Shown here piece after piece: positions 1-64,000 of a stretch of DNA of 64,000 bases. The DNA is from Thiobacillus sp. (GTDB lineage Bacteria; Pseudomonadota; Gammaproteobacteria; Burkholderiales; Thiobacillaceae). The notes under the pieces were generated by a model. The model saw only the letters and a list, made by a program, of their open reading frames with translations. It was not told the origin of the DNA and made no database searches. The position numbers and the translations under genes were made by a program. The stretch is from assembly GCA_018263115.1 (NCBI GenBank), contig JADFDC010000010.1, forward strand, positions 1 through 64,000, in the 5' to 3' direction. Numbering within the stretch: the stretch's first letter is position 1; each line of letters starts with the position of its first letter.

Positions 1-488
1 GGCAGGATCAGTTCGGTCTGCGCAGGCAGGTTGGTGGAGTAGGCGATATAAAGGGCTGCACCCAGTCCGAACACGGATTGCCAGAAATATTTCCAGCGCC
101 CGGCAAGCCCCTTGGGATTCTTGTGGACGATTTTCTTGTAATCATCCACCCAGCCGATAATGCCGAAGCCCAACGTGGTCAGAAGCGCAATCCAGACATA
201 CTTGTTGGACAGATCCATCCACAGCAGCGTTGAGATCGCAACCGACATCAGAATCAGCGCACCGCCCATGGTCGGTGTACCGGCCTTGACGAGATGCGTT
301 TGCGGGCCGTCATCGCGCACTGCCTGGCCAAATTTCATGATCTTCAACCGGTCGATCATCCACGGCCCGATAATGAAGGAAATGCTTAACGCAGTCAGTG
401 TCGCCATCACCGCGCGCAGTGTCAGATAATTGAAGACATTGAATGCGCGGATGTCCTGGCCCAGGGTTTGAAACAGCCACAGCAGCAT
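1..488 (-). CDS. mraY: phospho-N-acetylmuramoyl-pentapeptide-transferase, partial (C-terminus outside window)
   Basis: Only the first ~162 codons lie in the window; the 3' part is cut by the left edge. The reverse-strand translation starts [12 protein letters not shown], continues with [11 protein letters not shown] and contains GWVDDYKK, the membrane-proximal aspartate motif typical of MraY. The enzyme is an inner-membrane protein that joins UDP-MurNAc-pentapeptide to undecaprenyl phosphate to make lipid I. The start ATG (488-486) shares one base with the murF stop (490-488, TGATG), so translation is probably coupled. It is the last visible gene of the dcw operon read leftward. The identification is secure from motif and context. 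Confidence 0.96.
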
Positions 489-1843
489 CAGTGCACCTCC
501 TCGCTCAAGCTCTGCACGATGCGTTCCATGCGCATGGCGCGCGAGCCTTTCACCAGTACCGTGACATCGGGTGCCAGTGCGTTTTCCACTTCTGCCAGCA
601 ATTCCTCGATGCGCTCGAAATGCATGCCGCCAGATCCAAAGGCGCGCACGGCTTCCTTCGATAAATCTCCCAGGCCAAAGAGCCTTTCGACACCTGCTTG
701 CCGCGCAGCCAGGCCCATCTGGGCATGCAACGCGGGAGCGGACTCACCCAGCTCGCCCATGTCACCGAGCACAAGGTACTTATGCCCCAACTCGCGCGCG
801 AGCACGGCAAGCGCCGCGCGTGTGGAATCGGGATTGGCGTTATAGGTGTCATCGATGAAACGTCCGCCGTGCAGACCCAGTTTGCGCTGCAGGCGGCCCT
901 TCACCCCGGTAAAGCCGGACAGGGCTTTCGCAATGGTTTGCAGATCAACCCCCACCGACAGGGCACAGGCTGTGGCAGCCAGCGCATTACGCGCATTATG
1001 CTCACCGGGAACAGACAACTTCAGGCTGACCGTACCCCGCTCGCGGGCATCAATAGTCAGCGAATCCCTGTCATTCGATAAGTAGATGCCGCGCACGTCC
1101 GCCTCGGGATGAAAGCCAAAAGTCAGTACCTGATGTCCGGCATTGATCCCGATCCAGTAATCGGCATGGGGATCGTCCCGGTTGATTATGGCGATACCCT
1201 TTTCGTTCAATCCCTCGAAAATTTCGCCCTTTGCTTCAGCAATGGCCTGTACCGATCCCATGAGGCCGATGTGTGCCATCTGCGCATTGTTGACCAGGGC
1301 GACATCCGGCTTTGCCAAATTCGTGAGATAGCGGATTTCTCCCGGATGGTTCATGCCCATTTCCAGCACGGCATAACGATGTTGGCCACGCAGCCTGAGC
1401 ATCATCAAGGGGCAGCCGATGTCATTGTTGAGATTGCCCTCGGTGGCCAGCACGGCTTCCGGATTTCCTGTTTGCGACCTGAGTATGGCCGCAGTCATTT
1501 CCTTGACCGTGGTTTTGCCGTTGCTGCCGGTAACAGCTATGACAGGCATGTCGAATCGATTACGCCAGTGGGTTGCCAACCGCCCAAGTCCAAGACGCGT
1601 GTCATCCACCTGTATGCAGGGTAATGCAGAAGTCGACGCATTTATGTTGATCATCACGCCCGCCGCACCCGCCTCGATGGCCTGTCCTGCAAATGTGGCG
1701 CCGTCGAATTTCTCGCCTTTTAGCGCAATAAACAGATCGCCTGATTTGACGGAGCGTGTATCCGTTGATACGGAAAAAAACTCGCGATCATCACCCGTCA
1801 GCTTTCCATTCACCGCAGCCGCTGCTTCGGACAGGCGCATCAT
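488..1843 (-). CDS. murF: UDP-N-acetylmuramoyl-tripeptide--D-alanyl-D-alanine ligase
   Basis: A Mur ligase of 451 residues that adds D-Ala-D-Ala to UDP-MurNAc-tripeptide in the cytoplasm. The ATP-binding loop VTGSNGKTT is about 110 residues in, and the central domain carries NNDIGCP and [11 protein letters not shown] chose the ATG at 1843 because GGAGG sits 7 nt upstream and because it overlaps the murE stop as ATGA; an in-frame TTG at 1849 is less likely. It is followed without a gap by mraY. Length and order (murE-murF-mraY) match the standard dcw cluster. Confidence 0.97.
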
Positions 1844-3291
1844 GACCAAGCCTCCAATGCCTTTTGAGCCAGATCAACATCTGAAAATGGAAGCTTCTGT
1901 CCCTGAATTTCCTGGTAGTTTTCGTGTCCTTTTCCAGCAATCAGTACGATGTCGCTGGCTTTGGCTTCACCTATCGCTTCAAAGATGGCTCGGGCGCGAT
2001 TGGCTTCGATACGGGATGACCCTGCCTGCACACCTTCAAGAATGTCCGCAATGATGACAGTTGGGTCTTCGTTGCGCGGATTGTCGCTGGTGACATATAC
2101 GAGATCGGCGCCTTGCGAGGCAGCGCGGCCCATCAACGGGCGCTTGCCGCGATCCCGGTTTCCGCCGCAGCCGAAAACACAAATGACTTTACCGCCTCCA
2201 CTCAGCGGACGCAGGGTAGTCAGCACTTTTTCAAGCGCGTCAGGCGTATGCGCGTAGTCAACAACAACCAGCGGAAGAGTGCCGCCACCCAGCATCTGCA
2301 TGCGCCCGGCCGGTGGCGTAACTCTAGAAAGTGCATTGCAAGCATCATTCAGGGAAACGTCCGACACCAGCAATGCCGCAAGCGCCGCCATCAGATTGGC
2401 GGCGTTGAATCGTCCCAGCAGCCTGGCATGAAGCTCCGCGCGTCCCCATGCCGTGTTAAGCGACAGCGCCATGCCTTCGCGATCAGCAGTGATCGCTTCG
2501 GCAACTACCTCGCCCTGATGAAATCCATAGCCGATGGTTTTCACGCCATTTTTTCTTGCCGCCAGCGACTGTCCGAATTCATCATCGAAATTCAGAACAG
2601 CGTACTTCAATCCTGGCCAGGCAAACAGACCGGCCTTGGCATCGGCATAAGCTTCCATGCTGCCGTGATAATCCAGGTGGTCGCGCGACAGATTGGTCAG
2701 CACCGCCACATCGAAATGGCAGCCATTGACTCGGCCCTGATGCAAGCCGTGCGAAGACACTTCCATGGCACATGCGCGCGCGCCCTCCTTGACGTAGTGC
2801 GCCAGCATTTCCTGTAGCTGGACAGCATCGGGCGTGGTATTGAGTGATGGGCTCAGGCTTCCGGGGAAACCATTGCCCAGCGTGCCGACAACTACCGCGG
2901 AGTTGCCGGTCAAGGCAAGCGCCTGGGCAATCCAGTGCGCCACCGATGTTTTTCCATTGGTTCCAGTGATGCCAAACATGCGGAGCTTCTGACTCGGATC
3001 GCCATAAATGCGGGCGGCTATGGCGCCAATGTGTAATTTGAGATCTGGCACGGGCACATTCGGAACCTGCCAGGCGGGATCCCACAGGAAATGTGTTTCA
3101 TCCCAGAGAACGGCTGGCGCGCCCTTGGCGATGGCCTGAGGAATGTAAGCGCGTCCGTCGTGCGCCGCGCCAGGATAGGCGGCGAATGCAATCTGCGGGC
3201 CTGCGTGACGGCTGTCAGCGGTCAACGCTGTCAGCGGTACATTCAATTGTTTGAGCACCGTATCGGGGTCGGGTGGACTGACATGGTTCAA
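1840..3291 (-). CDS. murE: UDP-N-acetylmuramoyl-L-alanyl-D-glutamate--2,6-diaminopimelate ligase
   Basis: A Mur ligase of 483 residues. The P-loop reads GITGTNGKTSV. The C-terminal domain contains TSDNPRNEDP; DNPR is the motif that selects meso-diaminopimelate rather than lysine, so the cell wall should be the DAP type. The only sensible start is a TTG at 3291, with a GGAGAG ribosome site 6 nt upstream; the nearby ATG is out of frame. The gene lies 15 bp after ftsI and overlaps murF by four bases (ATGA). A TTG start in an essential cell-wall gene may hold its expression below that of its neighbours; that last point is inference. Confidence 0.97.
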   Translation of the reverse strand: MNHVSPPDPDTVLKQLNVPLTALTADSRHAGPQIAFAAYPGAAHDGRAYIPQAIAKGAPAVLWDETHFLWDPAWQVPNVPVPDLKLHIGAIAARIYGDPSQKLRMFGITGTNGKTSVAHWIAQALALTGNSAVVVGTLGNGFPGSLSPSLNTTPDAVQLQEMLAHYVKEGARACAMEVSSHGLHQGRVNGCHFDVAVLTNLSRDHLDYHGSMEAYADAKAGLFAWPGLKYAVLNFDDEFGQSLAARKNGVKTIGYGFHQGEVVAEAITADREGMALSLNTAWGRAELHARLLGRFNAANLMAALAALLVSDVSLNDACNALSRVTPPAGRMQMLGGGTLPLVVVDYAHTPDALEKVLTTLRPLSGGGKVICVFGCGGNRDRGKRPLMGRAASQGADLVYVTSDNPRNEDPTVIIADILEGVQAGSSRIEANRARAIFEAIGEAKASDIVLIAGKGHENYQEIQGQKLPFSDVDLAQKALEAWS

Positions 3292-3306
3292 TCGAGTCTC
3301 TCCATG

Positions 3307-5046
3307 TCAGGCCGCCCCCGGTTTCGCCAGCGATTGCGGCTGCGTCATTCGCGTGGCAGGCAATTCAGGCGCATCGGGAGATACGCCAAGCTGTCTCAAA
3401 GACGCAGCCATGACCTGGGCAAACACCGGCCCCGCCACCGCGCCGCCGTAGTGCACATCGCCGCGCGGCTCATCAATCATCACCGCGATGATCAAGCGCG
3501 GATCGGAAGCCGGCGCCATGCCTACAAATGACGAGACATAGCGGTCATGCGCATAACGGCCCTCCATCAGCTTGTGGGCAGTGCCGGTTTTCCCGGCCAC
3601 GCGATACCCCGGAACATTGGCGGCAATGGCAGTTCCGCCTTCATGCGTCACGGTCTCCATCATCGTACGCACCATGCGGGCTACCTGCGGTGACAGCACG
3701 CGTTCGCCATTCAATTCCTGGGGTTCGCGCTTGAGAAAGGTCAGGGGCATGACCACGCCGTCATTGGCAAAGGCCATATAGCCACGCGCCATCTGCATCA
3801 GACTGACGGACAGGCCGTGACCATAGGCATGGGTTGCCTGTTCCACCGGCTTCCAGGTTTCAGGATTGCGTAAGCGGCCCCTGGCCTCGCCAGGAAAACC
3901 GGAGCCAGGCTTCTGTCCGAATCCGGCCCGGCTCAGCACATCCCAGAACTGCGTCGGGGTCAGCTGCATGGCCATTTTCACTGACCCGATGTTGCTGGAT
4001 TTTTGCAGAACCTCGGTAACTGTTAGCTCTGGGTGGTAATGCACATCAGTGATGTGTTTGCCGCCAACAACATAATCCTTGGGTAGATAAAGGCGGGTTT
4101 CGGGTCGCACCAGACCGCGTTCCAGCACTGCCGCAATGGTGAACGGCTTGATGGTCGAGCCTGGCTCGAACGTATCGATGACCGCACGGTTGCGCATCAG
4201 GTCCGGCTTGTAGTTTTTCCGGTTGTTGGGATTCACCACCGGGAGATTGGACAAGGCGAGGATTTCACCCGTCTTGGCGTCCAGCACCACCACGCCGCCT
4301 CCTTTGGCCTTGTGCTTTTCAACGGCTGCCGACAGTTCGCGGTGCGCGAGATATTGCAGTTTCAGGTCCAGCGCAAGCCCCAGGTTACCGCCCATGCGCG
4401 CACCACGCGCCGGGCTCAGATCCTGTATCACGTGACCGCGCCTGTCTCGCAATACATGGCGGCTGCCAGCCTTGCCGGCCAGCCAGTCCTGATAGGCCAG
4501 TTCAACTCCCTCCTGGCCGACATCGTCGATGTCGGTAAATCCCACCACATGCGCGGCAACTTCCCCTTGCGGATAAAAGCGGCGGAATTCCCGATGCAGC
4601 TTCAAGCCAGGCAATCCCAACGCAGTCACGCGCACTGCCTGTTCAGGCGTCAGTTTGCGGTTGATCGCCACTTCGCCCTTGTGTGGCGTTTTAAGTTTCT
4701 TCGCCAGCGCATTGACTGGCATATCCAGCACGTTCGCCAGGCGGACAATTTGCTGATAGTTCAAATTCTGCGCAAGGCTTGGCCGCGCCCACAAGGTTTC
4801 TACCGGCGTGCTGATTGCCAGCGCTTGTCCATAGCGATCCTGCACCATGCCACGGTGAGCAGGGATGGCCACCTTACGCGCGGCCACCGCATCTCCCTTG
4901 CCTTGCAGAAAGTCTGTGTTCAGGCCTTGCAGATACACCGCGCGCGCGGCCAGCGCCAGAAACCAGACACCCAGCAAACCGGCGACCAGGGCAACTCGCC
5001 AGGGAACGATATGAACCTGAAGCAGCTTTCTGCTCGAATAGTTCAC
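3307..5046 (-). CDS. ftsI: peptidoglycan D,D-transpeptidase FtsI (PBP3)
   Basis: A class B penicillin-binding protein of 579 residues. It has a short cytoplasmic N-terminus, one membrane helix near residues 17-38, a PBP dimer domain, and a transpeptidase domain with the three active-site motifs STIK (in EPGSTIKPFTI), SSN (in SSNIGSVK) and KTG (in AGKTGTAHK). It cross-links septal peptidoglycan within the divisome. The start is a GTG at 5046 that overlaps the ftsL stop as GTGA, implying coupled translation. It is followed 15 bp later by murE. Confidence 0.97.
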   Translation of the reverse strand: MNYSSRKLLQVHIVPWRVALVAGLLGVWFLALAARAVYLQGLNTDFLQGKGDAVAARKVAIPAHRGMVQDRYGQALAISTPVETLWARPSLAQNLNYQQIVRLANVLDMPVNALAKKLKTPHKGEVAINRKLTPEQAVRVTALGLPGLKLHREFRRFYPQGEVAAHVVGFTDIDDVGQEGVELAYQDWLAGKAGSRHVLRDRRGHVIQDLSPARGARMGGNLGLALDLKLQYLAHRELSAAVEKHKAKGGGVVVLDAKTGEILALSNLPVVNPNNRKNYKPDLMRNRAVIDTFEPGSTIKPFTIAAVLERGLVRPETRLYLPKDYVVGGKHITDVHYHPELTVTEVLQKSSNIGSVKMAMQLTPTQFWDVLSRAGFGQKPGSGFPGEARGRLRNPETWKPVEQATHAYGHGLSVSLMQMARGYMAFANDGVVMPLTFLKREPQELNGERVLSPQVARMVRTMMETVTHEGGTAIAANVPGYRVAGKTGTAHKLMEGRYAHDRYVSSFVGMAPASDPRLIIAVMIDEPRGDVHYGGAVAGPVFAQVMAASLRQLGVSPDAPELPATRMTQPQSLAKPGAA

Positions 5047-5315
5047 GGCTTCGTCCCTGATTCAATCAGCATAATTCTGTCGAGCGGCGGAGACACCAAG
5101 CCCAATTCATGCTGGGCCAGAGACTCCACCCGCGCATGGCTGACCAGCGTACCCTGCTCAAGCTGCAACTTGCCCCATTCCACTTCCAGGTCTCTCGCCT
5201 CTTTTTTCAAATTCTCAAGATCCATGAACATCATGCGTGCCCGATGCTGGGCGGTTACCACTGCCAGCGCGCAAATCATCAACACCAGCGCCAGCAAAAT
5301 ATCCAGACGCTTCAT
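5043..5315 (-). CDS. ftsL: cell division protein FtsL
   Basis: A 90-residue bitopic membrane protein. An N-terminal hydrophobic helix (residues ~5-22, [15 protein letters not shown]) is followed by a charged segment with coiled-coil character ([21 protein letters not shown], leading to a short periplasmic tail). This size and layout fit FtsL, the FtsB/FtsQ partner of the septal synthase. Sequence conservation in this family is low, so position between rsmH and ftsI is the main evidence. It overlaps rsmH by ATGA and ftsI by GTGA. Confidence 0.93.
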
Positions 5316-6238
5316 GCCGGTGCATCCGTTCGCGCGGCAACCCGTAACACCGCACTGCGCGCGCGAGGGTTGGTTTCAACTTCTGCATCTCCGGCATGAA
5401 TTGCCTTTCCAACACGACGTAAACGCCCCTGCGGAATATCAGCAGCGCGCACCGGCAATCCACGCGGCAACTCGGGGCCACGTTCTTCATCCCGCATGAA
5501 CCGCTTGACGATACGGTCCTCCAGGGAATGAAAACTGATCACCGCCAGCCTGCCGCCTGGTTTAAGTCTTCTGACACATACAGGCAGCACTGCCTCTAGC
5601 TCCTCAAGCTCACGATTGAGGTAAATCCGAACAGCCTGAAAGGTGCGCGTTGCCGGATGCTGGCCTGGCTCGCGCTTGCGCACCGCATTCGCGACAATTT
5701 GCGCAAGCTGGCCTGTCGTGCGAATCGGCGATGCTGCTCGCGCCGTAACAATCTCATGCGCAATCTGTCGAGCAAACCGTTCTTCGCCATAACGTTTGAT
5801 CACCTCCACCAACTCATTTTCTTCTGCTCGCGCAATCCACTCGGCTGCGCTGAGTCCGCTATCCGGATCCATGCGCATGTCGAGCGGGCCATCCGCGCGA
5901 AAGCTGAATCCGCGTTCCGCTTCATCCAGTTGCGGCGACGACACACCGATATCCAGCAAAATGCCGTCAACCTTTTCTATCGCCAGCCCGTCCAGCGCTT
6001 CTTCCATGCGCGAAAAGGGCACGCGAACCAGGCTTAAACGGGGGTCATGAATCATCTTGCCCGCCTCTATCGCCGCCGGATCGCGGTCCATCGCAATCAA
6101 TTTCCCCACCGGCGACAGTTGTTCCAATATCAAACTGCTGTGCCCGCCGCGGCCAAAAGTGCCATCCACATAAACGCCGTCCGGCTTGATGGCCAGTGAG
6201 TCAATCGCTTCCCTGGCCAGCACCGGAAGGTGCGCCAT
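5312..6238 (-). CDS. rsmH: 16S rRNA (cytosine(1402)-N(4))-methyltransferase
   Basis: A 308-residue SAM-dependent methyltransferase that modifies C1402 of 16S rRNA at N4. Visible motifs are [10 protein letters not shown] (SAM loop) near residue 30, [16 protein letters not shown] and [13 protein letters not shown]. The reading frame is open further upstream, but the ATG at 6238 begins [11 protein letters not shown], the family's normal N-terminus, and shares its A with the mraZ TGA stop (TGATG). Its partner for the same nucleotide, rsmI, is also in this window at 15.1-16.0 kb. Confidence 0.97.
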
Positions 6239-6684
6239 CACAAGGTAAAGCCCTCCAGTTCGGGAGGGAGTCCGTTTTCGCCAAAGCTCAGCGCCTGCGC
6301 GATCCGGGCCTCCCATTTGTCTTCATTCCACAACTCCACCCGACTTACCTGGCCAGCCAGCACTACGTTTTTATCGAGGCCGGCAAATTTGCGCAGCATG
6401 GGCGGCAGCAGAATCCTGCCCGCGCCGTCCATTTCAATTTCTTGCGCGTAGCCAATCATGAGTTGCTTGATACTGCGTGTTTGGGGATTGAAGTCAGACA
6501 GACCGGAGAGCTTTTTCTCGATGGGCTCCCATTCGGGAAGCGGGTAAAGGAGCAGGCATTCGCTGGGATCAGCCGTCACAATCACGCGACCGCTCGCCAC
6601 CGCCAACAGCACGTCACGATGCCGGGACGGCACGACGACCCGGCCCTTGCTGTCCAGACTGACGGTGCTGACACCGCGGAACAT
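6238..6684 (-). CDS. mraZ: division/cell wall cluster transcriptional repressor MraZ
   Basis: A 148-residue protein with two SpoVT/AbrB-like MraZ domains: the first begins [20 protein letters not shown] and the second contains [16 protein letters not shown]. MraZ forms a ring and represses the dcw promoter. The ATG at 6684 is preferred over an in-frame ATG 36 bp upstream, because GGAGAGAGGGAGA lies directly before it and it gives the family N-terminus. The boxes the protein would bind are visible just upstream at 6747-6786. Confidence 0.97.
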
Positions 6685-6746
6685 GTCTCCCTCTCTCCTT
6701 TTTTGATTGTGGGCAATCACTCACCTGTAATGCCACTGATTACAGG

Positions 6747-6786
6747 CAATACCCATAATCATCCACTTAATGGCACTTTTACCCAC
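6747..6786 (-). promoter_or_regulatory. candidate MraZ boxes, 10-bp spaced
   Basis: Read on the minus strand, four consecutive 10-bp units begin GTGGG, GTGCC, GTGGA and ATGGG. MraZ is known to bind TGGGN repeats separated by 5-nt spacers, which gives exactly this 10-bp period. The first unit overlaps the -10 element, so binding would block initiation. The second unit is degenerate. Confidence 0.7.
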
Positions 6787-6814
6787 TATAGAGGGAAGAA
6801 ATCTGCGCTGTCAA
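6785..6814 (-). promoter_or_regulatory. sigma70 promoter of the dcw operon
   Basis: On the minus strand TTGACA (6814-6809) is followed after 18 bp by TATAGT (6790-6785). This is close to consensus and lies about 100 bp before mraZ with no competing gene between. The transcript would begin near 6778. Confidence 0.8.
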
Positions 6815-6897
6815 GCAACAAATTGAAAATTTTCCTTCAAGGTCAAAGACTTACATAACCTATCCACAGGACTGGCTTACCATATAAAACAAAGGGG

Positions 6898-6931
6898 TTA
6901 TCTGTGCATCCTAAATACGATACACAGATAA
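6898..6931. repeat. inverted repeat between rnpB and the dcw promoter
   Basis: A 9-bp inverted repeat, TTATCTGTG (6898-6906) and CACAGATAA (6923-6931), with a 16-nt loop. It lies 28 bp beyond the rnpB 3' end. It may form part of the rnpB terminator or processing signal, since the minus strand continues into CCCCTTTGTTTTATA, but the stem is AT-rich and weak. Confidence 0.4.
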
Positions 6932-6958
6932 ATTAGGTAACTTATTGAATTGATTGAT

Positions 6959-7263
6959 GGGGAGCTGGCCGATAAGCCGGGTTCTGTCAGGGAGTAATCC
7001 CTGAGGCAGCCATTCCTCTAGATCCGCCATTGCTGGCGGATTCAAGCCACCTACCCGCAGACTCAGCGAGCCGCTTCATCGCCTGCCTATTTGGTGTTGC
7101 TCCGGATGGAGGTTACCGCGTTTCACCCCGGTCTTAACCGGCTCGTCTCTGTGGCCCTGTTCCTCGCCTCACGGCGTCCGGCCGTTAGCCGGCATCCTGC
7201 TCTATGGAGCCCGGACTTTCCTCTCCGTGCGAAAGCACGCAGCGGCTGCCTGACCAACTCCCC
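6959..7263 (-). ncRNA. rnpB: RNase P RNA (M1 RNA)
   Basis: The reverse strand contains the conserved core GAGGAAAGTCCGGGCTCC (from 7224 downward) and, near the 3' end, ACAGAACCCGGCTTA. The 5' segment GGGGAGTTGGTC pairs over 12 bp with the 3' segment GGCCAGCTCCCC to form helix P1, which fixes the ends at about 7263 and 6959. The length is ~305 nt, slightly short for a bacterial type A RNA. It is the catalytic RNA that trims tRNA 5' leaders with the protein RnpA. Confidence 0.95.
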
Positions 7264-7268
7264 TCATC

Positions 7269-7274
7269 ATTATA
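7269..7274 (-). promoter_or_regulatory. rnpB promoter -10 box
   Basis: A perfect TATAAT on the minus strand ends 6 bp before the first base of P1 helix of rnpB, so the transcription start predicted from the box coincides with the RNA 5' end. The -35 region is weak (TTATCA at 15-bp spacing is the best candidate). Confidence 0.7.
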
Positions 7275-7384
7275 TGGTTGTTTAGTGGCTGATAATTGAC
7301 TAATACACATAGCAAGGAGCCGCGATTCGACTCTGAAAGCCCCTGATTACAAAGCGGGCTCTATTTTATTGAGAGGAGATCATC

Positions 7385-7897
7385 ATGAGACGACGGCTAT
7401 ATTTCATGGTGCCGGATGTAACTGGCGCCCGTATCATTCGCGACGAGTTACTGCTCGCGCGCATTGAAGACAGCCACATACACGTACTGGCCAAGGCTGG
7501 CGTACCGATGGAAGGCTTGCATGAGGCATCCATCCTGCAGAAAACCGATTTCGTGCACGGCGCGGAAACCGGGCTGGTCATCGGCGGCGGCATCGGCATA
7601 CTGGCCGGGCTGGTTGCCATTCTGTTCCCGCCCGCTGGCGTCAACCTGCAACTGGTGACGATTCTGGTCACGGCCTTGATCGGCGCCGCTTTTGGCGCCT
7701 GGGTATCGAGCATGGTCGCCAGTTCCATCCCCAATTCGCGCCTCAAGACTTTCGAGGCCGGCATCGAATCAGGCCGCATTCTGATGATGGTGGATGTACC
7801 CGCTGGCCGTGTGGATGAAATCAGGAAACTCGTTGCCTCCCGGCATCCGGAAATCAGCGGTTCCTTGCAGGAACCCACCATTCCGGCTTTCCCTTAA
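7385..7897 (+). CDS. DUF1269-like small membrane protein
   Basis: A 170-residue protein. A ferredoxin-like N-terminal part (RRRLYFMVPDVTGARIIRDE) is followed by a hydrophobic glycine-rich segment at ~residues 63-115 (TGLVIGGGIGILAGLVAIL; LVTALIGAAFGAWVSSM), and then a soluble C-terminus. This split fold with a central membrane hairpin matches the DUF1269 family, whose function is unknown to me. The GAGAGGAG ribosome site lies 6 bp before the ATG. The gene stands alone; a hairpin (CCGCGA/TCGCGG, 7907-7926) and a strong terminator follow. Confidence 0.8.
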   Translation: MRRRLYFMVPDVTGARIIRDELLLARIEDSHIHVLAKAGVPMEGLHEASILQKTDFVHGAETGLVIGGGIGILAGLVAILFPPAGVNLQLVTILVTALIGAAFGAWVSSMVASSIPNSRLKTFEAGIESGRILMMVDVPAGRVDEIRKLVASRHPEISGSLQEPTIPAFP

Positions 7898-7926
7898 ACC
7901 TCCCTGCCGCGATTCCCCTGTCGCGG

Positions 7927-7990
7927 CCTTGACCTGAAGCGCAAGGCTTTCAGGTATGACGGCAGGCAAAAAGCCTGCCGTTGTTTTGTC
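7927..7990 (+). repeat. 64-bp dispersed repeat, copy 1 (contains a terminator)
   Basis: This 64-bp stretch matches 12699-12762 at 58 of 64 positions, same orientation. It carries two hairpins: ACCTGAA/TTCAGGT (7932-7955) and GGCAGGC/GCCTGCC (7961-7979). The second is followed by GTTGTTTTGTC. Both copies lie a short way downstream of a gene end. Confidence 0.85.
7961..7990 (+). terminator. intrinsic terminator after the DUF1269-like gene
   Basis: A 7-bp stem (GGCAGGC, 5-nt A loop, GCCTGCC) is followed by a T-rich run. It would end plus-strand transcription 65-90 bp past the stop at 7897. It leaves only ~30 bp before creB, so the creB promoter must overlap this element or be very compact. Confidence 0.75.
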
Positions 7991-8019
7991 TCGAATCCGG
8001 CATGTACACTTCCACCGAC

Positions 8020-8703
8020 ATGCCTGCGAATATTCTTCTTGTCGAGGACGACAAGCCCATTGCCGAAAACGTTATCCTAGCTTTGGAACGGGATGGATAT
8101 GCATGCTCGCATGTCCAGCTTGGCGCTTCTTGCATGAGATCACTTTCCAGCAATGCCTTTGACCTTGTAATCCTTGATGTCGGCCTGCCGGACATGAATG
8201 GATTTGAAGTTTGCAAGGCAATCAGGAAATCATCAAATATTCCGGTCATTTTCCTGACCGCACGTTCGGATGAAATTGATCGTGTGGTTGGCCTTGAAAT
8301 CGGCGCGGACGATTATGTGCTCAAACCCTTCAGCCCTAGGGAACTGGTGGCGAGAGTCAAGACCATACTGCGGCGCAGCCAGCTTTCCCCGCCGCCAGGC
8401 CAATCCGTCCCGGGAATTCACATCGACGAAGACCGGGCCTGCATTTTATGCAACGGCATTGTCCTGGATTTGACCCGCGCAGAATATTTCATGCTGCGAG
8501 CAATGATTCGCGTGCCCAACAAGATTTTTGACAGAGAGGCCTTGATGGATGCCGCGGGTCTGGCCGAGGCCAGTCTGGATCGGGTCATCGATACTCATAT
8601 CAAATCCCTGCGTGCCAAACTGGTAACCGCCGCACCTGGTGTTGAAATTATCCATACCCATCGTGGCATGGGTTACAGCTTCGTGCCAGTCAGCGAGAAA
8701 TGA
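8020..8703 (+). CDS. creB: two-component response regulator CreB
   Basis: An OmpR-family regulator of 227 residues: an N-terminal receiver domain (ILLVEDD, phospho-acceptor in VILDVGLPD, conserved Lys in LKPFSPREL) and a C-terminal winged helix (RVIDTHIKSLRAKL and HTHRGMGYSF). The stretch VIFLTARSDEIDRVVGLEIG resembles Escherichia coli CreB closely, and the genes that follow are creC- and creD-like, so the name is well supported. The ATG at 8020 gives the usual short N-terminus; an ATG at 8002 is possible, and neither has a clear ribosome site. It overlaps creC as ATGA. Confidence 0.9.
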   Translation: MPANILLVEDDKPIAENVILALERDGYACSHVQLGASCMRSLSSNAFDLVILDVGLPDMNGFEVCKAIRKSSNIPVIFLTARSDEIDRVVGLEIGADDYVLKPFSPRELVARVKTILRRSQLSPPPGQSVPGIHIDEDRACILCNGIVLDLTRAEYFMLRAMIRVPNKIFDREALMDAAGLAEASLDRVIDTHIKSLRAKLVTAAPGVEIIHTHRGMGYSFVPVSEK

Positions 8704-10124
8704 ACTTCCTGATCCGCTTTTTGACCGGTTATGCAGTCGTAACTGCTGTAGCCGTCCTTTTGGCAATGAAACTGTTCTCCGAGCAACTGGTTCCGGGCGT
8801 GCGCCAGTCGGTAGAAGACATGCTGGTGCAAACCGCCAACCTGCTGGCCGAATCCGCCGCCAGCGAGGCGGCAAACGGCAAGCCGGATCTTGGCCGGATT
8901 GAAAGAATGTTTCAGTCCTACCAGCAACGCCAGTTCGATGCGCGCATTTACGGCGTGCTGAAAAACGATCCGGACTTGCGCGTTTACGTCACGGATTCGC
9001 GCGGCATCGTCCTGTTTGACAGCCGCAACCAGGCAAGGGGCCAGGACTATTCGCGCTGGCTGGATGTCAGCAAGACACTCAAGGGCGAATATGGCGCGCG
9101 CACCACGCAGGAAGATGCCTATGATCCATCCAGCGTCGTCATGTATGTGGCCGCGCCCATCACCATCAATCAACGGATTGCCGGCGTGTTGAGCGTGGGC
9201 AAACCCGCGCGCTCGTTTCAGACATTCATAGATCTGTCCAGACGGCAGGCCTGGGAGGCCGCATTGGGATTGTTCGCGATGGCCATGCTAATCGCCCTGG
9301 TCTTCTCCTGGTGGATGACGCGCGACCTGCGGCGGCTGGTGGTTTACGCCAACGAAGCCGCCGAGGGCAAGCGCGCCACCATCCCCATCGAGGGGCGCAG
9401 TGAACTGCGCAGGCTGGCCCAGGCCATCGAACATCTGCGTACCGAACTGGACGGCAAGGCACATGTGGAGAAAGTCACCCAGTTGCTGGCGCATGAACTC
9501 AAAAGCCCGATCGCCGCCATACGTGGCGCGGCCGAACTGCTGGAGGACGTGCCTGATCGACAACAGCGAGCCCGCCTGGAACAGAACATCCGCGATGAAA
9601 CCGCCCGCCTGCATAACATCGTCGACGGCGTCCTGAACCTTGCGCGCGCGGAGACCATGAACAAGCCGCCTTCGCTGGAATCTCTATCTGCCGCAAAGGC
9701 GCTCGAAGAAATTTGTGACATGCGTCAATCGCGTCTTGAGCAGAAACATCTGGTATTGGATATTCAGTCAGCCGCCGGTCTTCAAATCAAGGCGGATCGG
9801 TTCCTGCTGCGCCAGGCCCTGCTGAATTTGCTCGATAACGCCATCGACTTCAGCCCTTCCGGCAGCACCATTCTTTTGAGCGCAAATCAGGCAAACAACC
9901 AGGTTGAAATCAGCGTCCGTGACCAAGGTGCCGGCATACCGGATTACGCCAGGGATCGCCTGTTCGAACGCTTTTATTCCACACCCAGGCCAGACAGCGG
10001 CCAGCGCGGCACGGGGCTTGGATTGAATCTTGTCGAGCAGGTCGCGCGACTGCATGGTGGAAGCATCACGTTGAAAAACCATTCTGATGGCGGCGCAGTA
10101 GCCGTCATATCCTTACCCGCATAA
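8700..10124 (+). CDS. creC: sensor histidine kinase CreC
   Basis: A 474-residue membrane kinase. An N-terminal helix (residues ~7-24), a periplasmic sensor domain (to ~180), a second helix (~185-205) and a HAMP-like linker precede the kinase core. The H box is LLAHELKSPIAAIRG, the N box LLDNAIDFSP, and the glycine boxes are DQGAGIPD and GTGLGLNLV. Its length equals that of E. coli CreC as I recall it. It would sense an envelope or metabolic signal and phosphorylate CreB. It overlaps creB by 4 bp and is followed at once by the repeats at 10125-10152. Confidence 0.9.
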   Translation: MNFLIRFLTGYAVVTAVAVLLAMKLFSEQLVPGVRQSVEDMLVQTANLLAESAASEAANGKPDLGRIERMFQSYQQRQFDARIYGVLKNDPDLRVYVTDSRGIVLFDSRNQARGQDYSRWLDVSKTLKGEYGARTTQEDAYDPSSVVMYVAAPITINQRIAGVLSVGKPARSFQTFIDLSRRQAWEAALGLFAMAMLIALVFSWWMTRDLRRLVVYANEAAEGKRATIPIEGRSELRRLAQAIEHLRTELDGKAHVEKVTQLLAHELKSPIAAIRGAAELLEDVPDRQQRARLEQNIRDETARLHNIVDGVLNLARAETMNKPPSLESLSAAKALEEICDMRQSRLEQKHLVLDIQSAAGLQIKADRFLLRQALLNLLDNAIDFSPSGSTILLSANQANNQVEISVRDQGAGIPDYARDRLFERFYSTPRPDSGQRGTGLGLNLVEQVARLHGGSITLKNHSDGGAVAVISLPA

Positions 10125-10152
10125 CTCCACACAAACTCCACACTCGCTCCAC
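10125..10152 (+). promoter_or_regulatory. candidate CreB operator (three 11-bp direct repeats)
   Basis: CTCCAC occurs at 10125, 10136 and 10147, an exact 11-bp period, directly after the creC stop and 57 bp before creD. The E. coli cre tag is TTCAC-N6-TTCAC, which has the same period; here it reads TCCAC-N6-TCCAC-N6-TCCAC. A possible -10, TAAGAT, lies at 10174-10179. Confidence 0.65.
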
Positions 10153-10208
10153 GGTTCCTGAATACCCGGTGCCTAAGATTGTCGGCATCCATCACAACGG
10201 GAGCCGAC

Positions 10209-11597
10209 ATGAACAAGGGACTGGTTATCAAACTGCTGGCGCTGGCCACAATGGCGCTTATTCTGATTATTGCGCTGGGGCAAATCGAGTGGAAGGTGCA
10301 GGAACGCCGCGCTACGCGCGACACCGTCGTGGCCGGCATCACACGGCAATATGCTGAATCACAGCAGGTGGCCGGCCCGCTGTTGTGGATTTCGTGCAGC
10401 GAATCGCGCAGCGTCACGCGCTTCGACAGCAATCACCAGCCCCGCGTGGAGGAAGAAGCCGTGGACTGCTCGCGCATTGTCCGTCCCGCGCACCTTACAG
10501 GCAATGGCAATCTTGCGGTTGCAGAACGTTATCGCGGCATCTACAAGGCGCGCTTGTATACCACCAGCTTGCGGTTGAATGCCCGGTTCAATCCGGTCGA
10601 TCTGGCAATCAAATCCAATCAGTCGCTGAAAGGCACCTACTGGGTTTTCGCCGTATCCGACCCGCGCGGCCTCAAGCAGATCACCGTCAAGGATGGTGGC
10701 GGCAAGATGCTGGAGGCCAAGCCCGGAACCGCAAAAAGTTCACTGTTCAAGGGGTTTCATGTACCCGTTGACATTGAAAGCCTGGCGCGCGAACAACGCC
10801 TGGTTGCTGATATCGAACTGACTGGAAGCGGACGTTTCGACTGGGTGCCCGTCGCGGAAAACAACGATTTCTCCTTGAATTCCGCGTGGCCGCACCCTTC
10901 ATTCAGCGGCGAATATTTGCCAGATACGCGCAAAATCAGCAGCTCGGGATTTGATGCGCGCTGGCGCATCAACGCCTTCGCCACCGGTGGCGACAACGTG
11001 CTGCAGAAAGCAGCGTCCAACCCGCCGCCGGAAGGACGCGAAGCCTACGAAACCGCTGTCCAGGCAAGTTCACCTGGCCACTTCACACACGGCTTCGGCG
11101 TTTCACTCATCGACCCTGTCGATGCCTACGTGCAAAGCGACCGTGCCATCCGCTATGGATTCCTCTTCGTGCTGCTGACCCTGGGCGGCTTTTACCTGTT
11201 CGAATTGCTCAAGCAGAAAACCCTGCACCCGCTGCAGTACCTGCTGGTCGGTTTCGCGGTCGTCGTGTTCTTCCTGCTGTTGCTGGCCTTGTCCGAGCAC
11301 ATCGGTTTTCTCCTGGCTTACGTGGCCGCTGCTTCGGCATGCACCACACTCATCACCGCCTATGGCCGCACGCTGCTGGGCAACTGGAAGGCCAGCGCCG
11401 TTCTCGGGCTGGGTTATGGCGGGTTGTTTGGCGGCCTGTATCAGTTGCTTGCCTCGGAAGACCATGCGCTGCTGATGGGCGCCTGGCTGGTGTTCGGCGT
11501 GCTGGCCGCCACCATGTATCTGACTCGAAAACTGGACTGGCAGGGCATAGGCAGGCTGCAACACGCTTCGCCCCGTAGCGGCTTCCAGCCCGAATAA
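10209..11597 (+). CDS. creD: inner-membrane protein CreD
   Basis: A 462-residue protein with one N-terminal membrane helix (GLVIKLLALATMALILIIAL), a large periplasmic domain of ~290 residues, and five or more C-terminal helices beginning AIRYGFLFVLLTLGG and HPLQYLLVGFAVVVFF. The HPLQY.LVG signature and layout are those of CreD, a CreBC-regulated envelope protein linked in enterobacteria to colicin tolerance and beta-lactam response. The ATG at 10209 follows GGGAGC; an upstream in-frame start is less likely. The next gene starts 11 bp downstream. Confidence 0.9.
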   Translation: MNKGLVIKLLALATMALILIIALGQIEWKVQERRATRDTVVAGITRQYAESQQVAGPLLWISCSESRSVTRFDSNHQPRVEEEAVDCSRIVRPAHLTGNGNLAVAERYRGIYKARLYTTSLRLNARFNPVDLAIKSNQSLKGTYWVFAVSDPRGLKQITVKDGGGKMLEAKPGTAKSSLFKGFHVPVDIESLAREQRLVADIELTGSGRFDWVPVAENNDFSLNSAWPHPSFSGEYLPDTRKISSSGFDARWRINAFATGGDNVLQKAASNPPPEGREAYETAVQASSPGHFTHGFGVSLIDPVDAYVQSDRAIRYGFLFVLLTLGGFYLFELLKQKTLHPLQYLLVGFAVVVFFLLLLALSEHIGFLLAYVAAASACTTLITAYGRTLLGNWKASAVLGLGYGGLFGGLYQLLASEDHALLMGAWLVFGVLAATMYLTRKLDWQGIGRLQHASPRSGFQPE

Positions 11598-11607
11598 GGA
11601 GACCGCC

Positions 11608-12630
11608 ATGTTTCTTGCCCACCTGCCCGCAGGATATTTGATCGGCCGCATTTTGCTGCGGGAAAAACGCGGCGGTGGGATACTGACCGCCGCGATGACC
11701 GGCGCCGTGTTCCCCGACCTCGATCTGCTCTATCTCTATCTTCTGGATGCAACTCCGCAACATCATCACACCTACTGGACGCACTTGCCCGTCGCATGGT
11801 TGGGCATTGGCTTGATCGCCGCGATTGCCTCGCGCCACCGCAACCGGAGTTTTCGACTGGCACTGCTGGCTTTCATGCTGGGCTGGTTCAGCCATTTGCT
11901 GCTGGATAGCTTCGTCGGCCACATCTGGTGGCTGTATCCGCTGTCCGGAAAATCTTTCTCCCTGACCGAAGTCGAAAGCCGTTTCCAGCCCTGGTGGATG
12001 AATTTCATCCTGCATTGGACCATGCTGCTAGAGGTGCTCATCATCTCCATTGCAGCCTGGGTGGAAATCAGGCATCCGCTCATTTTCACCCGCCTGCGGC
12101 TGGCCAAACCGGTTGCGGTTACGGCCATCGCGCTTGGCGGTCTGATGCTGATGGAAGCCTATCGCCCCGCACCAGTCCTTGCCCAGCCCGTACTGGGCGC
12201 CAGCGCAAAAGACTGGAATCAAAAATCCTTCTGGCACCCCCACTGGGGAGATTCCGGCGTACACAAGGGCATCGACATCTTCGCCGAACGCGGCACGCCA
12301 GTCATGGCATCGGAACATGGTCTGGTTATGTTCCGAGGAAATTTTAAGCAGGGCGGCAAGGTTGTTCTCGTGCTATCGCCGCGCGGCTGGCTGCATTACT
12401 ACGCCCACCTCCAGTCCGCCATGCCCGGCCCTGGCTCGTGGGTGGTGCAGGGCGAACCCATTGGATTTATCGGCGACACTGGAAATGCCAAAAGCAAATC
12501 CCCGCATCTGCATTACGCCATCTTCAGCCCTATTCCAAGATTCCAGTCATTCCGCCCCGTGACGCAGGGATGGAAGCGGGTGTTTTATCGTGATCCGGGC
12601 CAACTTATTCGATCAGGAGCTTCCTCTTGA
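11608..12630 (+). CDS. membrane metal-dependent hydrolase (YdjM/DUF457-like) fused to M23 peptidase
   Basis: A protein of 340 residues made of two parts. Residues 1-~190 resemble the YdjM/DUF457 membrane hydrolase family, with FLAHLPAGYLIGR, GAVFPDLDLLYLY, HHHTYWTHLP and FSHLLLDSF; the histidines and aspartates sit between four or five hydrophobic helices. Residues ~215-340 are a LytM/M23 domain with all zinc ligands: VHKGIDIF (H, D) and SPHLHYAIF (HxH), plus the catalytic HYYAHL. A periplasmic peptidoglycan hydrolase tethered to a membrane hydrolase is therefore predicted. AAGGAGA precedes the ATG; being 11 bp after creD, it is likely in the cre operon. Confidence 0.8.
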   Translation: MFLAHLPAGYLIGRILLREKRGGGILTAAMTGAVFPDLDLLYLYLLDATPQHHHTYWTHLPVAWLGIGLIAAIASRHRNRSFRLALLAFMLGWFSHLLLDSFVGHIWWLYPLSGKSFSLTEVESRFQPWWMNFILHWTMLLEVLIISIAAWVEIRHPLIFTRLRLAKPVAVTAIALGGLMLMEAYRPAPVLAQPVLGASAKDWNQKSFWHPHWGDSGVHKGIDIFAERGTPVMASEHGLVMFRGNFKQGGKVVLVLSPRGWLHYYAHLQSAMPGPGSWVVQGEPIGFIGDTGNAKSKSPHLHYAIFSPIPRFQSFRPVTQGWKRVFYRDPGQLIRSGASS

Positions 12631-12957
12631 CCGTTTCACCCGCTCGCTAGGGAATGAGCTTCTGCCCGCCCATATCCAGGCTGTCTGGCACGGTCCAGCC
12701 TTGACCTGAAGCACAAGGCTTTCAGGTATGACGGCAGATAATAAGCCTGCCACTGTTTTGTCAGCAGCAGTCTTGTGTTCATCAATTTAAAAGCATTAAC
12801 CCCGGCTAACTAAACAAGCACACAGAATTGATGCTCCCCAAAACCTGCAAGGTTGGCAACACATCCCCAATATAAACAATTGGTTAGGCAATTTACATTT
12901 CACTCAAGATCGCAGGCGTGACACCCGTTAAGCAAGTAGCAATAAAAGGAGTCCGCC
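12631..12957. other. 327-bp gene-free stretch holding repeat copy 2
   Basis: No credible reading frame is present. It contains the second 64-bp repeat copy and then AT-rich sequence leading to AAAAGGAGTCCGCC before the next ATG, presumably including that gene's promoter. I could not pick a convincing promoter. Confidence 0.6.
12699..12762 (+). repeat. 64-bp dispersed repeat, copy 2
   Basis: Matches 7927-7990 at 58 of 64 bases without gaps. The first hairpin (ACCTGAA/TTCAGGT) is intact; the second is decayed (GGCAG...CCTGCC with a longer loop), so this copy is a poorer terminator. It lies 68 bp after the M23 fusion gene. Confidence 0.85.
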
Positions 12958-14118
12958 ATGTTCAAGCTTTTACTTCCGCTGTATTTTGCTGCTGTTTCCT
13001 TTCCCGCCAGTGCTCAGCTGACGCTGGCAATTGTTCGAGGAGACAATGAGTATCTTGGAGACCTGGAGACGCACAAGAAGTATGACCGACTCTCACAGAT
13101 CATCCAGGACGCAGCTGGCGAGCCAGTAAAAGTGAAATTCTATCGCGATGCTTTTTTTGCGATCAAGCGTGGAAAGACTGGCGAATTCGACATGGTGCTC
13201 GGACCTAGCCAGGTGGCCGCCAACCTGATCAAGTTCAAGTATTCCCCGTTGCTTAAATCCGTTGATTTGGTCACCGCCGTGTATGTGACCCCACCGGGTT
13301 CCGGAACGGGATCCTTGCAGGACGCGCGCGGCATGAAAGTCGGCATGCCGCATTATGAATCCCTGACCGGCGGCCTTGCGCGTGCCCAGTTGAATGAAAT
13401 GGGTATCAGCGGGAAAAAATACTTTGCCGAGCTGCATTACCAGCCCGTATCAGAGGCCACGCTATATGGCCTTAACATAGGCCGCTACGATGTCGCCGTG
13501 GCGGATGCCGACATGGCTCAAGCCTGGGTAAAAAAGAACGGTGGGAAAATCATTGCTAAAACTTCCACCTCGCCCTCCAAGGCTTTCTCCGTTAAAGAAA
13601 CGCTGAACCCTTCCCAGGCCGACAAGATTAAAAACGCCATGCTCAATCACGACAGCATTCGTTTTGCCAGTGCCGAGAAGTCCGAATTCAAGAAAATCGG
13701 TTCCATGCTGAACACCACGCCAACCGTGCTGCCCGGTGCGCGCGTGGTTCAAGCAGCACAGGCAAAAATTCTCATAGGGCAGGGAATTCCCGTGTACGAC
13801 GTAAGAATGAAGGAGGAATTCCAGGATGGGCATATTCCTGGCGCCATCCACGTTCCCTACAACGAATCCAGCGCGAAGGAGCCTGAATTCGATGGAAGCA
13901 GCGACAGCTTCGAGCTGGACAAGCTCCCGCAAGACAAGAAAACCGCCCTCATCATGTATTGCGATGGCACAACCTGCTGGAAAAGCTACAAGTCTGCAAT
14001 CATGGCAGCCAAGAACGGCTGGAAGAACATCATCTGGTTCCGTGGCGGCTTCCCTGAATGGAAAGCCGCGGGTTATTCAGTGGAGTCAGGCAAGCCTAAT
14101 AAGACAGCTTCCAAGTGA
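12958..14118 (+). CDS. PhnD-like periplasmic binding protein fused to a rhodanese domain
   Basis: A 386-residue exported protein. The signal peptide ends near ASAQ (residue ~20). Residues ~20-255 resemble the PhnD/phosphonate-type substrate-binding fold ([45 protein letters not shown]). Residues ~265-375 are a rhodanese domain ([20 protein letters not shown]) with the active-site loop [10 protein letters not shown], whose first cysteine is the expected catalytic one. The substrate is unknown; a role in periplasmic sulfur or redox chemistry is inference. The ribosome site AAAAGGAGT is strong. The 3' end overlaps pyrC, which runs the other way, by 23 bp. Confidence 0.8.
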
Positions 14119-15130
14119 TGCGCTCACCTGCCCTGAGCGGTACGAGCTTGTCTGCGCCCATTGAGAAGATTTCCGGCACGTCCCAGCTTTCTCTTTTAAG
14201 TGTGACTTTCTGAGAGTTGCGCGGTAGGCCATAGAAATCCGGGCCAAAAAAACTGGCGAAGGCTTCAAGCTTGTTGAGCGCGCCAGCGTTTTCAAATACT
14301 TCCACATACAACTCGATAGCGGCATGCGCCGAATAGATGCCCGCGCAGCCGCAGGCGGTTTCCTTCGCATTCTGGGCATGCGGCGCGGAATCGGTGCCAA
14401 GGAAATATTTCGGATTGCCCGAAATGGCAGCGGCAATCAAGGCTTCACGGTGCGCTTCGCGCTTCAACACCGGCAAGCAGTAATAGTGCGGGCGAATGCC
14501 GCCCTTGAACATAGCATTTCGATTGAAAAGCAGATGATGCGCCGTAATCGTGGCGCCGACATTCGCGGGTGCAGACTTGACAAATTCAGCAGCCTGCCGT
14601 GTCGTAATGTGTTCCAGCACGATTCTGAGTTTGGGAAAATCCCTGATCAGACGCGTGAGCGTGCGGTCAATGAATACCGCCTCGCGGTCGAACACATCAA
14701 CCTCGGCATCTGTCACCTCACCATGCAGTAATAATGGCATGCCGTGCTCTTCCATGGCTGCGATGGCAGGATAGGCCTTGTGCATGTCCGTCACACCGGA
14801 GTCGGAATTGGTGGTGGCGCCGGCGGGATAGTATTTGACGGCATGGATGAAACCACTTTGCCGGGCTTTGGCGATTTCTTCCGCTGGTGTGTTGTCGGTT
14901 AGATAAAGCGTCATCAACGGCTCGAAGGAAGCACCGGAGGGCACAGCCGAAATGATGCGATCGCGATAGCCGCGCGCGGCTTCCACCGTAGTCACCGGCG
15001 GCTTAAGGTTGGGCATGACAATGGCGCGCGCAAAGCGTTTTGCGGTATCGGGCAGCACGTTTTTCATGGCATCACCATCTCGCAAATGCAGGTGCCAGTC
15101 ATCTGGGCGAGTAATCGTCAGTTCATTCAT
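14096..15130 (-). CDS. pyrC: dihydroorotase
   Basis: A class II dihydroorotase of 344 residues, which closes N-carbamoyl-aspartate to dihydroorotate in pyrimidine synthesis. The zinc-binding HxH is in [10 protein letters not shown] near the N-terminus, the carboxylated lysine region is [14 protein letters not shown], and further ligands lie in [15 protein letters not shown] and GTDSAPHA. Length matches the E. coli enzyme. It overlaps the upstream rsmI by 8 bp and the oppositely oriented rhodanese gene by 23 bp at its end. Confidence 0.97.
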
Positions 15131-15968
15131 GTTCTTGCATCAACAAGGCATAGAGTTCGGATTTCCTGAGGCCAGTGATTTTTGCGGCAAGTTTGGCCGC
15201 CTGGCTTGCCGGCAGTTCTTCGGCCAGCAGCCGGGCAATACGCCCAGCCTCGGCCATCACTGGAGTTTCATTTTCCTCGCCTTCCACAACCAGCACAAAT
15301 TCGCCTTTCTCGTGAAAATCGCTGGCATCCAGCCAGACGGCTGTTTCTGCAAGTTTCATCACTGCCAGCTCTTCAAATTGCTTGGTCAGCTCGCGCGCGA
15401 TGAAAATCCTGCGATTTCTGCCAAGCACCCGCGCCATGTCAGCCAGGGTTTCTCGAACGCGATGCGGCGCTTCATAAAAAACCAGTGAACAGGGCAGCGG
15501 TTTCAGGGAAGCAAGCGCTTCCTGCCGGGCTTTTGCCTTGGGCGGCAAAAAGCCCGCAAACAGCCAGGGACCACCAGACAATCCCGAAACCGACAACGCG
15601 GTAACTGCCGCGCTGGCGCCAGGCAGAGGAATCACGAGAAATCCGGCACCACGAACAGCCTCAACCAGTCTGCTTCCCGGATCTGATATGGCAGGAGTGC
15701 CCGCATCAGTCACATACGCCACGGACTCGCCATTGCGGATGATTTCGATCAGCTTTTCCGCGCCCTGCTGTTCGTTGTGCGCCCGAACCGAGAGCAGCGG
15801 TTTGCTGATGCCAAGCATCGACAGTAATTGCCCGCTGACGCGGGTATCTTCCGCGGCCACCCGATCCACCCGCTTCAATACATCCAGCGCGCGCACGGTA
15901 ATGTCGCCCAGATTTCCGATGGGCGTGGCGACTACGTACAATCCCGGGGGTAATGGACCTTCATTCAT
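15123..15968 (-). CDS. rsmI: 16S rRNA (cytidine(1402)-2'-O)-methyltransferase
   Basis: A 281-residue SAM-dependent enzyme (former yraL) that 2'-O-methylates C1402 of 16S rRNA. The N-terminus [19 protein letters not shown] and the loop [17 protein letters not shown] are diagnostic. The ATG at 15968 is chosen because the family starts within about ten residues of the VATPIGN motif. It is divergent from the yraN-like gene with only 16 bp between start codons, as in many proteobacteria. Together with rsmH it completes m4Cm1402. Confidence 0.97.
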
Positions 15969-15984
15969 TTTTCTATTGTCGCAA

Positions 15985-16335
15985 ATGCTGAAGCAACTAT
16001 TGGGGAAATTCGCCGAAAATCGCGCGGAGAATTTACTGAAATCCGCCGGCCTCATCATCGAAGCGCGCAACTGGTGTTGCCGTCAAGGTGAAATTGACCT
16101 GATTGCACGCGAGGGCAGCGTTCTGGTGTTTGTGGAAGTGCGCAGCCGAAAGCATGCTGAATTCGGTACCGCCGCCGACAGCATCACCCTTGCCAAGCAG
16201 CGCCGCATCATCAAGGCGGCCAGGCATTACCTGGCCTCGCTGCCAACGGTCCCCGCATGCCGCTTCGATGTAATCACTCTGGATAAAGGACAAGATCCCG
16301 AATGGATCAAATCGGCTTTCGATGATTTCGGATAA
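15985..16335 (+). CDS. UPF0102 (YraN) family endonuclease-like protein
   Basis: A 116-residue YraN-type protein with a restriction-endonuclease-like core: RQGEIDLIAREGSVLVFVEV supplies the D...ExK-like acidic residues, and TLAKQRRIIKAARHYL follows. The ATG at 15985 is the first plausible start; the frame extends upstream only by overlapping rsmI. Function is not established in the family. It sits between rsmI and diaA as in enterobacteria, but without lpoA (yraM). Confidence 0.88.
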   Translation: MLKQLLGKFAENRAENLLKSAGLIIEARNWCCRQGEIDLIAREGSVLVFVEVRSRKHAEFGTAADSITLAKQRRIIKAARHYLASLPTVPACRFDVITLDKGQDPEWIKSAFDDFG

Positions 16336-16352
16336 TCGGAGATAATGCCTGC

Positions 16353-16940
16353 ATGATTGACCGCATCATCGAACAATTCAATGAGTCAGCGCGTTTAAAG
16401 CTGGATATGTCTGACCTGCTTCCGCCTGCAATCGCACGGGCGGCGGATCAAATCCTGCAATGCATTCTGCGAGACGGCAAGATTCTGACCTGTGGTAATG
16501 GCGGTTCGGCCGCGGATGCGCAGCACTTTGCCTCGCTGATGGTCAATCGCTACGAGCTCGACCGCCCGGGACTTGCAGCCATTGCCCTGAGCACCGACTC
16601 ATCGGTACTGACATCAATTGCCAATGACGATGCTTTCGATCAGATATTTGCCCGCCAGGTCTCGGCGCTGGGCCATCAGGGTGACATTCTGCTGGCTATT
16701 TCCACCAGCGGCCATTCACCCAACATATTGGCCGCTGCCGAAGCCGCGCGCCGGCGAGACATGACAGTCATTGCCCTGACAGGACGCGATGGAGGCGGAC
16801 TTGCGGAACAATTGAGCGATCATGATGTTCTTATCTGCGTGCCGGCGGATTCCACCGCCCGCATTCACGAAATCCATTTATTGACCCTGCACTGTCTGTG
16901 CGATGCCGTGGACAGTGCCTTGCTTGGAGTTGAAACATGA
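16353..16940 (+). CDS. diaA: SIS-domain protein DiaA / phosphoheptose isomerase-like
   Basis: A 195-residue sugar isomerase (SIS) protein: CGNGGSAADAQHFASLMVNR, AISTSGHSPNIL and VIALTGRDGG. The GmhA and DiaA families are close; DiaA is favoured by the position between yraN and the BON lipoprotein gene, where E. coli diaA promotes DnaA assembly at oriC. An isomerase role in heptose synthesis cannot be excluded. The 3' end overlaps the next gene as ATGA. Confidence 0.85.
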   Translation: MIDRIIEQFNESARLKLDMSDLLPPAIARAADQILQCILRDGKILTCGNGGSAADAQHFASLMVNRYELDRPGLAAIALSTDSSVLTSIANDDAFDQIFARQVSALGHQGDILLAISTSGHSPNILAAAEAARRRDMTVIALTGRDGGGLAEQLSDHDVLICVPADSTARIHEIHLLTLHCLCDAVDSALLGVET

Positions 16941-17509
16941 AAAAATTTATCTGGGTCGCATTGCTTGCCGCCAGCCTGCCCGTTGTCCATGGATGTGCCG
17001 CCGTTGTTGTCGGCGGCGCCGCAACCGGCGTTATGGTGGCGGATGACCGCCGCAAGACCGGCGTGTATCTGAAAGATGAAGAAATCGAGTTGCGCGCAAT
17101 GGACCGACTGCGCGGCCAGTTTCCGGAAAAAACCGTCAGCGTATCCGTGACCAGTTACAACCATCAGGTCCTGCTGACCGGTCAGGTGCCCGACCTGGAA
17201 ACCAAGACCCGGGTTCAGGAAGCCATCCGTGTCATTCCCAACGTTGCCAAGGTGTATGACGAAACCACGGTTTCAGGCGTGACCTCGCTGACTTCGGAAA
17301 CCAATGACACAGCGATCACGACAAAAGTCAAAGCCCGCATGGTTCAAAGCGACAAGGTTTCCTCCAACCACGTAAAAGTAGTAACGGAAGCAAGCGTGGT
17401 TTATTTGATGGGGCTGGTAACCAAGGAAGAAGGAGAGGATGCCGCGCAAATCGCGGCGTCCACCAAAGGCGTCACACGGGTGGTGAAAGTATTTGAATAC
17501 CTGAATTGA
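16937..17509 (+). CDS. dolP: BON-domain outer-membrane lipoprotein (DolP/YraP)
   Basis: A 190-residue lipoprotein. The signal peptide ends at the lipobox VVHGC (Cys ~20), followed by two BON domains at about residues 45-115 ([20 protein letters not shown]) and 120-190 ([20 protein letters not shown]). Length and layout match E. coli DolP, an envelope-integrity protein that localises to the division site. It is translationally coupled to diaA (ATGA) and lies 34 bp before ubiD. Confidence 0.92.
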
Positions 17510-17543
17510 TCGCAACCTGCTCGAACAAACCCCACGCCCAGCC

Positions 17544-19007
17544 ATGAAATACCGCGACCTGCGTGATTTCGTCGCCCAGCTTGAACAGATGGGCGAACTG
17601 AAGCGCATTGCGCTCGAAGTCGATCCCCATCTGGAGATGACCGAGTTCTGCGACCGGATACTCAAGCAGGAAGGCCCTGCCATCCTGTTTGAAAAACCCA
17701 AAGGCCACGGCATGCCGGTTTTGGGTAATTTGTTCGGCACTGTCAGGCGGGTAGCACTGGGCATGGGCGAGGAAGACCCGGCGAAACTTCGCGAAATTGG
17801 CAGACTGCTTGCCTACCTGAAAGAGCCGGAACCGCCGAAGGGACTTAAAGACGCCTGGGAAAAGTGGCCGCTACTCAAGCAAGTGATGAACATGTCGCCG
17901 AAGGAAGTGGGCGGCGCGCCCTGTCAGGACATTGTGTGGGAGGGCAAGGATGTGGATTTGTCACGCTTGCCCATTCAGACCTGCTGGCCGGGTGACGCCG
18001 GACCATTGATCACGTGGGGACTCGTGATCACCAAAGGCCCGCATAAAAAACGCCAGAATCTGGGCATCTACCGCCAGCAGGTAATTGCTCCAAACAAAGT
18101 CATCATGCGCTGGCTGGCGCATCGCGGCGGCGCGCTGGATTTCCGCGAGTTCCAGCAGGCGCATCCCGGTCAACCGTTTCCGATTGCAGTCGCACTCGGC
18201 GCCGACCCTGCCACCATTCTGGGTGCGGTGACGCCCGTGCCGGATTCGCTTTCCGAATACCAGTTCGCCGGATTGCTGCGCGGATCAAAGACTGAAGTCG
18301 TGAAATGCATGGGCAGCGATTTGCAGGTGCCGGCCAGCGCGGAAATCGTGCTCGAGGGCCACATTCACCCGGATGAGATGGCGCCCGAAGGTCCTTTCGG
18401 CGACCACACCGGCTATTACAACGAAGTCGAACGCTTCCCTGTTTTCACCATCGACCGCGTCACCATGCGGCGCGATCCCATCTACCACAGCACTTACACC
18501 GGCAAGCCGCCGGACGAGCCTGCCATTCTGGGTGTCGCGCTGAATGAAGTCTTCGTGCCGCTGCTGCAAAAACAGTTTTCGGAAATTTCCGATTTCTATC
18601 TGCCGCCGGAAGGGTGCAGTTACCGCATGGCGGTGGTCAGCATGAAAAAGCAGTATCCCGGCCACGCCAAGCGCGTCATGTTCGGCGTGTGGAGTTTCCT
18701 GCGCCAGTTCATGTACACCAAATTCATCCTCGTGACGGATGAGGATGTGAACGTGCGCGACTGGAAGGAAGTGATCTGGGCGCTGACTACGCGCGTCGAT
18801 CCGGCGCGCGACACCTTGATTGTCGAAAACACACCGATCGACTACCTTGATTTCGCCAGCCCGGTTTCAGGACTGGGCAGCAAGATGGGCATCGACGCCA
18901 CCAACAAGTGGCCGGGCGAAACCCAGCGGGAATGGGGCACGCCGATTACGATGGACAATGCGGTCAAGGCGAGGGTGGATACGCTGTTCAGCCAGCTGGG
19001 GCTTTAG
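17544..19007 (+). CDS. ubiD: 4-hydroxy-3-polyprenylbenzoate decarboxylase UbiD
   Basis: A 487-residue UbiD decarboxylase of ubiquinone synthesis, which uses prenylated FMN supplied by UbiX. The N-terminus [20 protein letters not shown], the central LGIYRQQVI and [26 protein letters not shown] and the C-terminal [17 protein letters not shown] are typical. The length fits the family. It is the last gene of the plus-strand group before convergent genes; the intergenic gap of 19 bp shows no terminator. Confidence 0.97.
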
Positions 19008-19026
19008 AATTTCCCTCGACCACAGG

Positions 19027-19506
19027 TCAGGGATTCGCCGGGCCCATCTGGATGTTTCTCCGAACTTCAATTTCCGTATGCGTCAGCGTGACCTCCACGG
19101 GTTTGGCGGGCGTGATGCGCAGTTCATATTCGCCCGTCTCGGGAGAAATCACTCGCAGCATCGTTTGCGTCACATAAGTCGCTCCCATCGGTGAATCAAT
19201 CGTGCCGGTGTGATTGATGTTGAACATGCCGCTGGCGACCACCGAACCATTTCTGCTCAGGCTGGCCTGATAGGCATTCCACTTGCCGATCTCATTTGGA
19301 TCGTCGCCATGCTGCGCCTTGAAGTTGATCGCAACGGGTGACATGTCGGGCGAAAGCTGGATCAACACCGGTCCGATGCTGCCATCTTCGCTCGCCTCCA
19401 CGGGGATCAGAAAATCCCGCTCGCCCGTTGTTACGCCCTCGCAACCTGCCAGCACGAAGGCCACCAATACTGCCCAGCCCACACTGGTATTGAGTATTCC
19501 GGTCAT
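19027..19506 (-). CDS. predicted lipoprotein of unknown function
   Basis: A 159-residue protein. The ATG at 19506 gives a clean lipoprotein signal (TSVGWAVLVAFVLAGCEG, Cys ~22) with AGGGG about 10 bp upstream. The mature part is beta-rich (VSPETGEYELRITPAKPVEV) and reads like a small Ig-type domain; I do not recognise the family. It follows the 68-residue membrane protein gene by 4 bp and probably forms a unit with dacB. Confidence 0.7.
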   Translation of the reverse strand: MTGILNTSVGWAVLVAFVLAGCEGVTTGERDFLIPVEASEDGSIGPVLIQLSPDMSPVAINFKAQHGDDPNEIGKWNAYQASLSRNGSVVASGMFNINHTGTIDSPMGATYVTQTMLRVISPETGEYELRITPAKPVEVTLTHTEIEVRRNIQMGPANP

Positions 19507-19510
19507 GCGT

Positions 19511-19717
19511 TCATTTCCCCTGGCAACTTGTACACCCCTTCCTGAAAATCGAATAACGCGTAATGAACAGGTAAAGCAGCACCGGATAGATCGCCAACAG
19601 GCCATACTCCCATCGCGCAAGCGCTTCGCCCTGCCACCAGCGGACAACGACAACCAGTCCGTGAATCATCGCCAGACCGAAAGCCATAAAATAAACCAGA
19701 CGCAGCAGTGCCTTCAC
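19511..19717 (-). CDS. small membrane protein, 68 residues
   Basis: Two hydrophobic helices: residues ~4-25 (LLRLVYFMAFGLAMIHGLVV) and ~40-55 (YGLLAIYPVLLYLFI). The C-terminus is basic and contains KGCTSCQGK, a CxxC pair. A GTG at 19717 overlaps the dacB stop as GTGA, which argues for a coupled gene; an in-frame ATG at 19741 inside dacB is the alternative. No family recognised. Confidence 0.6.
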   Translation of the reverse strand: MKALLRLVYFMAFGLAMIHGLVVVVRWWQGEALARWEYGLLAIYPVLLYLFITRYSIFRKGCTSCQGK

Positions 19718-21138
19718 TGCGGCATGCCCTGATACACCCATTCAACCAGCGCATCCTGCGCGGTCCCGCCACGTTCGGCATTGGGATGGTTGATGAAGTT
19801 GACCACCACCCAGCGGCGTCCCTGATTGTCCAGTACATAACCTGCCAGATTCTTTGCGCCATTGAGTGAACCGGTCTTGAGGTGCGCATTGCCTGCAACG
19901 CCATTTTTTCTGGCGCGCGTTTTCATGGTGCCATCGACAGCGGCAATCGGCAGGGAAGACTCCAGTTCCGAAAACAGCGGGCTTTGATGGGCCGCCTGCA
20001 GCAGCCTGGCCATCGAATGAGGGCTGATGCGTTCGATCCGCGAAAGGCCCGAGCCATTCTCAAGCACCAGTTCCGCGAATTGCAGACCCTTGCCACTCAG
20101 CCATTCACGCACCACCTTCGCGCCTTTCTCGGGTGTGCCGGGCGAGTCGAGTTTTTCCGCCCCCAGCGTCAACAACAGCTGGCGCGTCATGACGTTATTG
20201 CTCCACTTGTTGATGTCGCGGATGGCATAAGAAAGAGGTGGCGAATCCAGCCTGGCCAGCAGCAGAGATGTGGCTGGTGTTGTGCCTTGCGCAAGTTGTC
20301 CGGACAGGACACCGCCAGCTTCCTTCCACAGGGCCAGGAACATGCCCGCAGCGGTGAGCGCGGGGTCACCAAGATTGACCGGGTAGCTTTTTTCTCCGCA
20401 CAGCCGCGAGAAATTGCCTGACACAACCAGCTGCTGCCCCCCGTTTCCAGGCAGCAGATCAAATCCCGGCCGGCTCTCGTCATTGCAGTAGCCGTTAGTC
20501 AACCGCATCTGGTTTACCAGAGTGTATCCCGTTGGCATCGGGTCGACGTTCAGCTTTACGCCTGAATTTTCAACACTCACGCGAACCGTAGCTGAATTGA
20601 AATTGGCCAGCAAGGCGGAAGGTGGCGTGTTGTAAGCCCGGCGAGGATCGCCGTCAAACCGCCCAGGATCGAAGGCGGGCAAATCGAACCAGGTGACATC
20701 CGCCACCACGTCACCTTCAATTGTCATCAGGCCGCGTTGCCTGAGTTCTCGCACCAGCAGCCATACTCGCTCAAGCGTTAGCGTCGGATCGCCATAGCCC
20801 TTCAGGTACAGATTTCCCGAAAGTCTTCCATTCACCACCGGGCCATCGGCATACACTTCAGTCTTCCAGGCATACGCCGGACCCAGAATTTCGAGACCCG
20901 CATACGTTGTCAGCAACTTCATGACCGAAGCCGGGTTGAAGGCGGATTGCGCCTGGTGCATAAAAGCCGGTTCGGCCTTGCCTGCTTCCCAGATCACCAC
21001 GCCAAAGCGGCTTTCCGGAATGCCCGCAGTCTTGAGCGCACCGCTGATTTGCGGGGGCAAATTCTGCGCAACCGCCAGCAAGGGCAGCATGGCCAGCAGA
21101 AATGCGGTACGGCGGATCAAAAAAAATGGGGCCTTCAT
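19714..21138 (-). CDS. dacB: D-alanyl-D-alanine carboxypeptidase/endopeptidase (PBP4)
   Basis: A 474-residue class C penicillin-binding protein with a signal peptide (AFLLAMLPLLAVAQ). Active-site motifs are SVMK (in NPASVMKLLT), SNN (in KWSNNVMTRQ) and KTG (in HLKTGSLNGAK). It trims or cleaves peptidoglycan peptides in the periplasm. The ATG at 21138 starts MKAPFFLIRR; an ATG at 21147 is possible. The start codon lies in the loop of a strong terminator hairpin (21119-21147), so initiation and termination signals share the same bases. Confidence 0.93.
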   Translation of the reverse strand: MKAPFFLIRRTAFLLAMLPLLAVAQNLPPQISGALKTAGIPESRFGVVIWEAGKAEPAFMHQAQSAFNPASVMKLLTTYAGLEILGPAYAWKTEVYADGPVVNGRLSGNLYLKGYGDPTLTLERVWLLVRELRQRGLMTIEGDVVADVTWFDLPAFDPGRFDGDPRRAYNTPPSALLANFNSATVRVSVENSGVKLNVDPMPTGYTLVNQMRLTNGYCNDESRPGFDLLPGNGGQQLVVSGNFSRLCGEKSYPVNLGDPALTAAGMFLALWKEAGGVLSGQLAQGTTPATSLLLARLDSPPLSYAIRDINKWSNNVMTRQLLLTLGAEKLDSPGTPEKGAKVVREWLSGKGLQFAELVLENGSGLSRIERISPHSMARLLQAAHQSPLFSELESSLPIAAVDGTMKTRARKNGVAGNAHLKTGSLNGAKNLAGYVLDNQGRRWVVVNFINHPNAERGGTAQDALVEWVYQGMPQ

Positions 21139-21147
21139 CGGCCCCAT
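21119..21147 (-). terminator. intrinsic terminator overlapping the dacB start
   Basis: On the minus strand ATGGGGCC (21147-21140), a 6-nt loop and GGCCCCAT (21133-21126) form a perfect 8-bp stem followed by a run of T. It lies 20 bp after the stop of the epimerase gene, so it would end the UDP-sugar transcript, yet it covers the first codons of dacB. Confidence 0.8.
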
Positions 21148-21167
21148 TATGCCAAGCAATTATGCAA

Positions 21168-22196
21168 TCAGCTCAGGTCGTTCACATACCACGCCATCGC
21201 TTCCTTGAGTCCTTCAGCCATGCGGTGAGACGGTTCATACCCCAGCAAGGTGCGCGCTTTACTGACATCGGCCTGTGAATGACGCACATCACCCGCTCGG
21301 AAATCGCGGTAAGTGGGTTTGAAATTCTGCAGATGGGGGAAATGCGGCAACAGGCTGACGCGAATGGCCTCGAACAAGTCGTTCAAGGTAGTGCGGTCGC
21401 CCACCGCCACGTTGTAGACCTGATTGGATGCTTCAGCATTCTCCGCGGTAGCGGACAGGATGTTGGCCTGAATGACGTTGTCGATGTAACAGAAGTCGCG
21501 GCTCGTTTCACCGTCGCCGTTTACATACACCGTTTCGTTGTGGATCATGCTGGCGACCCATTTCGGAATCACCGCAGCATAGGCGCCTTCCGGGTCCTGG
21601 CGTCGGCCGAAGATATTGAAATAGCGCAGACCGATCGACTGCATGCCATAGGCACGGCCAAACACATCAGCGTACAGCTCGTTCACATATTTGGTAACGG
21701 CATAGGGAGAAAGGGGCTTGCCGATAATGTCCTCCACCTTGGGCAGCCCGGGATGATCGCCATAGGTGGAACTGGATGCCGCATAGACAAAACGCTTGAC
21801 GCCCGAGTCCCGCGACGCCACCAGCATGTAGATGAAACCATCAATGTTTGAGGCATTGGTGGTCAGCGGGTCTTCGATGGAACGCGGCACCGATCCCAGC
21901 GCAGCCTGGTGCAGCACATAATCCACCCCGGACACGGCCTTGCGGCAGGTTTCCAAGTTACAGATGTCGCCACGCAGAAAGGTGAAACGCGACCATTTTT
22001 CTTCACCAACACTTGCAGCGACTTCATCCAGGTTCTTCTGATGGCCAGTGGCAAAATTGTCCAGACCGACCACATGCTGATTGAGGTTCAACAGCGCTTC
22101 GACCAGATTGCAGCCAATGAACCCTGCCGCGCCGGTTACCAGCCAGGTCCTGGGCGCGGCAAGGAGCTGCGCCCGCACATCCTGATAGCGTGACAT
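21168..22196 (-). CDS. tviC: UDP-N-acetylglucosamine(-uronate) 4-epimerase, WbpP/TviC type
   Basis: A 342-residue extended SDR epimerase. The NAD loop is [10 protein letters not shown] near residue 21; the catalytic residues lie in AASSSTYGD and [11 protein letters not shown] (Y-x3-K). [11 protein letters not shown] and [21 protein letters not shown] match WbpP/TviC enzymes, which convert UDP-GlcNAc or its uronic acid to the galacto form. The ATG directly abuts the stop of the dehydrogenase gene (TAGATG). The pair should make UDP-GalNAcA for a capsule, O-antigen or exopolysaccharide; no glycosyltransferases are nearby. Confidence 0.88.
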
Positions 22197-23477
22197 CTAT
22201 AGTCTCCAGAGCTTGAAGCCGGCACCCGCCACGGTGGCAGGATCATAAGCGGATTTCACATCCGTAAACACACCGCCCTTTTTCAGCCTGATGGTCAAAT
22301 CGCCAAAGGGTTTGTCCAGATACGCTTTGTGCGCCACAGCAGCGACAATCGCGTCGCATTCGGGCATGTTTTCCCATTTTGTCAGGCTGATGCCGTATTC
22401 GTGCTCGGCTTCCCTTGGCTCACCCAGCGGATCGTGCACATTCACTACACAGCCGAAGGATTGCAGTTCACGAATCACATCGACGACTTTGGAGTTGCGC
22501 AGATCGGGGCAGTTTTCCTTGAAGGTCAGCCCCAGTACATTGACCTTGGCACCCTTCACCTGCACCCCGTTGCCGATCATCTGCTTGACGGTTTCCTGCG
22601 CCACATAAGCGCCCATGCCATCGTTGATGCGGCGGCCAGCCAGAATCACCTGCGGATGGTAGCCCAGCATGTCGGCCTTGTGCGTGAGGTAATACGGATC
22701 AACACCGATGCAATGGCCGCCAACCAGACCGGGACGGAAAGGCAGGAAGTTCCATTTCGTGCCAGCGGCCTTCAGCACTTCCAGCGTGTCGATGCCGAGG
22801 CGATGGAAAATCAGCGACAGCTCATTCATCAAGGCTATGTTCAAATCGCGCTGCGTGTTTTCAATCACCTTGGCGGCTTCGCCCACCTTGATGGAGCTGG
22901 CCTTGTGTATGCCGGCGGTGATGACGCTGCCATAGAGCCCGGCCACTTTTTCCAGCGTGGCGGCATCGTCGCCCGACACCACTTTCACGATCTTGGTAAT
23001 GGTACGTTCCTTGTCGCCCGGATTCACCCGCTCGGGCGAATAACCGACATGGAAATCCTGCATCCATTTCATGCCGGAATTCTTTTCCAGAATGGGAATG
23101 CAGACTTCTTCGGTCGCACCGGGATACACCGTGGATTCGTACACCACGGTGGCGCCCCTTTTCATGTATTTGCCGACAGTCGTGGAAGAACCGACAAGCG
23201 GGGAAAAATCCGGGATGTGCGCTTCATCAACGGGCGTGGGTACGGCAACAATGATGAAGTCGGCTTTGGAAAGCTCGGACGGGTCGGTCGTCACCTTGAG
23301 GCGAGTGGCCGCCTTGAGATCATCTGTTGAAACTTCGCCGGTGGGGTCGCAAAATCGACGGTAGCTGTCAATTTTTTCAGTCGACAAGTCATAGCCGATG
23401 GTGTCATATTTCTTGCCAAACTCGACCGCGAGGGGCAGGCCGACATAGCCCAACCCGACCACTGCAACCACACTCAT
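22197..23477 (-). CDS. tviB: UDP-N-acetyl-D-glucosamine 6-dehydrogenase (TviB/WbpO type)
   Basis: A 426-residue nucleotide-sugar dehydrogenase. Features are a Rossmann loop at the N-terminus (VVGLGYVGLPLAVEFG), YESTVYPGATEE, and the active-site cysteine in GGHCIGVDPYYLTHKA. It oxidises the C6 hydroxyl of a UDP-HexNAc to the acid. AGGAGCG lies before the ATG. It is divergent from the serine protease gene with only 12 bp between start codons, so the two promoters must lie inside the opposite coding regions or overlap. Confidence 0.9.
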   Translation of the reverse strand: MSVVAVVGLGYVGLPLAVEFGKKYDTIGYDLSTEKIDSYRRFCDPTGEVSTDDLKAATRLKVTTDPSELSKADFIIVAVPTPVDEAHIPDFSPLVGSSTTVGKYMKRGATVVYESTVYPGATEEVCIPILEKNSGMKWMQDFHVGYSPERVNPGDKERTITKIVKVVSGDDAATLEKVAGLYGSVITAGIHKASSIKVGEAAKVIENTQRDLNIALMNELSLIFHRLGIDTLEVLKAAGTKWNFLPFRPGLVGGHCIGVDPYYLTHKADMLGYHPQVILAGRRINDGMGAYVAQETVKQMIGNGVQVKGAKVNVLGLTFKENCPDLRNSKVVDVIRELQSFGCVVNVHDPLGEPREAEHEYGISLTKWENMPECDAIVAAVAHKAYLDKPFGDLTIRLKKGGVFTDVKSAYDPATVAGAGFKLWRL

Positions 23478-23489
23478 GAAAGCGCTCCT

Positions 23490-24296
23490 ATGAAAAAAGT
23501 GAATAGCCTAGCCGGTCGATTTTACCCAAAGATGATGGCTTTACTGACCGGATTGATGGTTTGTTCGGGGTTTTTCCTGAGCAAGGCCCATGCCGAAGTC
23601 GCCGATACCCTGCACAAAATCAAGCCCGCCGTGATCGGCATCGGCACCTACCAGCCCTTGCGCAGCCCGCGAGGTCAACTTAAGGGAACTGGATTTTCCG
23701 TCGCGGACGGCCGCCACGTTGTAACCTGTTACCACATTGTGAAAGCGCTGCCAGACGTCGAGAAAAATGAAACCTGGGCAGTGTTTGTAGGCCAGGGGCG
23801 CAATATCCAGTACCGCCCCGCAAGCAAGGTCGTCATTGATGAAGAAAACGATCTCGTCCTGCTTAAAATCGAAGGTGACCCGCTTCCCGTACTGAAGCTT
23901 GGCGATGAAACCGCGGCGCGGGAAGGCGAGCAGCTCTATTTCACCGGCTATCCCATTGGTTCGGTACTCGGCCTCAATGCTTCCACTCACCGGGCCGGGC
24001 TGGCTGCCATCGTGCCCATCTTTCAACCATTGGGTCAGGCGGGCAGGCTCAATGCCCGCACCATCCGTCAGGCCGACAATCCCTACCGAATTTTCCAGCT
24101 GGATGCCATCGCCTATCCTGGCAACAGTGGCAGCCCCCTCTGGCACCCGCAAACCGGTGAAGTAATGGGCGTGGTCAACTCGGTATTCGTCAAGGGCGCG
24201 AAGGAGACCGTGCTCACCGATCCCAGCGGCATCAGTTATGCCATCCCCGCCACTTACATCAGGGACTTGATGAAGCGGGCAGGGTTAAGCCAGTAG
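23490..24296 (+). CDS. trypsin-like (S1C) periplasmic serine protease without PDZ domain
   Basis: A protein of 268 residues with an N-terminal signal segment (MMALLTGLMVCSGFFLSKAHA). The catalytic triad is visible: His82 (TCYHIV), Asp121 (ENDLVLL) and Ser213 (YPGNSGSPL). It ends soon after the protease domain, so it lacks the PDZ domains of DegP/DegS. Substrate unknown. No good ribosome site precedes the ATG. Its 3' end overlaps the opposing beta-CASP gene by 12 bp. Confidence 0.82.
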   Translation: MKKVNSLAGRFYPKMMALLTGLMVCSGFFLSKAHAEVADTLHKIKPAVIGIGTYQPLRSPRGQLKGTGFSVADGRHVVTCYHIVKALPDVEKNETWAVFVGQGRNIQYRPASKVVIDEENDLVLLKIEGDPLPVLKLGDETAAREGEQLYFTGYPIGSVLGLNASTHRAGLAAIVPIFQPLGQAGRLNARTIRQADNPYRIFQLDAIAYPGNSGSPLWHPQTGEVMGVVNSVFVKGAKETVLTDPSGISYAIPATYIRDLMKRAGLSQ

Positions 24297-25697
24297 ATAT
24301 TTCCCGCCCGCTTCCGGCACCTGCGCTTCCCAGCCCAGGTCATGCCGGATTTTTCCAGCGAACAGCACCGCGGTTTCAGCCTCGCCATGCACCACAAAAC
24401 ATTGTCGGGGAGCCGCGCGAAACCTGCCAAGCCAGCCCATCAATGCAGCCTGGTCAGCATGGGCAGACAGGCCGCCAATGGTATACCTGCGCGCGTGCAC
24501 CGGCACTTCCTCGCCCATGATGCGCACGCTTTTCGCGCCATCCACCAGCCGCCGTCCCAGCGTGCCTTGTGCCTGAAAACCGACAAAAATCACGCTGTTC
24601 TCATCGCGCGGCAAATTGTGCCGAAGGTGATGCTTGATACGCCCCGCATCGCACATGCCGGACGCCGCGATGATGATGGCACCTCCAGAAATACGATTGA
24701 TGGCCTTTGAATCCTCCACCGATTCGGTAAACGTTACCGGCAACGGCGTATGCCGTCCCGATTGCATATGCAGGACGAATCCGCGTGCTTCTTCGTCCAG
24801 CAGACGGTGGTGCCTGAGCGTGATTTCGGTTGCCGCGCGCGCCATGGGCGAGTCCACGAAAATACGCGGCTTGCCAACGAGTCTCCCCTCCTGTGCCAGG
24901 TCCGACAGGATGAACAGCAGATCCTGCGTACGGCCTACAGCAAAAGCGGGAATCACAATGTTGCCGCGCCGGCGCTCCAGCGTTTCGTTGACGGCTTCCA
25001 CCAGTTCATCGAAGGTTTCGCTCATCGGCTTGTGCAGACGGTTGCCATAGGTCGACTCAACAACCAGATAATCCGCCTGTTCGATGGGCGTCGGATCCTT
25101 TACCAGGGGATGGCCAGGTTGCCCAAGATCGCCGGAGAAAACGATCTTGCGCGTAACGCCTTCCGTTTCCAGCCAGACTTCCAGAATCGACGAACCCAGG
25201 ATATGGCCCGCATCCCTGAACCGCACCTTCACGGAAGCATGTGGCTTGATTTCCATGTCATACCCCACGCCATGCAACTGGCGCAGACTGTCTCGCGCCT
25301 GCGCCACGGTGTAGATGGCGTTCACGCTATCGGGGTCGCGCAGCGTCTCGCCTCGCCGCTGCCACTCGCGTGCGCGCTCCGCTTCCTTTTCCTGGATATG
25401 CGCGGAATCCAGCAGCATCACTTCCAGCAGGTCACAAGTTGCGCGCGTCGCGTAGATCGGTCCGTCAAACCCCCGCGCAACCAGCAGGGGCAACAGTCCG
25501 GAGTGATCGATATGCGCATGCGTCAGCAGCACGAAATCGATCTGCCTTGCCTTCAAATGCAAAGCATCACGATTTTTTTGCGAAGCGCCCAACCCCTGAA
25601 ACAGGCCGCAATCGACTAGAAACCGCACCGATTCCGTCTCCACCAGAAAACAGGAACCAGTAACTTCACCCGCTGCACCAAGAAATGTGATGTTCAT
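24285..25697 (-). CDS. metallo-beta-lactamase/beta-CASP RNA exonuclease-like protein
   Basis: A 470-residue beta-CASP hydrolase. The N-terminal metallo-beta-lactamase motifs are LTHAHIDHSG (HxHxDH), DAGHILGSS and FSGDLGQPG. A beta-CASP cap (PAFAVGRTQDLL, DSPMARAATEI, IIIAASGMCDAGR) and a C-terminal RMMBL part (YTIGGLSAHADQ) follow. Such proteins act on RNA, like CPSF73/Ysh1. Its ATG overlaps the bioA stop (ATGA); the metabolic link with biotin is not obvious. Confidence 0.88.
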   Translation of the reverse strand: MNITFLGAAGEVTGSCFLVETESVRFLVDCGLFQGLGASQKNRDALHLKARQIDFVLLTHAHIDHSGLLPLLVARGFDGPIYATRATCDLLEVMLLDSAHIQEKEAERAREWQRRGETLRDPDSVNAIYTVAQARDSLRQLHGVGYDMEIKPHASVKVRFRDAGHILGSSILEVWLETEGVTRKIVFSGDLGQPGHPLVKDPTPIEQADYLVVESTYGNRLHKPMSETFDELVEAVNETLERRRGNIVIPAFAVGRTQDLLFILSDLAQEGRLVGKPRIFVDSPMARAATEITLRHHRLLDEEARGFVLHMQSGRHTPLPVTFTESVEDSKAINRISGGAIIIAASGMCDAGRIKHHLRHNLPRDENSVIFVGFQAQGTLGRRLVDGAKSVRIMGEEVPVHARRYTIGGLSAHADQAALMGWLGRFRAAPRQCFVVHGEAETAVLFAGKIRHDLGWEAQVPEAGGKYLLA

Positions 25698-26995
25698 TCG
25701 ACTTCGTCCAGTATGATTTGAGCGGTCAACGCCATTTTCGTCATCTCGTCTTCGCCCACCACATACGGCGGCATGAAATACACCGTATTGCCGATCGGGC
25801 GCAACAGCACGCCGGTTTTCAACGCGGCTTGATAGGCGCGCGTGGAGAAGCCGGTCGCGGCGTTCGCCACATCAAAGGCCCAGATCATGCCAAGGTGGCG
25901 AAAGTGCTTTACACGTCGATGCTGTTTGACCGCATCGAGCAGTTGACTGAATTGATTCGCTTTCAGACGGTTATTCTCCAGCACCTTGTCCTGCTCGAAG
26001 GTATCCAGCACAGCCAGGGCCGCACGACAGGCCAATGGATTGCCGGTGTAGGAATGCGAGTGCAAAAAACCCTTCGCCGTTTCGTCCGCATAAAACGCCA
26101 GGTACACCTCATCCGTGGTTAGCACGCATGACAGCGAGAGATAGCCACCGGTGATGCCTTTGGACAGACAGATGAAATCCGGCTTCACGCCAGCTTGTTC
26201 GCACGCGAACATCGTTCCGGTCCGGCCAAATCCAACCGCGATTTCATCCGCGATCAAATGCACCCGGTACTTCGTGCACAACTCACGCGCGCGCGCAAGA
26301 TAAACCGGGTGATACATGGCCATGCCCGCCGCGCCCTGCACCAGCGGTTCCAGAATGAAGGCAGCTGTCGTTTCGGCATGCTGTCGCAAATAATCTTCCA
26401 GCGCCTCCGCGCAACGCAGCGCAAAGGCCTCGGTGCTTTCGCCGCCTTCCGCCAGCCGGATATCGGGCGACGGCATCTGAACAGAATGCCGCAACAACGG
26501 CGCGTACTGATCCTTGAATAATGCCACATCCGTCACTGACAAGGCGCCCAGCGTTTCACCGTGATAGCCGTTTTGCAGGCTGATGAATTGTGTCTTGCCG
26601 GTTTGTCCGGTATTGCGCCAATAATGGAAACTCATCTTCAGCGCGATCTCGGTGGCGGATGCGCCGTCCGAGCCAAAAAACGCATGACTCAAGCCGGTGA
26701 GTTTCGACAGGCGTTCGGACAGTTCGACCACTGGCTCGTGCGTGCAGCCGGCCAGAATGACATGCTCGATTTTCGCAAGCTGATCGATGATGGCTGCATT
26801 GATGCGTGGATTGGCATGTCCGAACAGATTCACCCACCAGGATGAAATCGCATCGACGTGGCGATTGCCTGCATCATCAAACAGCCATGCTCCCTCACCA
26901 CGCACGATAGCCAGCGGCGGCACCGTCTCCAGATTTTTCATCTGCGTGCAGGGATGCCAGAGGAAATGGCGAGAACGGTCTTGCAGGGAAGACAT
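25694..26995 (-). CDS. bioA: adenosylmethionine--8-amino-7-oxononanoate aminotransferase
   Basis: A class III PLP aminotransferase of 433 residues for biotin synthesis. The N-terminus has FLWHPCTQMKN, typical of BioA; ISSWWVNLFGHANP and FGSDGASATEIALKM follow. The PLP lysine is in ICLSKGITGGYLSLS and SHSYTGNPLACRAAL is intact. Other biotin genes are not adjacent. It starts 58 bp after the unrecognised gene on the same strand. Confidence 0.95.
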   Translation of the reverse strand: MSSLQDRSRHFLWHPCTQMKNLETVPPLAIVRGEGAWLFDDAGNRHVDAISSWWVNLFGHANPRINAAIIDQLAKIEHVILAGCTHEPVVELSERLSKLTGLSHAFFGSDGASATEIALKMSFHYWRNTGQTGKTQFISLQNGYHGETLGALSVTDVALFKDQYAPLLRHSVQMPSPDIRLAEGGESTEAFALRCAEALEDYLRQHAETTAAFILEPLVQGAAGMAMYHPVYLARARELCTKYRVHLIADEIAVGFGRTGTMFACEQAGVKPDFICLSKGITGGYLSLSCVLTTDEVYLAFYADETAKGFLHSHSYTGNPLACRAALAVLDTFEQDKVLENNRLKANQFSQLLDAVKQHRRVKHFRHLGMIWAFDVANAATGFSTRAYQAALKTGVLLRPIGNTVYFMPPYVVGEDEMTKMALTAQIILDEVE

Positions 26996-27053
26996 GGGGG
27001 CTATGGGTTATGGGCTGGGGGAAGTATAGCCTCCTCACCCTTCACGCCTGACC

Positions 27054-28013
27054 TCAGTTGTATTCGCCGCTGGCCGGATTCAGTTCGATGTAAAACGGCG
27101 ACATGCTGGTATGGGAAACCTCTTCGTGCTCGGGCCGCCGGTTGCGCAGCGCCATTTCCACTTGCGCGGCCTTGAGTTGCGCGGGGTCAATCAGTTCCGG
27201 GTAAAGGTGATGATGCTTGATCATTTCCGCTGCCCGCATGCGGGCAAGCGTCTCCATGGCGCGCCGCGTCTCAGGCTCCAGCGTATCCAGCAACAGAAGC
27301 CAGGGTGCCTGCCAGCCCAGATAATCCGAAATCAATTGCGAATAAGGCGGCTCATGCTGGTCCGCCGCAAGAAACAAATCCGGAAACTGACTGGCCAACA
27401 TGCTGCGCCCGTCCTGAAGACTGAGACCGCTGCCATCTGGCAGGCGGGCAACCCATTCCACTCCGGAAGCCTGCTGGTTAATCCAGCCATTCAGCATCCC
27501 GGCAGCATTGTGTTTACCGGAGGACGGGCTGCGAAACTGTTCCTCGGCCGCGTATCCTGCGCGCCAGTGCGCCGGCGCCTTTGAAGCCATTTCCGCTCGT
27601 GCCTCTTCTTCCGTCAGCACGCTGTGCAGAAGCGCCATAGGCTGTCTGCCTTCATCTGTCAGCCACTGCTCGAAGAAATCGGTAAATGCAAACGGAACTT
27701 CCTGATGATGTCCGCGCAGATAGGCATAAACAATGTGGCCCTGCGCTTCCAGCCGCTTGAAATCATCAGAGGGGTAAAGTGGTCCGCGCTTGAGTCCGTC
27801 GGCCTTGCTCCAGCTGCCATAACGGATATCGCTGATCTGCGCGCGGCCTTTCAACCCCGCCTGCAAACTGTCATTGGCGACGTAGATATCCCAGTGGATG
27901 CCGTCCATGGTGACGGCTTCGGCGGACTCGTACTTGATGACATTGACCACCCCGCGGAAGGGATTAAGCAACCGCTGCGCGTAGGTATGAATTTGGCCGG
28001 AGGTGGAACTCAT
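27054..28013 (-). CDS. unrecognised conserved-looking cytoplasmic protein, 319 residues
   Basis: I do not recognise this protein. It has no signal peptide or clear membrane helix and is rich in Trp, Tyr and His (GIHWDIYVAND; RYGSWSKADGLKRGPLYPSD; YLGWQAPWLLLLDTLEPETR; IKHHHLYPEL). Codon use matches the neighbours and the frame is intact, so a real gene is likely. It is the first gene to the left of the inverted-repeat region and reads away from it, toward bioA. No ribosome site is obvious before the ATG. Confidence 0.75.
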   Translation of the reverse strand: MSSTSGQIHTYAQRLLNPFRGVVNVIKYESAEAVTMDGIHWDIYVANDSLQAGLKGRAQISDIRYGSWSKADGLKRGPLYPSDDFKRLEAQGHIVYAYLRGHHQEVPFAFTDFFEQWLTDEGRQPMALLHSVLTEEEARAEMASKAPAHWRAGYAAEEQFRSPSSGKHNAAGMLNGWINQQASGVEWVARLPDGSGLSLQDGRSMLASQFPDLFLAADQHEPPYSQLISDYLGWQAPWLLLLDTLEPETRRAMETLARMRAAEMIKHHHLYPELIDPAQLKAAQVEMALRNRRPEHEEVSHTSMSPFYIELNPASGEYN

Positions 28014-28069
28014 CGCTTTTTATTCTGGATCAGCGTTCTCAAGTTTCAAAGCCGTTTTTTTCACAGGAA

Positions 28070-28161
28070 TTATTGATCCGAAACGAATGAACTTGAATTG
28101 AGCGACATCCCATGCACATCCCCAATTCGTTCGTTTGCCTCGCCAGGTTTCGGATCAATAA
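28070..28161. repeat. inverted repeat with 15-bp perfect arms
   Basis: TTATTGATCCGAAAC (28070-28084) and GTTTCGGATCAATAA (28147-28161) are perfect complements around 62 bp. The interior itself contains partly complementary parts (GAATTG near 28096 and CAATTC near 28133). It is reminiscent of a small insertion with terminal repeats. Confidence 0.8.
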
Positions 28162-28178
28162 CAATTAAATCTCGGCGG

Positions 28179-28222
28179 GTTATTGAGGGGAAATTCAAGT
28201 TCTTGAATTTCCCCTCAATAAC
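28179..28222. repeat. perfect 44-bp palindrome (21-bp arms, 2-nt loop)
   Basis: The arm runs from GTTATTGAGGGG through AAATTCAAG; after TT its exact complement follows to 28222. Its outer end, TTATTGA, is the same as that of the neighbouring inverted repeat. No T-run follows on either strand, so it is not a standard terminator. Confidence 0.85.
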
Positions 28223-28251
28223 GACCGTTCGTCGGCTGGCCTTTAAAGGAA

Positions 28252-28283
28252 ATTGGCGGGGCAATCCCCCGCATTTCGCCAAT
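28252..28283. repeat. third inverted repeat, ATTGGCG/CGCCAAT
   Basis: Seven-bp arms (28252-28258 and 28277-28283) enclose a GC-rich alternative hairpin, GCGGGG (28256-28261) with CCCCGC (28267-28272). Confidence 0.6.
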
Positions 28284-28571
28284 ATCCCGACAGCCCTGTT
28301 GCGCTACCGTCAACATCAGTGATCGTCATGGAAAAGGTCTGCAGCGGCCAGCATGGTCCGTCAAACATTACCCATTGATAGCAAAGGATTTTCTGGTCGT
28401 GCGCGGAAACCCGTCAGATAAAAAGTTACTGCCTGGAAACATGCGGGTGCGATCCTGGAAAACCATGCCAGAACATCGACCTGGCCTGTCACCTGTTCGT
28501 CGCTTCAAGACCTGACTGGCCGCGCCGATAAGTGACTTAGGCAAATGTAAAACAAGAAAATTTTAACCCTC

Positions 28572-30029
28572 ATGCAACCCCAGGCCAAACAACTTCCGCC
28601 CAGTCAGGCACACGCTACGCCCGCTCAGCCAAAAATGGCTGTCCAGGCATCGCGCGCGGTGCTGTCGGCCGAGCAGCTGCTGCAATTGCAGGCCGAGTTG
28701 CTGGGCCGCAAGCGATTCAACGAAGCGGCCACCGCCCTGGCCCAGCAACTGGCCAGCAGTCTGAAATGCGACCGCGCCAGCATCGGCTGGCAGGAAAAAA
28801 ACGGCATGAACATTGTGGCGGCTTCCTATGTCGCAGAAGTACACATCCGTCAGGAAACCGCCCGGCTGATCGCGGCCGCGATGGAAGAAGCCGCCGAACA
28901 GGGCATCCGGCTTGTCCATCCCGAACCCGACAACAGCAAGCCGCACATCCTGCTGGCGCATGACGAGCTGGCGCGCCGCCAGGGTTATTCGATATGCACC
29001 GTTCCGCTGGCATACGATGGACGCATCGTCGGCGCGCTGACCATGGAGCGCCGCGACCGGGAGTTCACCCCGGCGGAAGCTTCACATATCGAACGCGTGG
29101 GGGCGATGCTGGCTCCCTCGCTGACGCTGAAATATGAAAACAGCCTGTCGCTCTGGCGCCGTTTCTACACAGGCCTCAAAAGCGGATTCGATCACCTTCT
29201 TAAAACCGATACCCCAGCGCGCAAACCGGTCGCGATCGGTATCGCCAGCGCATTTGTGCTGCTGGCCGCCGTGTTGCTGGTTCCGGTCAGCTACCACGTC
29301 AGCGCACCCGCGCAACTGGAAGGCGCCATTCAGCGAGTGCTTACTGCACCCGCGGATGGTTATTTGCATCAGGTTCATGTACGCCCCGGCGACCGTGTGA
29401 CCGCGGGTCAGGTGCTGGCCGAACTGGCCGACCAGGACATGCAGGTGGAACTGCGCGGACTGGAAGCCGAACTGGCCCAGCATCAAAACGCGCTGATTTC
29501 CGCCCAGGCACACGGTGACCGCGCGGAATACAGCGTCAGCCAGGGCCGCGCCGAAGCCGCCCGCGCCCGGCTCGAACTGCTGCAGCAGCAGATCGAACGC
29601 AGCCAGTTGCGCGCGCCGTTTGACGGCGTGGTGATCAAGGGCGACCTGACCCAGTCGATCGGCACCCCGGTCGAACGCGGCGCGGAACTCATTACCCTGG
29701 CGCCTTCAACGGGCTATCGCGTGATGATCGAAGCCGAAGAATCCGAAGTCGCCGATCTCAAGACCGGCCAGACCGGCCGGCTGATCCTGGCCGCCCTGCC
29801 TTCCCAAGCCTTGCCTGTGCAGATTGAACGCATCACCCCGCTTGCCAGTACCGAAGCGGGGCGTCACTTCTTCGCGGTCTACGCCACACTGGAAGGCAGG
29901 CAGCCTGCGCTGCGTCCGGGCATGCAGGGTTTCGCCAAAATCGAAGTGGACAAGCGGCCCCTGCTGGTGAACTGGGCCAGCCGCCTGTTGAACTGGAGCC
30001 GTATCCAACTGTGGTCCTGGGGGGCATAA
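28572..30029 (+). CDS. GAF-domain membrane fusion protein (HlyD-like), first gene of the giant-protein locus
   Basis: A protein of 485 residues with an unusual layout. Residues ~45-190 form a GAF-type cytoplasmic sensor domain (LLGRKRFNEAATALAQQLAS; GYSICTVPLAYDGRIVGALT). A single membrane helix follows at ~218-242, then a periplasmic adaptor: lipoyl half-motifs (VLTAPADGYLHQVHVRPGD; LRAPFDGVVIKGDLTQSI), a coiled-coil hairpin (~285-345) and a beta-barrel part. It could connect a cytoplasmic signal to a periplasmic export conduit; that role is inference. Two bases separate its stop codon from the next start. No strong ribosome site is visible. Confidence 0.82.
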   Translation: MQPQAKQLPPSQAHATPAQPKMAVQASRAVLSAEQLLQLQAELLGRKRFNEAATALAQQLASSLKCDRASIGWQEKNGMNIVAASYVAEVHIRQETARLIAAAMEEAAEQGIRLVHPEPDNSKPHILLAHDELARRQGYSICTVPLAYDGRIVGALTMERRDREFTPAEASHIERVGAMLAPSLTLKYENSLSLWRRFYTGLKSGFDHLLKTDTPARKPVAIGIASAFVLLAAVLLVPVSYHVSAPAQLEGAIQRVLTAPADGYLHQVHVRPGDRVTAGQVLAELADQDMQVELRGLEAELAQHQNALISAQAHGDRAEYSVSQGRAEAARARLELLQQQIERSQLRAPFDGVVIKGDLTQSIGTPVERGAELITLAPSTGYRVMIEAEESEVADLKTGQTGRLILAALPSQALPVQIERITPLASTEAGRHFFAVYATLEGRQPALRPGMQGFAKIEVDKRPLLVNWASRLLNWSRIQLWSWGA

Positions 30030-30030
30030 G

Positions 30031-32181
30031 GTGTCCACCGATTCGCTGTTCAGTCCCAACTGGTTTCGTGTCGCCAACCTGCACCCGCAACTGGGCGGCC
30101 ACGTGCAGGTGCGCCGCCAGTCCAGCCGCGACGCGCTGTGGTATGTGTTTACCGATACCGCCACCGGCCGCCAGCATCGGCTGAATGACATCGCCTATCA
30201 GTTCGCCGGCCGCTGCAACGGCCGCCATTCCGCCAACGAAATCTGGGAAGCCCTGCTGCGGAAACTGGGCGACCACGCGCCCTCGCAGGAAGAAATCATT
30301 CATCTCATCGGACAGCTGACTGAAGGCGGCATGCTGCAGGTCGAAAAACTGTCGGATGTCGAAGCCCTGTTCGAGCGGCATGAAGAACGCGCCAGCAAGC
30401 AGCGGCGAAGCGCGCTGAATCCGCTGTCATTCCGCCTCAACCTGTTCAACCCTGATCGCCTGCTGCGCAGATTCGATGGCATTGGCCAGCAGTTGTTTCG
30501 CACCTGGGTGCTGGGCGTGTGGGCGCTGGCCGTTGGCCTGGCGCTGTTCAGCGGATTCGCGCACTGGGATGAACTGCGCGCCCATGCCGCCACCTACCTG
30601 CTTACACCGCGTTATCTGATCCTGATGTGGCTGTGCTTTCCCGTCATCAAGGCCGTGCACGAACTGGCACATGGCCTGGCGGTACGCCGCTGGGGCGGCG
30701 AAGTCACGCAAATGGGCATCGCCCTGCTGGTGCTGATCCCGGCGCCGTTTGTCGATGCCTCGGCGGCTTCCGCATTCCGGCCTGCATATCAGCGCGTCAT
30801 GGTCAGCGCCGCCGGCATCATGGTCGAGCTGCTGATCGCCGCCCTGGCGCTGTTCGTCTGGCTCAATGTCGAACCCGGCCTGCTGCGCGACATCGCCTTT
30901 GTCTTCGCCTTCATCGGCAGCGTGTCCACCGTGCTGTTCAACGGCAATCCGCTATTGCGCTTCGACGGTTATTACATGCTCAGCGATGCGCTCAATCTCC
31001 CCAATCTTGCCCCGCGCAGCAGCCGCTACTGGGCCTACCTTGCGCAGCGTTACCTGCTCAAGCTGCCCGGCGCGCAATCGCCCGAACCCGCAAGCGGCGA
31101 GCGCGTGTGGCTGCTGATCTACGCGCCGCTGTCCTGGCTGTACAAACTGTTCATCGGCATGATGATCACGTTCTGGATCGCGTCGAAATCGTTTTTCCTC
31201 GGCCTCGCCGCCGGTCTGTTCCTGCTTGTCACCACCCTCGCGCAGCCGCTACACAAAGTGCTGCGTTTCGCGTTTTTTTCGCCCGTGCTGGGCACGCAGC
31301 GCATGCGCGCCCGCATGATCACGACCGGGGTGGCGGCGCTTGTCCTGCTTGCCATTGGCGTCATGCCCATGCCCTCGACCACCGTGGCGGAAGGCGTGGT
31401 GTGGCTGCCCGAACGCGCGCAGCTTCGCGCGGAAACCGGCGGCTTCGTTGTCAGCGTGGCGGCGCGCGATGGCGACACCGTCAAGCCGGGCCAGTTGATC
31501 GCCGTGCTCGAAGACCCTGCCCTGGAAGCCAGCCGCCGCGAATTGCAGGGCAAGCTGGATGGCCTGCGCGCCGAGCACTATCAGACTTTTCTCAGTGACC
31601 CGTTCAAGGCCAAAAACGCCGACGAAGCCATGCTGCGGGTCAGCGCCGAACTGGCTCGCATCGAGGAGCGGCTGGCGCAGCTTGAAGTGCGGGCCCAGAT
31701 CGAAGGGCGGCTGGTCATGCCGCGCCAGCAGAACCTGCCGGGCGCGTTCATGAAGCAGGGTGCGCTGCTGGGCTATGTGTTCAGCCCCGATCAGGTTCGC
31801 GTGCGTGCCGTGGTCGACGAGCACGACATCGCCCTGGTGCGCGAGCGCACCCGGTCCGTTGACGTGCTGCTGGCCGATCGCGCATGGCAGCGGCTCGATG
31901 CCGGGTTGACCCGCGAAACACCCGCCGCAACACAAACCCTGCCCAGCCCGGCACTGGGCGACCGCGCGGGCGGCAGCCGGATCACCGACCCCGCCGACAA
32001 GGACGGCGTCAAAATCCTGGAGCCCGTGTTTCTGGTCGACCTGACCCTGCCGCCCCTCGCGACGAACCGGGTCGGTGGACGCGCCTGGGTGCATTTCGAT
32101 CATGGCGCCGCGCCGCTCGCCGTGCAGTGGACTCGCCGCGTACGGCAGCTTTTCCTCAAGCATTTCAGCGCGGCGGAGTAG
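30031..32181 (+). CDS. PqqD-like / M50 site-2 protease / HlyD-like fusion protein
   Basis: A 716-residue protein starting at a GTG (30031). Residues ~15-105 resemble a PqqD-type winged helix (RHLND-like region QHRLNDIAYQFAGRCNGRHS). Residues ~145-430 are a multi-pass M50 metalloprotease: HELAH at 210-214 supplies HExxH, and NPLLRFDGYYML supplies the third ligand, Asp312. After ~450 come a membrane helix and a HlyD-like part with lipoyl motifs (VSVAARDGDTVKPGQLIAVL) and a coiled coil. All zinc ligands are present, so it should be an active intramembrane protease. Substrates are likely the giant proteins encoded downstream (inference). Confidence 0.82.
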   Translation: MSTDSLFSPNWFRVANLHPQLGGHVQVRRQSSRDALWYVFTDTATGRQHRLNDIAYQFAGRCNGRHSANEIWEALLRKLGDHAPSQEEIIHLIGQLTEGGMLQVEKLSDVEALFERHEERASKQRRSALNPLSFRLNLFNPDRLLRRFDGIGQQLFRTWVLGVWALAVGLALFSGFAHWDELRAHAATYLLTPRYLILMWLCFPVIKAVHELAHGLAVRRWGGEVTQMGIALLVLIPAPFVDASAASAFRPAYQRVMVSAAGIMVELLIAALALFVWLNVEPGLLRDIAFVFAFIGSVSTVLFNGNPLLRFDGYYMLSDALNLPNLAPRSSRYWAYLAQRYLLKLPGAQSPEPASGERVWLLIYAPLSWLYKLFIGMMITFWIASKSFFLGLAAGLFLLVTTLAQPLHKVLRFAFFSPVLGTQRMRARMITTGVAALVLLAIGVMPMPSTTVAEGVVWLPERAQLRAETGGFVVSVAARDGDTVKPGQLIAVLEDPALEASRRELQGKLDGLRAEHYQTFLSDPFKAKNADEAMLRVSAELARIEERLAQLEVRAQIEGRLVMPRQQNLPGAFMKQGALLGYVFSPDQVRVRAVVDEHDIALVRERTRSVDVLLADRAWQRLDAGLTRETPAATQTLPSPALGDRAGGSRITDPADKDGVKILEPVFLVDLTLPPLATNRVGGRAWVHFDHGAAPLAVQWTRRVRQLFLKHFSAAE

Positions 32182-32184
32182 CGG

Positions 32185-34170
32185 ATGACCATGCAGACAC
32201 ACGCGCTTCCGCAACCCGGACTCATTTGGGGCCTGTATCCGGAGAATCGCCAGCCGGAGAACAACAGCGCCTGGCTCAGGCGTTTGAATGCCCTCGGCCA
32301 GCTTGCTGGCCGCTCGGGATTGCGGCGTTACGAACAGATCGCCCGGCATTCGCTGGAACTGGAACAGCATGTGAGTACGCTTTCCAGCACCGCATTCAGC
32401 GAAGCTGTTCGCGGCCTGAAACAGCAGTTGAAAAAGGAAGGCTTCAACGCGGAAACCATCGCTCAGGCTTTCGCGCTGACCGGCGATGCCTGCCGCCGTC
32501 ATCTGGGCATGTCGCCCTTCGTCACCCAGCGCATGGCTGCCGCCATCATGCTCGACAACCAGCTTGCCGAAATGGCGACCGGCGAAGGCAAAACGCTGGT
32601 GGCCGCGCTGACTGCCGCCGCCGGCGCGCTGGCGGGCATGCCCGTACACGTCATCACCGCCAACGAATATCTGGTCACACGCGACGCCGCCAAACTGCGG
32701 CCAGTATATGCCGCGCTGGGGTTGACAGTGGGCGCCATCCAGCAAAGCCTGGAAAGCAACTGGCGCCGCGCGGAATACGCCCGCGACATCACCTACTGCA
32801 CGGCCAAGGAACTGGTATTCGATTACCTGCGCGATATGCCCGTGCGCAGCCAGCACCGCACCGACCTGGCCTGGCATGCCGCGCAGTTCCCGGAGACCGA
32901 AACAAGCCAGAAGCCCCTGCTGCGCGGCCTGTGCATGGCCGTCATCGACGAAGCCGACAGCATCCTCATCGACGAAGCCCGCGTGCCGCTGATCATTTCC
33001 GAGCTGCACGAAAACGCGGGCAAGCAGGAAGCGGCCGCGGAAATCCTGCACCTTGCCGCCACCCTGCGGCCGCAAATTGATTTCAGACTCGACCACCACG
33101 CGCACACCGCGGTGCTGACAGACACCGGCAGGGCAATGCTCGATGGAAAAGCCGACTCGCTGCATCCGGCCTGGCACAACCGTCGTCATCGCGACGAGAA
33201 CCTGTGCCTGGCGCTGGCAGCGCTGCACCTGTTCCAGCGCGACCTTCATTATCTGGTGCGCGATGACGGCGTACACATCATCGACGAAACCACCGGCCGA
33301 CTCGCGCCCGGGCGCACCTGGTCGCGCGGCCTGCACCAGTTCATCGAAATGAAGGAAGGCTGCAAGGTGAGTGGCGAGGCCGTCACCCGCGCGCAAATCA
33401 CCTATCAGCGCTTCTTCCCGAGATATCTGCGGCTGTGCGGCATGAGCGGCACGCTGGCTGAATCGCGCGGCGAACTGTCGCGCGTGTATGGTCTCAACGT
33501 CGTGCGCGTTCCGCTGCGCAAACCCAGCCGCAGGACAGAACTTGGCCAACGCGTATTCCTGCAACGCACCCAGCAATGGAATGCCGTGGCGCAGCGTGCG
33601 GCAGCGTTGGCCGGTCAAGGCCGGCCGGTACTGATCGGTACCGATTCGGTCGCCGATTCCGACAGCCTGTCCGCGCACCTCACCCAGCAAGGCATTGCCC
33701 ACACCGTACTCAATGCGCGCAATGATCAGCAGGAGGCTGCCATTGTCGCGCTTGCCGGTTATCGCGGCCGCGTCACCGTGGCCACCAACATGGCGGGGCG
33801 CGGCACTGACATTCCGCTGGGCCCGGGTGTGGAAAATCGCGGCGGCCTGCACGTCATCTCCTGCCAGATGAACAGCTCGCGCCGCATCGACCGCCAGTTG
33901 AAAGGCCGTTGCGCGCGCCAGGGCGACCCCGGAAGCGTGGAAGCCATGCTGTGCCTGGAAGCGCCGTTGATGCAGCGCAGCCTGCCTGCCTGGCTCAAGC
34001 GCTTCGCCGAAAAATACGCGGACAAAAACACCGGCCAACTGCCCGGCTGGCTTGGCAAGTCAATGACCGCCCACACCCAGCGCATGGAAGAATCCCGCCA
34101 GCAGGCGCAGCGCGCGCAACTCCTCCACAGCGACCGGCAGCTCGACCGCCAGGCGGTGTTCAGGGATTAA
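32185..34170 (+). CDS. accessory SecA-like preprotein translocase ATPase
   Basis: A 661-residue SecA homologue, much shorter than housekeeping SecA (~900). Walker A is MATGEGKT at 130-137 and Walker B is VIDEADSILIDEA at ~253. A preprotein-binding-like region follows (AVLTDTGRAMLD), then YLRLCGMSGTLAE, TNMAGRGTDIPLGPG (~534) and the arginine-finger segment QLKGRCARQGDPGS (~570). After residue ~640 it stops: most of the helical scaffold/wing region and the zinc-binding tail (CxCxSG) are missing. It starts 3 bp after the M50 gene and ends 2 bp before the first giant gene, so co-expression is expected. It probably drives export of the giants. Confidence 0.88.
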   Translation: MTMQTHALPQPGLIWGLYPENRQPENNSAWLRRLNALGQLAGRSGLRRYEQIARHSLELEQHVSTLSSTAFSEAVRGLKQQLKKEGFNAETIAQAFALTGDACRRHLGMSPFVTQRMAAAIMLDNQLAEMATGEGKTLVAALTAAAGALAGMPVHVITANEYLVTRDAAKLRPVYAALGLTVGAIQQSLESNWRRAEYARDITYCTAKELVFDYLRDMPVRSQHRTDLAWHAAQFPETETSQKPLLRGLCMAVIDEADSILIDEARVPLIISELHENAGKQEAAAEILHLAATLRPQIDFRLDHHAHTAVLTDTGRAMLDGKADSLHPAWHNRRHRDENLCLALAALHLFQRDLHYLVRDDGVHIIDETTGRLAPGRTWSRGLHQFIEMKEGCKVSGEAVTRAQITYQRFFPRYLRLCGMSGTLAESRGELSRVYGLNVVRVPLRKPSRRTELGQRVFLQRTQQWNAVAQRAAALAGQGRPVLIGTDSVADSDSLSAHLTQQGIAHTVLNARNDQQEAAIVALAGYRGRVTVATNMAGRGTDIPLGPGVENRGGLHVISCQMNSSRRIDRQLKGRCARQGDPGSVEAMLCLEAPLMQRSLPAWLKRFAEKYADKNTGQLPGWLGKSMTAHTQRMEESRQQAQRAQLLHSDRQLDRQAVFRD

Positions 34171-34172
34171 GC

Positions 34173-37100
34173 ATGCTGAACATTCCTTTCCGCCGCCGCC
34201 CGCTGATCGAAGAACTGGAGCCCCGCCTCCTGTATTCGGCCGACCTCGCGCCGCTGGCGCTGGACGGCGTGCAGCCCGCGCCAGAACAACGCGTGGTCAA
34301 TGAAACGGGTGAGTTTTCCGACACAGTCACCGCAGTTCGACACGAGCTGGTCATCGTCGATACCGGCGTCGGAAACTACCAGACCCTGATCGATGACATC
34401 CTGAAGCAGACGGGCAACCGCCGCATCGAGGTCGTTGTGCTGGACACCAACCGTGATGGCGTCGATCAGATCACTGAAATCCTTGGCCAGCACAACAACC
34501 TCGATGCCCTGCATCTTATTTCCCACGGCGATTCGGGCATGTTGCAACTCGGTAACGGCGTGCTCGACAGCAGTGCCCTGCAAACCCGCGCGGAAGAACT
34601 CGCCGCCTGGAAATCCGCCTTTGGCGAGCAGGCTGACATTCTGCTTTATGGCTGCGAGGTCGCGGCCGACAATGCGGGACAGACGCTGATTCATGACCTC
34701 GCCGCTTTGACCGGCGCCGACGTCGCGGCCAGCACGGACAACACCGGCAGTCAGGTCGGTGGCAACTGGGAACTCGAACATCGTGCCGGCAGCATTGAAA
34801 CCGGCATGCTGCTCGGCGAGGTGCAGATGGTGTGGCAGGGTCAGCTCAATATCAATCCTGAAACTGATCAAAGTGTCAGCAACGCCGTCAATCCCAATGC
34901 CCAGGATACTGCGCCTTCCGCCAGACAGGTGGCCATGCACAGCGATGGCAGCTTTGTCGTGGTGTGGACCAGCAATAGCCAGGACGGCAGCGGCTATGGC
35001 GTCTATGCCCGCCATTTCGATGCGAGCGGCAACCCGCTCACCGGCGAAACCAAGGTCAATACCACTACCAGCGACGATCAGAGCGCACCTGTCATCGCCA
35101 TGGATGCAAGCGGCAACTTTGTTGTGGTCTGGCAAAGTGCCAAACAGGAAACCGGCGGAGGTAATACGTGGGGCATTTTCGCCCAGCGATTCGACTCTTC
35201 ATGCAACAAGCTGGGAAGCGAATTCCAGGTCAATAGCACGGTAAGCAATGATCAAATGTCCCCATCGGTTGCCATGGATGCAGCAGGCAATTTTGTCGTG
35301 GTGTGGGAAAGCAATAACCAGGATGGCGACGGCCTGGGGATTTACGCCCAGCGCTTCGATTCCCTTGGCAACACGATTTTGACTGCCGGTGAAAATGAGT
35401 TTCTGGTCAACAGTACGACCGGCCTCAACCAGTCGCAGCCCGCGGTCGCCATGAATGCGTCAGGCGCTTTTGTGATTGCCTGGACCAGCCAGGACATCGA
35501 CAGCGGCACCAGCGACGGTGTAGTCGCCCGCCTGTTTGATTCTTCCGGCAACACGGTAAAGGATGAATTCAAGTTCCACCCCTTGCCCGCCAATAACCAG
35601 CACTCGCCGGATGTGGCCATGAACGACAACGGCGAGTTTGTCATTGCGCTGGTCGATGAATTCTGGGGCAATGCCAATGTCAGCGCCTGGCTGTTCGACG
35701 CCGCCGGTAACCGTCAAGGAATTGGCGCCCAGCTCAACCAGTATTCAAGCGGTACCCAGCAGAACCCGTCGGTTGCGATCAACAACGCTGGCGATTTCAT
35801 CGTCGTCTGGGAAAGCCAGAACCAGGATGGCGATGGCTATGGCATCGTGGCCCGGCATTTCAATTCCAGTTATTCGGCTTATGAAGACGAGCAGATCATC
35901 AATGCCGTGACGGTGGCGAATCAGTATGCACCCAGCCTTGCCTGGAAAGACAATCAAGCGATCATCGTCTGGAGCGGTTTTGGCACGGAAGACAGCCAGG
36001 GCGTGTATTTCCGGCAGGCGGAAATCAACACCCCGCCGGCGATCACCTCCGATGGAGGGGGATCAAGCGCGAATCTTTCCATTGCGGAAAACACGATCTT
36101 CGTCACAACAGTAACCGCATCCGATATGGATGTTCCGGCGCAGGTCCTTTCCTACAGCCTGACAGGCGGTACTGATCTCACGAAATTCACCATCGACTCC
36201 GTCACGGGTGCACTAACTTTCATTTCTCCACCCGACTACGAGTCGCCAGCCGACAGCAATGCCAATAACAGTTATCAGGTCATCGTTCAGGTGGATGATG
36301 GCCACGGCGGCACCGATACGCAAACCATCAACATTACCGTCGGCAATGCCGCACCGACGGCGCAGGATGACAGCTATACCGTCCTTCAGGATGCCTCGCT
36401 TACGGTTACGGCGGGAACAGGCCTGCTCGGCAACGATGCTGATCCTGCTGGCGGCTCGCTCACTGTTCTATCGGCCACCCAGCCGGCACATGGCACGGTG
36501 TCGCTTGTACCTGCCGTCATAACCAGCTTTATCAACCTCACCAACAACGCCGCAATTGATACGCGGGCCGACTGGTCGCCGGATGGCAGCAAGATCGCCT
36601 TCGACACCGACCGCAATGGCAACAATGAAATTTATGTCATGAATGCCAACGGCACCGGCCTGACACGCCTGACCAACAACAGTTACGACGACAGCCAGGC
36701 GGCCTGGTCCCCCAACGGCAGCAAGATCGCGTATATGTCGAACAGCAGCGGCACCTACGACGTCTGGGTGATGGATGCCAACGGAAGCAACAAGACCAAG
36801 CTCACCACCTCCGGCAGCGGCAAGGTCAGCGGGCAGCCCGCCTGGTCACCCGACGGCAGCCAAATCGCATTCACCTCCAATCGCACCGGCAGCACGGGCT
36901 ACGACATTTACGTCATGGACGCGGACGGCAGCAATGTCACGAAATTGACGACCGCTTCTGGAGACGACTCGGAACCGGTGTGGTCGCCGGATGGATCGAA
37001 GATCGCTTTCTACTCCAATCGCGACGGCAATACCGAAATCTACGTCATGAACGCGGACGGCTCCGGTCAGACACGGCTGACCAGCAGCAGCGGAACGGAT

Positions 37101-40100
37101 AAATCACCAGTGTGGTCGCCGGATGGATCGAAGATCGCTTTCGCCTCCAACCGCACCGGCACCTATCAGATCTATATGGTGGATGCCGATGGCTCGAACC
37201 CGGTCCAGGTCACCAGCGCCGCCACCGATGTCACTTTCCCGGATTGGTCGCTTGACGGAAAAAAACTGCTGTTCACCCACGGCAACGAGATCAAGGCTGG
37301 CGGGGTGGTGTTTGGTGGCTCATTCATCTACACCCCTGACTCCGGCTATTCCGGCACCGACAGCTTCACCTATACGGTAAGCGACCCAGGCGGCTTGACC
37401 AGTATGGCCACGGTGACGATCAATATCACCCCGACCAATATCGCACCCACGACGACCCCGGTCACGCTCTCGGCAATCGCGGAGGACAGCGGCGCACGCC
37501 TCATCACCCAGGCGGAACTGCTGACCAACGCCAGCGATGCCAACGGTGACACGTTGATCGCCAGCGCACTGGCCATCACCAGCGGTACCGGTGTGCTGGT
37601 GGACAACGGTAACGGCACCTGGACTTACACGCCCGCAGCCAATGACAACAGCGCGGTCAGCTTCAGCTACACCATCACCGACGGGCAGGGCGGTTCAGCA
37701 GCAGGCAGCGCGACGCTGGACATTACGCCCGTGAACGACGCGCCGGTTGCCGTCAACGACAGCGCCTCCGGTAATGAAGATACCGCCATCACCGGCAATG
37801 TGCTGGGTAACGACACGGATGTCGAAGGCGATGCGTTGACTGCGGCCGTGGTCAGCGGACCTGCCCATGGCAGCCTGACACTCAACCCTGATGGCAGCTT
37901 CACCTACACGCCCACCGCCAACTGGAACGGCACCGACACCTTCACCTATCGGGCCAATGACGGCTCGGACAGTTCCAATACCGCCACGGTGACGATCACG
38001 GTTGCCTCCGTCAACGATGCCCCCGCTGGCACCGACAAGACCGTGACGACCAACGAAGATACCCCTTACATCTTCAGCACGAGTGATTTTGGTTTTACCG
38101 ACCCCAACGATACGCCCGCCAACAGCCTGAATGCGGTCAGAATCGCCACCCTGCCCTCTGCAGGAACCCTGTGGATTGACAACGATCCCGTGTCAGCGGG
38201 TCAGGTGCTCAGTGCATCGGATATTGCCAGCGGCAAGCTCAAATACACTCCGCCGGCCAATGCAAATGGCAGCAATTTTGCCAGTTTCAGCTTTCAGGTC
38301 CGCGACAACGGCGGAACGGTCAACGGCGGCGTCAGGCTCGATCCCACGCCCAACACACTCACCATCAACGTCACGCCGGGGAATGACGCGCCGACCGCAG
38401 CCAATTACAACTTCGATATTCCAATCAATCTGCTTTACTCCGGCACGCTGCCCGCTGCCACGGATGTGGATGGCGACACGGTCACTTACACGCTGGCCAC
38501 ACCAGCAAGTCATGGTATTGCCTCGGTCAACACAGATGGCTCATTCACCTATCTGCCGGTTCTGAGCTATTTTGGTTCCGACAGCTTTACCTACACGGTG
38601 TCGGACGGCAACGGCGGCAGCAACAGCTATAGCGTGACCATCAATGTCGGCTCGATCAACACGGCGCCCGTCGCATCGGACGACACCGCGTCCAACCTTG
38701 AAGACAATGCCATCACCGGCAATGTGCTGGGCAACGATACCGATGCCGACGGCAACCCATTGACGGCCACACTGGCAGGGGGGCCATCCCACGGTGTCCT
38801 TATATTCAATAGCAACGGCAGCTTTACCTATACCCCCAACGCCAACTGGAACGGGACAGACAGCTTTACCTATCTCGCCAATGATGGCGCGTCTGACTCC
38901 AATATGGCGACCGTCACTCTCACCATCACCGCCGTCAATGACGCCCCCGTGGCTGCTGACGACAGCGCCTCGGGCGATGAGGACTCCACCATCACCGGCA
39001 ATGTGCTGGGTAACGACACGGATGTCGAAGGCGATGCGTTGACTGCGGCCGTGGTCAGCGGACCCGCCCATGGCAGCCTGGCGCTCAATCCGGATGGCAG
39101 CTTCACCTACACGCCCACCGCCAACTGGAACGGCACCGACACTTTCACCTATCGGGCCAATGACGGCTCGGACAATTCAAATACAGCCACGGTGACAATT
39201 GCGGTCAATCCGCTCAGCGACACGCCTGAAACCAGCCTCGTGACGCTCGCGCCGATTGCGGAAGACAGTGGTTCGCGCCTGATCACGCAAGCGGAATTGC
39301 TTGCCAATGCCAGTGATGCCGACGGCGATACGCTGACCGCGACCAGCCTCGCCATCACCAGCGGCAATGGCACATTGATCAACAACGGCAACGGTACCTG
39401 GACATACACCCCCGCACTTCATGACGGAAGCGATGTGAGCTTCAGTTATACCGTAACGGATGGCAGCCTGGCTGCACCCGGCACCGCCTTCCTCGACATC
39501 ACGCCAGTCAACGAGGCGCCTGTTGCAGCCACATACAGCTTCGAAGCCAAAGAGGACACGCTCTACATCGGGGCGTTGCCCATTGCAGCCGATACGGATG
39601 GCGATGCCATCACCTACGCGTTGGCTGTGCCGGCAAGCCACGGCATCGTCAGCATCGCGGCGGATGGCAGCTTTACGTACACCCCTGCCGGCAATTTCAA
39701 TGGCGCCGACAGCTTCAGTTTTTCCGTCAGTGACGGCAATGGTGGCAGCAATACCTATGCAGTCGACGTGTCGGTAACGCCGGTCAACGATGCGCCAGTC
39801 AGCGCTAATGGCGTCGTGAGCACAAACGAGGATACGACCTACACCTTCCAGATCACCGATTTCGCTTTCAGCGACCCCAGCGACAGCCCGTCTGACAACC
39901 TGTTGTCGGTCACCATTGTCTCCCTGCCTTCGGCGGGTACACTGCTATATGAAGGCTCGCCCGTAACACCGGGGCAGACTATCGACGCTTTTGAAATTGG
40001 CCTTGGCAAGTTGCAGTTCGCCGCGGTTGCCAATGAGAGTGGTGCGACTTATGCCAGCTTCAGCTTCCAGATCCATGATAGCGGCGGCATTGCCGATGGC

Positions 40101-41774
40101 GGAATCGATACCGACCCGATCTCCCGCACCCTGACCATCAACGTCACAGCAGTCAACGACACACCCACGACGAGTGGCATCGCCGACATCTCGGTGAGCG
40201 AGGATGCGCCCGACACGGTGATCGATCTGTTCGCGGCTTTTGCCGATATCGAGGATGCCGATGCATCGCTCAACTACACGGTCGTCGCCAACACCAACCC
40301 CTCCCTGTTCAGTGCGACTGTCATTGATGGCATCGCTGGCACGCTCACCCTTGGCCACGCGGCCAATGCCCACGGATCAGCGGACATCACGATTCGCGCC
40401 ACTGACATGGGCGGATTGTGGGTGGAAAGCACATTCACCATGACGGTCGATCCGGTCAACGATGCGCCGACCTCCGGCAATACAAATTTCAGCACACAGG
40501 AAGACACGGTTCACAGCGGGAATCTGCCACCAGCCTCTGATGTTGACGGCGATGTCGTGTCCTACACGCTCACCGTGGCAGCCAGCCATGGCACGGTATC
40601 CATCGGCGCGGATGGAAGCTTCAGTTACACGCCAGCTGTTAATTTCAGCGGCAGTGACAGTTTTGCTTTCACCGTCTCCGACGGCAATGGCGGAAGCAAT
40701 GCCTACACTGCATTCATCAACGTGCAATCCGTAAACGATGCCCCCACGCTTGCAATGGGTTCGCTGGCTGTCGCCCAGGGCGGCACCCTCATTCTGGATG
40801 GCAGCAAACTCTCGGCAAACGACGCGGACAACACGGTTGGCGAGTTGACCTATGTTGTGACGGCCCTCCCCGCAGAAGGCACGCTTGCGCTGAATGGCGG
40901 GGCGCTGGCAGTCAACGACACCTTTACCCAGGCCGACATCGACGCAGGACTTGTCACCTACACGCACACCTCCGCCACCGCATCGCCCGACAGCCTCGGC
41001 ATCAAGGTAATCGATCCTGCCAGCGCGGAAACACCCGGCGTGCTGGCCATCGCCATCTCGGCGCCGCCTCCCGATCTTGCTGAAGCGGGCGCCCCGATGC
41101 CCGAGCCGGAGCCAGCACCTGAACCCACGGCAAAATCTCCCGCCAGCGAGACTGAAACCGTTACTGAAGAGGCATCCGCCACAATCGGCGATTTGCCCGC
41201 TGGCTCGCTGACCGAGGATGAGGACGACAAGGAAAAAACCAGCGGCTTCTTCGAGGAAGACGGGGAAAGCAGTTTTACCGAAGCCTACCGGCGGGCCAGC
41301 ACGCTCAATCCGCTTCAAATCGCTTTCAACAGCTATCTGCTGCAAAACGAAGCGCCCATCACGACACCGCTGCTGGCTACGCTGAACCGCGCGCTGGATG
41401 CCATCGCCAGTGACATGAATGCGCTGGAGTCTCTGAAAACCAGCCTGGGCAGCGACAGTTTCCAGCAGCAGCTCAACCAGTTGCAGGAGGACATCCGCCA
41501 GCAGCTGAGTCTGGACAAGAACACCGTGGCCTCGACCCTGGCGGTGTCCACCGGCCTGTCGGTGGGCTATGTGCTGTGGCTGGTGCGCGGCGGCGTGCTG
41601 CTGTCCAGTCTTTTGTCGTCCCTGCCGGCATGGCGGCTGATCGATCCGCTGCCCATCCTCGGCCACCTCAACCGCCAGAAACATGGGGATGACGAAGACG
41701 ATTCCCTTGAGGGCATGCTGAAAAAATCCGCTAACAGGGACAAGACACCCGCCAAGGATACCCACGCCTCATGA
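34173..41774 (+). CDS. giant LEPR/DUF4347 repeat protein 1 (2533 residues)
   Basis: The ATG at 34173 (AGGGA upstream) begins MLNIPFRRRPLIEELEPRLL, then SADLAP, with no hydrophobic signal peptide. Residues ~50-215 are DUF4347, with His118 (LISHGDSG) and Cys161 (LLYGCEVA). Residues ~225-620 hold repeats of the form AMDASGNFVVVW. A cadherin-like domain and an Ig-like domain with an inserted six-bladed TolB-type propeller (WSPDGSKIAF repeats, 36.5-37.3 kb) follow, then about a dozen cadherin/VCBS-like repeats (NDAP...GNVLGNDTD...SFTYTP) to 40.7 kb, a CSPG-like repeat, a Pro/Glu linker and a C-terminal domain. A hydrophobic segment at ~2456-2490 ends SLPAWRLIDPLPIL before a charged tail. Likely a surface or envelope adhesin. 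The stop overlaps the kinase start (ATGA). Confidence 0.85.
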   Translation: MLNIPFRRRPLIEELEPRLLYSADLAPLALDGVQPAPEQRVVNETGEFSDTVTAVRHELVIVDTGVGNYQTLIDDILKQTGNRRIEVVVLDTNRDGVDQITEILGQHNNLDALHLISHGDSGMLQLGNGVLDSSALQTRAEELAAWKSAFGEQADILLYGCEVAADNAGQTLIHDLAALTGADVAASTDNTGSQVGGNWELEHRAGSIETGMLLGEVQMVWQGQLNINPETDQSVSNAVNPNAQDTAPSARQVAMHSDGSFVVVWTSNSQDGSGYGVYARHFDASGNPLTGETKVNTTTSDDQSAPVIAMDASGNFVVVWQSAKQETGGGNTWGIFAQRFDSSCNKLGSEFQVNSTVSNDQMSPSVAMDAAGNFVVVWESNNQDGDGLGIYAQRFDSLGNTILTAGENEFLVNSTTGLNQSQPAVAMNASGAFVIAWTSQDIDSGTSDGVVARLFDSSGNTVKDEFKFHPLPANNQHSPDVAMNDNGEFVIALVDEFWGNANVSAWLFDAAGNRQGIGAQLNQYSSGTQQNPSVAINNAGDFIVVWESQNQDGDGYGIVARHFNSSYSAYEDEQIINAVTVANQYAPSLAWKDNQAIIVWSGFGTEDSQGVYFRQAEINTPPAITSDGGGSSANLSIAENTIFVTTVTASDMDVPAQVLSYSLTGGTDLTKFTIDSVTGALTFISPPDYESPADSNANNSYQVIVQVDDGHGGTDTQTINITVGNAAPTAQDDSYTVLQDASLTVTAGTGLLGNDADPAGGSLTVLSATQPAHGTVSLVPAVITSFINLTNNAAIDTRADWSPDGSKIAFDTDRNGNNEIYVMNANGTGLTRLTNNSYDDSQAAWSPNGSKIAYMSNSSGTYDVWVMDANGSNKTKLTTSGSGKVSGQPAWSPDGSQIAFTSNRTGSTGYDIYVMDADGSNVTKLTTASGDDSEPVWSPDGSKIAFYSNRDGNTEIYVMNADGSGQTRLTSSSGTDKSPVWSPDGSKIAFASNRTGTYQIYMVDADGSNPVQVTSAATDVTFPDWSLDGKKLLFTHGNEIKAGGVVFGGSFIYTPDSGYSGTDSFTYTVSDPGGLTSMATVTINITPTNIAPTTTPVTLSAIAEDSGARLITQAELLTNASDANGDTLIASALAITSGTGVLVDNGNGTWTYTPAANDNSAVSFSYTITDGQGGSAAGSATLDITPVNDAPVAVNDSASGNEDTAITGNVLGNDTDVEGDALTAAVVSGPAHGSLTLNPDGSFTYTPTANWNGTDTFTYRANDGSDSSNTATVTITVASVNDAPAGTDKTVTTNEDTPYIFSTSDFGFTDPNDTPANSLNAVRIATLPSAGTLWIDNDPVSAGQVLSASDIASGKLKYTPPANANGSNFASFSFQVRDNGGTVNGGVRLDPTPNTLTINVTPGNDAPTAANYNFDIPINLLYSGTLPAATDVDGDTVTYTLATPASHGIASVNTDGSFTYLPVLSYFGSDSFTYTVSDGNGGSNSYSVTINVGSINTAPVASDDTASNLEDNAITGNVLGNDTDADGNPLTATLAGGPSHGVLIFNSNGSFTYTPNANWNGTDSFTYLANDGASDSNMATVTLTITAVNDAPVAADDSASGDEDSTITGNVLGNDTDVEGDALTAAVVSGPAHGSLALNPDGSFTYTPTANWNGTDTFTYRANDGSDNSNTATVTIAVNPLSDTPETSLVTLAPIAEDSGSRLITQAELLANASDADGDTLTATSLAITSGNGTLINNGNGTWTYTPALHDGSDVSFSYTVTDGSLAAPGTAFLDITPVNEAPVAATYSFEAKEDTLYIGALPIAADTDGDAITYALAVPASHGIVSIAADGSFTYTPAGNFNGADSFSFSVSDGNGGSNTYAVDVSVTPVNDAPVSANGVVSTNEDTTYTFQITDFAFSDPSDSPSDNLLSVTIVSLPSAGTLLYEGSPVTPGQTIDAFEIGLGKLQFAAVANESGATYASFSFQIHDSGGIADGGIDTDPISRTLTINVTAVNDTPTTSGIADISVSEDAPDTVIDLFAAFADIEDADASLNYTVVANTNPSLFSATVIDGIAGTLTLGHAANAHGSADITIRATDMGGLWVESTFTMTVDPVNDAPTSGNTNFSTQEDTVHSGNLPPASDVDGDVVSYTLTVAASHGTVSIGADGSFSYTPAVNFSGSDSFAFTVSDGNGGSNAYTAFINVQSVNDAPTLAMGSLAVAQGGTLILDGSKLSANDADNTVGELTYVVTALPAEGTLALNGGALAVNDTFTQADIDAGLVTYTHTSATASPDSLGIKVIDPASAETPGVLAIAISAPPPDLAEAGAPMPEPEPAPEPTAKSPASETETVTEEASATIGDLPAGSLTEDEDDKEKTSGFFEEDGESSFTEAYRRASTLNPLQIAFNSYLLQNEAPITTPLLATLNRALDAIASDMNALESLKTSLGSDSFQQQLNQLQEDIRQQLSLDKNTVASTLAVSTGLSVGYVLWLVRGGVLLSSLLSSLPAWRLIDPLPILGHLNRQKHGDDEDDSLEGMLKKSANRDKTPAKDTHAS
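36519..37299 (+). other. TolB-like six-bladed propeller inserted in an Ig-like repeat of giant protein 1
   Basis: Six WSPDGSKIAF-type blades lie between SLVPAVITS and FGGSFIYTPDSGYSG. The flanking pieces together make one Bap/VCBS-type domain (AQDDSYTV...GTVSL / GSFIYTP...DSFTYTVSD), so the propeller sits inside that domain's loop. Confidence 0.75.
37781..39183 (+). repeat. two near-identical ~200-bp segments in giant gene 1, offset 1203 bp
   Basis: Segment 37784-37980 recurs at 38987-39183 with only scattered differences; for example 37801 and 39004 both begin TGCTGGGTAACGACACGG. The offset is 401 codons, so recombination between them would keep the frame while removing or adding four repeats. 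Confidence 0.8.
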
Positions 41775-44302
41775 AACGACTATTAAGAAAACTGAGCGCT
41801 CGCTTCTATCTCAGCCTGGGGCTGGTGTCCCTGGTCATGAGCCTGCTGCTGCTGGCCTTTTTCTTCGGCATTGTGCCGGATGCGAACAAGGCCGCCCGCG
41901 AAGGCCGTGCCGCGCTGGCCGAATCCATCGCCGCGTACAGCACGGCCCTGATCAGCCAGGACCAGACCGAGGAATTGCAGGCAACCCTGGGCTTCATCGT
42001 CGAGCGCAACCCCGACCTGTTGTCCGCCGGCATCCGCACGGTGGACGGTCAGGTCGTCGCCGCCCTGGGCGAACACGACAAACACTGGATCAACGCGGGC
42101 AACACCGCCTCCACCGAAGCGCACATCCATGTGCCGATCTATGCTGGAGACAATGCATGGGGCCAGGTCGAACTGGCGTTCGAGCCAATGAACCCTCAAG
42201 GCATACTGGGCTACGCTTATGACAAACGCGTGCAGCTCTCACTGTTCCTGGCTCTGTCCGGATTCGTGGTGTTCTATTTCTATCTGGGCCGCATGCTCAA
42301 GCACCTCGATCCTTCGCGCGCCGTGCCCGAGCGCGTTCGCTCCGCGCTCGACACCCTGACCGAGGGTCTGCTGGTCATGGATACCGAAGGCCACATCGTA
42401 TTGGCCAACCAGGCGTTCGCCGACCTGATCGGACGCGAGCAAATCAGCCTCACCGGCGAAACCGTCGAAGGACTGGCGTGGGAAAACGACTCGGGCGCGA
42501 AACCGGCTTCAACGGATTTCCCCTGGCAGCAGGCATTGCAAAATGGAGCGCCCATCCGCAACAGCATGCTGTGGCTGACCGGCGCTGACGGCAAGCGCCG
42601 CACCTTCATGACCAACTGCTCGCCGATTCTGGTCGGCAAGGGTGAATACGGCGGCGTGATGGTCTCGCTCGACGATGTGACGCTGCTGGAAGAAAAGGAA
42701 ATCGAGCTGCGCAAATCGCAGCAGGAGGCGGAAAACGCCAACCAGGCCAAGAGCGATTTTCTCGCCAACATGAGCCACGAAATCCGCTCGCCGATGAACG
42801 CGATTCTCGGCTTTACCGAACTGCTGCGGCGTGGCCAGGCCAAGAGCGAAACCGAGTACCGCAAACATCTGGACATCGTGCATGCCAGCGGCACGCATTT
42901 GCTGGGGCTGATCAACGACATTCTTGACCTGTCCAAGGTCGAGGCGGGGCGTCTGGATGTCGAACAGATTGCCTGCTCGCCCTGGCGGATCGCGCACGAA
43001 GTGGTGCAGTCGCAAGGCGTGAAGGCGGCCGAGAAAGGCATCAGCATCGCGCTTGAATGCCCTGGCTCGGCGCCGGAAAACATCGATACCGACCCTGCGC
43101 GCCTGCGGCAGATCCTGACCAACCTGATCGGCAACGCCATCAAGTTCACCGAAAAGGGCGGCGTTAAACTTGCATTGCGTTTTGTGCCCAGCCGCCCCGT
43201 GGCTCAGTTGCAATTTGAAGTAAGCGATACCGGCATCGGCATCGCCGCCGACAAGCTGGATAGCGTGTTCGAGCCTTTCACCCAGGCCGAAAACTCCATC
43301 ACCCGCCGCTTTGGCGGCACGGGCCTTGGCCTCACCATCAGCCGCCGCTTCGCCCGCGCAATGGGCGGCGACATCACCCTGAAAAGCGCGCCGGGCGCAG
43401 GCAGCACTTTCACGGTAACCCTGCCCGCCGGACCAATCGAACAGATCAGGCTGCTGACGCCGGAAGAAATCACCCGCCAGCAATCGGATGCCGTTATCCC
43501 CACAGGCGCAAGCTGGAAACTGCCCAAGGCCCATGTGCTGATCGTCGACGACGGCGAGGAAAACCGCGAGCTGGTGCGTCTGGTGCTGGAAGAGGCTGGC
43601 GCGCTCACCGAACAGGCCGAAAACGGCCGCGTTGCGGTCGAAAAAGCCCTGGCCCGGCCTTACGACCTCATCCTCATGGATTTGCAAATGCCGGAAATGG
43701 ATGGCGAGACCGCCACCCGACTGCTGCGCAGCCGTGGACTGAAAACCCCCATCGTCGCGCTGACCGCCCATGCCATGAAGGGCTTTGAGGACAGCATCCT
43801 TGCCGCCGGCTGCACGGCTTACCTCACCAAGCCCATCGATCTGGACAAGCTGATGGCCACGGTCGCCCGATTAACCGGTGGCGAGCAGGTTTCGTCCAGC
43901 ATGAAGAAGCCCCCCCAGATGCCGATAACCACATATAAGGCAGGCAGCGTGCCGAGGGCTCAAATCGCCTCGCGTCTGGCTGGCAACCCCCGGTTGCGGC
44001 CGGCGGTCGTGAAATTTGTCGACCGGCTGCCCGAGCAGCTCGACGCCATGGAAAGCGCCTGGAAAGCGCACGATTTCAGGGCCCTGTCTGAACTGGCGCA
44101 CTGGCTGAAAGGGGCAGGCGGCACGGTCGGGTTCGATGTCTTTACCGAACCCGCAAAAGAACTGGAACAACTGGCGAAAGCCGGTACGGAGGATGGCATG
44201 AATGAAGTGATCGGCGAACTGCGCGACCTGGCCTCGCGCCTTGTCCGTCCTGTGGAAGCAGAGAACAACAACACGCAGGCGCCCGTTTCGGCGCTGAAAT
44301 AG
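41771..44302 (+). CDS. hybrid sensor histidine kinase (periplasmic sensor-PAS-HisKA-HATPase-REC-Hpt)
   Basis: An 843-residue membrane kinase. It has a TM helix at ~14-34, a periplasmic domain to ~150 (GEHDKHWINAG; IHVPIYAGDNAWGQVEL), a second TM at ~157-177, PAS at ~190-315, the H box MSHEIRSPMNAILGF (His ~336), the N box NLIGNAIKFTE, the G boxes DTGIGI and GGTGLGLTIS, a receiver at ~588-705 (Asp in LILMDLQMP) and Hpt at ~745-830 (LAHWLKGAGGT). This is a complete phosphorelay. The start overlaps the giant gene's stop (ATGA). Its periplasmic domain is homologous to that of the cyclase at 61.7 kb. The REC-GGDEF-EAL protein next door is the likely output. Confidence 0.92.
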   Translation: MKRLLRKLSARFYLSLGLVSLVMSLLLLAFFFGIVPDANKAAREGRAALAESIAAYSTALISQDQTEELQATLGFIVERNPDLLSAGIRTVDGQVVAALGEHDKHWINAGNTASTEAHIHVPIYAGDNAWGQVELAFEPMNPQGILGYAYDKRVQLSLFLALSGFVVFYFYLGRMLKHLDPSRAVPERVRSALDTLTEGLLVMDTEGHIVLANQAFADLIGREQISLTGETVEGLAWENDSGAKPASTDFPWQQALQNGAPIRNSMLWLTGADGKRRTFMTNCSPILVGKGEYGGVMVSLDDVTLLEEKEIELRKSQQEAENANQAKSDFLANMSHEIRSPMNAILGFTELLRRGQAKSETEYRKHLDIVHASGTHLLGLINDILDLSKVEAGRLDVEQIACSPWRIAHEVVQSQGVKAAEKGISIALECPGSAPENIDTDPARLRQILTNLIGNAIKFTEKGGVKLALRFVPSRPVAQLQFEVSDTGIGIAADKLDSVFEPFTQAENSITRRFGGTGLGLTISRRFARAMGGDITLKSAPGAGSTFTVTLPAGPIEQIRLLTPEEITRQQSDAVIPTGASWKLPKAHVLIVDDGEENRELVRLVLEEAGALTEQAENGRVAVEKALARPYDLILMDLQMPEMDGETATRLLRSRGLKTPIVALTAHAMKGFEDSILAAGCTAYLTKPIDLDKLMATVARLTGGEQVSSSMKKPPQMPITTYKAGSVPRAQIASRLAGNPRLRPAVVKFVDRLPEQLDAMESAWKAHDFRALSELAHWLKGAGGTVGFDVFTEPAKELEQLAKAGTEDGMNEVIGELRDLASRLVRPVEAENNNTQAPVSALK

Positions 44303-44312
44303 GGACTAAATC

Positions 44313-46139
44313 ATGGCAGCGAACCCTTTATCCGCCCTTTCCCTGAACGACACCACGGACATTGACGCGCAGTCTCCCGAACGGCTGGTCTCGATGCAGG
44401 CCTTGCGAGACGCCCGGGTCATGATCGTCGACGACGAACCCATCATGATGGATGTGGTGCAGGCCTTTCTGGAAGACGCGGGCTACACCAATTTTCTGAC
44501 CACGGATGACTCCGATGGCGCGCTGGACATGATGCTCAAGGAGCGGCCCGACGTACTCCTGCTGGATCTGATCATGCCCGGCAAATCCGGTTTTGAACTG
44601 CTGGCTGAAATCCGCAGCGAACCCACGCTGCGCTACATGCCGGTGATCGTACTTACCGCGGCAAGTGATTCCGACACCAAGCTGCAGGCGCTGGAGCTGG
44701 GCGCCACCGATTTTCTGGCCAAGCCGGTCGATCCGAGCGAGCTGAACCTGCGCATCCGCAACGCCCTCGCGTTCAAGGCCTACCAGGACCAGCTGGCCTA
44801 CAACGACGCACTGACCGGCCTGCCCAATCGCCAGCTGTTTCTTGAGCGCCTGTCGTGGACCTTGCGTCTGGCCCGCCGCCACAACAAGCAATGCGCTTTG
44901 CTGCAAATCGGTCTGGACCGCTTCAAGCAGATCAACGATACGCTGGGCCATGAAACAGGCGATGAAGTGCTGAAAGCGGTTTCAAAGCGGCTTGCCGCGA
45001 CACTGCGCGAATCCGACACGCTCAGCATGCTGGACGACCGCGAGGACGCCATCAGCCTGTCGCGCCTCGCCGGCGACGAGTTCATGGTGCTGGTATCGGA
45101 AATCAAGCATCCGGAAGACGCCTCGATCATCGCGCGCCGCCTGCTGGAGACGATGAAGTCCCCGCTGATGCTGAACGGGCATGAGCTGTTCATCACCATC
45201 AGCGTGGGCATCGTGCTGTTTCCGCAGGATGGCCAGCAGGGCACGGACCTGCTGACCAATGTCGACCTGGCCATGGGCCAGGCCAAGCTGCATGGCCGCA
45301 ATACCTATGCGTTTTATTCGCCGGAAACCAACGCCCGTTCCTTCGAACGGCTGACGCTGGAAACGGCTTTGCGCAAGGCCATGGAAAGAAACGAGCTGGA
45401 ACTGTATTACCAGCCCAAGGTGGAAACCGCCACCGGCCGCATCATCGGCGCCGAGGCCCTGCTGCGCTGGACTCACAAGGAGCTGGGCGCGATTTCTCCC
45501 GCGCGCTTCATCCCGCTTGCGGAAGAAACTGGTCTTATCCTGCCACTGGGAGAATTGGTCTTGCGCCAGGCCTGCCAGGATGCCGTCAAGTGGCAGCAAG
45601 GCGGCTGCAACCTGCCGGTGTCGGTCAACGTCTCCAGCCTGCAATTCCGCCGTGGCGACATGCCCGCCATCATCCAGTCCGTTTTGCAGTCCAGCGGACT
45701 TCAGGCAGGCAATCTCATCATCGAGCTGACGGAAAGCCTGTTGATGGAGAACGCGAAAGCCAACATCGACATGCTGCGCGCCATCAAGCTCCTGGGCGTG
45801 CGGCTGTCCATGGACGACTTCGGCACGGGTTACTCGTCCCTTTCCTATCTCAAGCGTTTTCCGCTGGACGAACTCAAGATCGACCAGGTGTTTGTACGCG
45901 ACCTGCCGGATGATCCGGGCAATGCCGCCATTGTCGGCTCGGTCATTTCCATGGCGCGCGGGCTGGGCCTGACGGTGACGGCCGAAGGCGTGGAAACCCC
46001 CGCGCAAATGAACTTCCTGAAAATGCACGGCTGCGACCTGTTCCAGGGCTACCTGTTCAGCCGTCCGCTGCCCCTGAACGAATTTACCGCCCTGCTGGCG
46101 CAAAAAACCAACTGTTTTTCCAAATCAAACATGAACTGA
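44313..46139 (+). CDS. REC-GGDEF-EAL c-di-GMP signalling protein
   Basis: A soluble protein of 608 residues. The receiver domain (~35-150) has VMIVDDEP, phospho-Asp in LLLDLIMPG and Lys in LAKPVD. The GGDEF domain (~165-330) carries RLAGDEFMVL, a variant first glycine, and no RxxD inhibition site in the usual place. The EAL domain (~345-600) is intact: EALLRW, SVNVSSLQF, IELTESLL, DDFGTGYSSL and AEGVE. It probably mainly degrades c-di-GMP when phosphorylated by the kinase upstream (inference). AGGGACT precedes the ATG, 10 bp after the kinase stop. Confidence 0.92.
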   Translation: MAANPLSALSLNDTTDIDAQSPERLVSMQALRDARVMIVDDEPIMMDVVQAFLEDAGYTNFLTTDDSDGALDMMLKERPDVLLLDLIMPGKSGFELLAEIRSEPTLRYMPVIVLTAASDSDTKLQALELGATDFLAKPVDPSELNLRIRNALAFKAYQDQLAYNDALTGLPNRQLFLERLSWTLRLARRHNKQCALLQIGLDRFKQINDTLGHETGDEVLKAVSKRLAATLRESDTLSMLDDREDAISLSRLAGDEFMVLVSEIKHPEDASIIARRLLETMKSPLMLNGHELFITISVGIVLFPQDGQQGTDLLTNVDLAMGQAKLHGRNTYAFYSPETNARSFERLTLETALRKAMERNELELYYQPKVETATGRIIGAEALLRWTHKELGAISPARFIPLAEETGLILPLGELVLRQACQDAVKWQQGGCNLPVSVNVSSLQFRRGDMPAIIQSVLQSSGLQAGNLIIELTESLLMENAKANIDMLRAIKLLGVRLSMDDFGTGYSSLSYLKRFPLDELKIDQVFVRDLPDDPGNAAIVGSVISMARGLGLTVTAEGVETPAQMNFLKMHGCDLFQGYLFSRPLPLNEFTALLAQKTNCFSKSNMN

Positions 46140-46150
46140 AGAGGCCTTCC

Positions 46151-47059
46151 ATGAACACCTTTACCCTGCGTACCCTTTCCCGATCCCTGCTGTTTGCTGT
46201 CATGGCAACTGCCAGCCAACTGGCGCTTGCCGGCCAACCATTGGTCTGCCTGATCCAGCCCTCGAAAATCGCCGAAGTCGGCACCTCGGTTACCGGCGTC
46301 ATCGAAGACATCCGCGTCGAGCGTGGCGACTACGTTAAAAAAGGCCAGGTCATCGCCGTGCTGCGCGGCGATGTCGAGCGCGCGGCGCTGGATGTGGCCA
46401 AGAGCAAGGCCCAGGCCGATGCCGATGTGCAGGCGGCGCTGGCCAATGTCGACTACTCGCGCCAGCGGCTCGATCGCGCCATCGATCTGTACAAGAAGAA
46501 ATTCATCTCCGAGCAGGCGCTGGACCAGACCCGCACCGAATTCCAGGTGGCGGAGCAGAAACTCGCGCAGGCAAAAGAACAGCGCCGCATCTGGGAACGT
46601 GAAATGGGCCTGGCCAAAAGCCAGCTTGCCGAGCGCACCATCACCAGCCCCATCAGCGGCATCGTGGCGGAGCGTTATCTTTCCACCGGCGAGCGCGTGG
46701 AAGAGCGTTCCGTGGCCCGCGTGGTCAGCATCAACCCGCTGCATGTCGAAGTCATGGTGCCCTCCGCGCACTTTGGCAAGGTCAAGACCGGCATGACCGC
46801 CACGGTCATGCCCGATCTGCCCGACGCGCCGCCGGTTGAAGCCAAAGTCACTTTGGTGGATAAGCTGATTGACGGCGCCAGTAACACCTTCCGCGTGCGC
46901 CTCAATGTACCCAATGCCGACCAGTCACTGCCCGCCGGGCTGCGCTGCAAGGCCGATCTGGGACTTGAACCCGTTGCATCCAGCAGCGGCATGGCCAAGC
47001 CGGCGTCTTTCCGTTCGGGCCAGCCCGCGCCTGCCAAGGCTGTCAGTTACCGGCAGTAA
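46151..47059 (+). CDS. RND-type periplasmic adaptor (membrane fusion) protein
   Basis: A 302-residue exported adaptor. A signal peptide (LLFAVMATASQLALAG) precedes the first lipoyl half (VTGVIEDIRVERGDYVKKGQ), a coiled-coil hairpin (~80-155), the second half (TITSPISGIVAERYLSTGER) and a beta-barrel domain with VSINPLHVEVMVPS. It is short for an RND adaptor and no RND pump or outer-membrane channel gene is near. It is the third adaptor-type protein in this locus and lies 148 bp before the second giant gene. GAAGAGG precedes the ATG. Confidence 0.88.
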   Translation: MNTFTLRTLSRSLLFAVMATASQLALAGQPLVCLIQPSKIAEVGTSVTGVIEDIRVERGDYVKKGQVIAVLRGDVERAALDVAKSKAQADADVQAALANVDYSRQRLDRAIDLYKKKFISEQALDQTRTEFQVAEQKLAQAKEQRRIWEREMGLAKSQLAERTITSPISGIVAERYLSTGERVEERSVARVVSINPLHVEVMVPSAHFGKVKTGMTATVMPDLPDAPPVEAKVTLVDKLIDGASNTFRVRLNVPNADQSLPAGLRCKADLGLEPVASSSGMAKPASFRSGQPAPAKAVSYRQ

Positions 47060-47085
47060 GAATGTGAGAGCCAGTACGAAAAAAT

Positions 47086-47175
47086 CTGGATTGCCACGCG
47101 CCACGCAAAAAACGCGTGGCGCTCGCAATGACGTCATTGCGAGGAGGCAAAGCCGACGAAGCAATCCAGTTTTTT
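47086..47175. repeat. MITE-like nested inverted-repeat element
   Basis: Outer arms CTGGATTGC (47086-47094) and GCAATCCAG (47161-47169) are complementary. Inside are a hairpin GCCACGC/GCGTGGC (47100-47120) and a perfect 20-bp palindrome centred on GACGTC (47123-47142). Six T follow the right arm. Sequences with CGTCATTGCGAGG and GAAGCAATC are common dispersed repeats in many bacterial genomes. It separates the adaptor gene from giant gene 2. Confidence 0.8.
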
Positions 47176-47207
47176 ATGGCGCCAAACGAATCGAAAGCTG
47201 ACAAATC

Positions 47208-50200
47208 ATGCCCCCCGCCCCCTTCCCGCGCCGCGCGCTGATCGAAGAACTGGAGCCCCGGCTCCTGTTCTCGGCCGACTTCGCCCCGGGGGTAGCGGAT
47301 GTGCTCAGCCCGCAAACCGAGCAGCGTCTTATCGGCAGCGATGGCGAATTCGCGAACGCCACCGACAGCCAGCAAGCCCAGCACGCACGCCTGGAAGTCG
47401 TGTTCATCGACCTGCGCGTGCAGGATTACGACAAAATCCTGGCCGACATCCACGAGCAGAACACCGATGGCCACTCAATCGAAATTGTTTTACTGGATTC
47501 AGAACGTGACGGCGTGGCCCAGATCGGCGAGTTCCTCAGCCAGCGGCAGGACATCGACGCCATCCACCTGATTTCCCACGGCACGGCCGGTTCAGTTCAA
47601 TTGGGTTCAGGTGAACTGAATTTCGATTCACTTCTTTCCAACGCGGCAACAATCAAGCAGTGGGGCAATGCCCTCTCCGCCGAAGCAGACATCCTGATCT
47701 ACGGCTGCGACCTTGCCAGCACCGAATCAGGTCAGTCGCTCATCAACGCCCTGGGTAAACTGACTGGCGCCGATGTGGCGGCAAGCGACGACAAGACTGG
47801 TGCCGCCGAACAGGGTGGCGACTGGGTGCTGGAGTACAAGACCGGCACGATCCAGACCGGGCTCGTGTTGAGTACGGCCATGCAGCAGAACTGGGAAAAC
47901 GTGCTGGCTATCACAGCGAATGGCACGGCCTCTTCCACCCAGACCACCAACGCAACCAGTCTGACCTGGTCGCATACCGTAGCCAGTGGCACAGATCGCC
48001 TGCTGGTGGTCGAGCTGGCCATCGATGGGCTCGGCGCCGGGGTTTCCTCAGTCACCTATGGCGGCGTCGCGATGACCCAGATCGGGCGAGGCACAGGCAA
48101 CCACGCTGTCGAGATATGGGGATTGGTCAACCCCACCGTGGGAACCGCGAACATCGTCGTATCGTTCGGCGGAACGACGGCGGCAGCGGGTGGTGCCACA
48201 AGCTTCAATGGCGTCAACCAGTCAACGCCATTCGGTACCTTCGTCAGCGCCACTGGCACAGGAACTGCGGCATCGGTCACCGTGGCCAGTGCGACGGGCG
48301 ACCTGGTCATTGACGCGCAGTACTGGAAGCTCAACACCGCAAATGTTAATGGAGCGGGGCAGACTACACAGTGGTCTCAAGCAAATGCTTCAATGCTGGG
48401 TGGATCGACCACAGAAACCGGGGCAGCATCGGTAACCATGAGCGGTTCTTCCGCAAGTTCGTCGCAATGGGAAATCGGCGCCGTATCAATCAAGGCTGCA
48501 ACCACGCCCGCAGGCATCACAGTGTCACCCATATCGGGCCTGGTCACGACTGAAAGCGGAGGCACCGCCCAGTTCAGTGTGGTACTGGACAGAGCGCCAA
48601 CCGCCAATGTCACAATCGGGCTGAGCAGCTCGGACATCACCGAGGGCACGCTGTCAGCATCCAGCCTGACTTTCACCACCGCCAACTGGAGCACGCCACA
48701 GACGGTAACCATCACCGGCGTCGACGACACGCTGGATGATGGTGACATTGCCTACACTATCGTTACCGCAGCCGCGACCAGCGCCGATACAAGCTACAAC
48801 GGACTGAACGCAGCTGATATTTCGGTCGCGAATACCGACAACGACACGTACAACACTATCGTTGTCGACACCACGAACGATACGCTTGACGGCAACACCA
48901 CGAGCATTTCGGCGCTGATTTCCAACAAAGGCGCAGATGGCAAGATCAGCCTGCGTGAAGCGATCACCGCAGCCAACAATACCGCCAATGGCGCGGGGGG
49001 GGCAGACCGCATCGCCTTCAGCATCGCAGGTACCGGCGTCCATACGATCACGCTGAGCTCCTTGCTGCCTACGATTTCCCAAGCAGTTGTTATCGATGCC
49101 ACCACGGATGATAGTTACGCCGCCAACGGCAATCGTCCGGCCATCGTGATCAACGGCAACAACACGGTGCAGGATGGCTTCCAGCTCTATACCAACTCCA
49201 GCGGCACCACAATCCGCGGCTTCGTGATCCAGAATTTCACGCAGGACGGCATCGACATTTCCGGCAGCAACGGCAATACCATCGCCGGCAACTGGATCGG
49301 CCTCAACAGCGCCGGCACGGGAGCCGCCGGCAACCAGCAAGGCATCAACCTCTGGAACTCGAACAACAACATCATCGGCGGTTCGGCGGCGGCCGACCGC
49401 AACGTGATTTCGGCCAACAGCGGGCCGGGCATCTCGATCAATACCAACAACGGCACCAGCACCGGCAACCAGATTCGCGGCAACTACATCGGTACCAACG
49501 CGGCTGGCACAGCGGCCGTTGGCAACGGCAACCAGGGCGTCTTTATCAATGCCGCCAATAACGTTGTGGGCGGTACGGTCACCGGCTACGGCAATGTCAT
49601 CAGCGGCACGGTGAACTGGGCGGGGATCGGACTGGATACGCAGGCTTCCGGTACCCTGGTCGCGGGCAACCTGATCGGTCTGAATGCTGCGGGCACGGCG
49701 GCGCTGGCCAACAACGGCGGCGGCATTACTGTGCTGTCGGCCAACAACACCATCGGCGGGGTCACGGCCGAGACGCGCAATGTGATTTCGGGCAACAACA
49801 GTCGGGGCATTTACATCTATGGCGCTGCAGCCACGGGCAACGTGGTGATCGGCAACTACATTGGAACCAATGCGGCCGGCACCGGCGACGTCAACGGCAC
49901 CTTGCAGGTGAATGGCAACAGCGGCGTGGTGATCGACGGCGGCGCCAGCAACAACCGCATCGGCACCAACGCGGACGGTTCAAATGACGTAGCCGAGCGC
50001 AACCTCATTTCGGGCAACAACTGGTATGGCGTCGAGATGATCGGCGCCGGCACCACCGGCAACGTGGTGCAGGGCAACTTCATCGGCACCGATGTGACCG
50101 GCCTTACGGCGCTGGGCAACAGCAACGGCGGCGTGTCGTTCTGGGGCGGCTCGGGCAACACACTGGGCTCGGGCCTGAGCGGCGCCGGCAACGTCATCTC

Positions 50201-53200
50201 CGGCAACGATACCGGTGTGCTGGTGGCCAATGCCGCGACGAATAACAAGGTGCAGGGCAATATCATCGGCCTGGGTGCCGACGGCAGCACGGTAGTCGGT
50301 AATACCGGCGACGGGGTGTATTTCTACAACGGCGGCAACGCTTCGCTGGTGACGGGCAACATCATCGGCACCGATGCAGACGGCAGCAACGATGCCGGCG
50401 AACGCAACGTCATCTCAGGCAACTACAGCGGCGTTGCCATGGAGAACACCGAGGTAACCGGTAACACGGTTGCGGGCAACTACATCGGCACTGACGCAAC
50501 CGGAACTCTGGATCGGGGCAACACGCACAGCGGTGTATATGCAGACAGCAATGGCAACACCTTTGGCGGAGACACCCCAGCTGAACGCAATCTGATCTCA
50601 GGAAACAACGGCTACGGCTTTTACGTGGCGGGCAGCAACAACGTCATTACCGGCAACTGGATCGGCCTGGACTCAACAGGCAATGTGGGCATGGGCAACA
50701 CCTGGAATGGTGTGTACCTGGGCGGTGGCACCAATAATCGGGTTGGCGGAACGGCAGCGGGAGAAGGAAACGTTATCTCCGGCCACGGCGATATCGCGGT
50801 TCGCCTGGAAGGCGGCAGCGGGCACATCATTCAGGGCAACCTGATCGGCACCAACCATGATGGCTCGGCGCTGATCGGCAATCTGGTGGGCTTCTCTGCG
50901 CGTTTCGGCGCCACCAATGTTCTCTTTGGCGGTACGGCTGCTGGTGCAGGTAACGTGGTGGCTGGCAACGGCCATGGCGTACTGATCGACGACAACACCA
51001 CCTCGAACATCGCTGTTCTTGGCAACCGCATCTACTCGAACACCAATCTCGGCATCGACCTGGGCAGCAACGGTGTGACTGCCAACGACGCCCTCGATAC
51101 CGACACCGGCGCCAACAACCTGCAGAACTTCCCGGTGCTGGCGGCGGCGGGCACCGACGGCAGCAAGCTCTCCGTGGTCGGCTCCATCAACTCCACCGCC
51201 AACACCGCGCTGCGCCTGGAGTTCTTCGCCAATGCCACGGGTGACGCCAGCGGCTACGGCGAGGGCCAGACCTACCTGGGCTACGCCACGGTCGTCACCG
51301 ACGGCAGCGGCAACAGCAACTTCGTCGTCAGCTTCAGCAAGGTGGTGACTGCCGGGCAGGCCATCAGCGCCACCGCCACGGTGATGAATGCCAACGGCAC
51401 TTTCGGGTCCACCTCCGAGTTCTCGCTGAACGTGAGCGCAACCAGCGCGCTAATCGTCGACACCACCAATGACGTGGTGGACGGCAGCACCACCTCGATC
51501 GCCAACCTGCTGGCCAGCAAAGGCGCGGACGGAAAGATCTCGTTGCGCGAAGCGATCATCGCTACCAACAACACCGCCGGGCAGGACACCATCTTCCTGC
51601 CAGCGGGAACCTACGCGCTCACGCGCACAGGCGCCAGCGAAAACCTCGCCTCAACCGGCGACCTGGACATCCTGCAGAGCCTAAGTCTGATCGGCGCAGG
51701 AGCTTCGTCCACCACCGTCAACGCCACCGGCCTCAACGACCGTGTATTCGAGGTTTCGGGCACCGGCACCTCAGCCTACCTCAGCGGCATCACGGTGACA
51801 GGCGGGACCATCAGCAATGGCAGCGGCATCCTCACGAACAGCAATACGTCCCTGACGCTGTGGGACAGCGTGATCGCCAACAACACCACGGGTACCACCG
51901 GCGGTGGCCTCTACGCGAGCGGCACGACGTTCATCAACAACGTCACGGTGTCCGGCAACGTCGGCGCAAGCGGCGCTGGTATCTACAGCAACAACACTCT
52001 GGTGATCAGCAATTCGACCATCAGTGCCAATACCGCCAGCAACCAAGGCGGGGGCATCTGGAGCAGCGGCGCCAATGCCGATCTGAGCTTGATCAACACA
52101 ACGATCAGCGGCAATACCAGTGGCAACCAGGGCGGCGGCTTGTACAACGGCAATCTCGCGAGCCTGATGAACGTCACCATTGCCGGCAACACCGCCGCCC
52201 AGGGCGGCGGCATTAACAGGGGCACCGGCACTGTCACGACCACGCTGCTGAACACCATCGTCGCCGGCAACACCGCTACTGGCGGCACCGGGCCGGACGT
52301 CAGCGGCGCGATCACCAGTTCAGGCAACAACATCATCGGCAACACCACCAGCAGCAGCGGCTGGGTCGCCAGCGACCAGCAGAACGTCAATCCGCTGCTG
52401 GGTACCCTGCAGGACAATGGCGGCCCGACCCTCACCCGCGCCCTGCTGGCCGGCAGCCCGGCCATCAACACAGGTTCGGCCACGGGCGCACCGGTCATCG
52501 ACCAGCGTGGCTACTTGCGCGACGCCACCGTCGACATCGGTGCCTACGAATACAACGGCACCGATCCCAGCCCCAACACGGCGCCGGTGATCACCAGCAA
52601 CGGCGGTGGTGCCACGGCGTCTGTTTCGGTCGCCGAGAACACCCCGGCGGTCACGACGGTGACGAGCAGCGACATCGACGGCGGCACGGCGGTGTATTCG
52701 ATCTCTGGCGGCACGGATGCTGCGAAATTCAGCATCAACAGCTCGACCGGCGTGCTGAGCTTTGTCGCGGCACCGGACTACGAAACGCCGACCGATGCTG
52801 GTGCCGACAATGTCTACGATGTGACGGTGCAGGTCAGCGACGGTAATGGCGGCACCGATACGCAGGCGATCGCCGTGACGGTAAGCAACCAGGCCCTTAC
52901 GACGGTCAGCGCCAGCGGTTCGGCCACGTCTGCCGCGGGTGGCGTCTACACCCTGAACCTGAACGCGGACGAGGATGCCACCAGCTGGACCATCAACTGG
53001 GGCGACGGCACGATCGAAACCATCGCGGGCGATCCCACCACCGCCACGCATACCTATGCGGCGGCCAATGCCGGGCTGACGTTCAATATTATGGTCAGCG
53101 CCACGGACGCAGCCGGGACGCATTTTGGCAACGGCCTGATCGCCCCCACCGCGTTTCTTACCGGCGAGGGACTCTATCGCTACTCAGGTCAGACGGGAAC

Positions 53201-56200
53201 GTTCACCCAGTTCTTCAGTGGCGGAGAGCTGACCAATCCGTATGCCGTCATCGTCGGCCCGGACGGCCTGATTTATGCAGCCGGCCATACCTCCGACAAC
53301 ATTGTTCGATACAACGCGGCGACCGGCGCCTATGTGGATACCTTTGTCGCGGCAGGCAGCGGCGGACTCAATGCCGCCACCGGGCTTGCCTTCGGTCCCG
53401 ACGGCCACCTGTATGTCAGCAACCAGATCGGCGACTCGATTCTCAAGTTCAACGGGACGACCGGCGCTTTCATGTCGGCCTTTGTTTCCGCCGGCAGCGG
53501 CGGGCTCAACGCCCCGGTTGCGTTGACGTTCCGGCCGGATGGCTATTTGTACGTCAGCAGCTACAACACCAACAGCATCCTTCGTTACAACGCGACTACG
53601 GGGGCATTCGTAGGCACCTTCGTTGCTGCGGGTAGCGGCGGCCTCGTTGGACCGGCGGGAATGGCGTGGGGGGCCGACGGCAATCTCTATGTGGCCAGCA
53701 ACGATGCAACGGTAAAGCGTTACAACGGAACGACCGGCGCCTTCATCAATAATTTCGTCACAACGGGCAGCGGTGGTTTGGGCGAGGCGGTCGGGCTGGC
53801 ATTCGGTCCGGATGGCAACCTGTATGTGTCCAGCTATTCGACTGACAAGATCATCAGGTACAACGGCACGACCGGTGCGCTGATTGGCGATTATGTCACC
53901 ACGGGCAGCGGCGGACTGGACGGACCGACTGGATTCACCTTCCTGCCCAGCCATCAGGTACGCGTTGTTTCGACCAACGTCAGCCCGGTACTTGATTCCA
54001 GCAAGAGCCCCACGCTCGCATCCGTCAATGAAGATGCCAGCGCCCCGGTAGGCGCGGTCGGCACGCTGGTCTCGTCGCTGGTGGATTTCGCCTCGCCTGC
54101 GGGCCAGGTCGACAACGTCACCGACTCCAATGTTGGCGCGCAGTTGGGCATCGCGGTGACTGCCGCCGACACCGGTAACGGCACGTGGTACTTCTCGACC
54201 AACGGCGGCACCAACTGGAGCGCGCTTGGCGCGGTCAGCGAAGCCAGCGCCCGACTGCTGGCCGCCGACGCCAACACACGCCTCTACTTCCAGCCCAATG
54301 CCGACTGGAATGGCACGATCACGAATGCCATTACCTTCCGCGCCTGGGACCAGACTAGCGGCAGCAACGGCGGAACGGCCGACACGAGCACGAACGGCGG
54401 AACTACGGCTTTCTCGGCCGCCACCGACATGGCCAGCCTGACCGTCAGCGCGGTCAACGACGCCCCATCGCTGATTGCCTCGGCTCCGTTGAATGGTATT
54501 GCCGAAGACGATGTGAACAACAGCGGAACCTTGGTCTCGCAACTGATTGCCACCTCCATCAGCGATGTCGATGCCGGCCCGCTGAAGGGCATCGCGATCA
54601 CTTCAGTGGATAACACGAACGGCTCCTGGCAATACACGCTCAATGGCACAACCTGGCTTTCGGTCGGCAGCCCTTCGACCAGTGCGGCTCTGCTACTGCC
54701 GAGTGACGCGACGACAGCGATACGTTATGTGCCGAACGCCAACTACAACGGCACATCCGGCTTGCTTTACTACAAGGCCTGGGACCAGACTACTGGCTTG
54801 GCCGGAGGAACGCATGACGTCACTGTCAGCGGCGGCACTACTGCCTTCAGTTCTACCGCCAACGGCACGAGCGTCGGCGTCGCCGCCGTCAACGACGCCC
54901 CGGTGAACACGCTTGCAAGTGCCGGTGCTTCAGTGCCCGAAGACTCGGTGGTTCAGCTGCTGAACGTGCTCTCGATCGCGGATGTGGACGCCGGTGTCGG
55001 CAGCTTTACGGTCACTCTGTCCGTCACGCCCGCCGCGGGTACTCTCTCGGCGGCGTCCGGAAGTGGCGTGATGGTGAGTGGGTCGGGCACTTCGACGCTG
55101 GTCCTGACCGGCTCCCTCGCCTCGATCAATGCCTACTTTGCCTCGGCCGCCACCGCGCCCGTCTTCACGGCGGTTGCAGACTATAACGGCGCCGTCTCCT
55201 TGACTGCAGTGACCAACGACAATGGCAACACCGGCAGCGGCAGCGCCCTGACCGACTCGGATACGTCCGGCGGAACCATCTTGGCAGTTGCAGATATCGC
55301 CGACGACAGCGTCACGACCAACGAGGACACGCCCGTCAGCTTCGCACCCTTGAGCAACGACAGCTTCGAGGACGCCGGCCGTACAATCACCCATATCAAC
55401 GGAACGGCCATAGCCACCGGCGGCTCGCTTGCGGTGACCGGCGGCACCGTCACGCTCAACGCAGACAGTACGCTGACCTTTACGCCGACGGCCAACTACA
55501 ATGGCGCCCCGAGCTTCACGTACACGGTTACCTCCGGCGGCGTGACGGAGACCGCATCGGTCAGCGTCACGGTGAATCCGTCCAACGATGCACCCATTGC
55601 CGCGGACGACCGGCTGGCACTCGAATTTGACGGCGTGGACGATTACGTGTCGATTGCCGACAGCGCTTCGCTGCAAATGACGTCCACCATGACCATGGAA
55701 GCGTGGGTCAATCCCGACGTATCGGGCAACGCAGTCCAGATCATCCTGAACAAGGAAGGCGAGTACGAGATGGCGATATTTGCCGATGGCTCGCTGAACT
55801 TCGCTTTCGCCGAGGGTGGCGTCTGGTCATGGCACGACACCGGCGTGGATATCGCCCGACACACCTGGACGCATATCGCGATTTCTTACGATACGGGTGT
55901 TGTCACAACCTACATCAATGGCGCATTCGTCGATAGCCAAACACTGACAGCCTCGGTTATCGATGACGTTTATCCGGCAATGAATGAATTGCGCATCGGC
56001 GGCCGCACCAACAGCCCAGCCGGGCAGTATTTTGAAGGCCAGATTGCCGATGTGCGGGTGTGGAATGTCGCCCGCAGTCAGGCAGAGATTTCTGCCGCCA
56101 TGAATACGCAACTTACCGGCAGCGATGCAGGATTGGCGGGATATTGGATGCTGGATGACAAAACCGGCACCACGGCTGTGGACATGACAGCCAATGTCAA

Positions 56201-59200
56201 CCATGGAACGCTCGTAAACGGTGCCGCCAGGGCAGGCTATCGCGTGCTCGAGGACGGCTCGCTGAATGTCCCGGCGCCAGGCGTGCTGGGAAATGATTAC
56301 GACGCCGATGACGATGCATTGTCAGCCATCAAAGTTTCCGACCCCGCTCACGGGTTGCTGGTCTTGAATGCCGACGGCAGCTTCACCTACACGCCGGATG
56401 CCGACTGGCATGGCACCGACAGCTTCACCTACAAGATCAACGACAGCTCGCAGGATTCGAACGTGGCCACGGTCTACATCACCGTTGACCCGGTGCAGGA
56501 TGCACCCGACGTGGCACCGGTCGATCTGGGCAATGTCAACGAGGACGACAGCCAGCTGATTACCCAGGCAATGCTGCTGGCGGGTGCAAGCGATGCCGAT
56601 GGCGATTCGCTGACCGCGATCAACCTGACTCTGACCGCAGGCAGCGGTACGCTCAGCGACAATGGTAATGGCACCTGGACGTTTGCCCCGGCAGCGGACT
56701 GGAATGGTGCGGTGAGCTTCAGCTTCGACGTCAGCGACGGCATTACGGCCACGGCCAATACCGCGAGCCTCGCCGTCAACCCAATCAATGATGCGCCCAT
56801 TGCTTTCGATGAAAGCGCTTCGGGCAACGAGGACACTGATATCAGCGACAATGTGCTGGCTAATGACGCGGATGTGGACAATGCCAGTCTCACCGCCTCC
56901 CTGGTCTCCGGCCCGGCCCACGGTACGCTGGTTTTGAGTGCTGATGGCAGCTTCACCTATACGCCGGATGCCGACTGGCATGGTAGCGACAGCTTCACCT
57001 ACTCCGCCAATGATGGTGTACTGGATTCGAATGTGGCCACGGTTTATATCACCGTTGACCCGGTACAGGACGACCCCACTGTGGCCAATCCGATCAGTGA
57101 CCAGTCGGCCACCGAGGATGCGTCGTTCAGTTTCCAGTTCGCGGCCAATACCTTCAATGATGCCGATACTGGCGATACTTTGACCTATACCGTTACCGGG
57201 CTGCCAGCCTGGCTGTCTTTTGATGCAGCCACCCGCACTTTCTCGGGCACCCCGGCCAATGGCGACGTCGGCGTTTACACCCTGACCGTGCGCGCCACCG
57301 ATGGCTCCGGCGCATTCGTCGAGGACCAGTTCGACGTCACCGTGATGAACGCCAATGACGCACCCGTGCTTTCACCGATTGGCAATCAGAGCATCAACGA
57401 AGGGGCGACGCTCACGTTCACCGCCACGGCCAGCGACGCGGATGTCCCGGCCAACACCCTCACGTTCAGCCTTGGCGGCGCACCGGTCGGGGCGACCATC
57501 GACGCCGCCACCGGCGTGTTCAACTGGACGCCGACCGAAGCCCAGGGTGCGGGCATCTACAGCTTTGACGTCATCGTCAGCGATGGCGCGGGCGGCGCTG
57601 ACAGCGAAACCATCACCTGTACCGTCCATGAAGTGAATTCGGCACCGGCTGGCACCGACCGGACGGTCACCACGCTTGAGGACACCCCTTACATCTTCAC
57701 AGCGGCGGACTTCGGCTTTACCGACCCGGGTGACGTACCCGTCAACCTTCTGCTGGCAGTGAAAATTACCACGCTGCCAGGTGCGGGCAGCCTCACCTTG
57801 AACGGCATTGCGGTGACGGCAGGACAGACGATTTCGGTGGCCGACATCAGCGCCGGATGGCTGGTGTTCGAACCTGCGGCGGACGCCAATGGTTTGGGCT
57901 ATGCCAGCCTTACCTTCCAGGTTCAGGACGATGGCGGCACGGCCAATGGCGGCGTCGATCTCGATCCGACGCCGAATATGATCACCCTCAACGTGACCGC
58001 GGTGAACGACGCGCCAACCGTTACACCGATCAATCTGGGTGCAATCGACGAGGACGGCTCGCTTCTGATTACGCAGGCCTTGTTGCTGTCGGGCACCAAC
58101 GATGTCGATCTGGATTCATTGACCGCGATCAATCTGACCCTGACCGCCGGCAGCGGCACGTTCACGGACAACGGCGACGGCACCTGGACCTTCACGCCCG
58201 ACACCGACTGGAGCGGCAGCGCCAACTTCAGCTTCGATGTGTACGATGGCACGGACAGCACACCCAACACTGCCAGCCTTGTCGTCAACCCGGTGAACGA
58301 TGAGCCGGCCACCAGCCCGGTGATGCTGGCGCCGATTTCCGAGGACAGCGGCCCGCGAATCATCACCCAGGCAGAACTTTTATCAAACGCCAGCGACGTC
58401 GACGGCCCGGCGCTGACCGCGATCAATCTGTCCATCACCAGCGGCACCGGCACGCTCACCGACAATGGCGACGGCACCTGGACCTATACGCCTGCTTCGA
58501 ATGACGACACTTCAGTCACATTCAGTTACGTTGTGACCGATGGCAGCCTGACCACCAGCGGCTCTGCAGCGCTGGATATCACACCGGTCAACGATGCGCC
58601 CACGGCAGGTGACATCAGCTTTGCCACTGATGAAGACAACGTCTATTCCGGAACCCTGCCCGCCGCCAGCGACATCGACAGCGCGCTCATCACCTATGCG
58701 CTTGATGTGGATGCGACGCACGGCAACGTGCTTCTCAATAGCGACGGCAGCTTCAGCTACACGCCGGACAGCAATTATTTTGGCGCGGACAACTTCAGCT
58801 ACACGGTTTCCGATGGTGCGGGCGGCAGCAACACCTATACCGTTACGATCACGGTCAACCCCGTCAATGACGCGCCCACGATCGTCGCGCCCGTCGACCT
58901 GGGCGCCCTCAACGAAGATGGCAGCCTGGTCATCACGCAAGCGATGCTGCTGGCCGGCTCTTCCGACATTGAAAACAATCCCCTGACGGCAATCAATCTG
59001 ATTCTGACTGCCGGCAACGGCACGCTCACCGACAATGGGAACGGCACCTGGACCTTCATCCCCACCGCTGACTGGAATGGCGCGGTCAGTTTCGGCTTCG
59101 ACATCACGGATGGCATGGACAGCACGTCCAATACGGCCGATCTCGTTGTAAATCCGGTCAACGATGCGCCGCTCGCCGTGGACAATGCCTTCTCCGGCAA

Positions 59201-61691
59201 CGAGGACAACGATATCGGCGGCAATGTGCTGGCCAACGACAGCGATGTCGACAACGCCAGCCTCACCGCCACCCTGGTCGCCGGCCCGGCCCACGGTACG
59301 CTGGTTTTGAATGCGGACGGCTCGTTCACCTACACCCCGGATGCGAACTGGCATGGCGGCGACAGCTTTACCTATGTCGCCAACGACGGCGCGCTGGACT
59401 CGAATGTGGCCACGGTCAACCTCACGGTCAACCCGGTCAACGATGCGCCGACGGTGGCGCCGATCGATCTGGGCGCGATCAGCGAGGATGGCAGTCTGCT
59501 GATCACCCAGGCCACGCTGCTCTCCGGCGCGAACGATGTCGACGGCGACAGCCTGACCGCCATCAGCCTCACCCTGACCGCCGGCAGTGGCACGCTCACG
59601 GACAATGGCGACGGCAGCTGGACCTTCACACCCGATGCCGACTGGAACGGCAGCGCCGGCTTCAGCTTCGCGGTCGACGACGGCACCACGATCACCGCCA
59701 ATACCGCCAGCCTCACGGTCAACCCGGTCAACGATGCGCCGACGGTGGCGCCGATCGATCTGGGCGCGATCAGCGAGGATGGCAGTCTGCTGATCACCCA
59801 GGCCATGCTGCTCTCCGGCGCGAACGATGTCGACGGCGACAGCCTCACCGCCATCAGCCTCACCCTGACCGCCGGCAGTGGCACGCTCACGGACAATGGC
59901 GACGGCAGCTGGACCTTCACACCCGATGCCGACTGGAGCGGCAGCGCTGGCTTCAGCTTCGCGGTCGATGACGGCACCACGACCACAGCCAATACCGCCA
60001 GCCTGACTGTCGATCCGGTCAACGACGCACCCGTGATCACCAGCAATGTCCTGAATATTGTCGAAGGCGGCACCGTGGTTTTGAGCAACACCGATCTGAG
60101 TGTTGCCGATGTTGAGCAGAGCGCCGCTCAACTGACTTTCACCATCAGTAATGTGACGCATGGCCAGTTCGAGTGGGCGGCCGTGCCAGGCGCTGCCATC
60201 ACCAGCTTTACCCAGGCGGACATCGATGCCGGCCTGGTTGTGTTTGTTCACGACGCCAGCGATATGGCGCCATCCTATGACGTAAGTGTCAGCGACGGCA
60301 CCACGACGACCGGCCCTCAAGCCGCCACCATCACTTTCACGCCGGTTGATGAAGGCATTAACGTGACGGCGCTGTCCGGGATGAGCACAACCGAGGCAGG
60401 CGGCGCCGTGACCTTTGATGTCGCGCTCAATTCGCAACCCATCGCCGACGTGACGGTGTTCATCGCTTCCGGCAATCCGGCTGAAGGTACGGCATCGGTT
60501 TCCAGCCTGACTTTTACTTCAGCCAACTGGAGCATTGCCCAACAGATCACCGTTACCGGCGTGGATGATTTTGTCGACGATGGCGACCAGAATTACACCA
60601 TTCAAATCGATGCAAACTCAACCGACCGTAATTATCATTTGCTTGCTGCGCCGGGTGTTGCGCTGACCAGCCTGGATGACGATACAGCCGGTATCCTCAT
60701 CACTCCTGCCAGCGGCCTGGTCACAGACGAGTCCGGCGCCAGCGACACCTTCTCTGTCGTGCTGACTTCGCAACCGCTGGCAAACGTCATTATCGATCTA
60801 AGTTCATCCAATCCGGCCGAGGGCACGTTGTCGACGTCATCGCTGACCTTCACGCCCGGCAACTGGAATATTCCGCAGGTTGTGGCCGTAACCGGTGTGA
60901 ATGACATTCCAGACGATGGTGACATTGCCTATCAGGCCGTTGCCGCGCCAGCCAGCAGTGCCGACGCGAACTACAACGGCCTGGCCGCCGGCGCTGTCGA
61001 TCTCACCAACAGGGATGTGGCGGAGCCGGTCGTGGTTGATACACCGCCGATTGAACCCGCACCCGAGCCTGATCCCCAGACGCCTCCCGGCGAAGAAGCA
61101 GGTGCGCCCCAGTCCCCGGAAGACTCTTCGCCTTCCGTAACGGAATCCGGCTTAGCGCCTGTATTGCAGGGTCAGCCCATTGATGAATCTGGTTTTGCCG
61201 TGGAAACCGCCCCCGAAAGCCAGTCTGAAACTGCACTCAATGCCGGATTGAAGAGCGGTGCGCCTTTATCCGTTAACAACGAATCCGTCAGGCATGACGT
61301 GCTGACCAATCCTGAATCTCAGGGCGGAGTATTGCTGCGCCTGTTGGAAATCATCCAGGCCGATTTCACCCTGGGCGAGGATGGCGGCAACAGGATTTCT
61401 CCTGCCATCCAGGTGGACATTGTTCAGGACGAGCAATTCAGGGTGGACATCCTGTCTCAGGGCGCGCAGATCACCGCAGTATCGCTGTCTGTTGGCGCGG
61501 TTTGGTGGGCATTGCGGGCGGGCGGCTTGTTTGCCAGCCTGCTGACTTCGCTGCCAGCCTGGCGGTCTTTTGATGTGCTGCCGGTGTTGAGCCGTGACGA
61601 AGATGATGATGATGCATCCTGGAGTTTTGGCGACGAGCCGGAAGACGATGACAACAAAGATGACACGCGCATGCCGGAGTTGACGCCATGA
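47208..61691 (+). CDS. giant LEPR/DUF4347 repeat protein 2 (4827 residues)
   Basis: It starts MPPAPFPRRALIEELEPRLL, then FSADFAP, again with no signal peptide. DUF4347 at ~60-225 has His124 (LISHGTAG) and Cys167 (LIYGCDLA). Then follow a lectin-like region, a Calx-beta-like repeat, two CSLREA modules (GKISLREAI, 48.9 and 51.5 kb), a long right-handed beta-helix (NVISGNN...GNYIGTNAAG, 49.1-51.4 kb), a second helix, a cadherin-like and a PKD-like domain, an NHL-type propeller (53.2-53.9 kb), a LamG-like lectin domain (55.6-56.2 kb), many cadherin/VCBS repeats to 60.0 kb, two Calx-beta-like repeats, a Pro-rich linker, and a hydrophobic segment (~4755-4790) ending SLPAWRSFDVLPVL with an Asp-rich tail. 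The stop overlaps the cyclase start (ATGA). The ribosome site is weak. Confidence 0.85.
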   Translation: MPPAPFPRRALIEELEPRLLFSADFAPGVADVLSPQTEQRLIGSDGEFANATDSQQAQHARLEVVFIDLRVQDYDKILADIHEQNTDGHSIEIVLLDSERDGVAQIGEFLSQRQDIDAIHLISHGTAGSVQLGSGELNFDSLLSNAATIKQWGNALSAEADILIYGCDLASTESGQSLINALGKLTGADVAASDDKTGAAEQGGDWVLEYKTGTIQTGLVLSTAMQQNWENVLAITANGTASSTQTTNATSLTWSHTVASGTDRLLVVELAIDGLGAGVSSVTYGGVAMTQIGRGTGNHAVEIWGLVNPTVGTANIVVSFGGTTAAAGGATSFNGVNQSTPFGTFVSATGTGTAASVTVASATGDLVIDAQYWKLNTANVNGAGQTTQWSQANASMLGGSTTETGAASVTMSGSSASSSQWEIGAVSIKAATTPAGITVSPISGLVTTESGGTAQFSVVLDRAPTANVTIGLSSSDITEGTLSASSLTFTTANWSTPQTVTITGVDDTLDDGDIAYTIVTAAATSADTSYNGLNAADISVANTDNDTYNTIVVDTTNDTLDGNTTSISALISNKGADGKISLREAITAANNTANGAGGADRIAFSIAGTGVHTITLSSLLPTISQAVVIDATTDDSYAANGNRPAIVINGNNTVQDGFQLYTNSSGTTIRGFVIQNFTQDGIDISGSNGNTIAGNWIGLNSAGTGAAGNQQGINLWNSNNNIIGGSAAADRNVISANSGPGISINTNNGTSTGNQIRGNYIGTNAAGTAAVGNGNQGVFINAANNVVGGTVTGYGNVISGTVNWAGIGLDTQASGTLVAGNLIGLNAAGTAALANNGGGITVLSANNTIGGVTAETRNVISGNNSRGIYIYGAAATGNVVIGNYIGTNAAGTGDVNGTLQVNGNSGVVIDGGASNNRIGTNADGSNDVAERNLISGNNWYGVEMIGAGTTGNVVQGNFIGTDVTGLTALGNSNGGVSFWGGSGNTLGSGLSGAGNVISGNDTGVLVANAATNNKVQGNIIGLGADGSTVVGNTGDGVYFYNGGNASLVTGNIIGTDADGSNDAGERNVISGNYSGVAMENTEVTGNTVAGNYIGTDATGTLDRGNTHSGVYADSNGNTFGGDTPAERNLISGNNGYGFYVAGSNNVITGNWIGLDSTGNVGMGNTWNGVYLGGGTNNRVGGTAAGEGNVISGHGDIAVRLEGGSGHIIQGNLIGTNHDGSALIGNLVGFSARFGATNVLFGGTAAGAGNVVAGNGHGVLIDDNTTSNIAVLGNRIYSNTNLGIDLGSNGVTANDALDTDTGANNLQNFPVLAAAGTDGSKLSVVGSINSTANTALRLEFFANATGDASGYGEGQTYLGYATVVTDGSGNSNFVVSFSKVVTAGQAISATATVMNANGTFGSTSEFSLNVSATSALIVDTTNDVVDGSTTSIANLLASKGADGKISLREAIIATNNTAGQDTIFLPAGTYALTRTGASENLASTGDLDILQSLSLIGAGASSTTVNATGLNDRVFEVSGTGTSAYLSGITVTGGTISNGSGILTNSNTSLTLWDSVIANNTTGTTGGGLYASGTTFINNVTVSGNVGASGAGIYSNNTLVISNSTISANTASNQGGGIWSSGANADLSLINTTISGNTSGNQGGGLYNGNLASLMNVTIAGNTAAQGGGINRGTGTVTTTLLNTIVAGNTATGGTGPDVSGAITSSGNNIIGNTTSSSGWVASDQQNVNPLLGTLQDNGGPTLTRALLAGSPAINTGSATGAPVIDQRGYLRDATVDIGAYEYNGTDPSPNTAPVITSNGGGATASVSVAENTPAVTTVTSSDIDGGTAVYSISGGTDAAKFSINSSTGVLSFVAAPDYETPTDAGADNVYDVTVQVSDGNGGTDTQAIAVTVSNQALTTVSASGSATSAAGGVYTLNLNADEDATSWTINWGDGTIETIAGDPTTATHTYAAANAGLTFNIMVSATDAAGTHFGNGLIAPTAFLTGEGLYRYSGQTGTFTQFFSGGELTNPYAVIVGPDGLIYAAGHTSDNIVRYNAATGAYVDTFVAAGSGGLNAATGLAFGPDGHLYVSNQIGDSILKFNGTTGAFMSAFVSAGSGGLNAPVALTFRPDGYLYVSSYNTNSILRYNATTGAFVGTFVAAGSGGLVGPAGMAWGADGNLYVASNDATVKRYNGTTGAFINNFVTTGSGGLGEAVGLAFGPDGNLYVSSYSTDKIIRYNGTTGALIGDYVTTGSGGLDGPTGFTFLPSHQVRVVSTNVSPVLDSSKSPTLASVNEDASAPVGAVGTLVSSLVDFASPAGQVDNVTDSNVGAQLGIAVTAADTGNGTWYFSTNGGTNWSALGAVSEASARLLAADANTRLYFQPNADWNGTITNAITFRAWDQTSGSNGGTADTSTNGGTTAFSAATDMASLTVSAVNDAPSLIASAPLNGIAEDDVNNSGTLVSQLIATSISDVDAGPLKGIAITSVDNTNGSWQYTLNGTTWLSVGSPSTSAALLLPSDATTAIRYVPNANYNGTSGLLYYKAWDQTTGLAGGTHDVTVSGGTTAFSSTANGTSVGVAAVNDAPVNTLASAGASVPEDSVVQLLNVLSIADVDAGVGSFTVTLSVTPAAGTLSAASGSGVMVSGSGTSTLVLTGSLASINAYFASAATAPVFTAVADYNGAVSLTAVTNDNGNTGSGSALTDSDTSGGTILAVADIADDSVTTNEDTPVSFAPLSNDSFEDAGRTITHINGTAIATGGSLAVTGGTVTLNADSTLTFTPTANYNGAPSFTYTVTSGGVTETASVSVTVNPSNDAPIAADDRLALEFDGVDDYVSIADSASLQMTSTMTMEAWVNPDVSGNAVQIILNKEGEYEMAIFADGSLNFAFAEGGVWSWHDTGVDIARHTWTHIAISYDTGVVTTYINGAFVDSQTLTASVIDDVYPAMNELRIGGRTNSPAGQYFEGQIADVRVWNVARSQAEISAAMNTQLTGSDAGLAGYWMLDDKTGTTAVDMTANVNHGTLVNGAARAGYRVLEDGSLNVPAPGVLGNDYDADDDALSAIKVSDPAHGLLVLNADGSFTYTPDADWHGTDSFTYKINDSSQDSNVATVYITVDPVQDAPDVAPVDLGNVNEDDSQLITQAMLLAGASDADGDSLTAINLTLTAGSGTLSDNGNGTWTFAPAADWNGAVSFSFDVSDGITATANTASLAVNPINDAPIAFDESASGNEDTDISDNVLANDADVDNASLTASLVSGPAHGTLVLSADGSFTYTPDADWHGSDSFTYSANDGVLDSNVATVYITVDPVQDDPTVANPISDQSATEDASFSFQFAANTFNDADTGDTLTYTVTGLPAWLSFDAATRTFSGTPANGDVGVYTLTVRATDGSGAFVEDQFDVTVMNANDAPVLSPIGNQSINEGATLTFTATASDADVPANTLTFSLGGAPVGATIDAATGVFNWTPTEAQGAGIYSFDVIVSDGAGGADSETITCTVHEVNSAPAGTDRTVTTLEDTPYIFTAADFGFTDPGDVPVNLLLAVKITTLPGAGSLTLNGIAVTAGQTISVADISAGWLVFEPAADANGLGYASLTFQVQDDGGTANGGVDLDPTPNMITLNVTAVNDAPTVTPINLGAIDEDGSLLITQALLLSGTNDVDLDSLTAINLTLTAGSGTFTDNGDGTWTFTPDTDWSGSANFSFDVYDGTDSTPNTASLVVNPVNDEPATSPVMLAPISEDSGPRIITQAELLSNASDVDGPALTAINLSITSGTGTLTDNGDGTWTYTPASNDDTSVTFSYVVTDGSLTTSGSAALDITPVNDAPTAGDISFATDEDNVYSGTLPAASDIDSALITYALDVDATHGNVLLNSDGSFSYTPDSNYFGADNFSYTVSDGAGGSNTYTVTITVNPVNDAPTIVAPVDLGALNEDGSLVITQAMLLAGSSDIENNPLTAINLILTAGNGTLTDNGNGTWTFIPTADWNGAVSFGFDITDGMDSTSNTADLVVNPVNDAPLAVDNAFSGNEDNDIGGNVLANDSDVDNASLTATLVAGPAHGTLVLNADGSFTYTPDANWHGGDSFTYVANDGALDSNVATVNLTVNPVNDAPTVAPIDLGAISEDGSLLITQATLLSGANDVDGDSLTAISLTLTAGSGTLTDNGDGSWTFTPDADWNGSAGFSFAVDDGTTITANTASLTVNPVNDAPTVAPIDLGAISEDGSLLITQAMLLSGANDVDGDSLTAISLTLTAGSGTLTDNGDGSWTFTPDADWSGSAGFSFAVDDGTTTTANTASLTVDPVNDAPVITSNVLNIVEGGTVVLSNTDLSVADVEQSAAQLTFTISNVTHGQFEWAAVPGAAITSFTQADIDAGLVVFVHDASDMAPSYDVSVSDGTTTTGPQAATITFTPVDEGINVTALSGMSTTEAGGAVTFDVALNSQPIADVTVFIASGNPAEGTASVSSLTFTSANWSIAQQITVTGVDDFVDDGDQNYTIQIDANSTDRNYHLLAAPGVALTSLDDDTAGILITPASGLVTDESGASDTFSVVLTSQPLANVIIDLSSSNPAEGTLSTSSLTFTPGNWNIPQVVAVTGVNDIPDDGDIAYQAVAAPASSADANYNGLAAGAVDLTNRDVAEPVVVDTPPIEPAPEPDPQTPPGEEAGAPQSPEDSSPSVTESGLAPVLQGQPIDESGFAVETAPESQSETALNAGLKSGAPLSVNNESVRHDVLTNPESQGGVLLRLLEIIQADFTLGEDGGNRISPAIQVDIVQDEQFRVDILSQGAQITAVSLSVGAVWWALRAGGLFASLLTSLPAWRSFDVLPVLSRDEDDDDASWSFGDEPEDDDNKDDTRMPELTP
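55609..56235 (+). other. LamG-like domain inserted in an Ig-like repeat of giant protein 2
   Basis: LALEFDGVDDYVSIADSASL through GLAGYWMLDD is a concanavalin/LamG-type domain. It interrupts a repeat whose halves are NDAPIAADD and YRVLEDGSLNVPAPGVLGND. Confidence 0.75.
59421..60002 (+). repeat. tandem 291-bp duplication in giant gene 2
   Basis: Units 59421-59711 and 59712-60002 are nearly identical at the DNA level (for example both have CCGATCGATCTGGGCGCGAT). Each encodes one 97-residue repeat, so the copy number can change in frame. Confidence 0.85.
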
Positions 61692-63253
61692 AGGTGCGCA
61701 TGCCTCACTTTACCCCCGCCGTGCGCATTGCACTGGGGCTGATTTCGCTGATTGTCACGCTGCTGCTGCTCATCGACATCGCGCTGAATCTGGTGCCTGA
61801 CCAGACCGACATGCAGCGCAAGATTCGCGAAAGCACCAGCGAGCGGCTGGCCGTGCAGGTCACCAGCCTGATTCAGGCCCAGGAATGGGATGCGCTGAAG
61901 CTGACGATCAGCGAGGCGCTTTCACGCGACAAGGAAATCCTGTCGCTGGCGGTTCGTCAGGAAGATGGGAAAATTGTCGTGAAAGCGGGTGATCACCACC
62001 GTCATTGGGTGTCGCCGGCGGAAGGCAAGTCCACGCTTACCCATGTTCGCGTTCCCGTTTACGCAAGAAATGCGCACTGGGGCGATGTGGAAATCAGCTA
62101 CGTGCCCGTCACGCCGCAAACGCTCAGAGAATGGCTGCAAACGCCGCTGGTGGCGCTTGGGCTGGTGATCGTACCAGCAGGGTTTCTGGCATTTTATTTG
62201 TACATGCGACGGACCCTGCAATACCTGGATCCGACCTCGGCGATTCCCGATCGCGTTCGCGTGGCCTTCGATGCGCTGACCGAAGGCGTGACGGTCATCG
62301 ATCGGTCCGGCCGCATCATGCTGCACAACAAGGCCTTCCGGCAGCTTCACCCCTACGCTACCGATGACATGATGGGCAAGAACCTGTCGCAGCTGCCCTG
62401 GCTGGTGGGAAGCGGCGAGGCGCCGGAAGTCCCCTGGGAATACGCCATGAAAAGCCAGACCAATACCAGCGGGCATCTATTCACCATTACCCAGCCCGAC
62501 CAGGGCGTAATAAAAGTCATCGTTAATGCCGCGCCCATCGAGGACGCCCGCGGAAGACTTCGCGGCTGCATGGTGACCTTTTATGACGTCACACAGTTGC
62601 ATCGCGCCAATGAAAAAATGCGCAGCGCGCTGGTTGCCCTCGAGGCTTCACGCGAACAGGTGGAAAAGCAGAACGAGGAATTGATGCGCCTGGCCACGCG
62701 CGATTCGCTGACCGGCTGCCTCAACCGCCGCGCCTTCTTCTCGGCGGCCGAGCCGCTGCTCGACAAGCTGCAACAGGAAGCGCGCAACATGTGCTGCATC
62801 ATGGCCGACATCGACTCCTTCAAACTGGTCAACGACACCCATGGCCATCAGGTGGGCGACCAGGTCATCGTGGCCGTGGCGCGCGCGCTAACCCTGCACA
62901 TGCGTGGCGGCGACCTGCTTTGCCGGTATGGCGGCGAGGAATTCTGCATGGTATTGCCCGGCGCTTCCGAAGAAGTCGCCATGGAAATCGCCGAACGGCT
63001 GCGCAACGAAATCGAGGCGCATGTCGGCACCAGCATCCGCACCATTGAGGGATTGCGCATCACCTCCAGCTTTGGCGTCGCCAGCCTGAAATCCGGTGCG
63101 GACAATCTGTCCGAACTGATCGAACTCGCCGACTTCGCGCTTTACACCTCCAAGCGGGGCGGCCGCAACCGATCCACGCTGTGGAGCGAAAAGCTGGGTC
63201 AGGAAACCGCTACCAACGAGACATCCGGCGCTGTCGCCGGAAACCGTACCTGA
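61688..63253 (+). CDS. membrane diguanylate cyclase (periplasmic sensor-PAS-GGDEF)
   Basis: A protein of 521 residues: a TM helix at ~13-33, a periplasmic domain to ~150 (GDHHRHWVSP; THVRVPVYARNAHWGDVEI), a second TM at ~157-177, PAS at ~190-310, a coiled coil, and a GGDEF domain with DSLTGCLNRRAFF, ADIDSFKLVNDTHGH and RYGGEEFCMVL. The signature is GGEEF, with RGGD five residues ahead, the product-inhibition I-site, so it should be active and feedback-controlled. Its sensor half aligns with the kinase at 41.8 kb. It overlaps giant gene 2 by ATGA. Confidence 0.93.
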   Translation: MKVRMPHFTPAVRIALGLISLIVTLLLLIDIALNLVPDQTDMQRKIRESTSERLAVQVTSLIQAQEWDALKLTISEALSRDKEILSLAVRQEDGKIVVKAGDHHRHWVSPAEGKSTLTHVRVPVYARNAHWGDVEISYVPVTPQTLREWLQTPLVALGLVIVPAGFLAFYLYMRRTLQYLDPTSAIPDRVRVAFDALTEGVTVIDRSGRIMLHNKAFRQLHPYATDDMMGKNLSQLPWLVGSGEAPEVPWEYAMKSQTNTSGHLFTITQPDQGVIKVIVNAAPIEDARGRLRGCMVTFYDVTQLHRANEKMRSALVALEASREQVEKQNEELMRLATRDSLTGCLNRRAFFSAAEPLLDKLQQEARNMCCIMADIDSFKLVNDTHGHQVGDQVIVAVARALTLHMRGGDLLCRYGGEEFCMVLPGASEEVAMEIAERLRNEIEAHVGTSIRTIEGLRITSSFGVASLKSGADNLSELIELADFALYTSKRGGRNRSTLWSEKLGQETATNETSGAVAGNRT

Positions 63254-63302
63254 GTTTTCATCGCAATTCCTTGCAGGGACCGGGTTTTATTCTTGTCGCC
63301 CC

Positions 63303-63331
63303 CTTGAAATCCTCTTTCTCCAGCCCTATTA
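63303..63331 (+). promoter_or_regulatory. sigma32-type heat-shock promoter of groESL
   Basis: CTTGAAA (63303-63309), 14 bp, then CCCTATTA (63324-63331) match the sigma32 consensus CTTGAAA-N13/14-CCCCATNT well. Confidence 0.8.
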
Positions 63332-63358
63332 TTAGCAGCCTCTGACCGAGAGTGCTAA
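63332..63358 (+). promoter_or_regulatory. CIRCE operator (HrcA site)
   Basis: TTAGCAGCC-N9-GAGTGCTAA; the right arm is perfect and the left arm differs at two or three positions from TTAGCACTC. It begins directly after the sigma32 -10 element, so HrcA would block the start site. Confidence 0.8.
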
Positions 63359-63435
63359 CAGCAGCTCGGCCATTATTTTTTGGCTCCGCATTCGCGGAAT
63401 ATCTATAACTCATTGATTTTCAATGGAGACAATGT

Positions 63436-63726
63436 ATGAAAATCCGTCCTTTGCATGACCGCGTGATCGTCAAGCGCATGGAAGAAGAGCGCAAGACCGC
63501 ATCCGGCATCGTCATTCCCGATACCGCTACCGAAAAACCCGACCAGGGCGAAGTCATCGCCGTGGGCCCCGGCAAGAAAGATGACAGCGGCAAGACCATC
63601 GCCATGGACGTGAAAGTCGGCGATCGCGTGCTGTTCGGCAAGTACGCCGGCCAGGGCGTCAAGGTCGAGGGCGAGGAAGTCCTCGTCATGCGCGAAGAAG
63701 ACATCATGGGCGTGATCGAGAAGTAA
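63436..63726 (+). CDS. groES: co-chaperonin GroES
   Basis: A 96-residue GroES. The N-terminus [20 protein letters not shown], the mobile loop [15 protein letters not shown] and the C-terminal [15 protein letters not shown] are complete. It caps the GroEL ring during folding. It is preceded by a sigma32-like promoter and a CIRCE element and followed by groEL after 57 bp. Confidence 0.98.
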
Positions 63727-63747
63727 CCTCGATTCGCTCATCAGTAA

Positions 63748-64000
<253 letters not shown>

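Follow-up and report, generated by a model that had tools for sequence, protein, structure and literature searches.

A short SecA protein beside LEPR-XLL giant proteins in Thiobacillus and a proposed export function of its locus

Beside its full-length SecA, a Thiobacillus sp. genome encodes a second, shortened SecA whose gene lies directly in front of the gene for a giant repeat protein. The locus raises the question of what a SecA without its C-terminal part does beside such a protein, and how the giant protein leaves the cell. It was analysed in a stretch of 64,000 nucleotides (assembly GCA_018263115.1, contig JADFDC010000010.1, positions 1 to 64,000), referred to as the window. Secondary SecA_DEAD proteins beside genes for GAF-HlyD, M50-HlyD and HlyD proteins have been described in five phyla (Kamneva, Poudel & Ward 2015, PMC4452313). 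That study noted the absence of the wing-scaffold domain and the separation of the secondary SecA_DEAD proteins from housekeeping SecA in the tree. Its authors suggested a system akin to type I secretion, in which SecA is the ATPase and the M50 protein a possible pore, and left function and substrate open. Judged by its gene content, a SecA_DEAD protein without SecA_SW and GAF-HlyD, M50-HlyD and HlyD neighbours, the window carries this module, and the kind of SecA gene is itself already published.

The short SecA and its relatives

The short SecA gene (32185..34170, + strand, ATG start) encodes a protein of 661 residues and was characterized by Pfam, alignment with PDB entries, motifs and phylogeny. 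Pfam matched SecA_DEAD (E = 4.6e-87), the preprotein cross-linking domain (1.7e-22) and the SecA P-loop domain (4.2e-47), and gave no match to SecA_SW (wing/scaffold) in the 661-residue protein. The motor thus comprises both nucleotide-binding domains and the preprotein cross-linking domain. Its motifs are intact: Walker A TGEGKT, VIDEAD, GMSGT, GRGTDI and QLKGRCARQGDPG. In the PDB entries, residues 14-606 of Bacillus subtilis SecA were covered by the alignment. The alignment with the genome's own full-length SecA extended to about residue 656 of the latter, where SecA_SW spans 624-837. The short protein stops some 30 residues after the start of the wing-scaffold domain and lacks the wing, the two-helix finger and the zinc tail. 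The housekeeping SecA, encoded elsewhere in the genome, is full length with SecA_SW and the C terminus CPCGSG; against the housekeeping model TIGR00963, the short protein scored 527.8 bits (cut-off 800). Because SecA_SW was found in 0 of 21 relatives, nearly all of which end at the same place, the truncation is the architecture of a family rather than a broken gene.

A sequence-only reading had described a truncated second SecA of 661 residues with intact ATPase motifs and no wing or zinc region, lying between a protease gene and a giant gene. Pfam, motifs and alignment bear out this description, and the position is correct as well, the "protease" being a PqqD/M50/HlyD fusion (30031-32181). 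Structure prediction from only three sequences each gave pLDDT values of 38.7 for the short SecA and 36.4 for the M50-HlyD protein. Most phage matches to P0001 came from short records that originate from Gram-positive bacteria, at 37-39% identity.

A tree of 67 sequences was calculated, including short-SecA relatives from Rhizobiales and Rhodobacterales and excluding the sequences published by Kamneva 2015, such as Methylobacterium extorquens META1p2400. In it, 42 short SecAs grouped together as a single clade with SH-aLRT 100. Housekeeping SecA and the SecA2 proteins of firmicutes and actinobacteria lay outside this clade, among them those of Staphylococcus, Tsukamurella and Gordonia. The window protein paired with that of locus L056 (contig labelled Thiobacillus sp.), with 74% identity. 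The identity to the genome's own housekeeping SecA was 35%, which together with the separate clade rules out a recent duplication, one of the outcomes that the sequence-only reading had named as fatal to its claim. Membership in SecA2 is ruled out by the separate clade and by scores far under the model cut-offs: 427 bits against 930 for TIGR03714, 427 against 725 for TIGR04221, 484 against 1085 for TIGR04397 and 375 against 1100 for NF012136. In eight other genomes of the genus, several of them incomplete assemblies, no comparable match to the short SecA was found, which fits either acquisition or repeated loss of the locus. Another kind of SecA paralogue occurs on plasmids (Pseudomonas amygdali pMPPla107 and Candidatus Chlorohelix; L196 6028-11544 and L198 11084-14613), near or directly after a gene for an A24 prepilin peptidase.

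The gene run and its giant proteins

Nine genes on the + strand, from 28572 to 63253, follow each other with gaps of at most 148 nucleotides or small overlaps. Their order is GAF-HlyD, PqqD-M50-HlyD, short SecA, LEPR giant 1, hybrid histidine kinase, GGDEF-EAL regulator, HlyD, giant 2 and PAS-GGDEF. From this spacing we infer a single transcript. A scan for promoter and terminator consensus sequences gave nothing above chance. The G+C content of 30001-34000, which holds the M50-HlyD and SecA genes, was about 64.5%, compared with 54-60% upstream.

The GAF-HlyD protein (28572..30029, + strand, 485 residues; Pfam GAF 6.7e-10, HlyD_3 1.2e-21) has an N-terminal GAF domain, a single hydrophobic segment at 216-247 and then the HlyD barrel-sandwich domain, and it occupies the same slot in the other loci of the type termed class I below. 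The fusion that follows (30031..32181, + strand, 716 residues) has a PqqD-like N terminus, several hydrophobic segments with HExxH and a HlyD-like C terminus. In the window protein the Pfam matches are weak, PqqD just below and M50 slightly below the gathering score; among 20 relatives, M50 was matched in all and PqqD in 16 (E<0.01). H210, E211, H214, N306, P307 and D312 were invariant in 20/20 M50-HlyD proteins. This is the pattern of M50 intramembrane proteases, a membrane protein with HExxH and a distal N-x-P-x-x-x-x-D motif. Since this site is invariant in a protein with several hydrophobic segments, proteolysis by M50-HlyD is likely to be under selection. By analogy with peptide-maturation systems, the PqqD-like domain is a candidate leader binder.

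Giant 1 (34173..41774, + strand, 2,533 residues; Pfam, NF012209) is a candidate cargo. Its ATG at 34173 lies 2 nucleotides past the SecA stop, and in the homologous loci L003 and L004 the giants likewise start 2 nucleotides after SecA. A leader is followed by DUF4347, beta-propeller repeats and cadherin/Ig-like repeats. Giant 2 (47208..61691, + strand, 4,827 residues), the second candidate cargo, has DUF4347 (1e-54), cadherin repeats and a beta-helix region. Both N termini exceed the cut-off of 17 bits of the NCBIfam LEPR-XLL domain NF012209, giant 1 with 27.9 bits at the leader IEELEPRLLYSAD (34206..34244, + strand) and giant 2 with 26 bits; the leader of giant 2 is IEELEPRLLFSAD (47241..47279, + strand). 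Both leaders belong to class I. No signal-peptide-like hydrophobic core was present in any LEPR leader examined. At the C terminus of giant 1 (41412..41771, + strand), SLLSSLPAWRLIDPLPIL precedes an acidic stretch; the motif, SLLxSLPAWRxxDxLPxL, and the acidic stretch recur at the end of giant 2 (47208-61691). This shared motif may be an anchor or a second signal.

The hybrid histidine kinase (41771..44302, + strand; Pfam PAS, HisKA, HATPase, receiver and Hpt) overlaps the end of giant 1 by 4 nucleotides and is likely to be on the same transcript. It is followed by a response regulator with GGDEF and EAL domains (44313..46139, + strand; Pfam). The third HlyD-type periplasmic adaptor (46151..47059, + strand, 302 residues; HlyD_D23 6.9e-19) is located past giant 1, the kinase and the GGDEF-EAL gene, and its counterpart comes after SecA in other class I loci. 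The first 4 nucleotides of the PAS-GGDEF gene (61688..63253, + strand) are also the last 4 of giant 2. The two-component and c-di-GMP genes suggest, as we infer, control of surface attachment.

Co-occurrence, leader types and decayed SecA copies

The short SecA and the LEPR giants were found together well beyond chance, in agreement with the link between the short SecA and giant repeat proteins that the sequence-only reading had drawn. Among 117 genomes of the same family, a short SecA was present in 10/10 LEPR genomes and LEPR in 10 of 11 short-SecA genomes (p=1e-13). Across 398 genomes of the phylum, 27 had both, 3 SecA only, 14 LEPR only and 354 neither (p=2e-28), i.e. LEPR was present in 27/30 short-SecA genomes compared with 14/368 others; the short-SecA call was made at 690 bits, a cut picked after the gap in scores had been viewed. 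When this sample was collapsed to families, the corresponding counts were 11, 3, 6 and 67 (p=1e-7). The samples comprise the window's own phylum and alphaproteobacterial plasmids, with many incomplete assemblies, and the related genomes in these counts are not independent. Two of the three short-SecA genomes without an LEPR match are clearly incomplete. Among the 14 LEPR-only genomes, a closer search found fragmentary or lower-scoring short SecAs beside M50 in G406, G185 and G217, and G126 holds a degenerate copy. A rule that SecA always accompanies LEPR is ruled out by eight LEPR genomes with only a different type of M50-HlyD.

In 11 loci of the phylum sample the gene for the giant shares its strand with SecA and ends 3.9-5.1 kb upstream of it, a space that fits DUF3467, GAF-HlyD and M50-HlyD. 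In four loci the giant comes second, with SecA 0-0.9 kb upstream of it, as in the window. The alphaproteobacterial plasmids have the same gene order as the loci of the phylum sample. Class I M50-HlyD was scored in 29 of the 30 short-SecA genomes, and in the other one (G285) a fragment lies beside SecA. TolC-family genes are adjacent in three class I loci (L068, L179 and L183) and unlinked in the window genome. Short SecA, class I M50-HlyD, GAF-HlyD and HlyD form a conserved group, joined in some genomes by TolC, and this group adjoins giants that begin with a matching LEPR leader and have no usual signal peptide. In many class I loci (L058-L061, L063, L068-L070, L072, L073, L079, L179 and L188) the gene for a small DUF3467 protein lies before GAF-HlyD; it is absent from the loci of the window, L056, L057 and L064-L066. 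A role of DUF3467 as a SecB-like chaperone was unsupported (hhalign probability 0.4%).

The longest open frame of an LEPR giant has 19,427 residues, with the leader at G177:C115:112865-112924. The median size of the giants was 7,312 residues with SecA and 3,658 without (p=5e-4), a comparison biased by contig ends, relatedness and a hand-typed list, which gives a hint of larger giants in the presence of SecA.

Two types of machine and leader were distinguished. Class I M50-HlyD proteins mostly scored 600-1,020 bits and almost always come with a short SecA; class II proteins scored about 180-360 bits and come without it. Class I leaders follow the pattern [ED]-x-(L/M/I)-E-(P/E/D/Q)-R-x-L-L-(S/N)-(A/G)-(D/E), with minor variants, and class II leaders are like MLALEPRILLDAA. 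Where the genome has a class I machine, 49/52 leaders carry an acidic residue at position -2 relative to LEPR; elsewhere 0/11 do (p=6e-10; p=2e-8 with one count per genome). This rule was chosen after viewing the same, related sequences, and the leader lists were collated by hand. All three exceptions come from genomes in which a class II machine is encoded as well. The class II-type leaders of G419 and G122 adjoin that machine, and in G237 it is encoded elsewhere. The exceptions thus favour a rule of matching between leader and machine.

The short SecA itself is not equally preserved. Recognisable versions of all five motifs were found in 46/52 sequences examined. Because so many keep all five, ATP use appears to be under selection in most lineages, and most short SecAs, including that of the window, are likely to use ATP. 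The catalytic motifs are lost in G126, G118 and L064-L066. Degenerate copies without working ATPase motifs (L180 8742-10691, L241 3949-5811 and L064-L066) stay in the same operon slot. In G447 and G302 the class I leader and the class I machine are kept and the SecA gene is absent from the locus. Because of these motif-dead copies and missing genes, the short SecA cannot be the sole energy source everywhere, and it is not indispensable in every lineage.

A proposed exporter, its alternatives and known systems

From sequence comparison we favour, with moderate confidence, the reading that the locus encodes a type I-secretion-like exporter without an ABC transporter for LEPR giants, in which the short SecA is the motor or a receptor. 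Recognition of the leader would take place in the cytoplasm, with the PqqD-like domain of M50-HlyD, the short SecA or both as the most likely readers. Using ATP, the short SecA would unfold the chain and feed it to the M50-HlyD membrane protein, and the conserved HExxH site would remove the leader. The chain would then cross the periplasm and the outer membrane by way of the three HlyD proteins and a TolC protein. Because SecA is dead or missing in some loci, it may serve as a receptor or booster no less than as a motor. A wider claim is possible, and we advance it tentatively: a distinct pathway of diderm bacteria, in which PqqD-M50-HlyD would read and cut the leader, a SecA-derived motor would work without SecY-contacting parts, HlyD and TolC would complete the route and at least two matched leader-machine types would exist, one of them without SecA.

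In SecA, the two-helix finger and the wing engage SecY, and the zinc tail engages SecB. The loss of these parts argues against canonical SecYEG/SecB work by the short SecA. It also weighs against an accessory role, in which the short SecA, the housekeeping SecA and SecYEG would together bring the giants to the periplasm, with M50, HlyD and TolC used only for processing and passage of the outer membrane. Such a role would agree with the conservation of the motor core and preprotein-binding domain as in SecA and with a locus that lacks SecY2, like SecA2-only systems; the housekeeping SecA could then stand in wherever the short one is dead or missing. However, the giants lack the hydrophobic core of a signal peptide, and class I M50-HlyD accompanies the short SecA in 29/30 genomes, with the fragment in G285. 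We regard the accessory role as unlikely.

The decayed copies give some weight to a view of the short SecA as mainly a leader receptor or adaptor with a dispensable ATPase, the energy coming from the proton motive force or another part. Degenerate SecAs are retained in the operon slot in G126, G118 and L064-L066, and the gene is gone from two loci that keep the giant, the leader and the other machine genes. With all five motifs kept in 46 of the 52 sequences, however, this view seems improbable as a general one. Least probable is that the giants use an ordinary type I system from another part of the genome, while the SecA/M50 module serves another cargo and co-occurrence comes from shared ecology or joint transfer. 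The window genome (G000) does have TolC proteins and an unlinked LssB-type ABC transporter (G000:C3:52618-54705, with a TolC-family gene on the same contig; 999 bits, cut-off 693). However, the giant is a direct neighbour in many loci, and the leader type follows the machine type even inside one genome.

If the favoured link between giants, leaders and the SecA/M50-HlyD machine holds, the module of 2015 would have a substrate, and its targeting sequence would be short and open to testing. The link would also explain how an annotated, uncharacterised class of giant surface proteins gets outside. Bacterial export of single polypeptides many thousand residues long is poorly understood. The matched leader and machine types and the dead or missing SecAs are natural experiments on the role of a SecA without SecY-contacting parts.

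Compared with the module of Kamneva 2015, the present analysis adds the LEPR-XLL giants, two leader classes, DUF3467, PqqD and SecA decay, and the run in the window also includes the histidine kinase and c-di-GMP genes. A word search of PMC4452313 found no occurrence of cadherin, adhesin, PqqD or DUF4347, and a link of LEPR-XLL or the leader classes to SecA/M50-HlyD machines was not found in the open-access literature searched. What is new is the proposed cargo, the LEPR giants, and the leader code that the comparisons suggest for the secondary SecA module.

The SecA2 and SecA2-SecY2 systems of Gram-positive bacteria likewise have a second SecA near large adhesin-like proteins. The parallel drawn by the sequence-only reading stands only in the sense of "works like": models, tree and the lack of SecY2 and Asp genes speak against membership of the protein in SecA2, and even the functional likeness is weakened because some related loci have a motif-less or missing short SecA. 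The locus differs from SecA2 systems in having no SecY2, Asp or glycosyltransferase genes, in its HlyD/M50/TolC partners, in its LEPR-leader cargo and in its separate clade. Likeness to PqqD/RRE-guided peptide maturation lies in the PqqD-like domain of the fusion and in its M50-type protease, as in the daptide HExxH protein NF041824, which the window protein matches at 6e-44. In contrast to NF041824, the window protein reaches 150.6 bits (cut-off 300), is fused to HlyD and has a putative cargo of thousands of residues. With type I secretion (HlyB-HlyD-TolC; LapBCE/LapA) the system shares the combination of HlyD-type adaptors with a TolC-type outer-membrane protein, TolC lying within some loci, and giants without an ordinary signal peptide. 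However, no ABC transporter was found among the module genes of the window and the compared class I loci. Its place is taken by a SecA-type ATPase and an M50 membrane protein, and the proposed cargo carries a conserved N-terminal leader.
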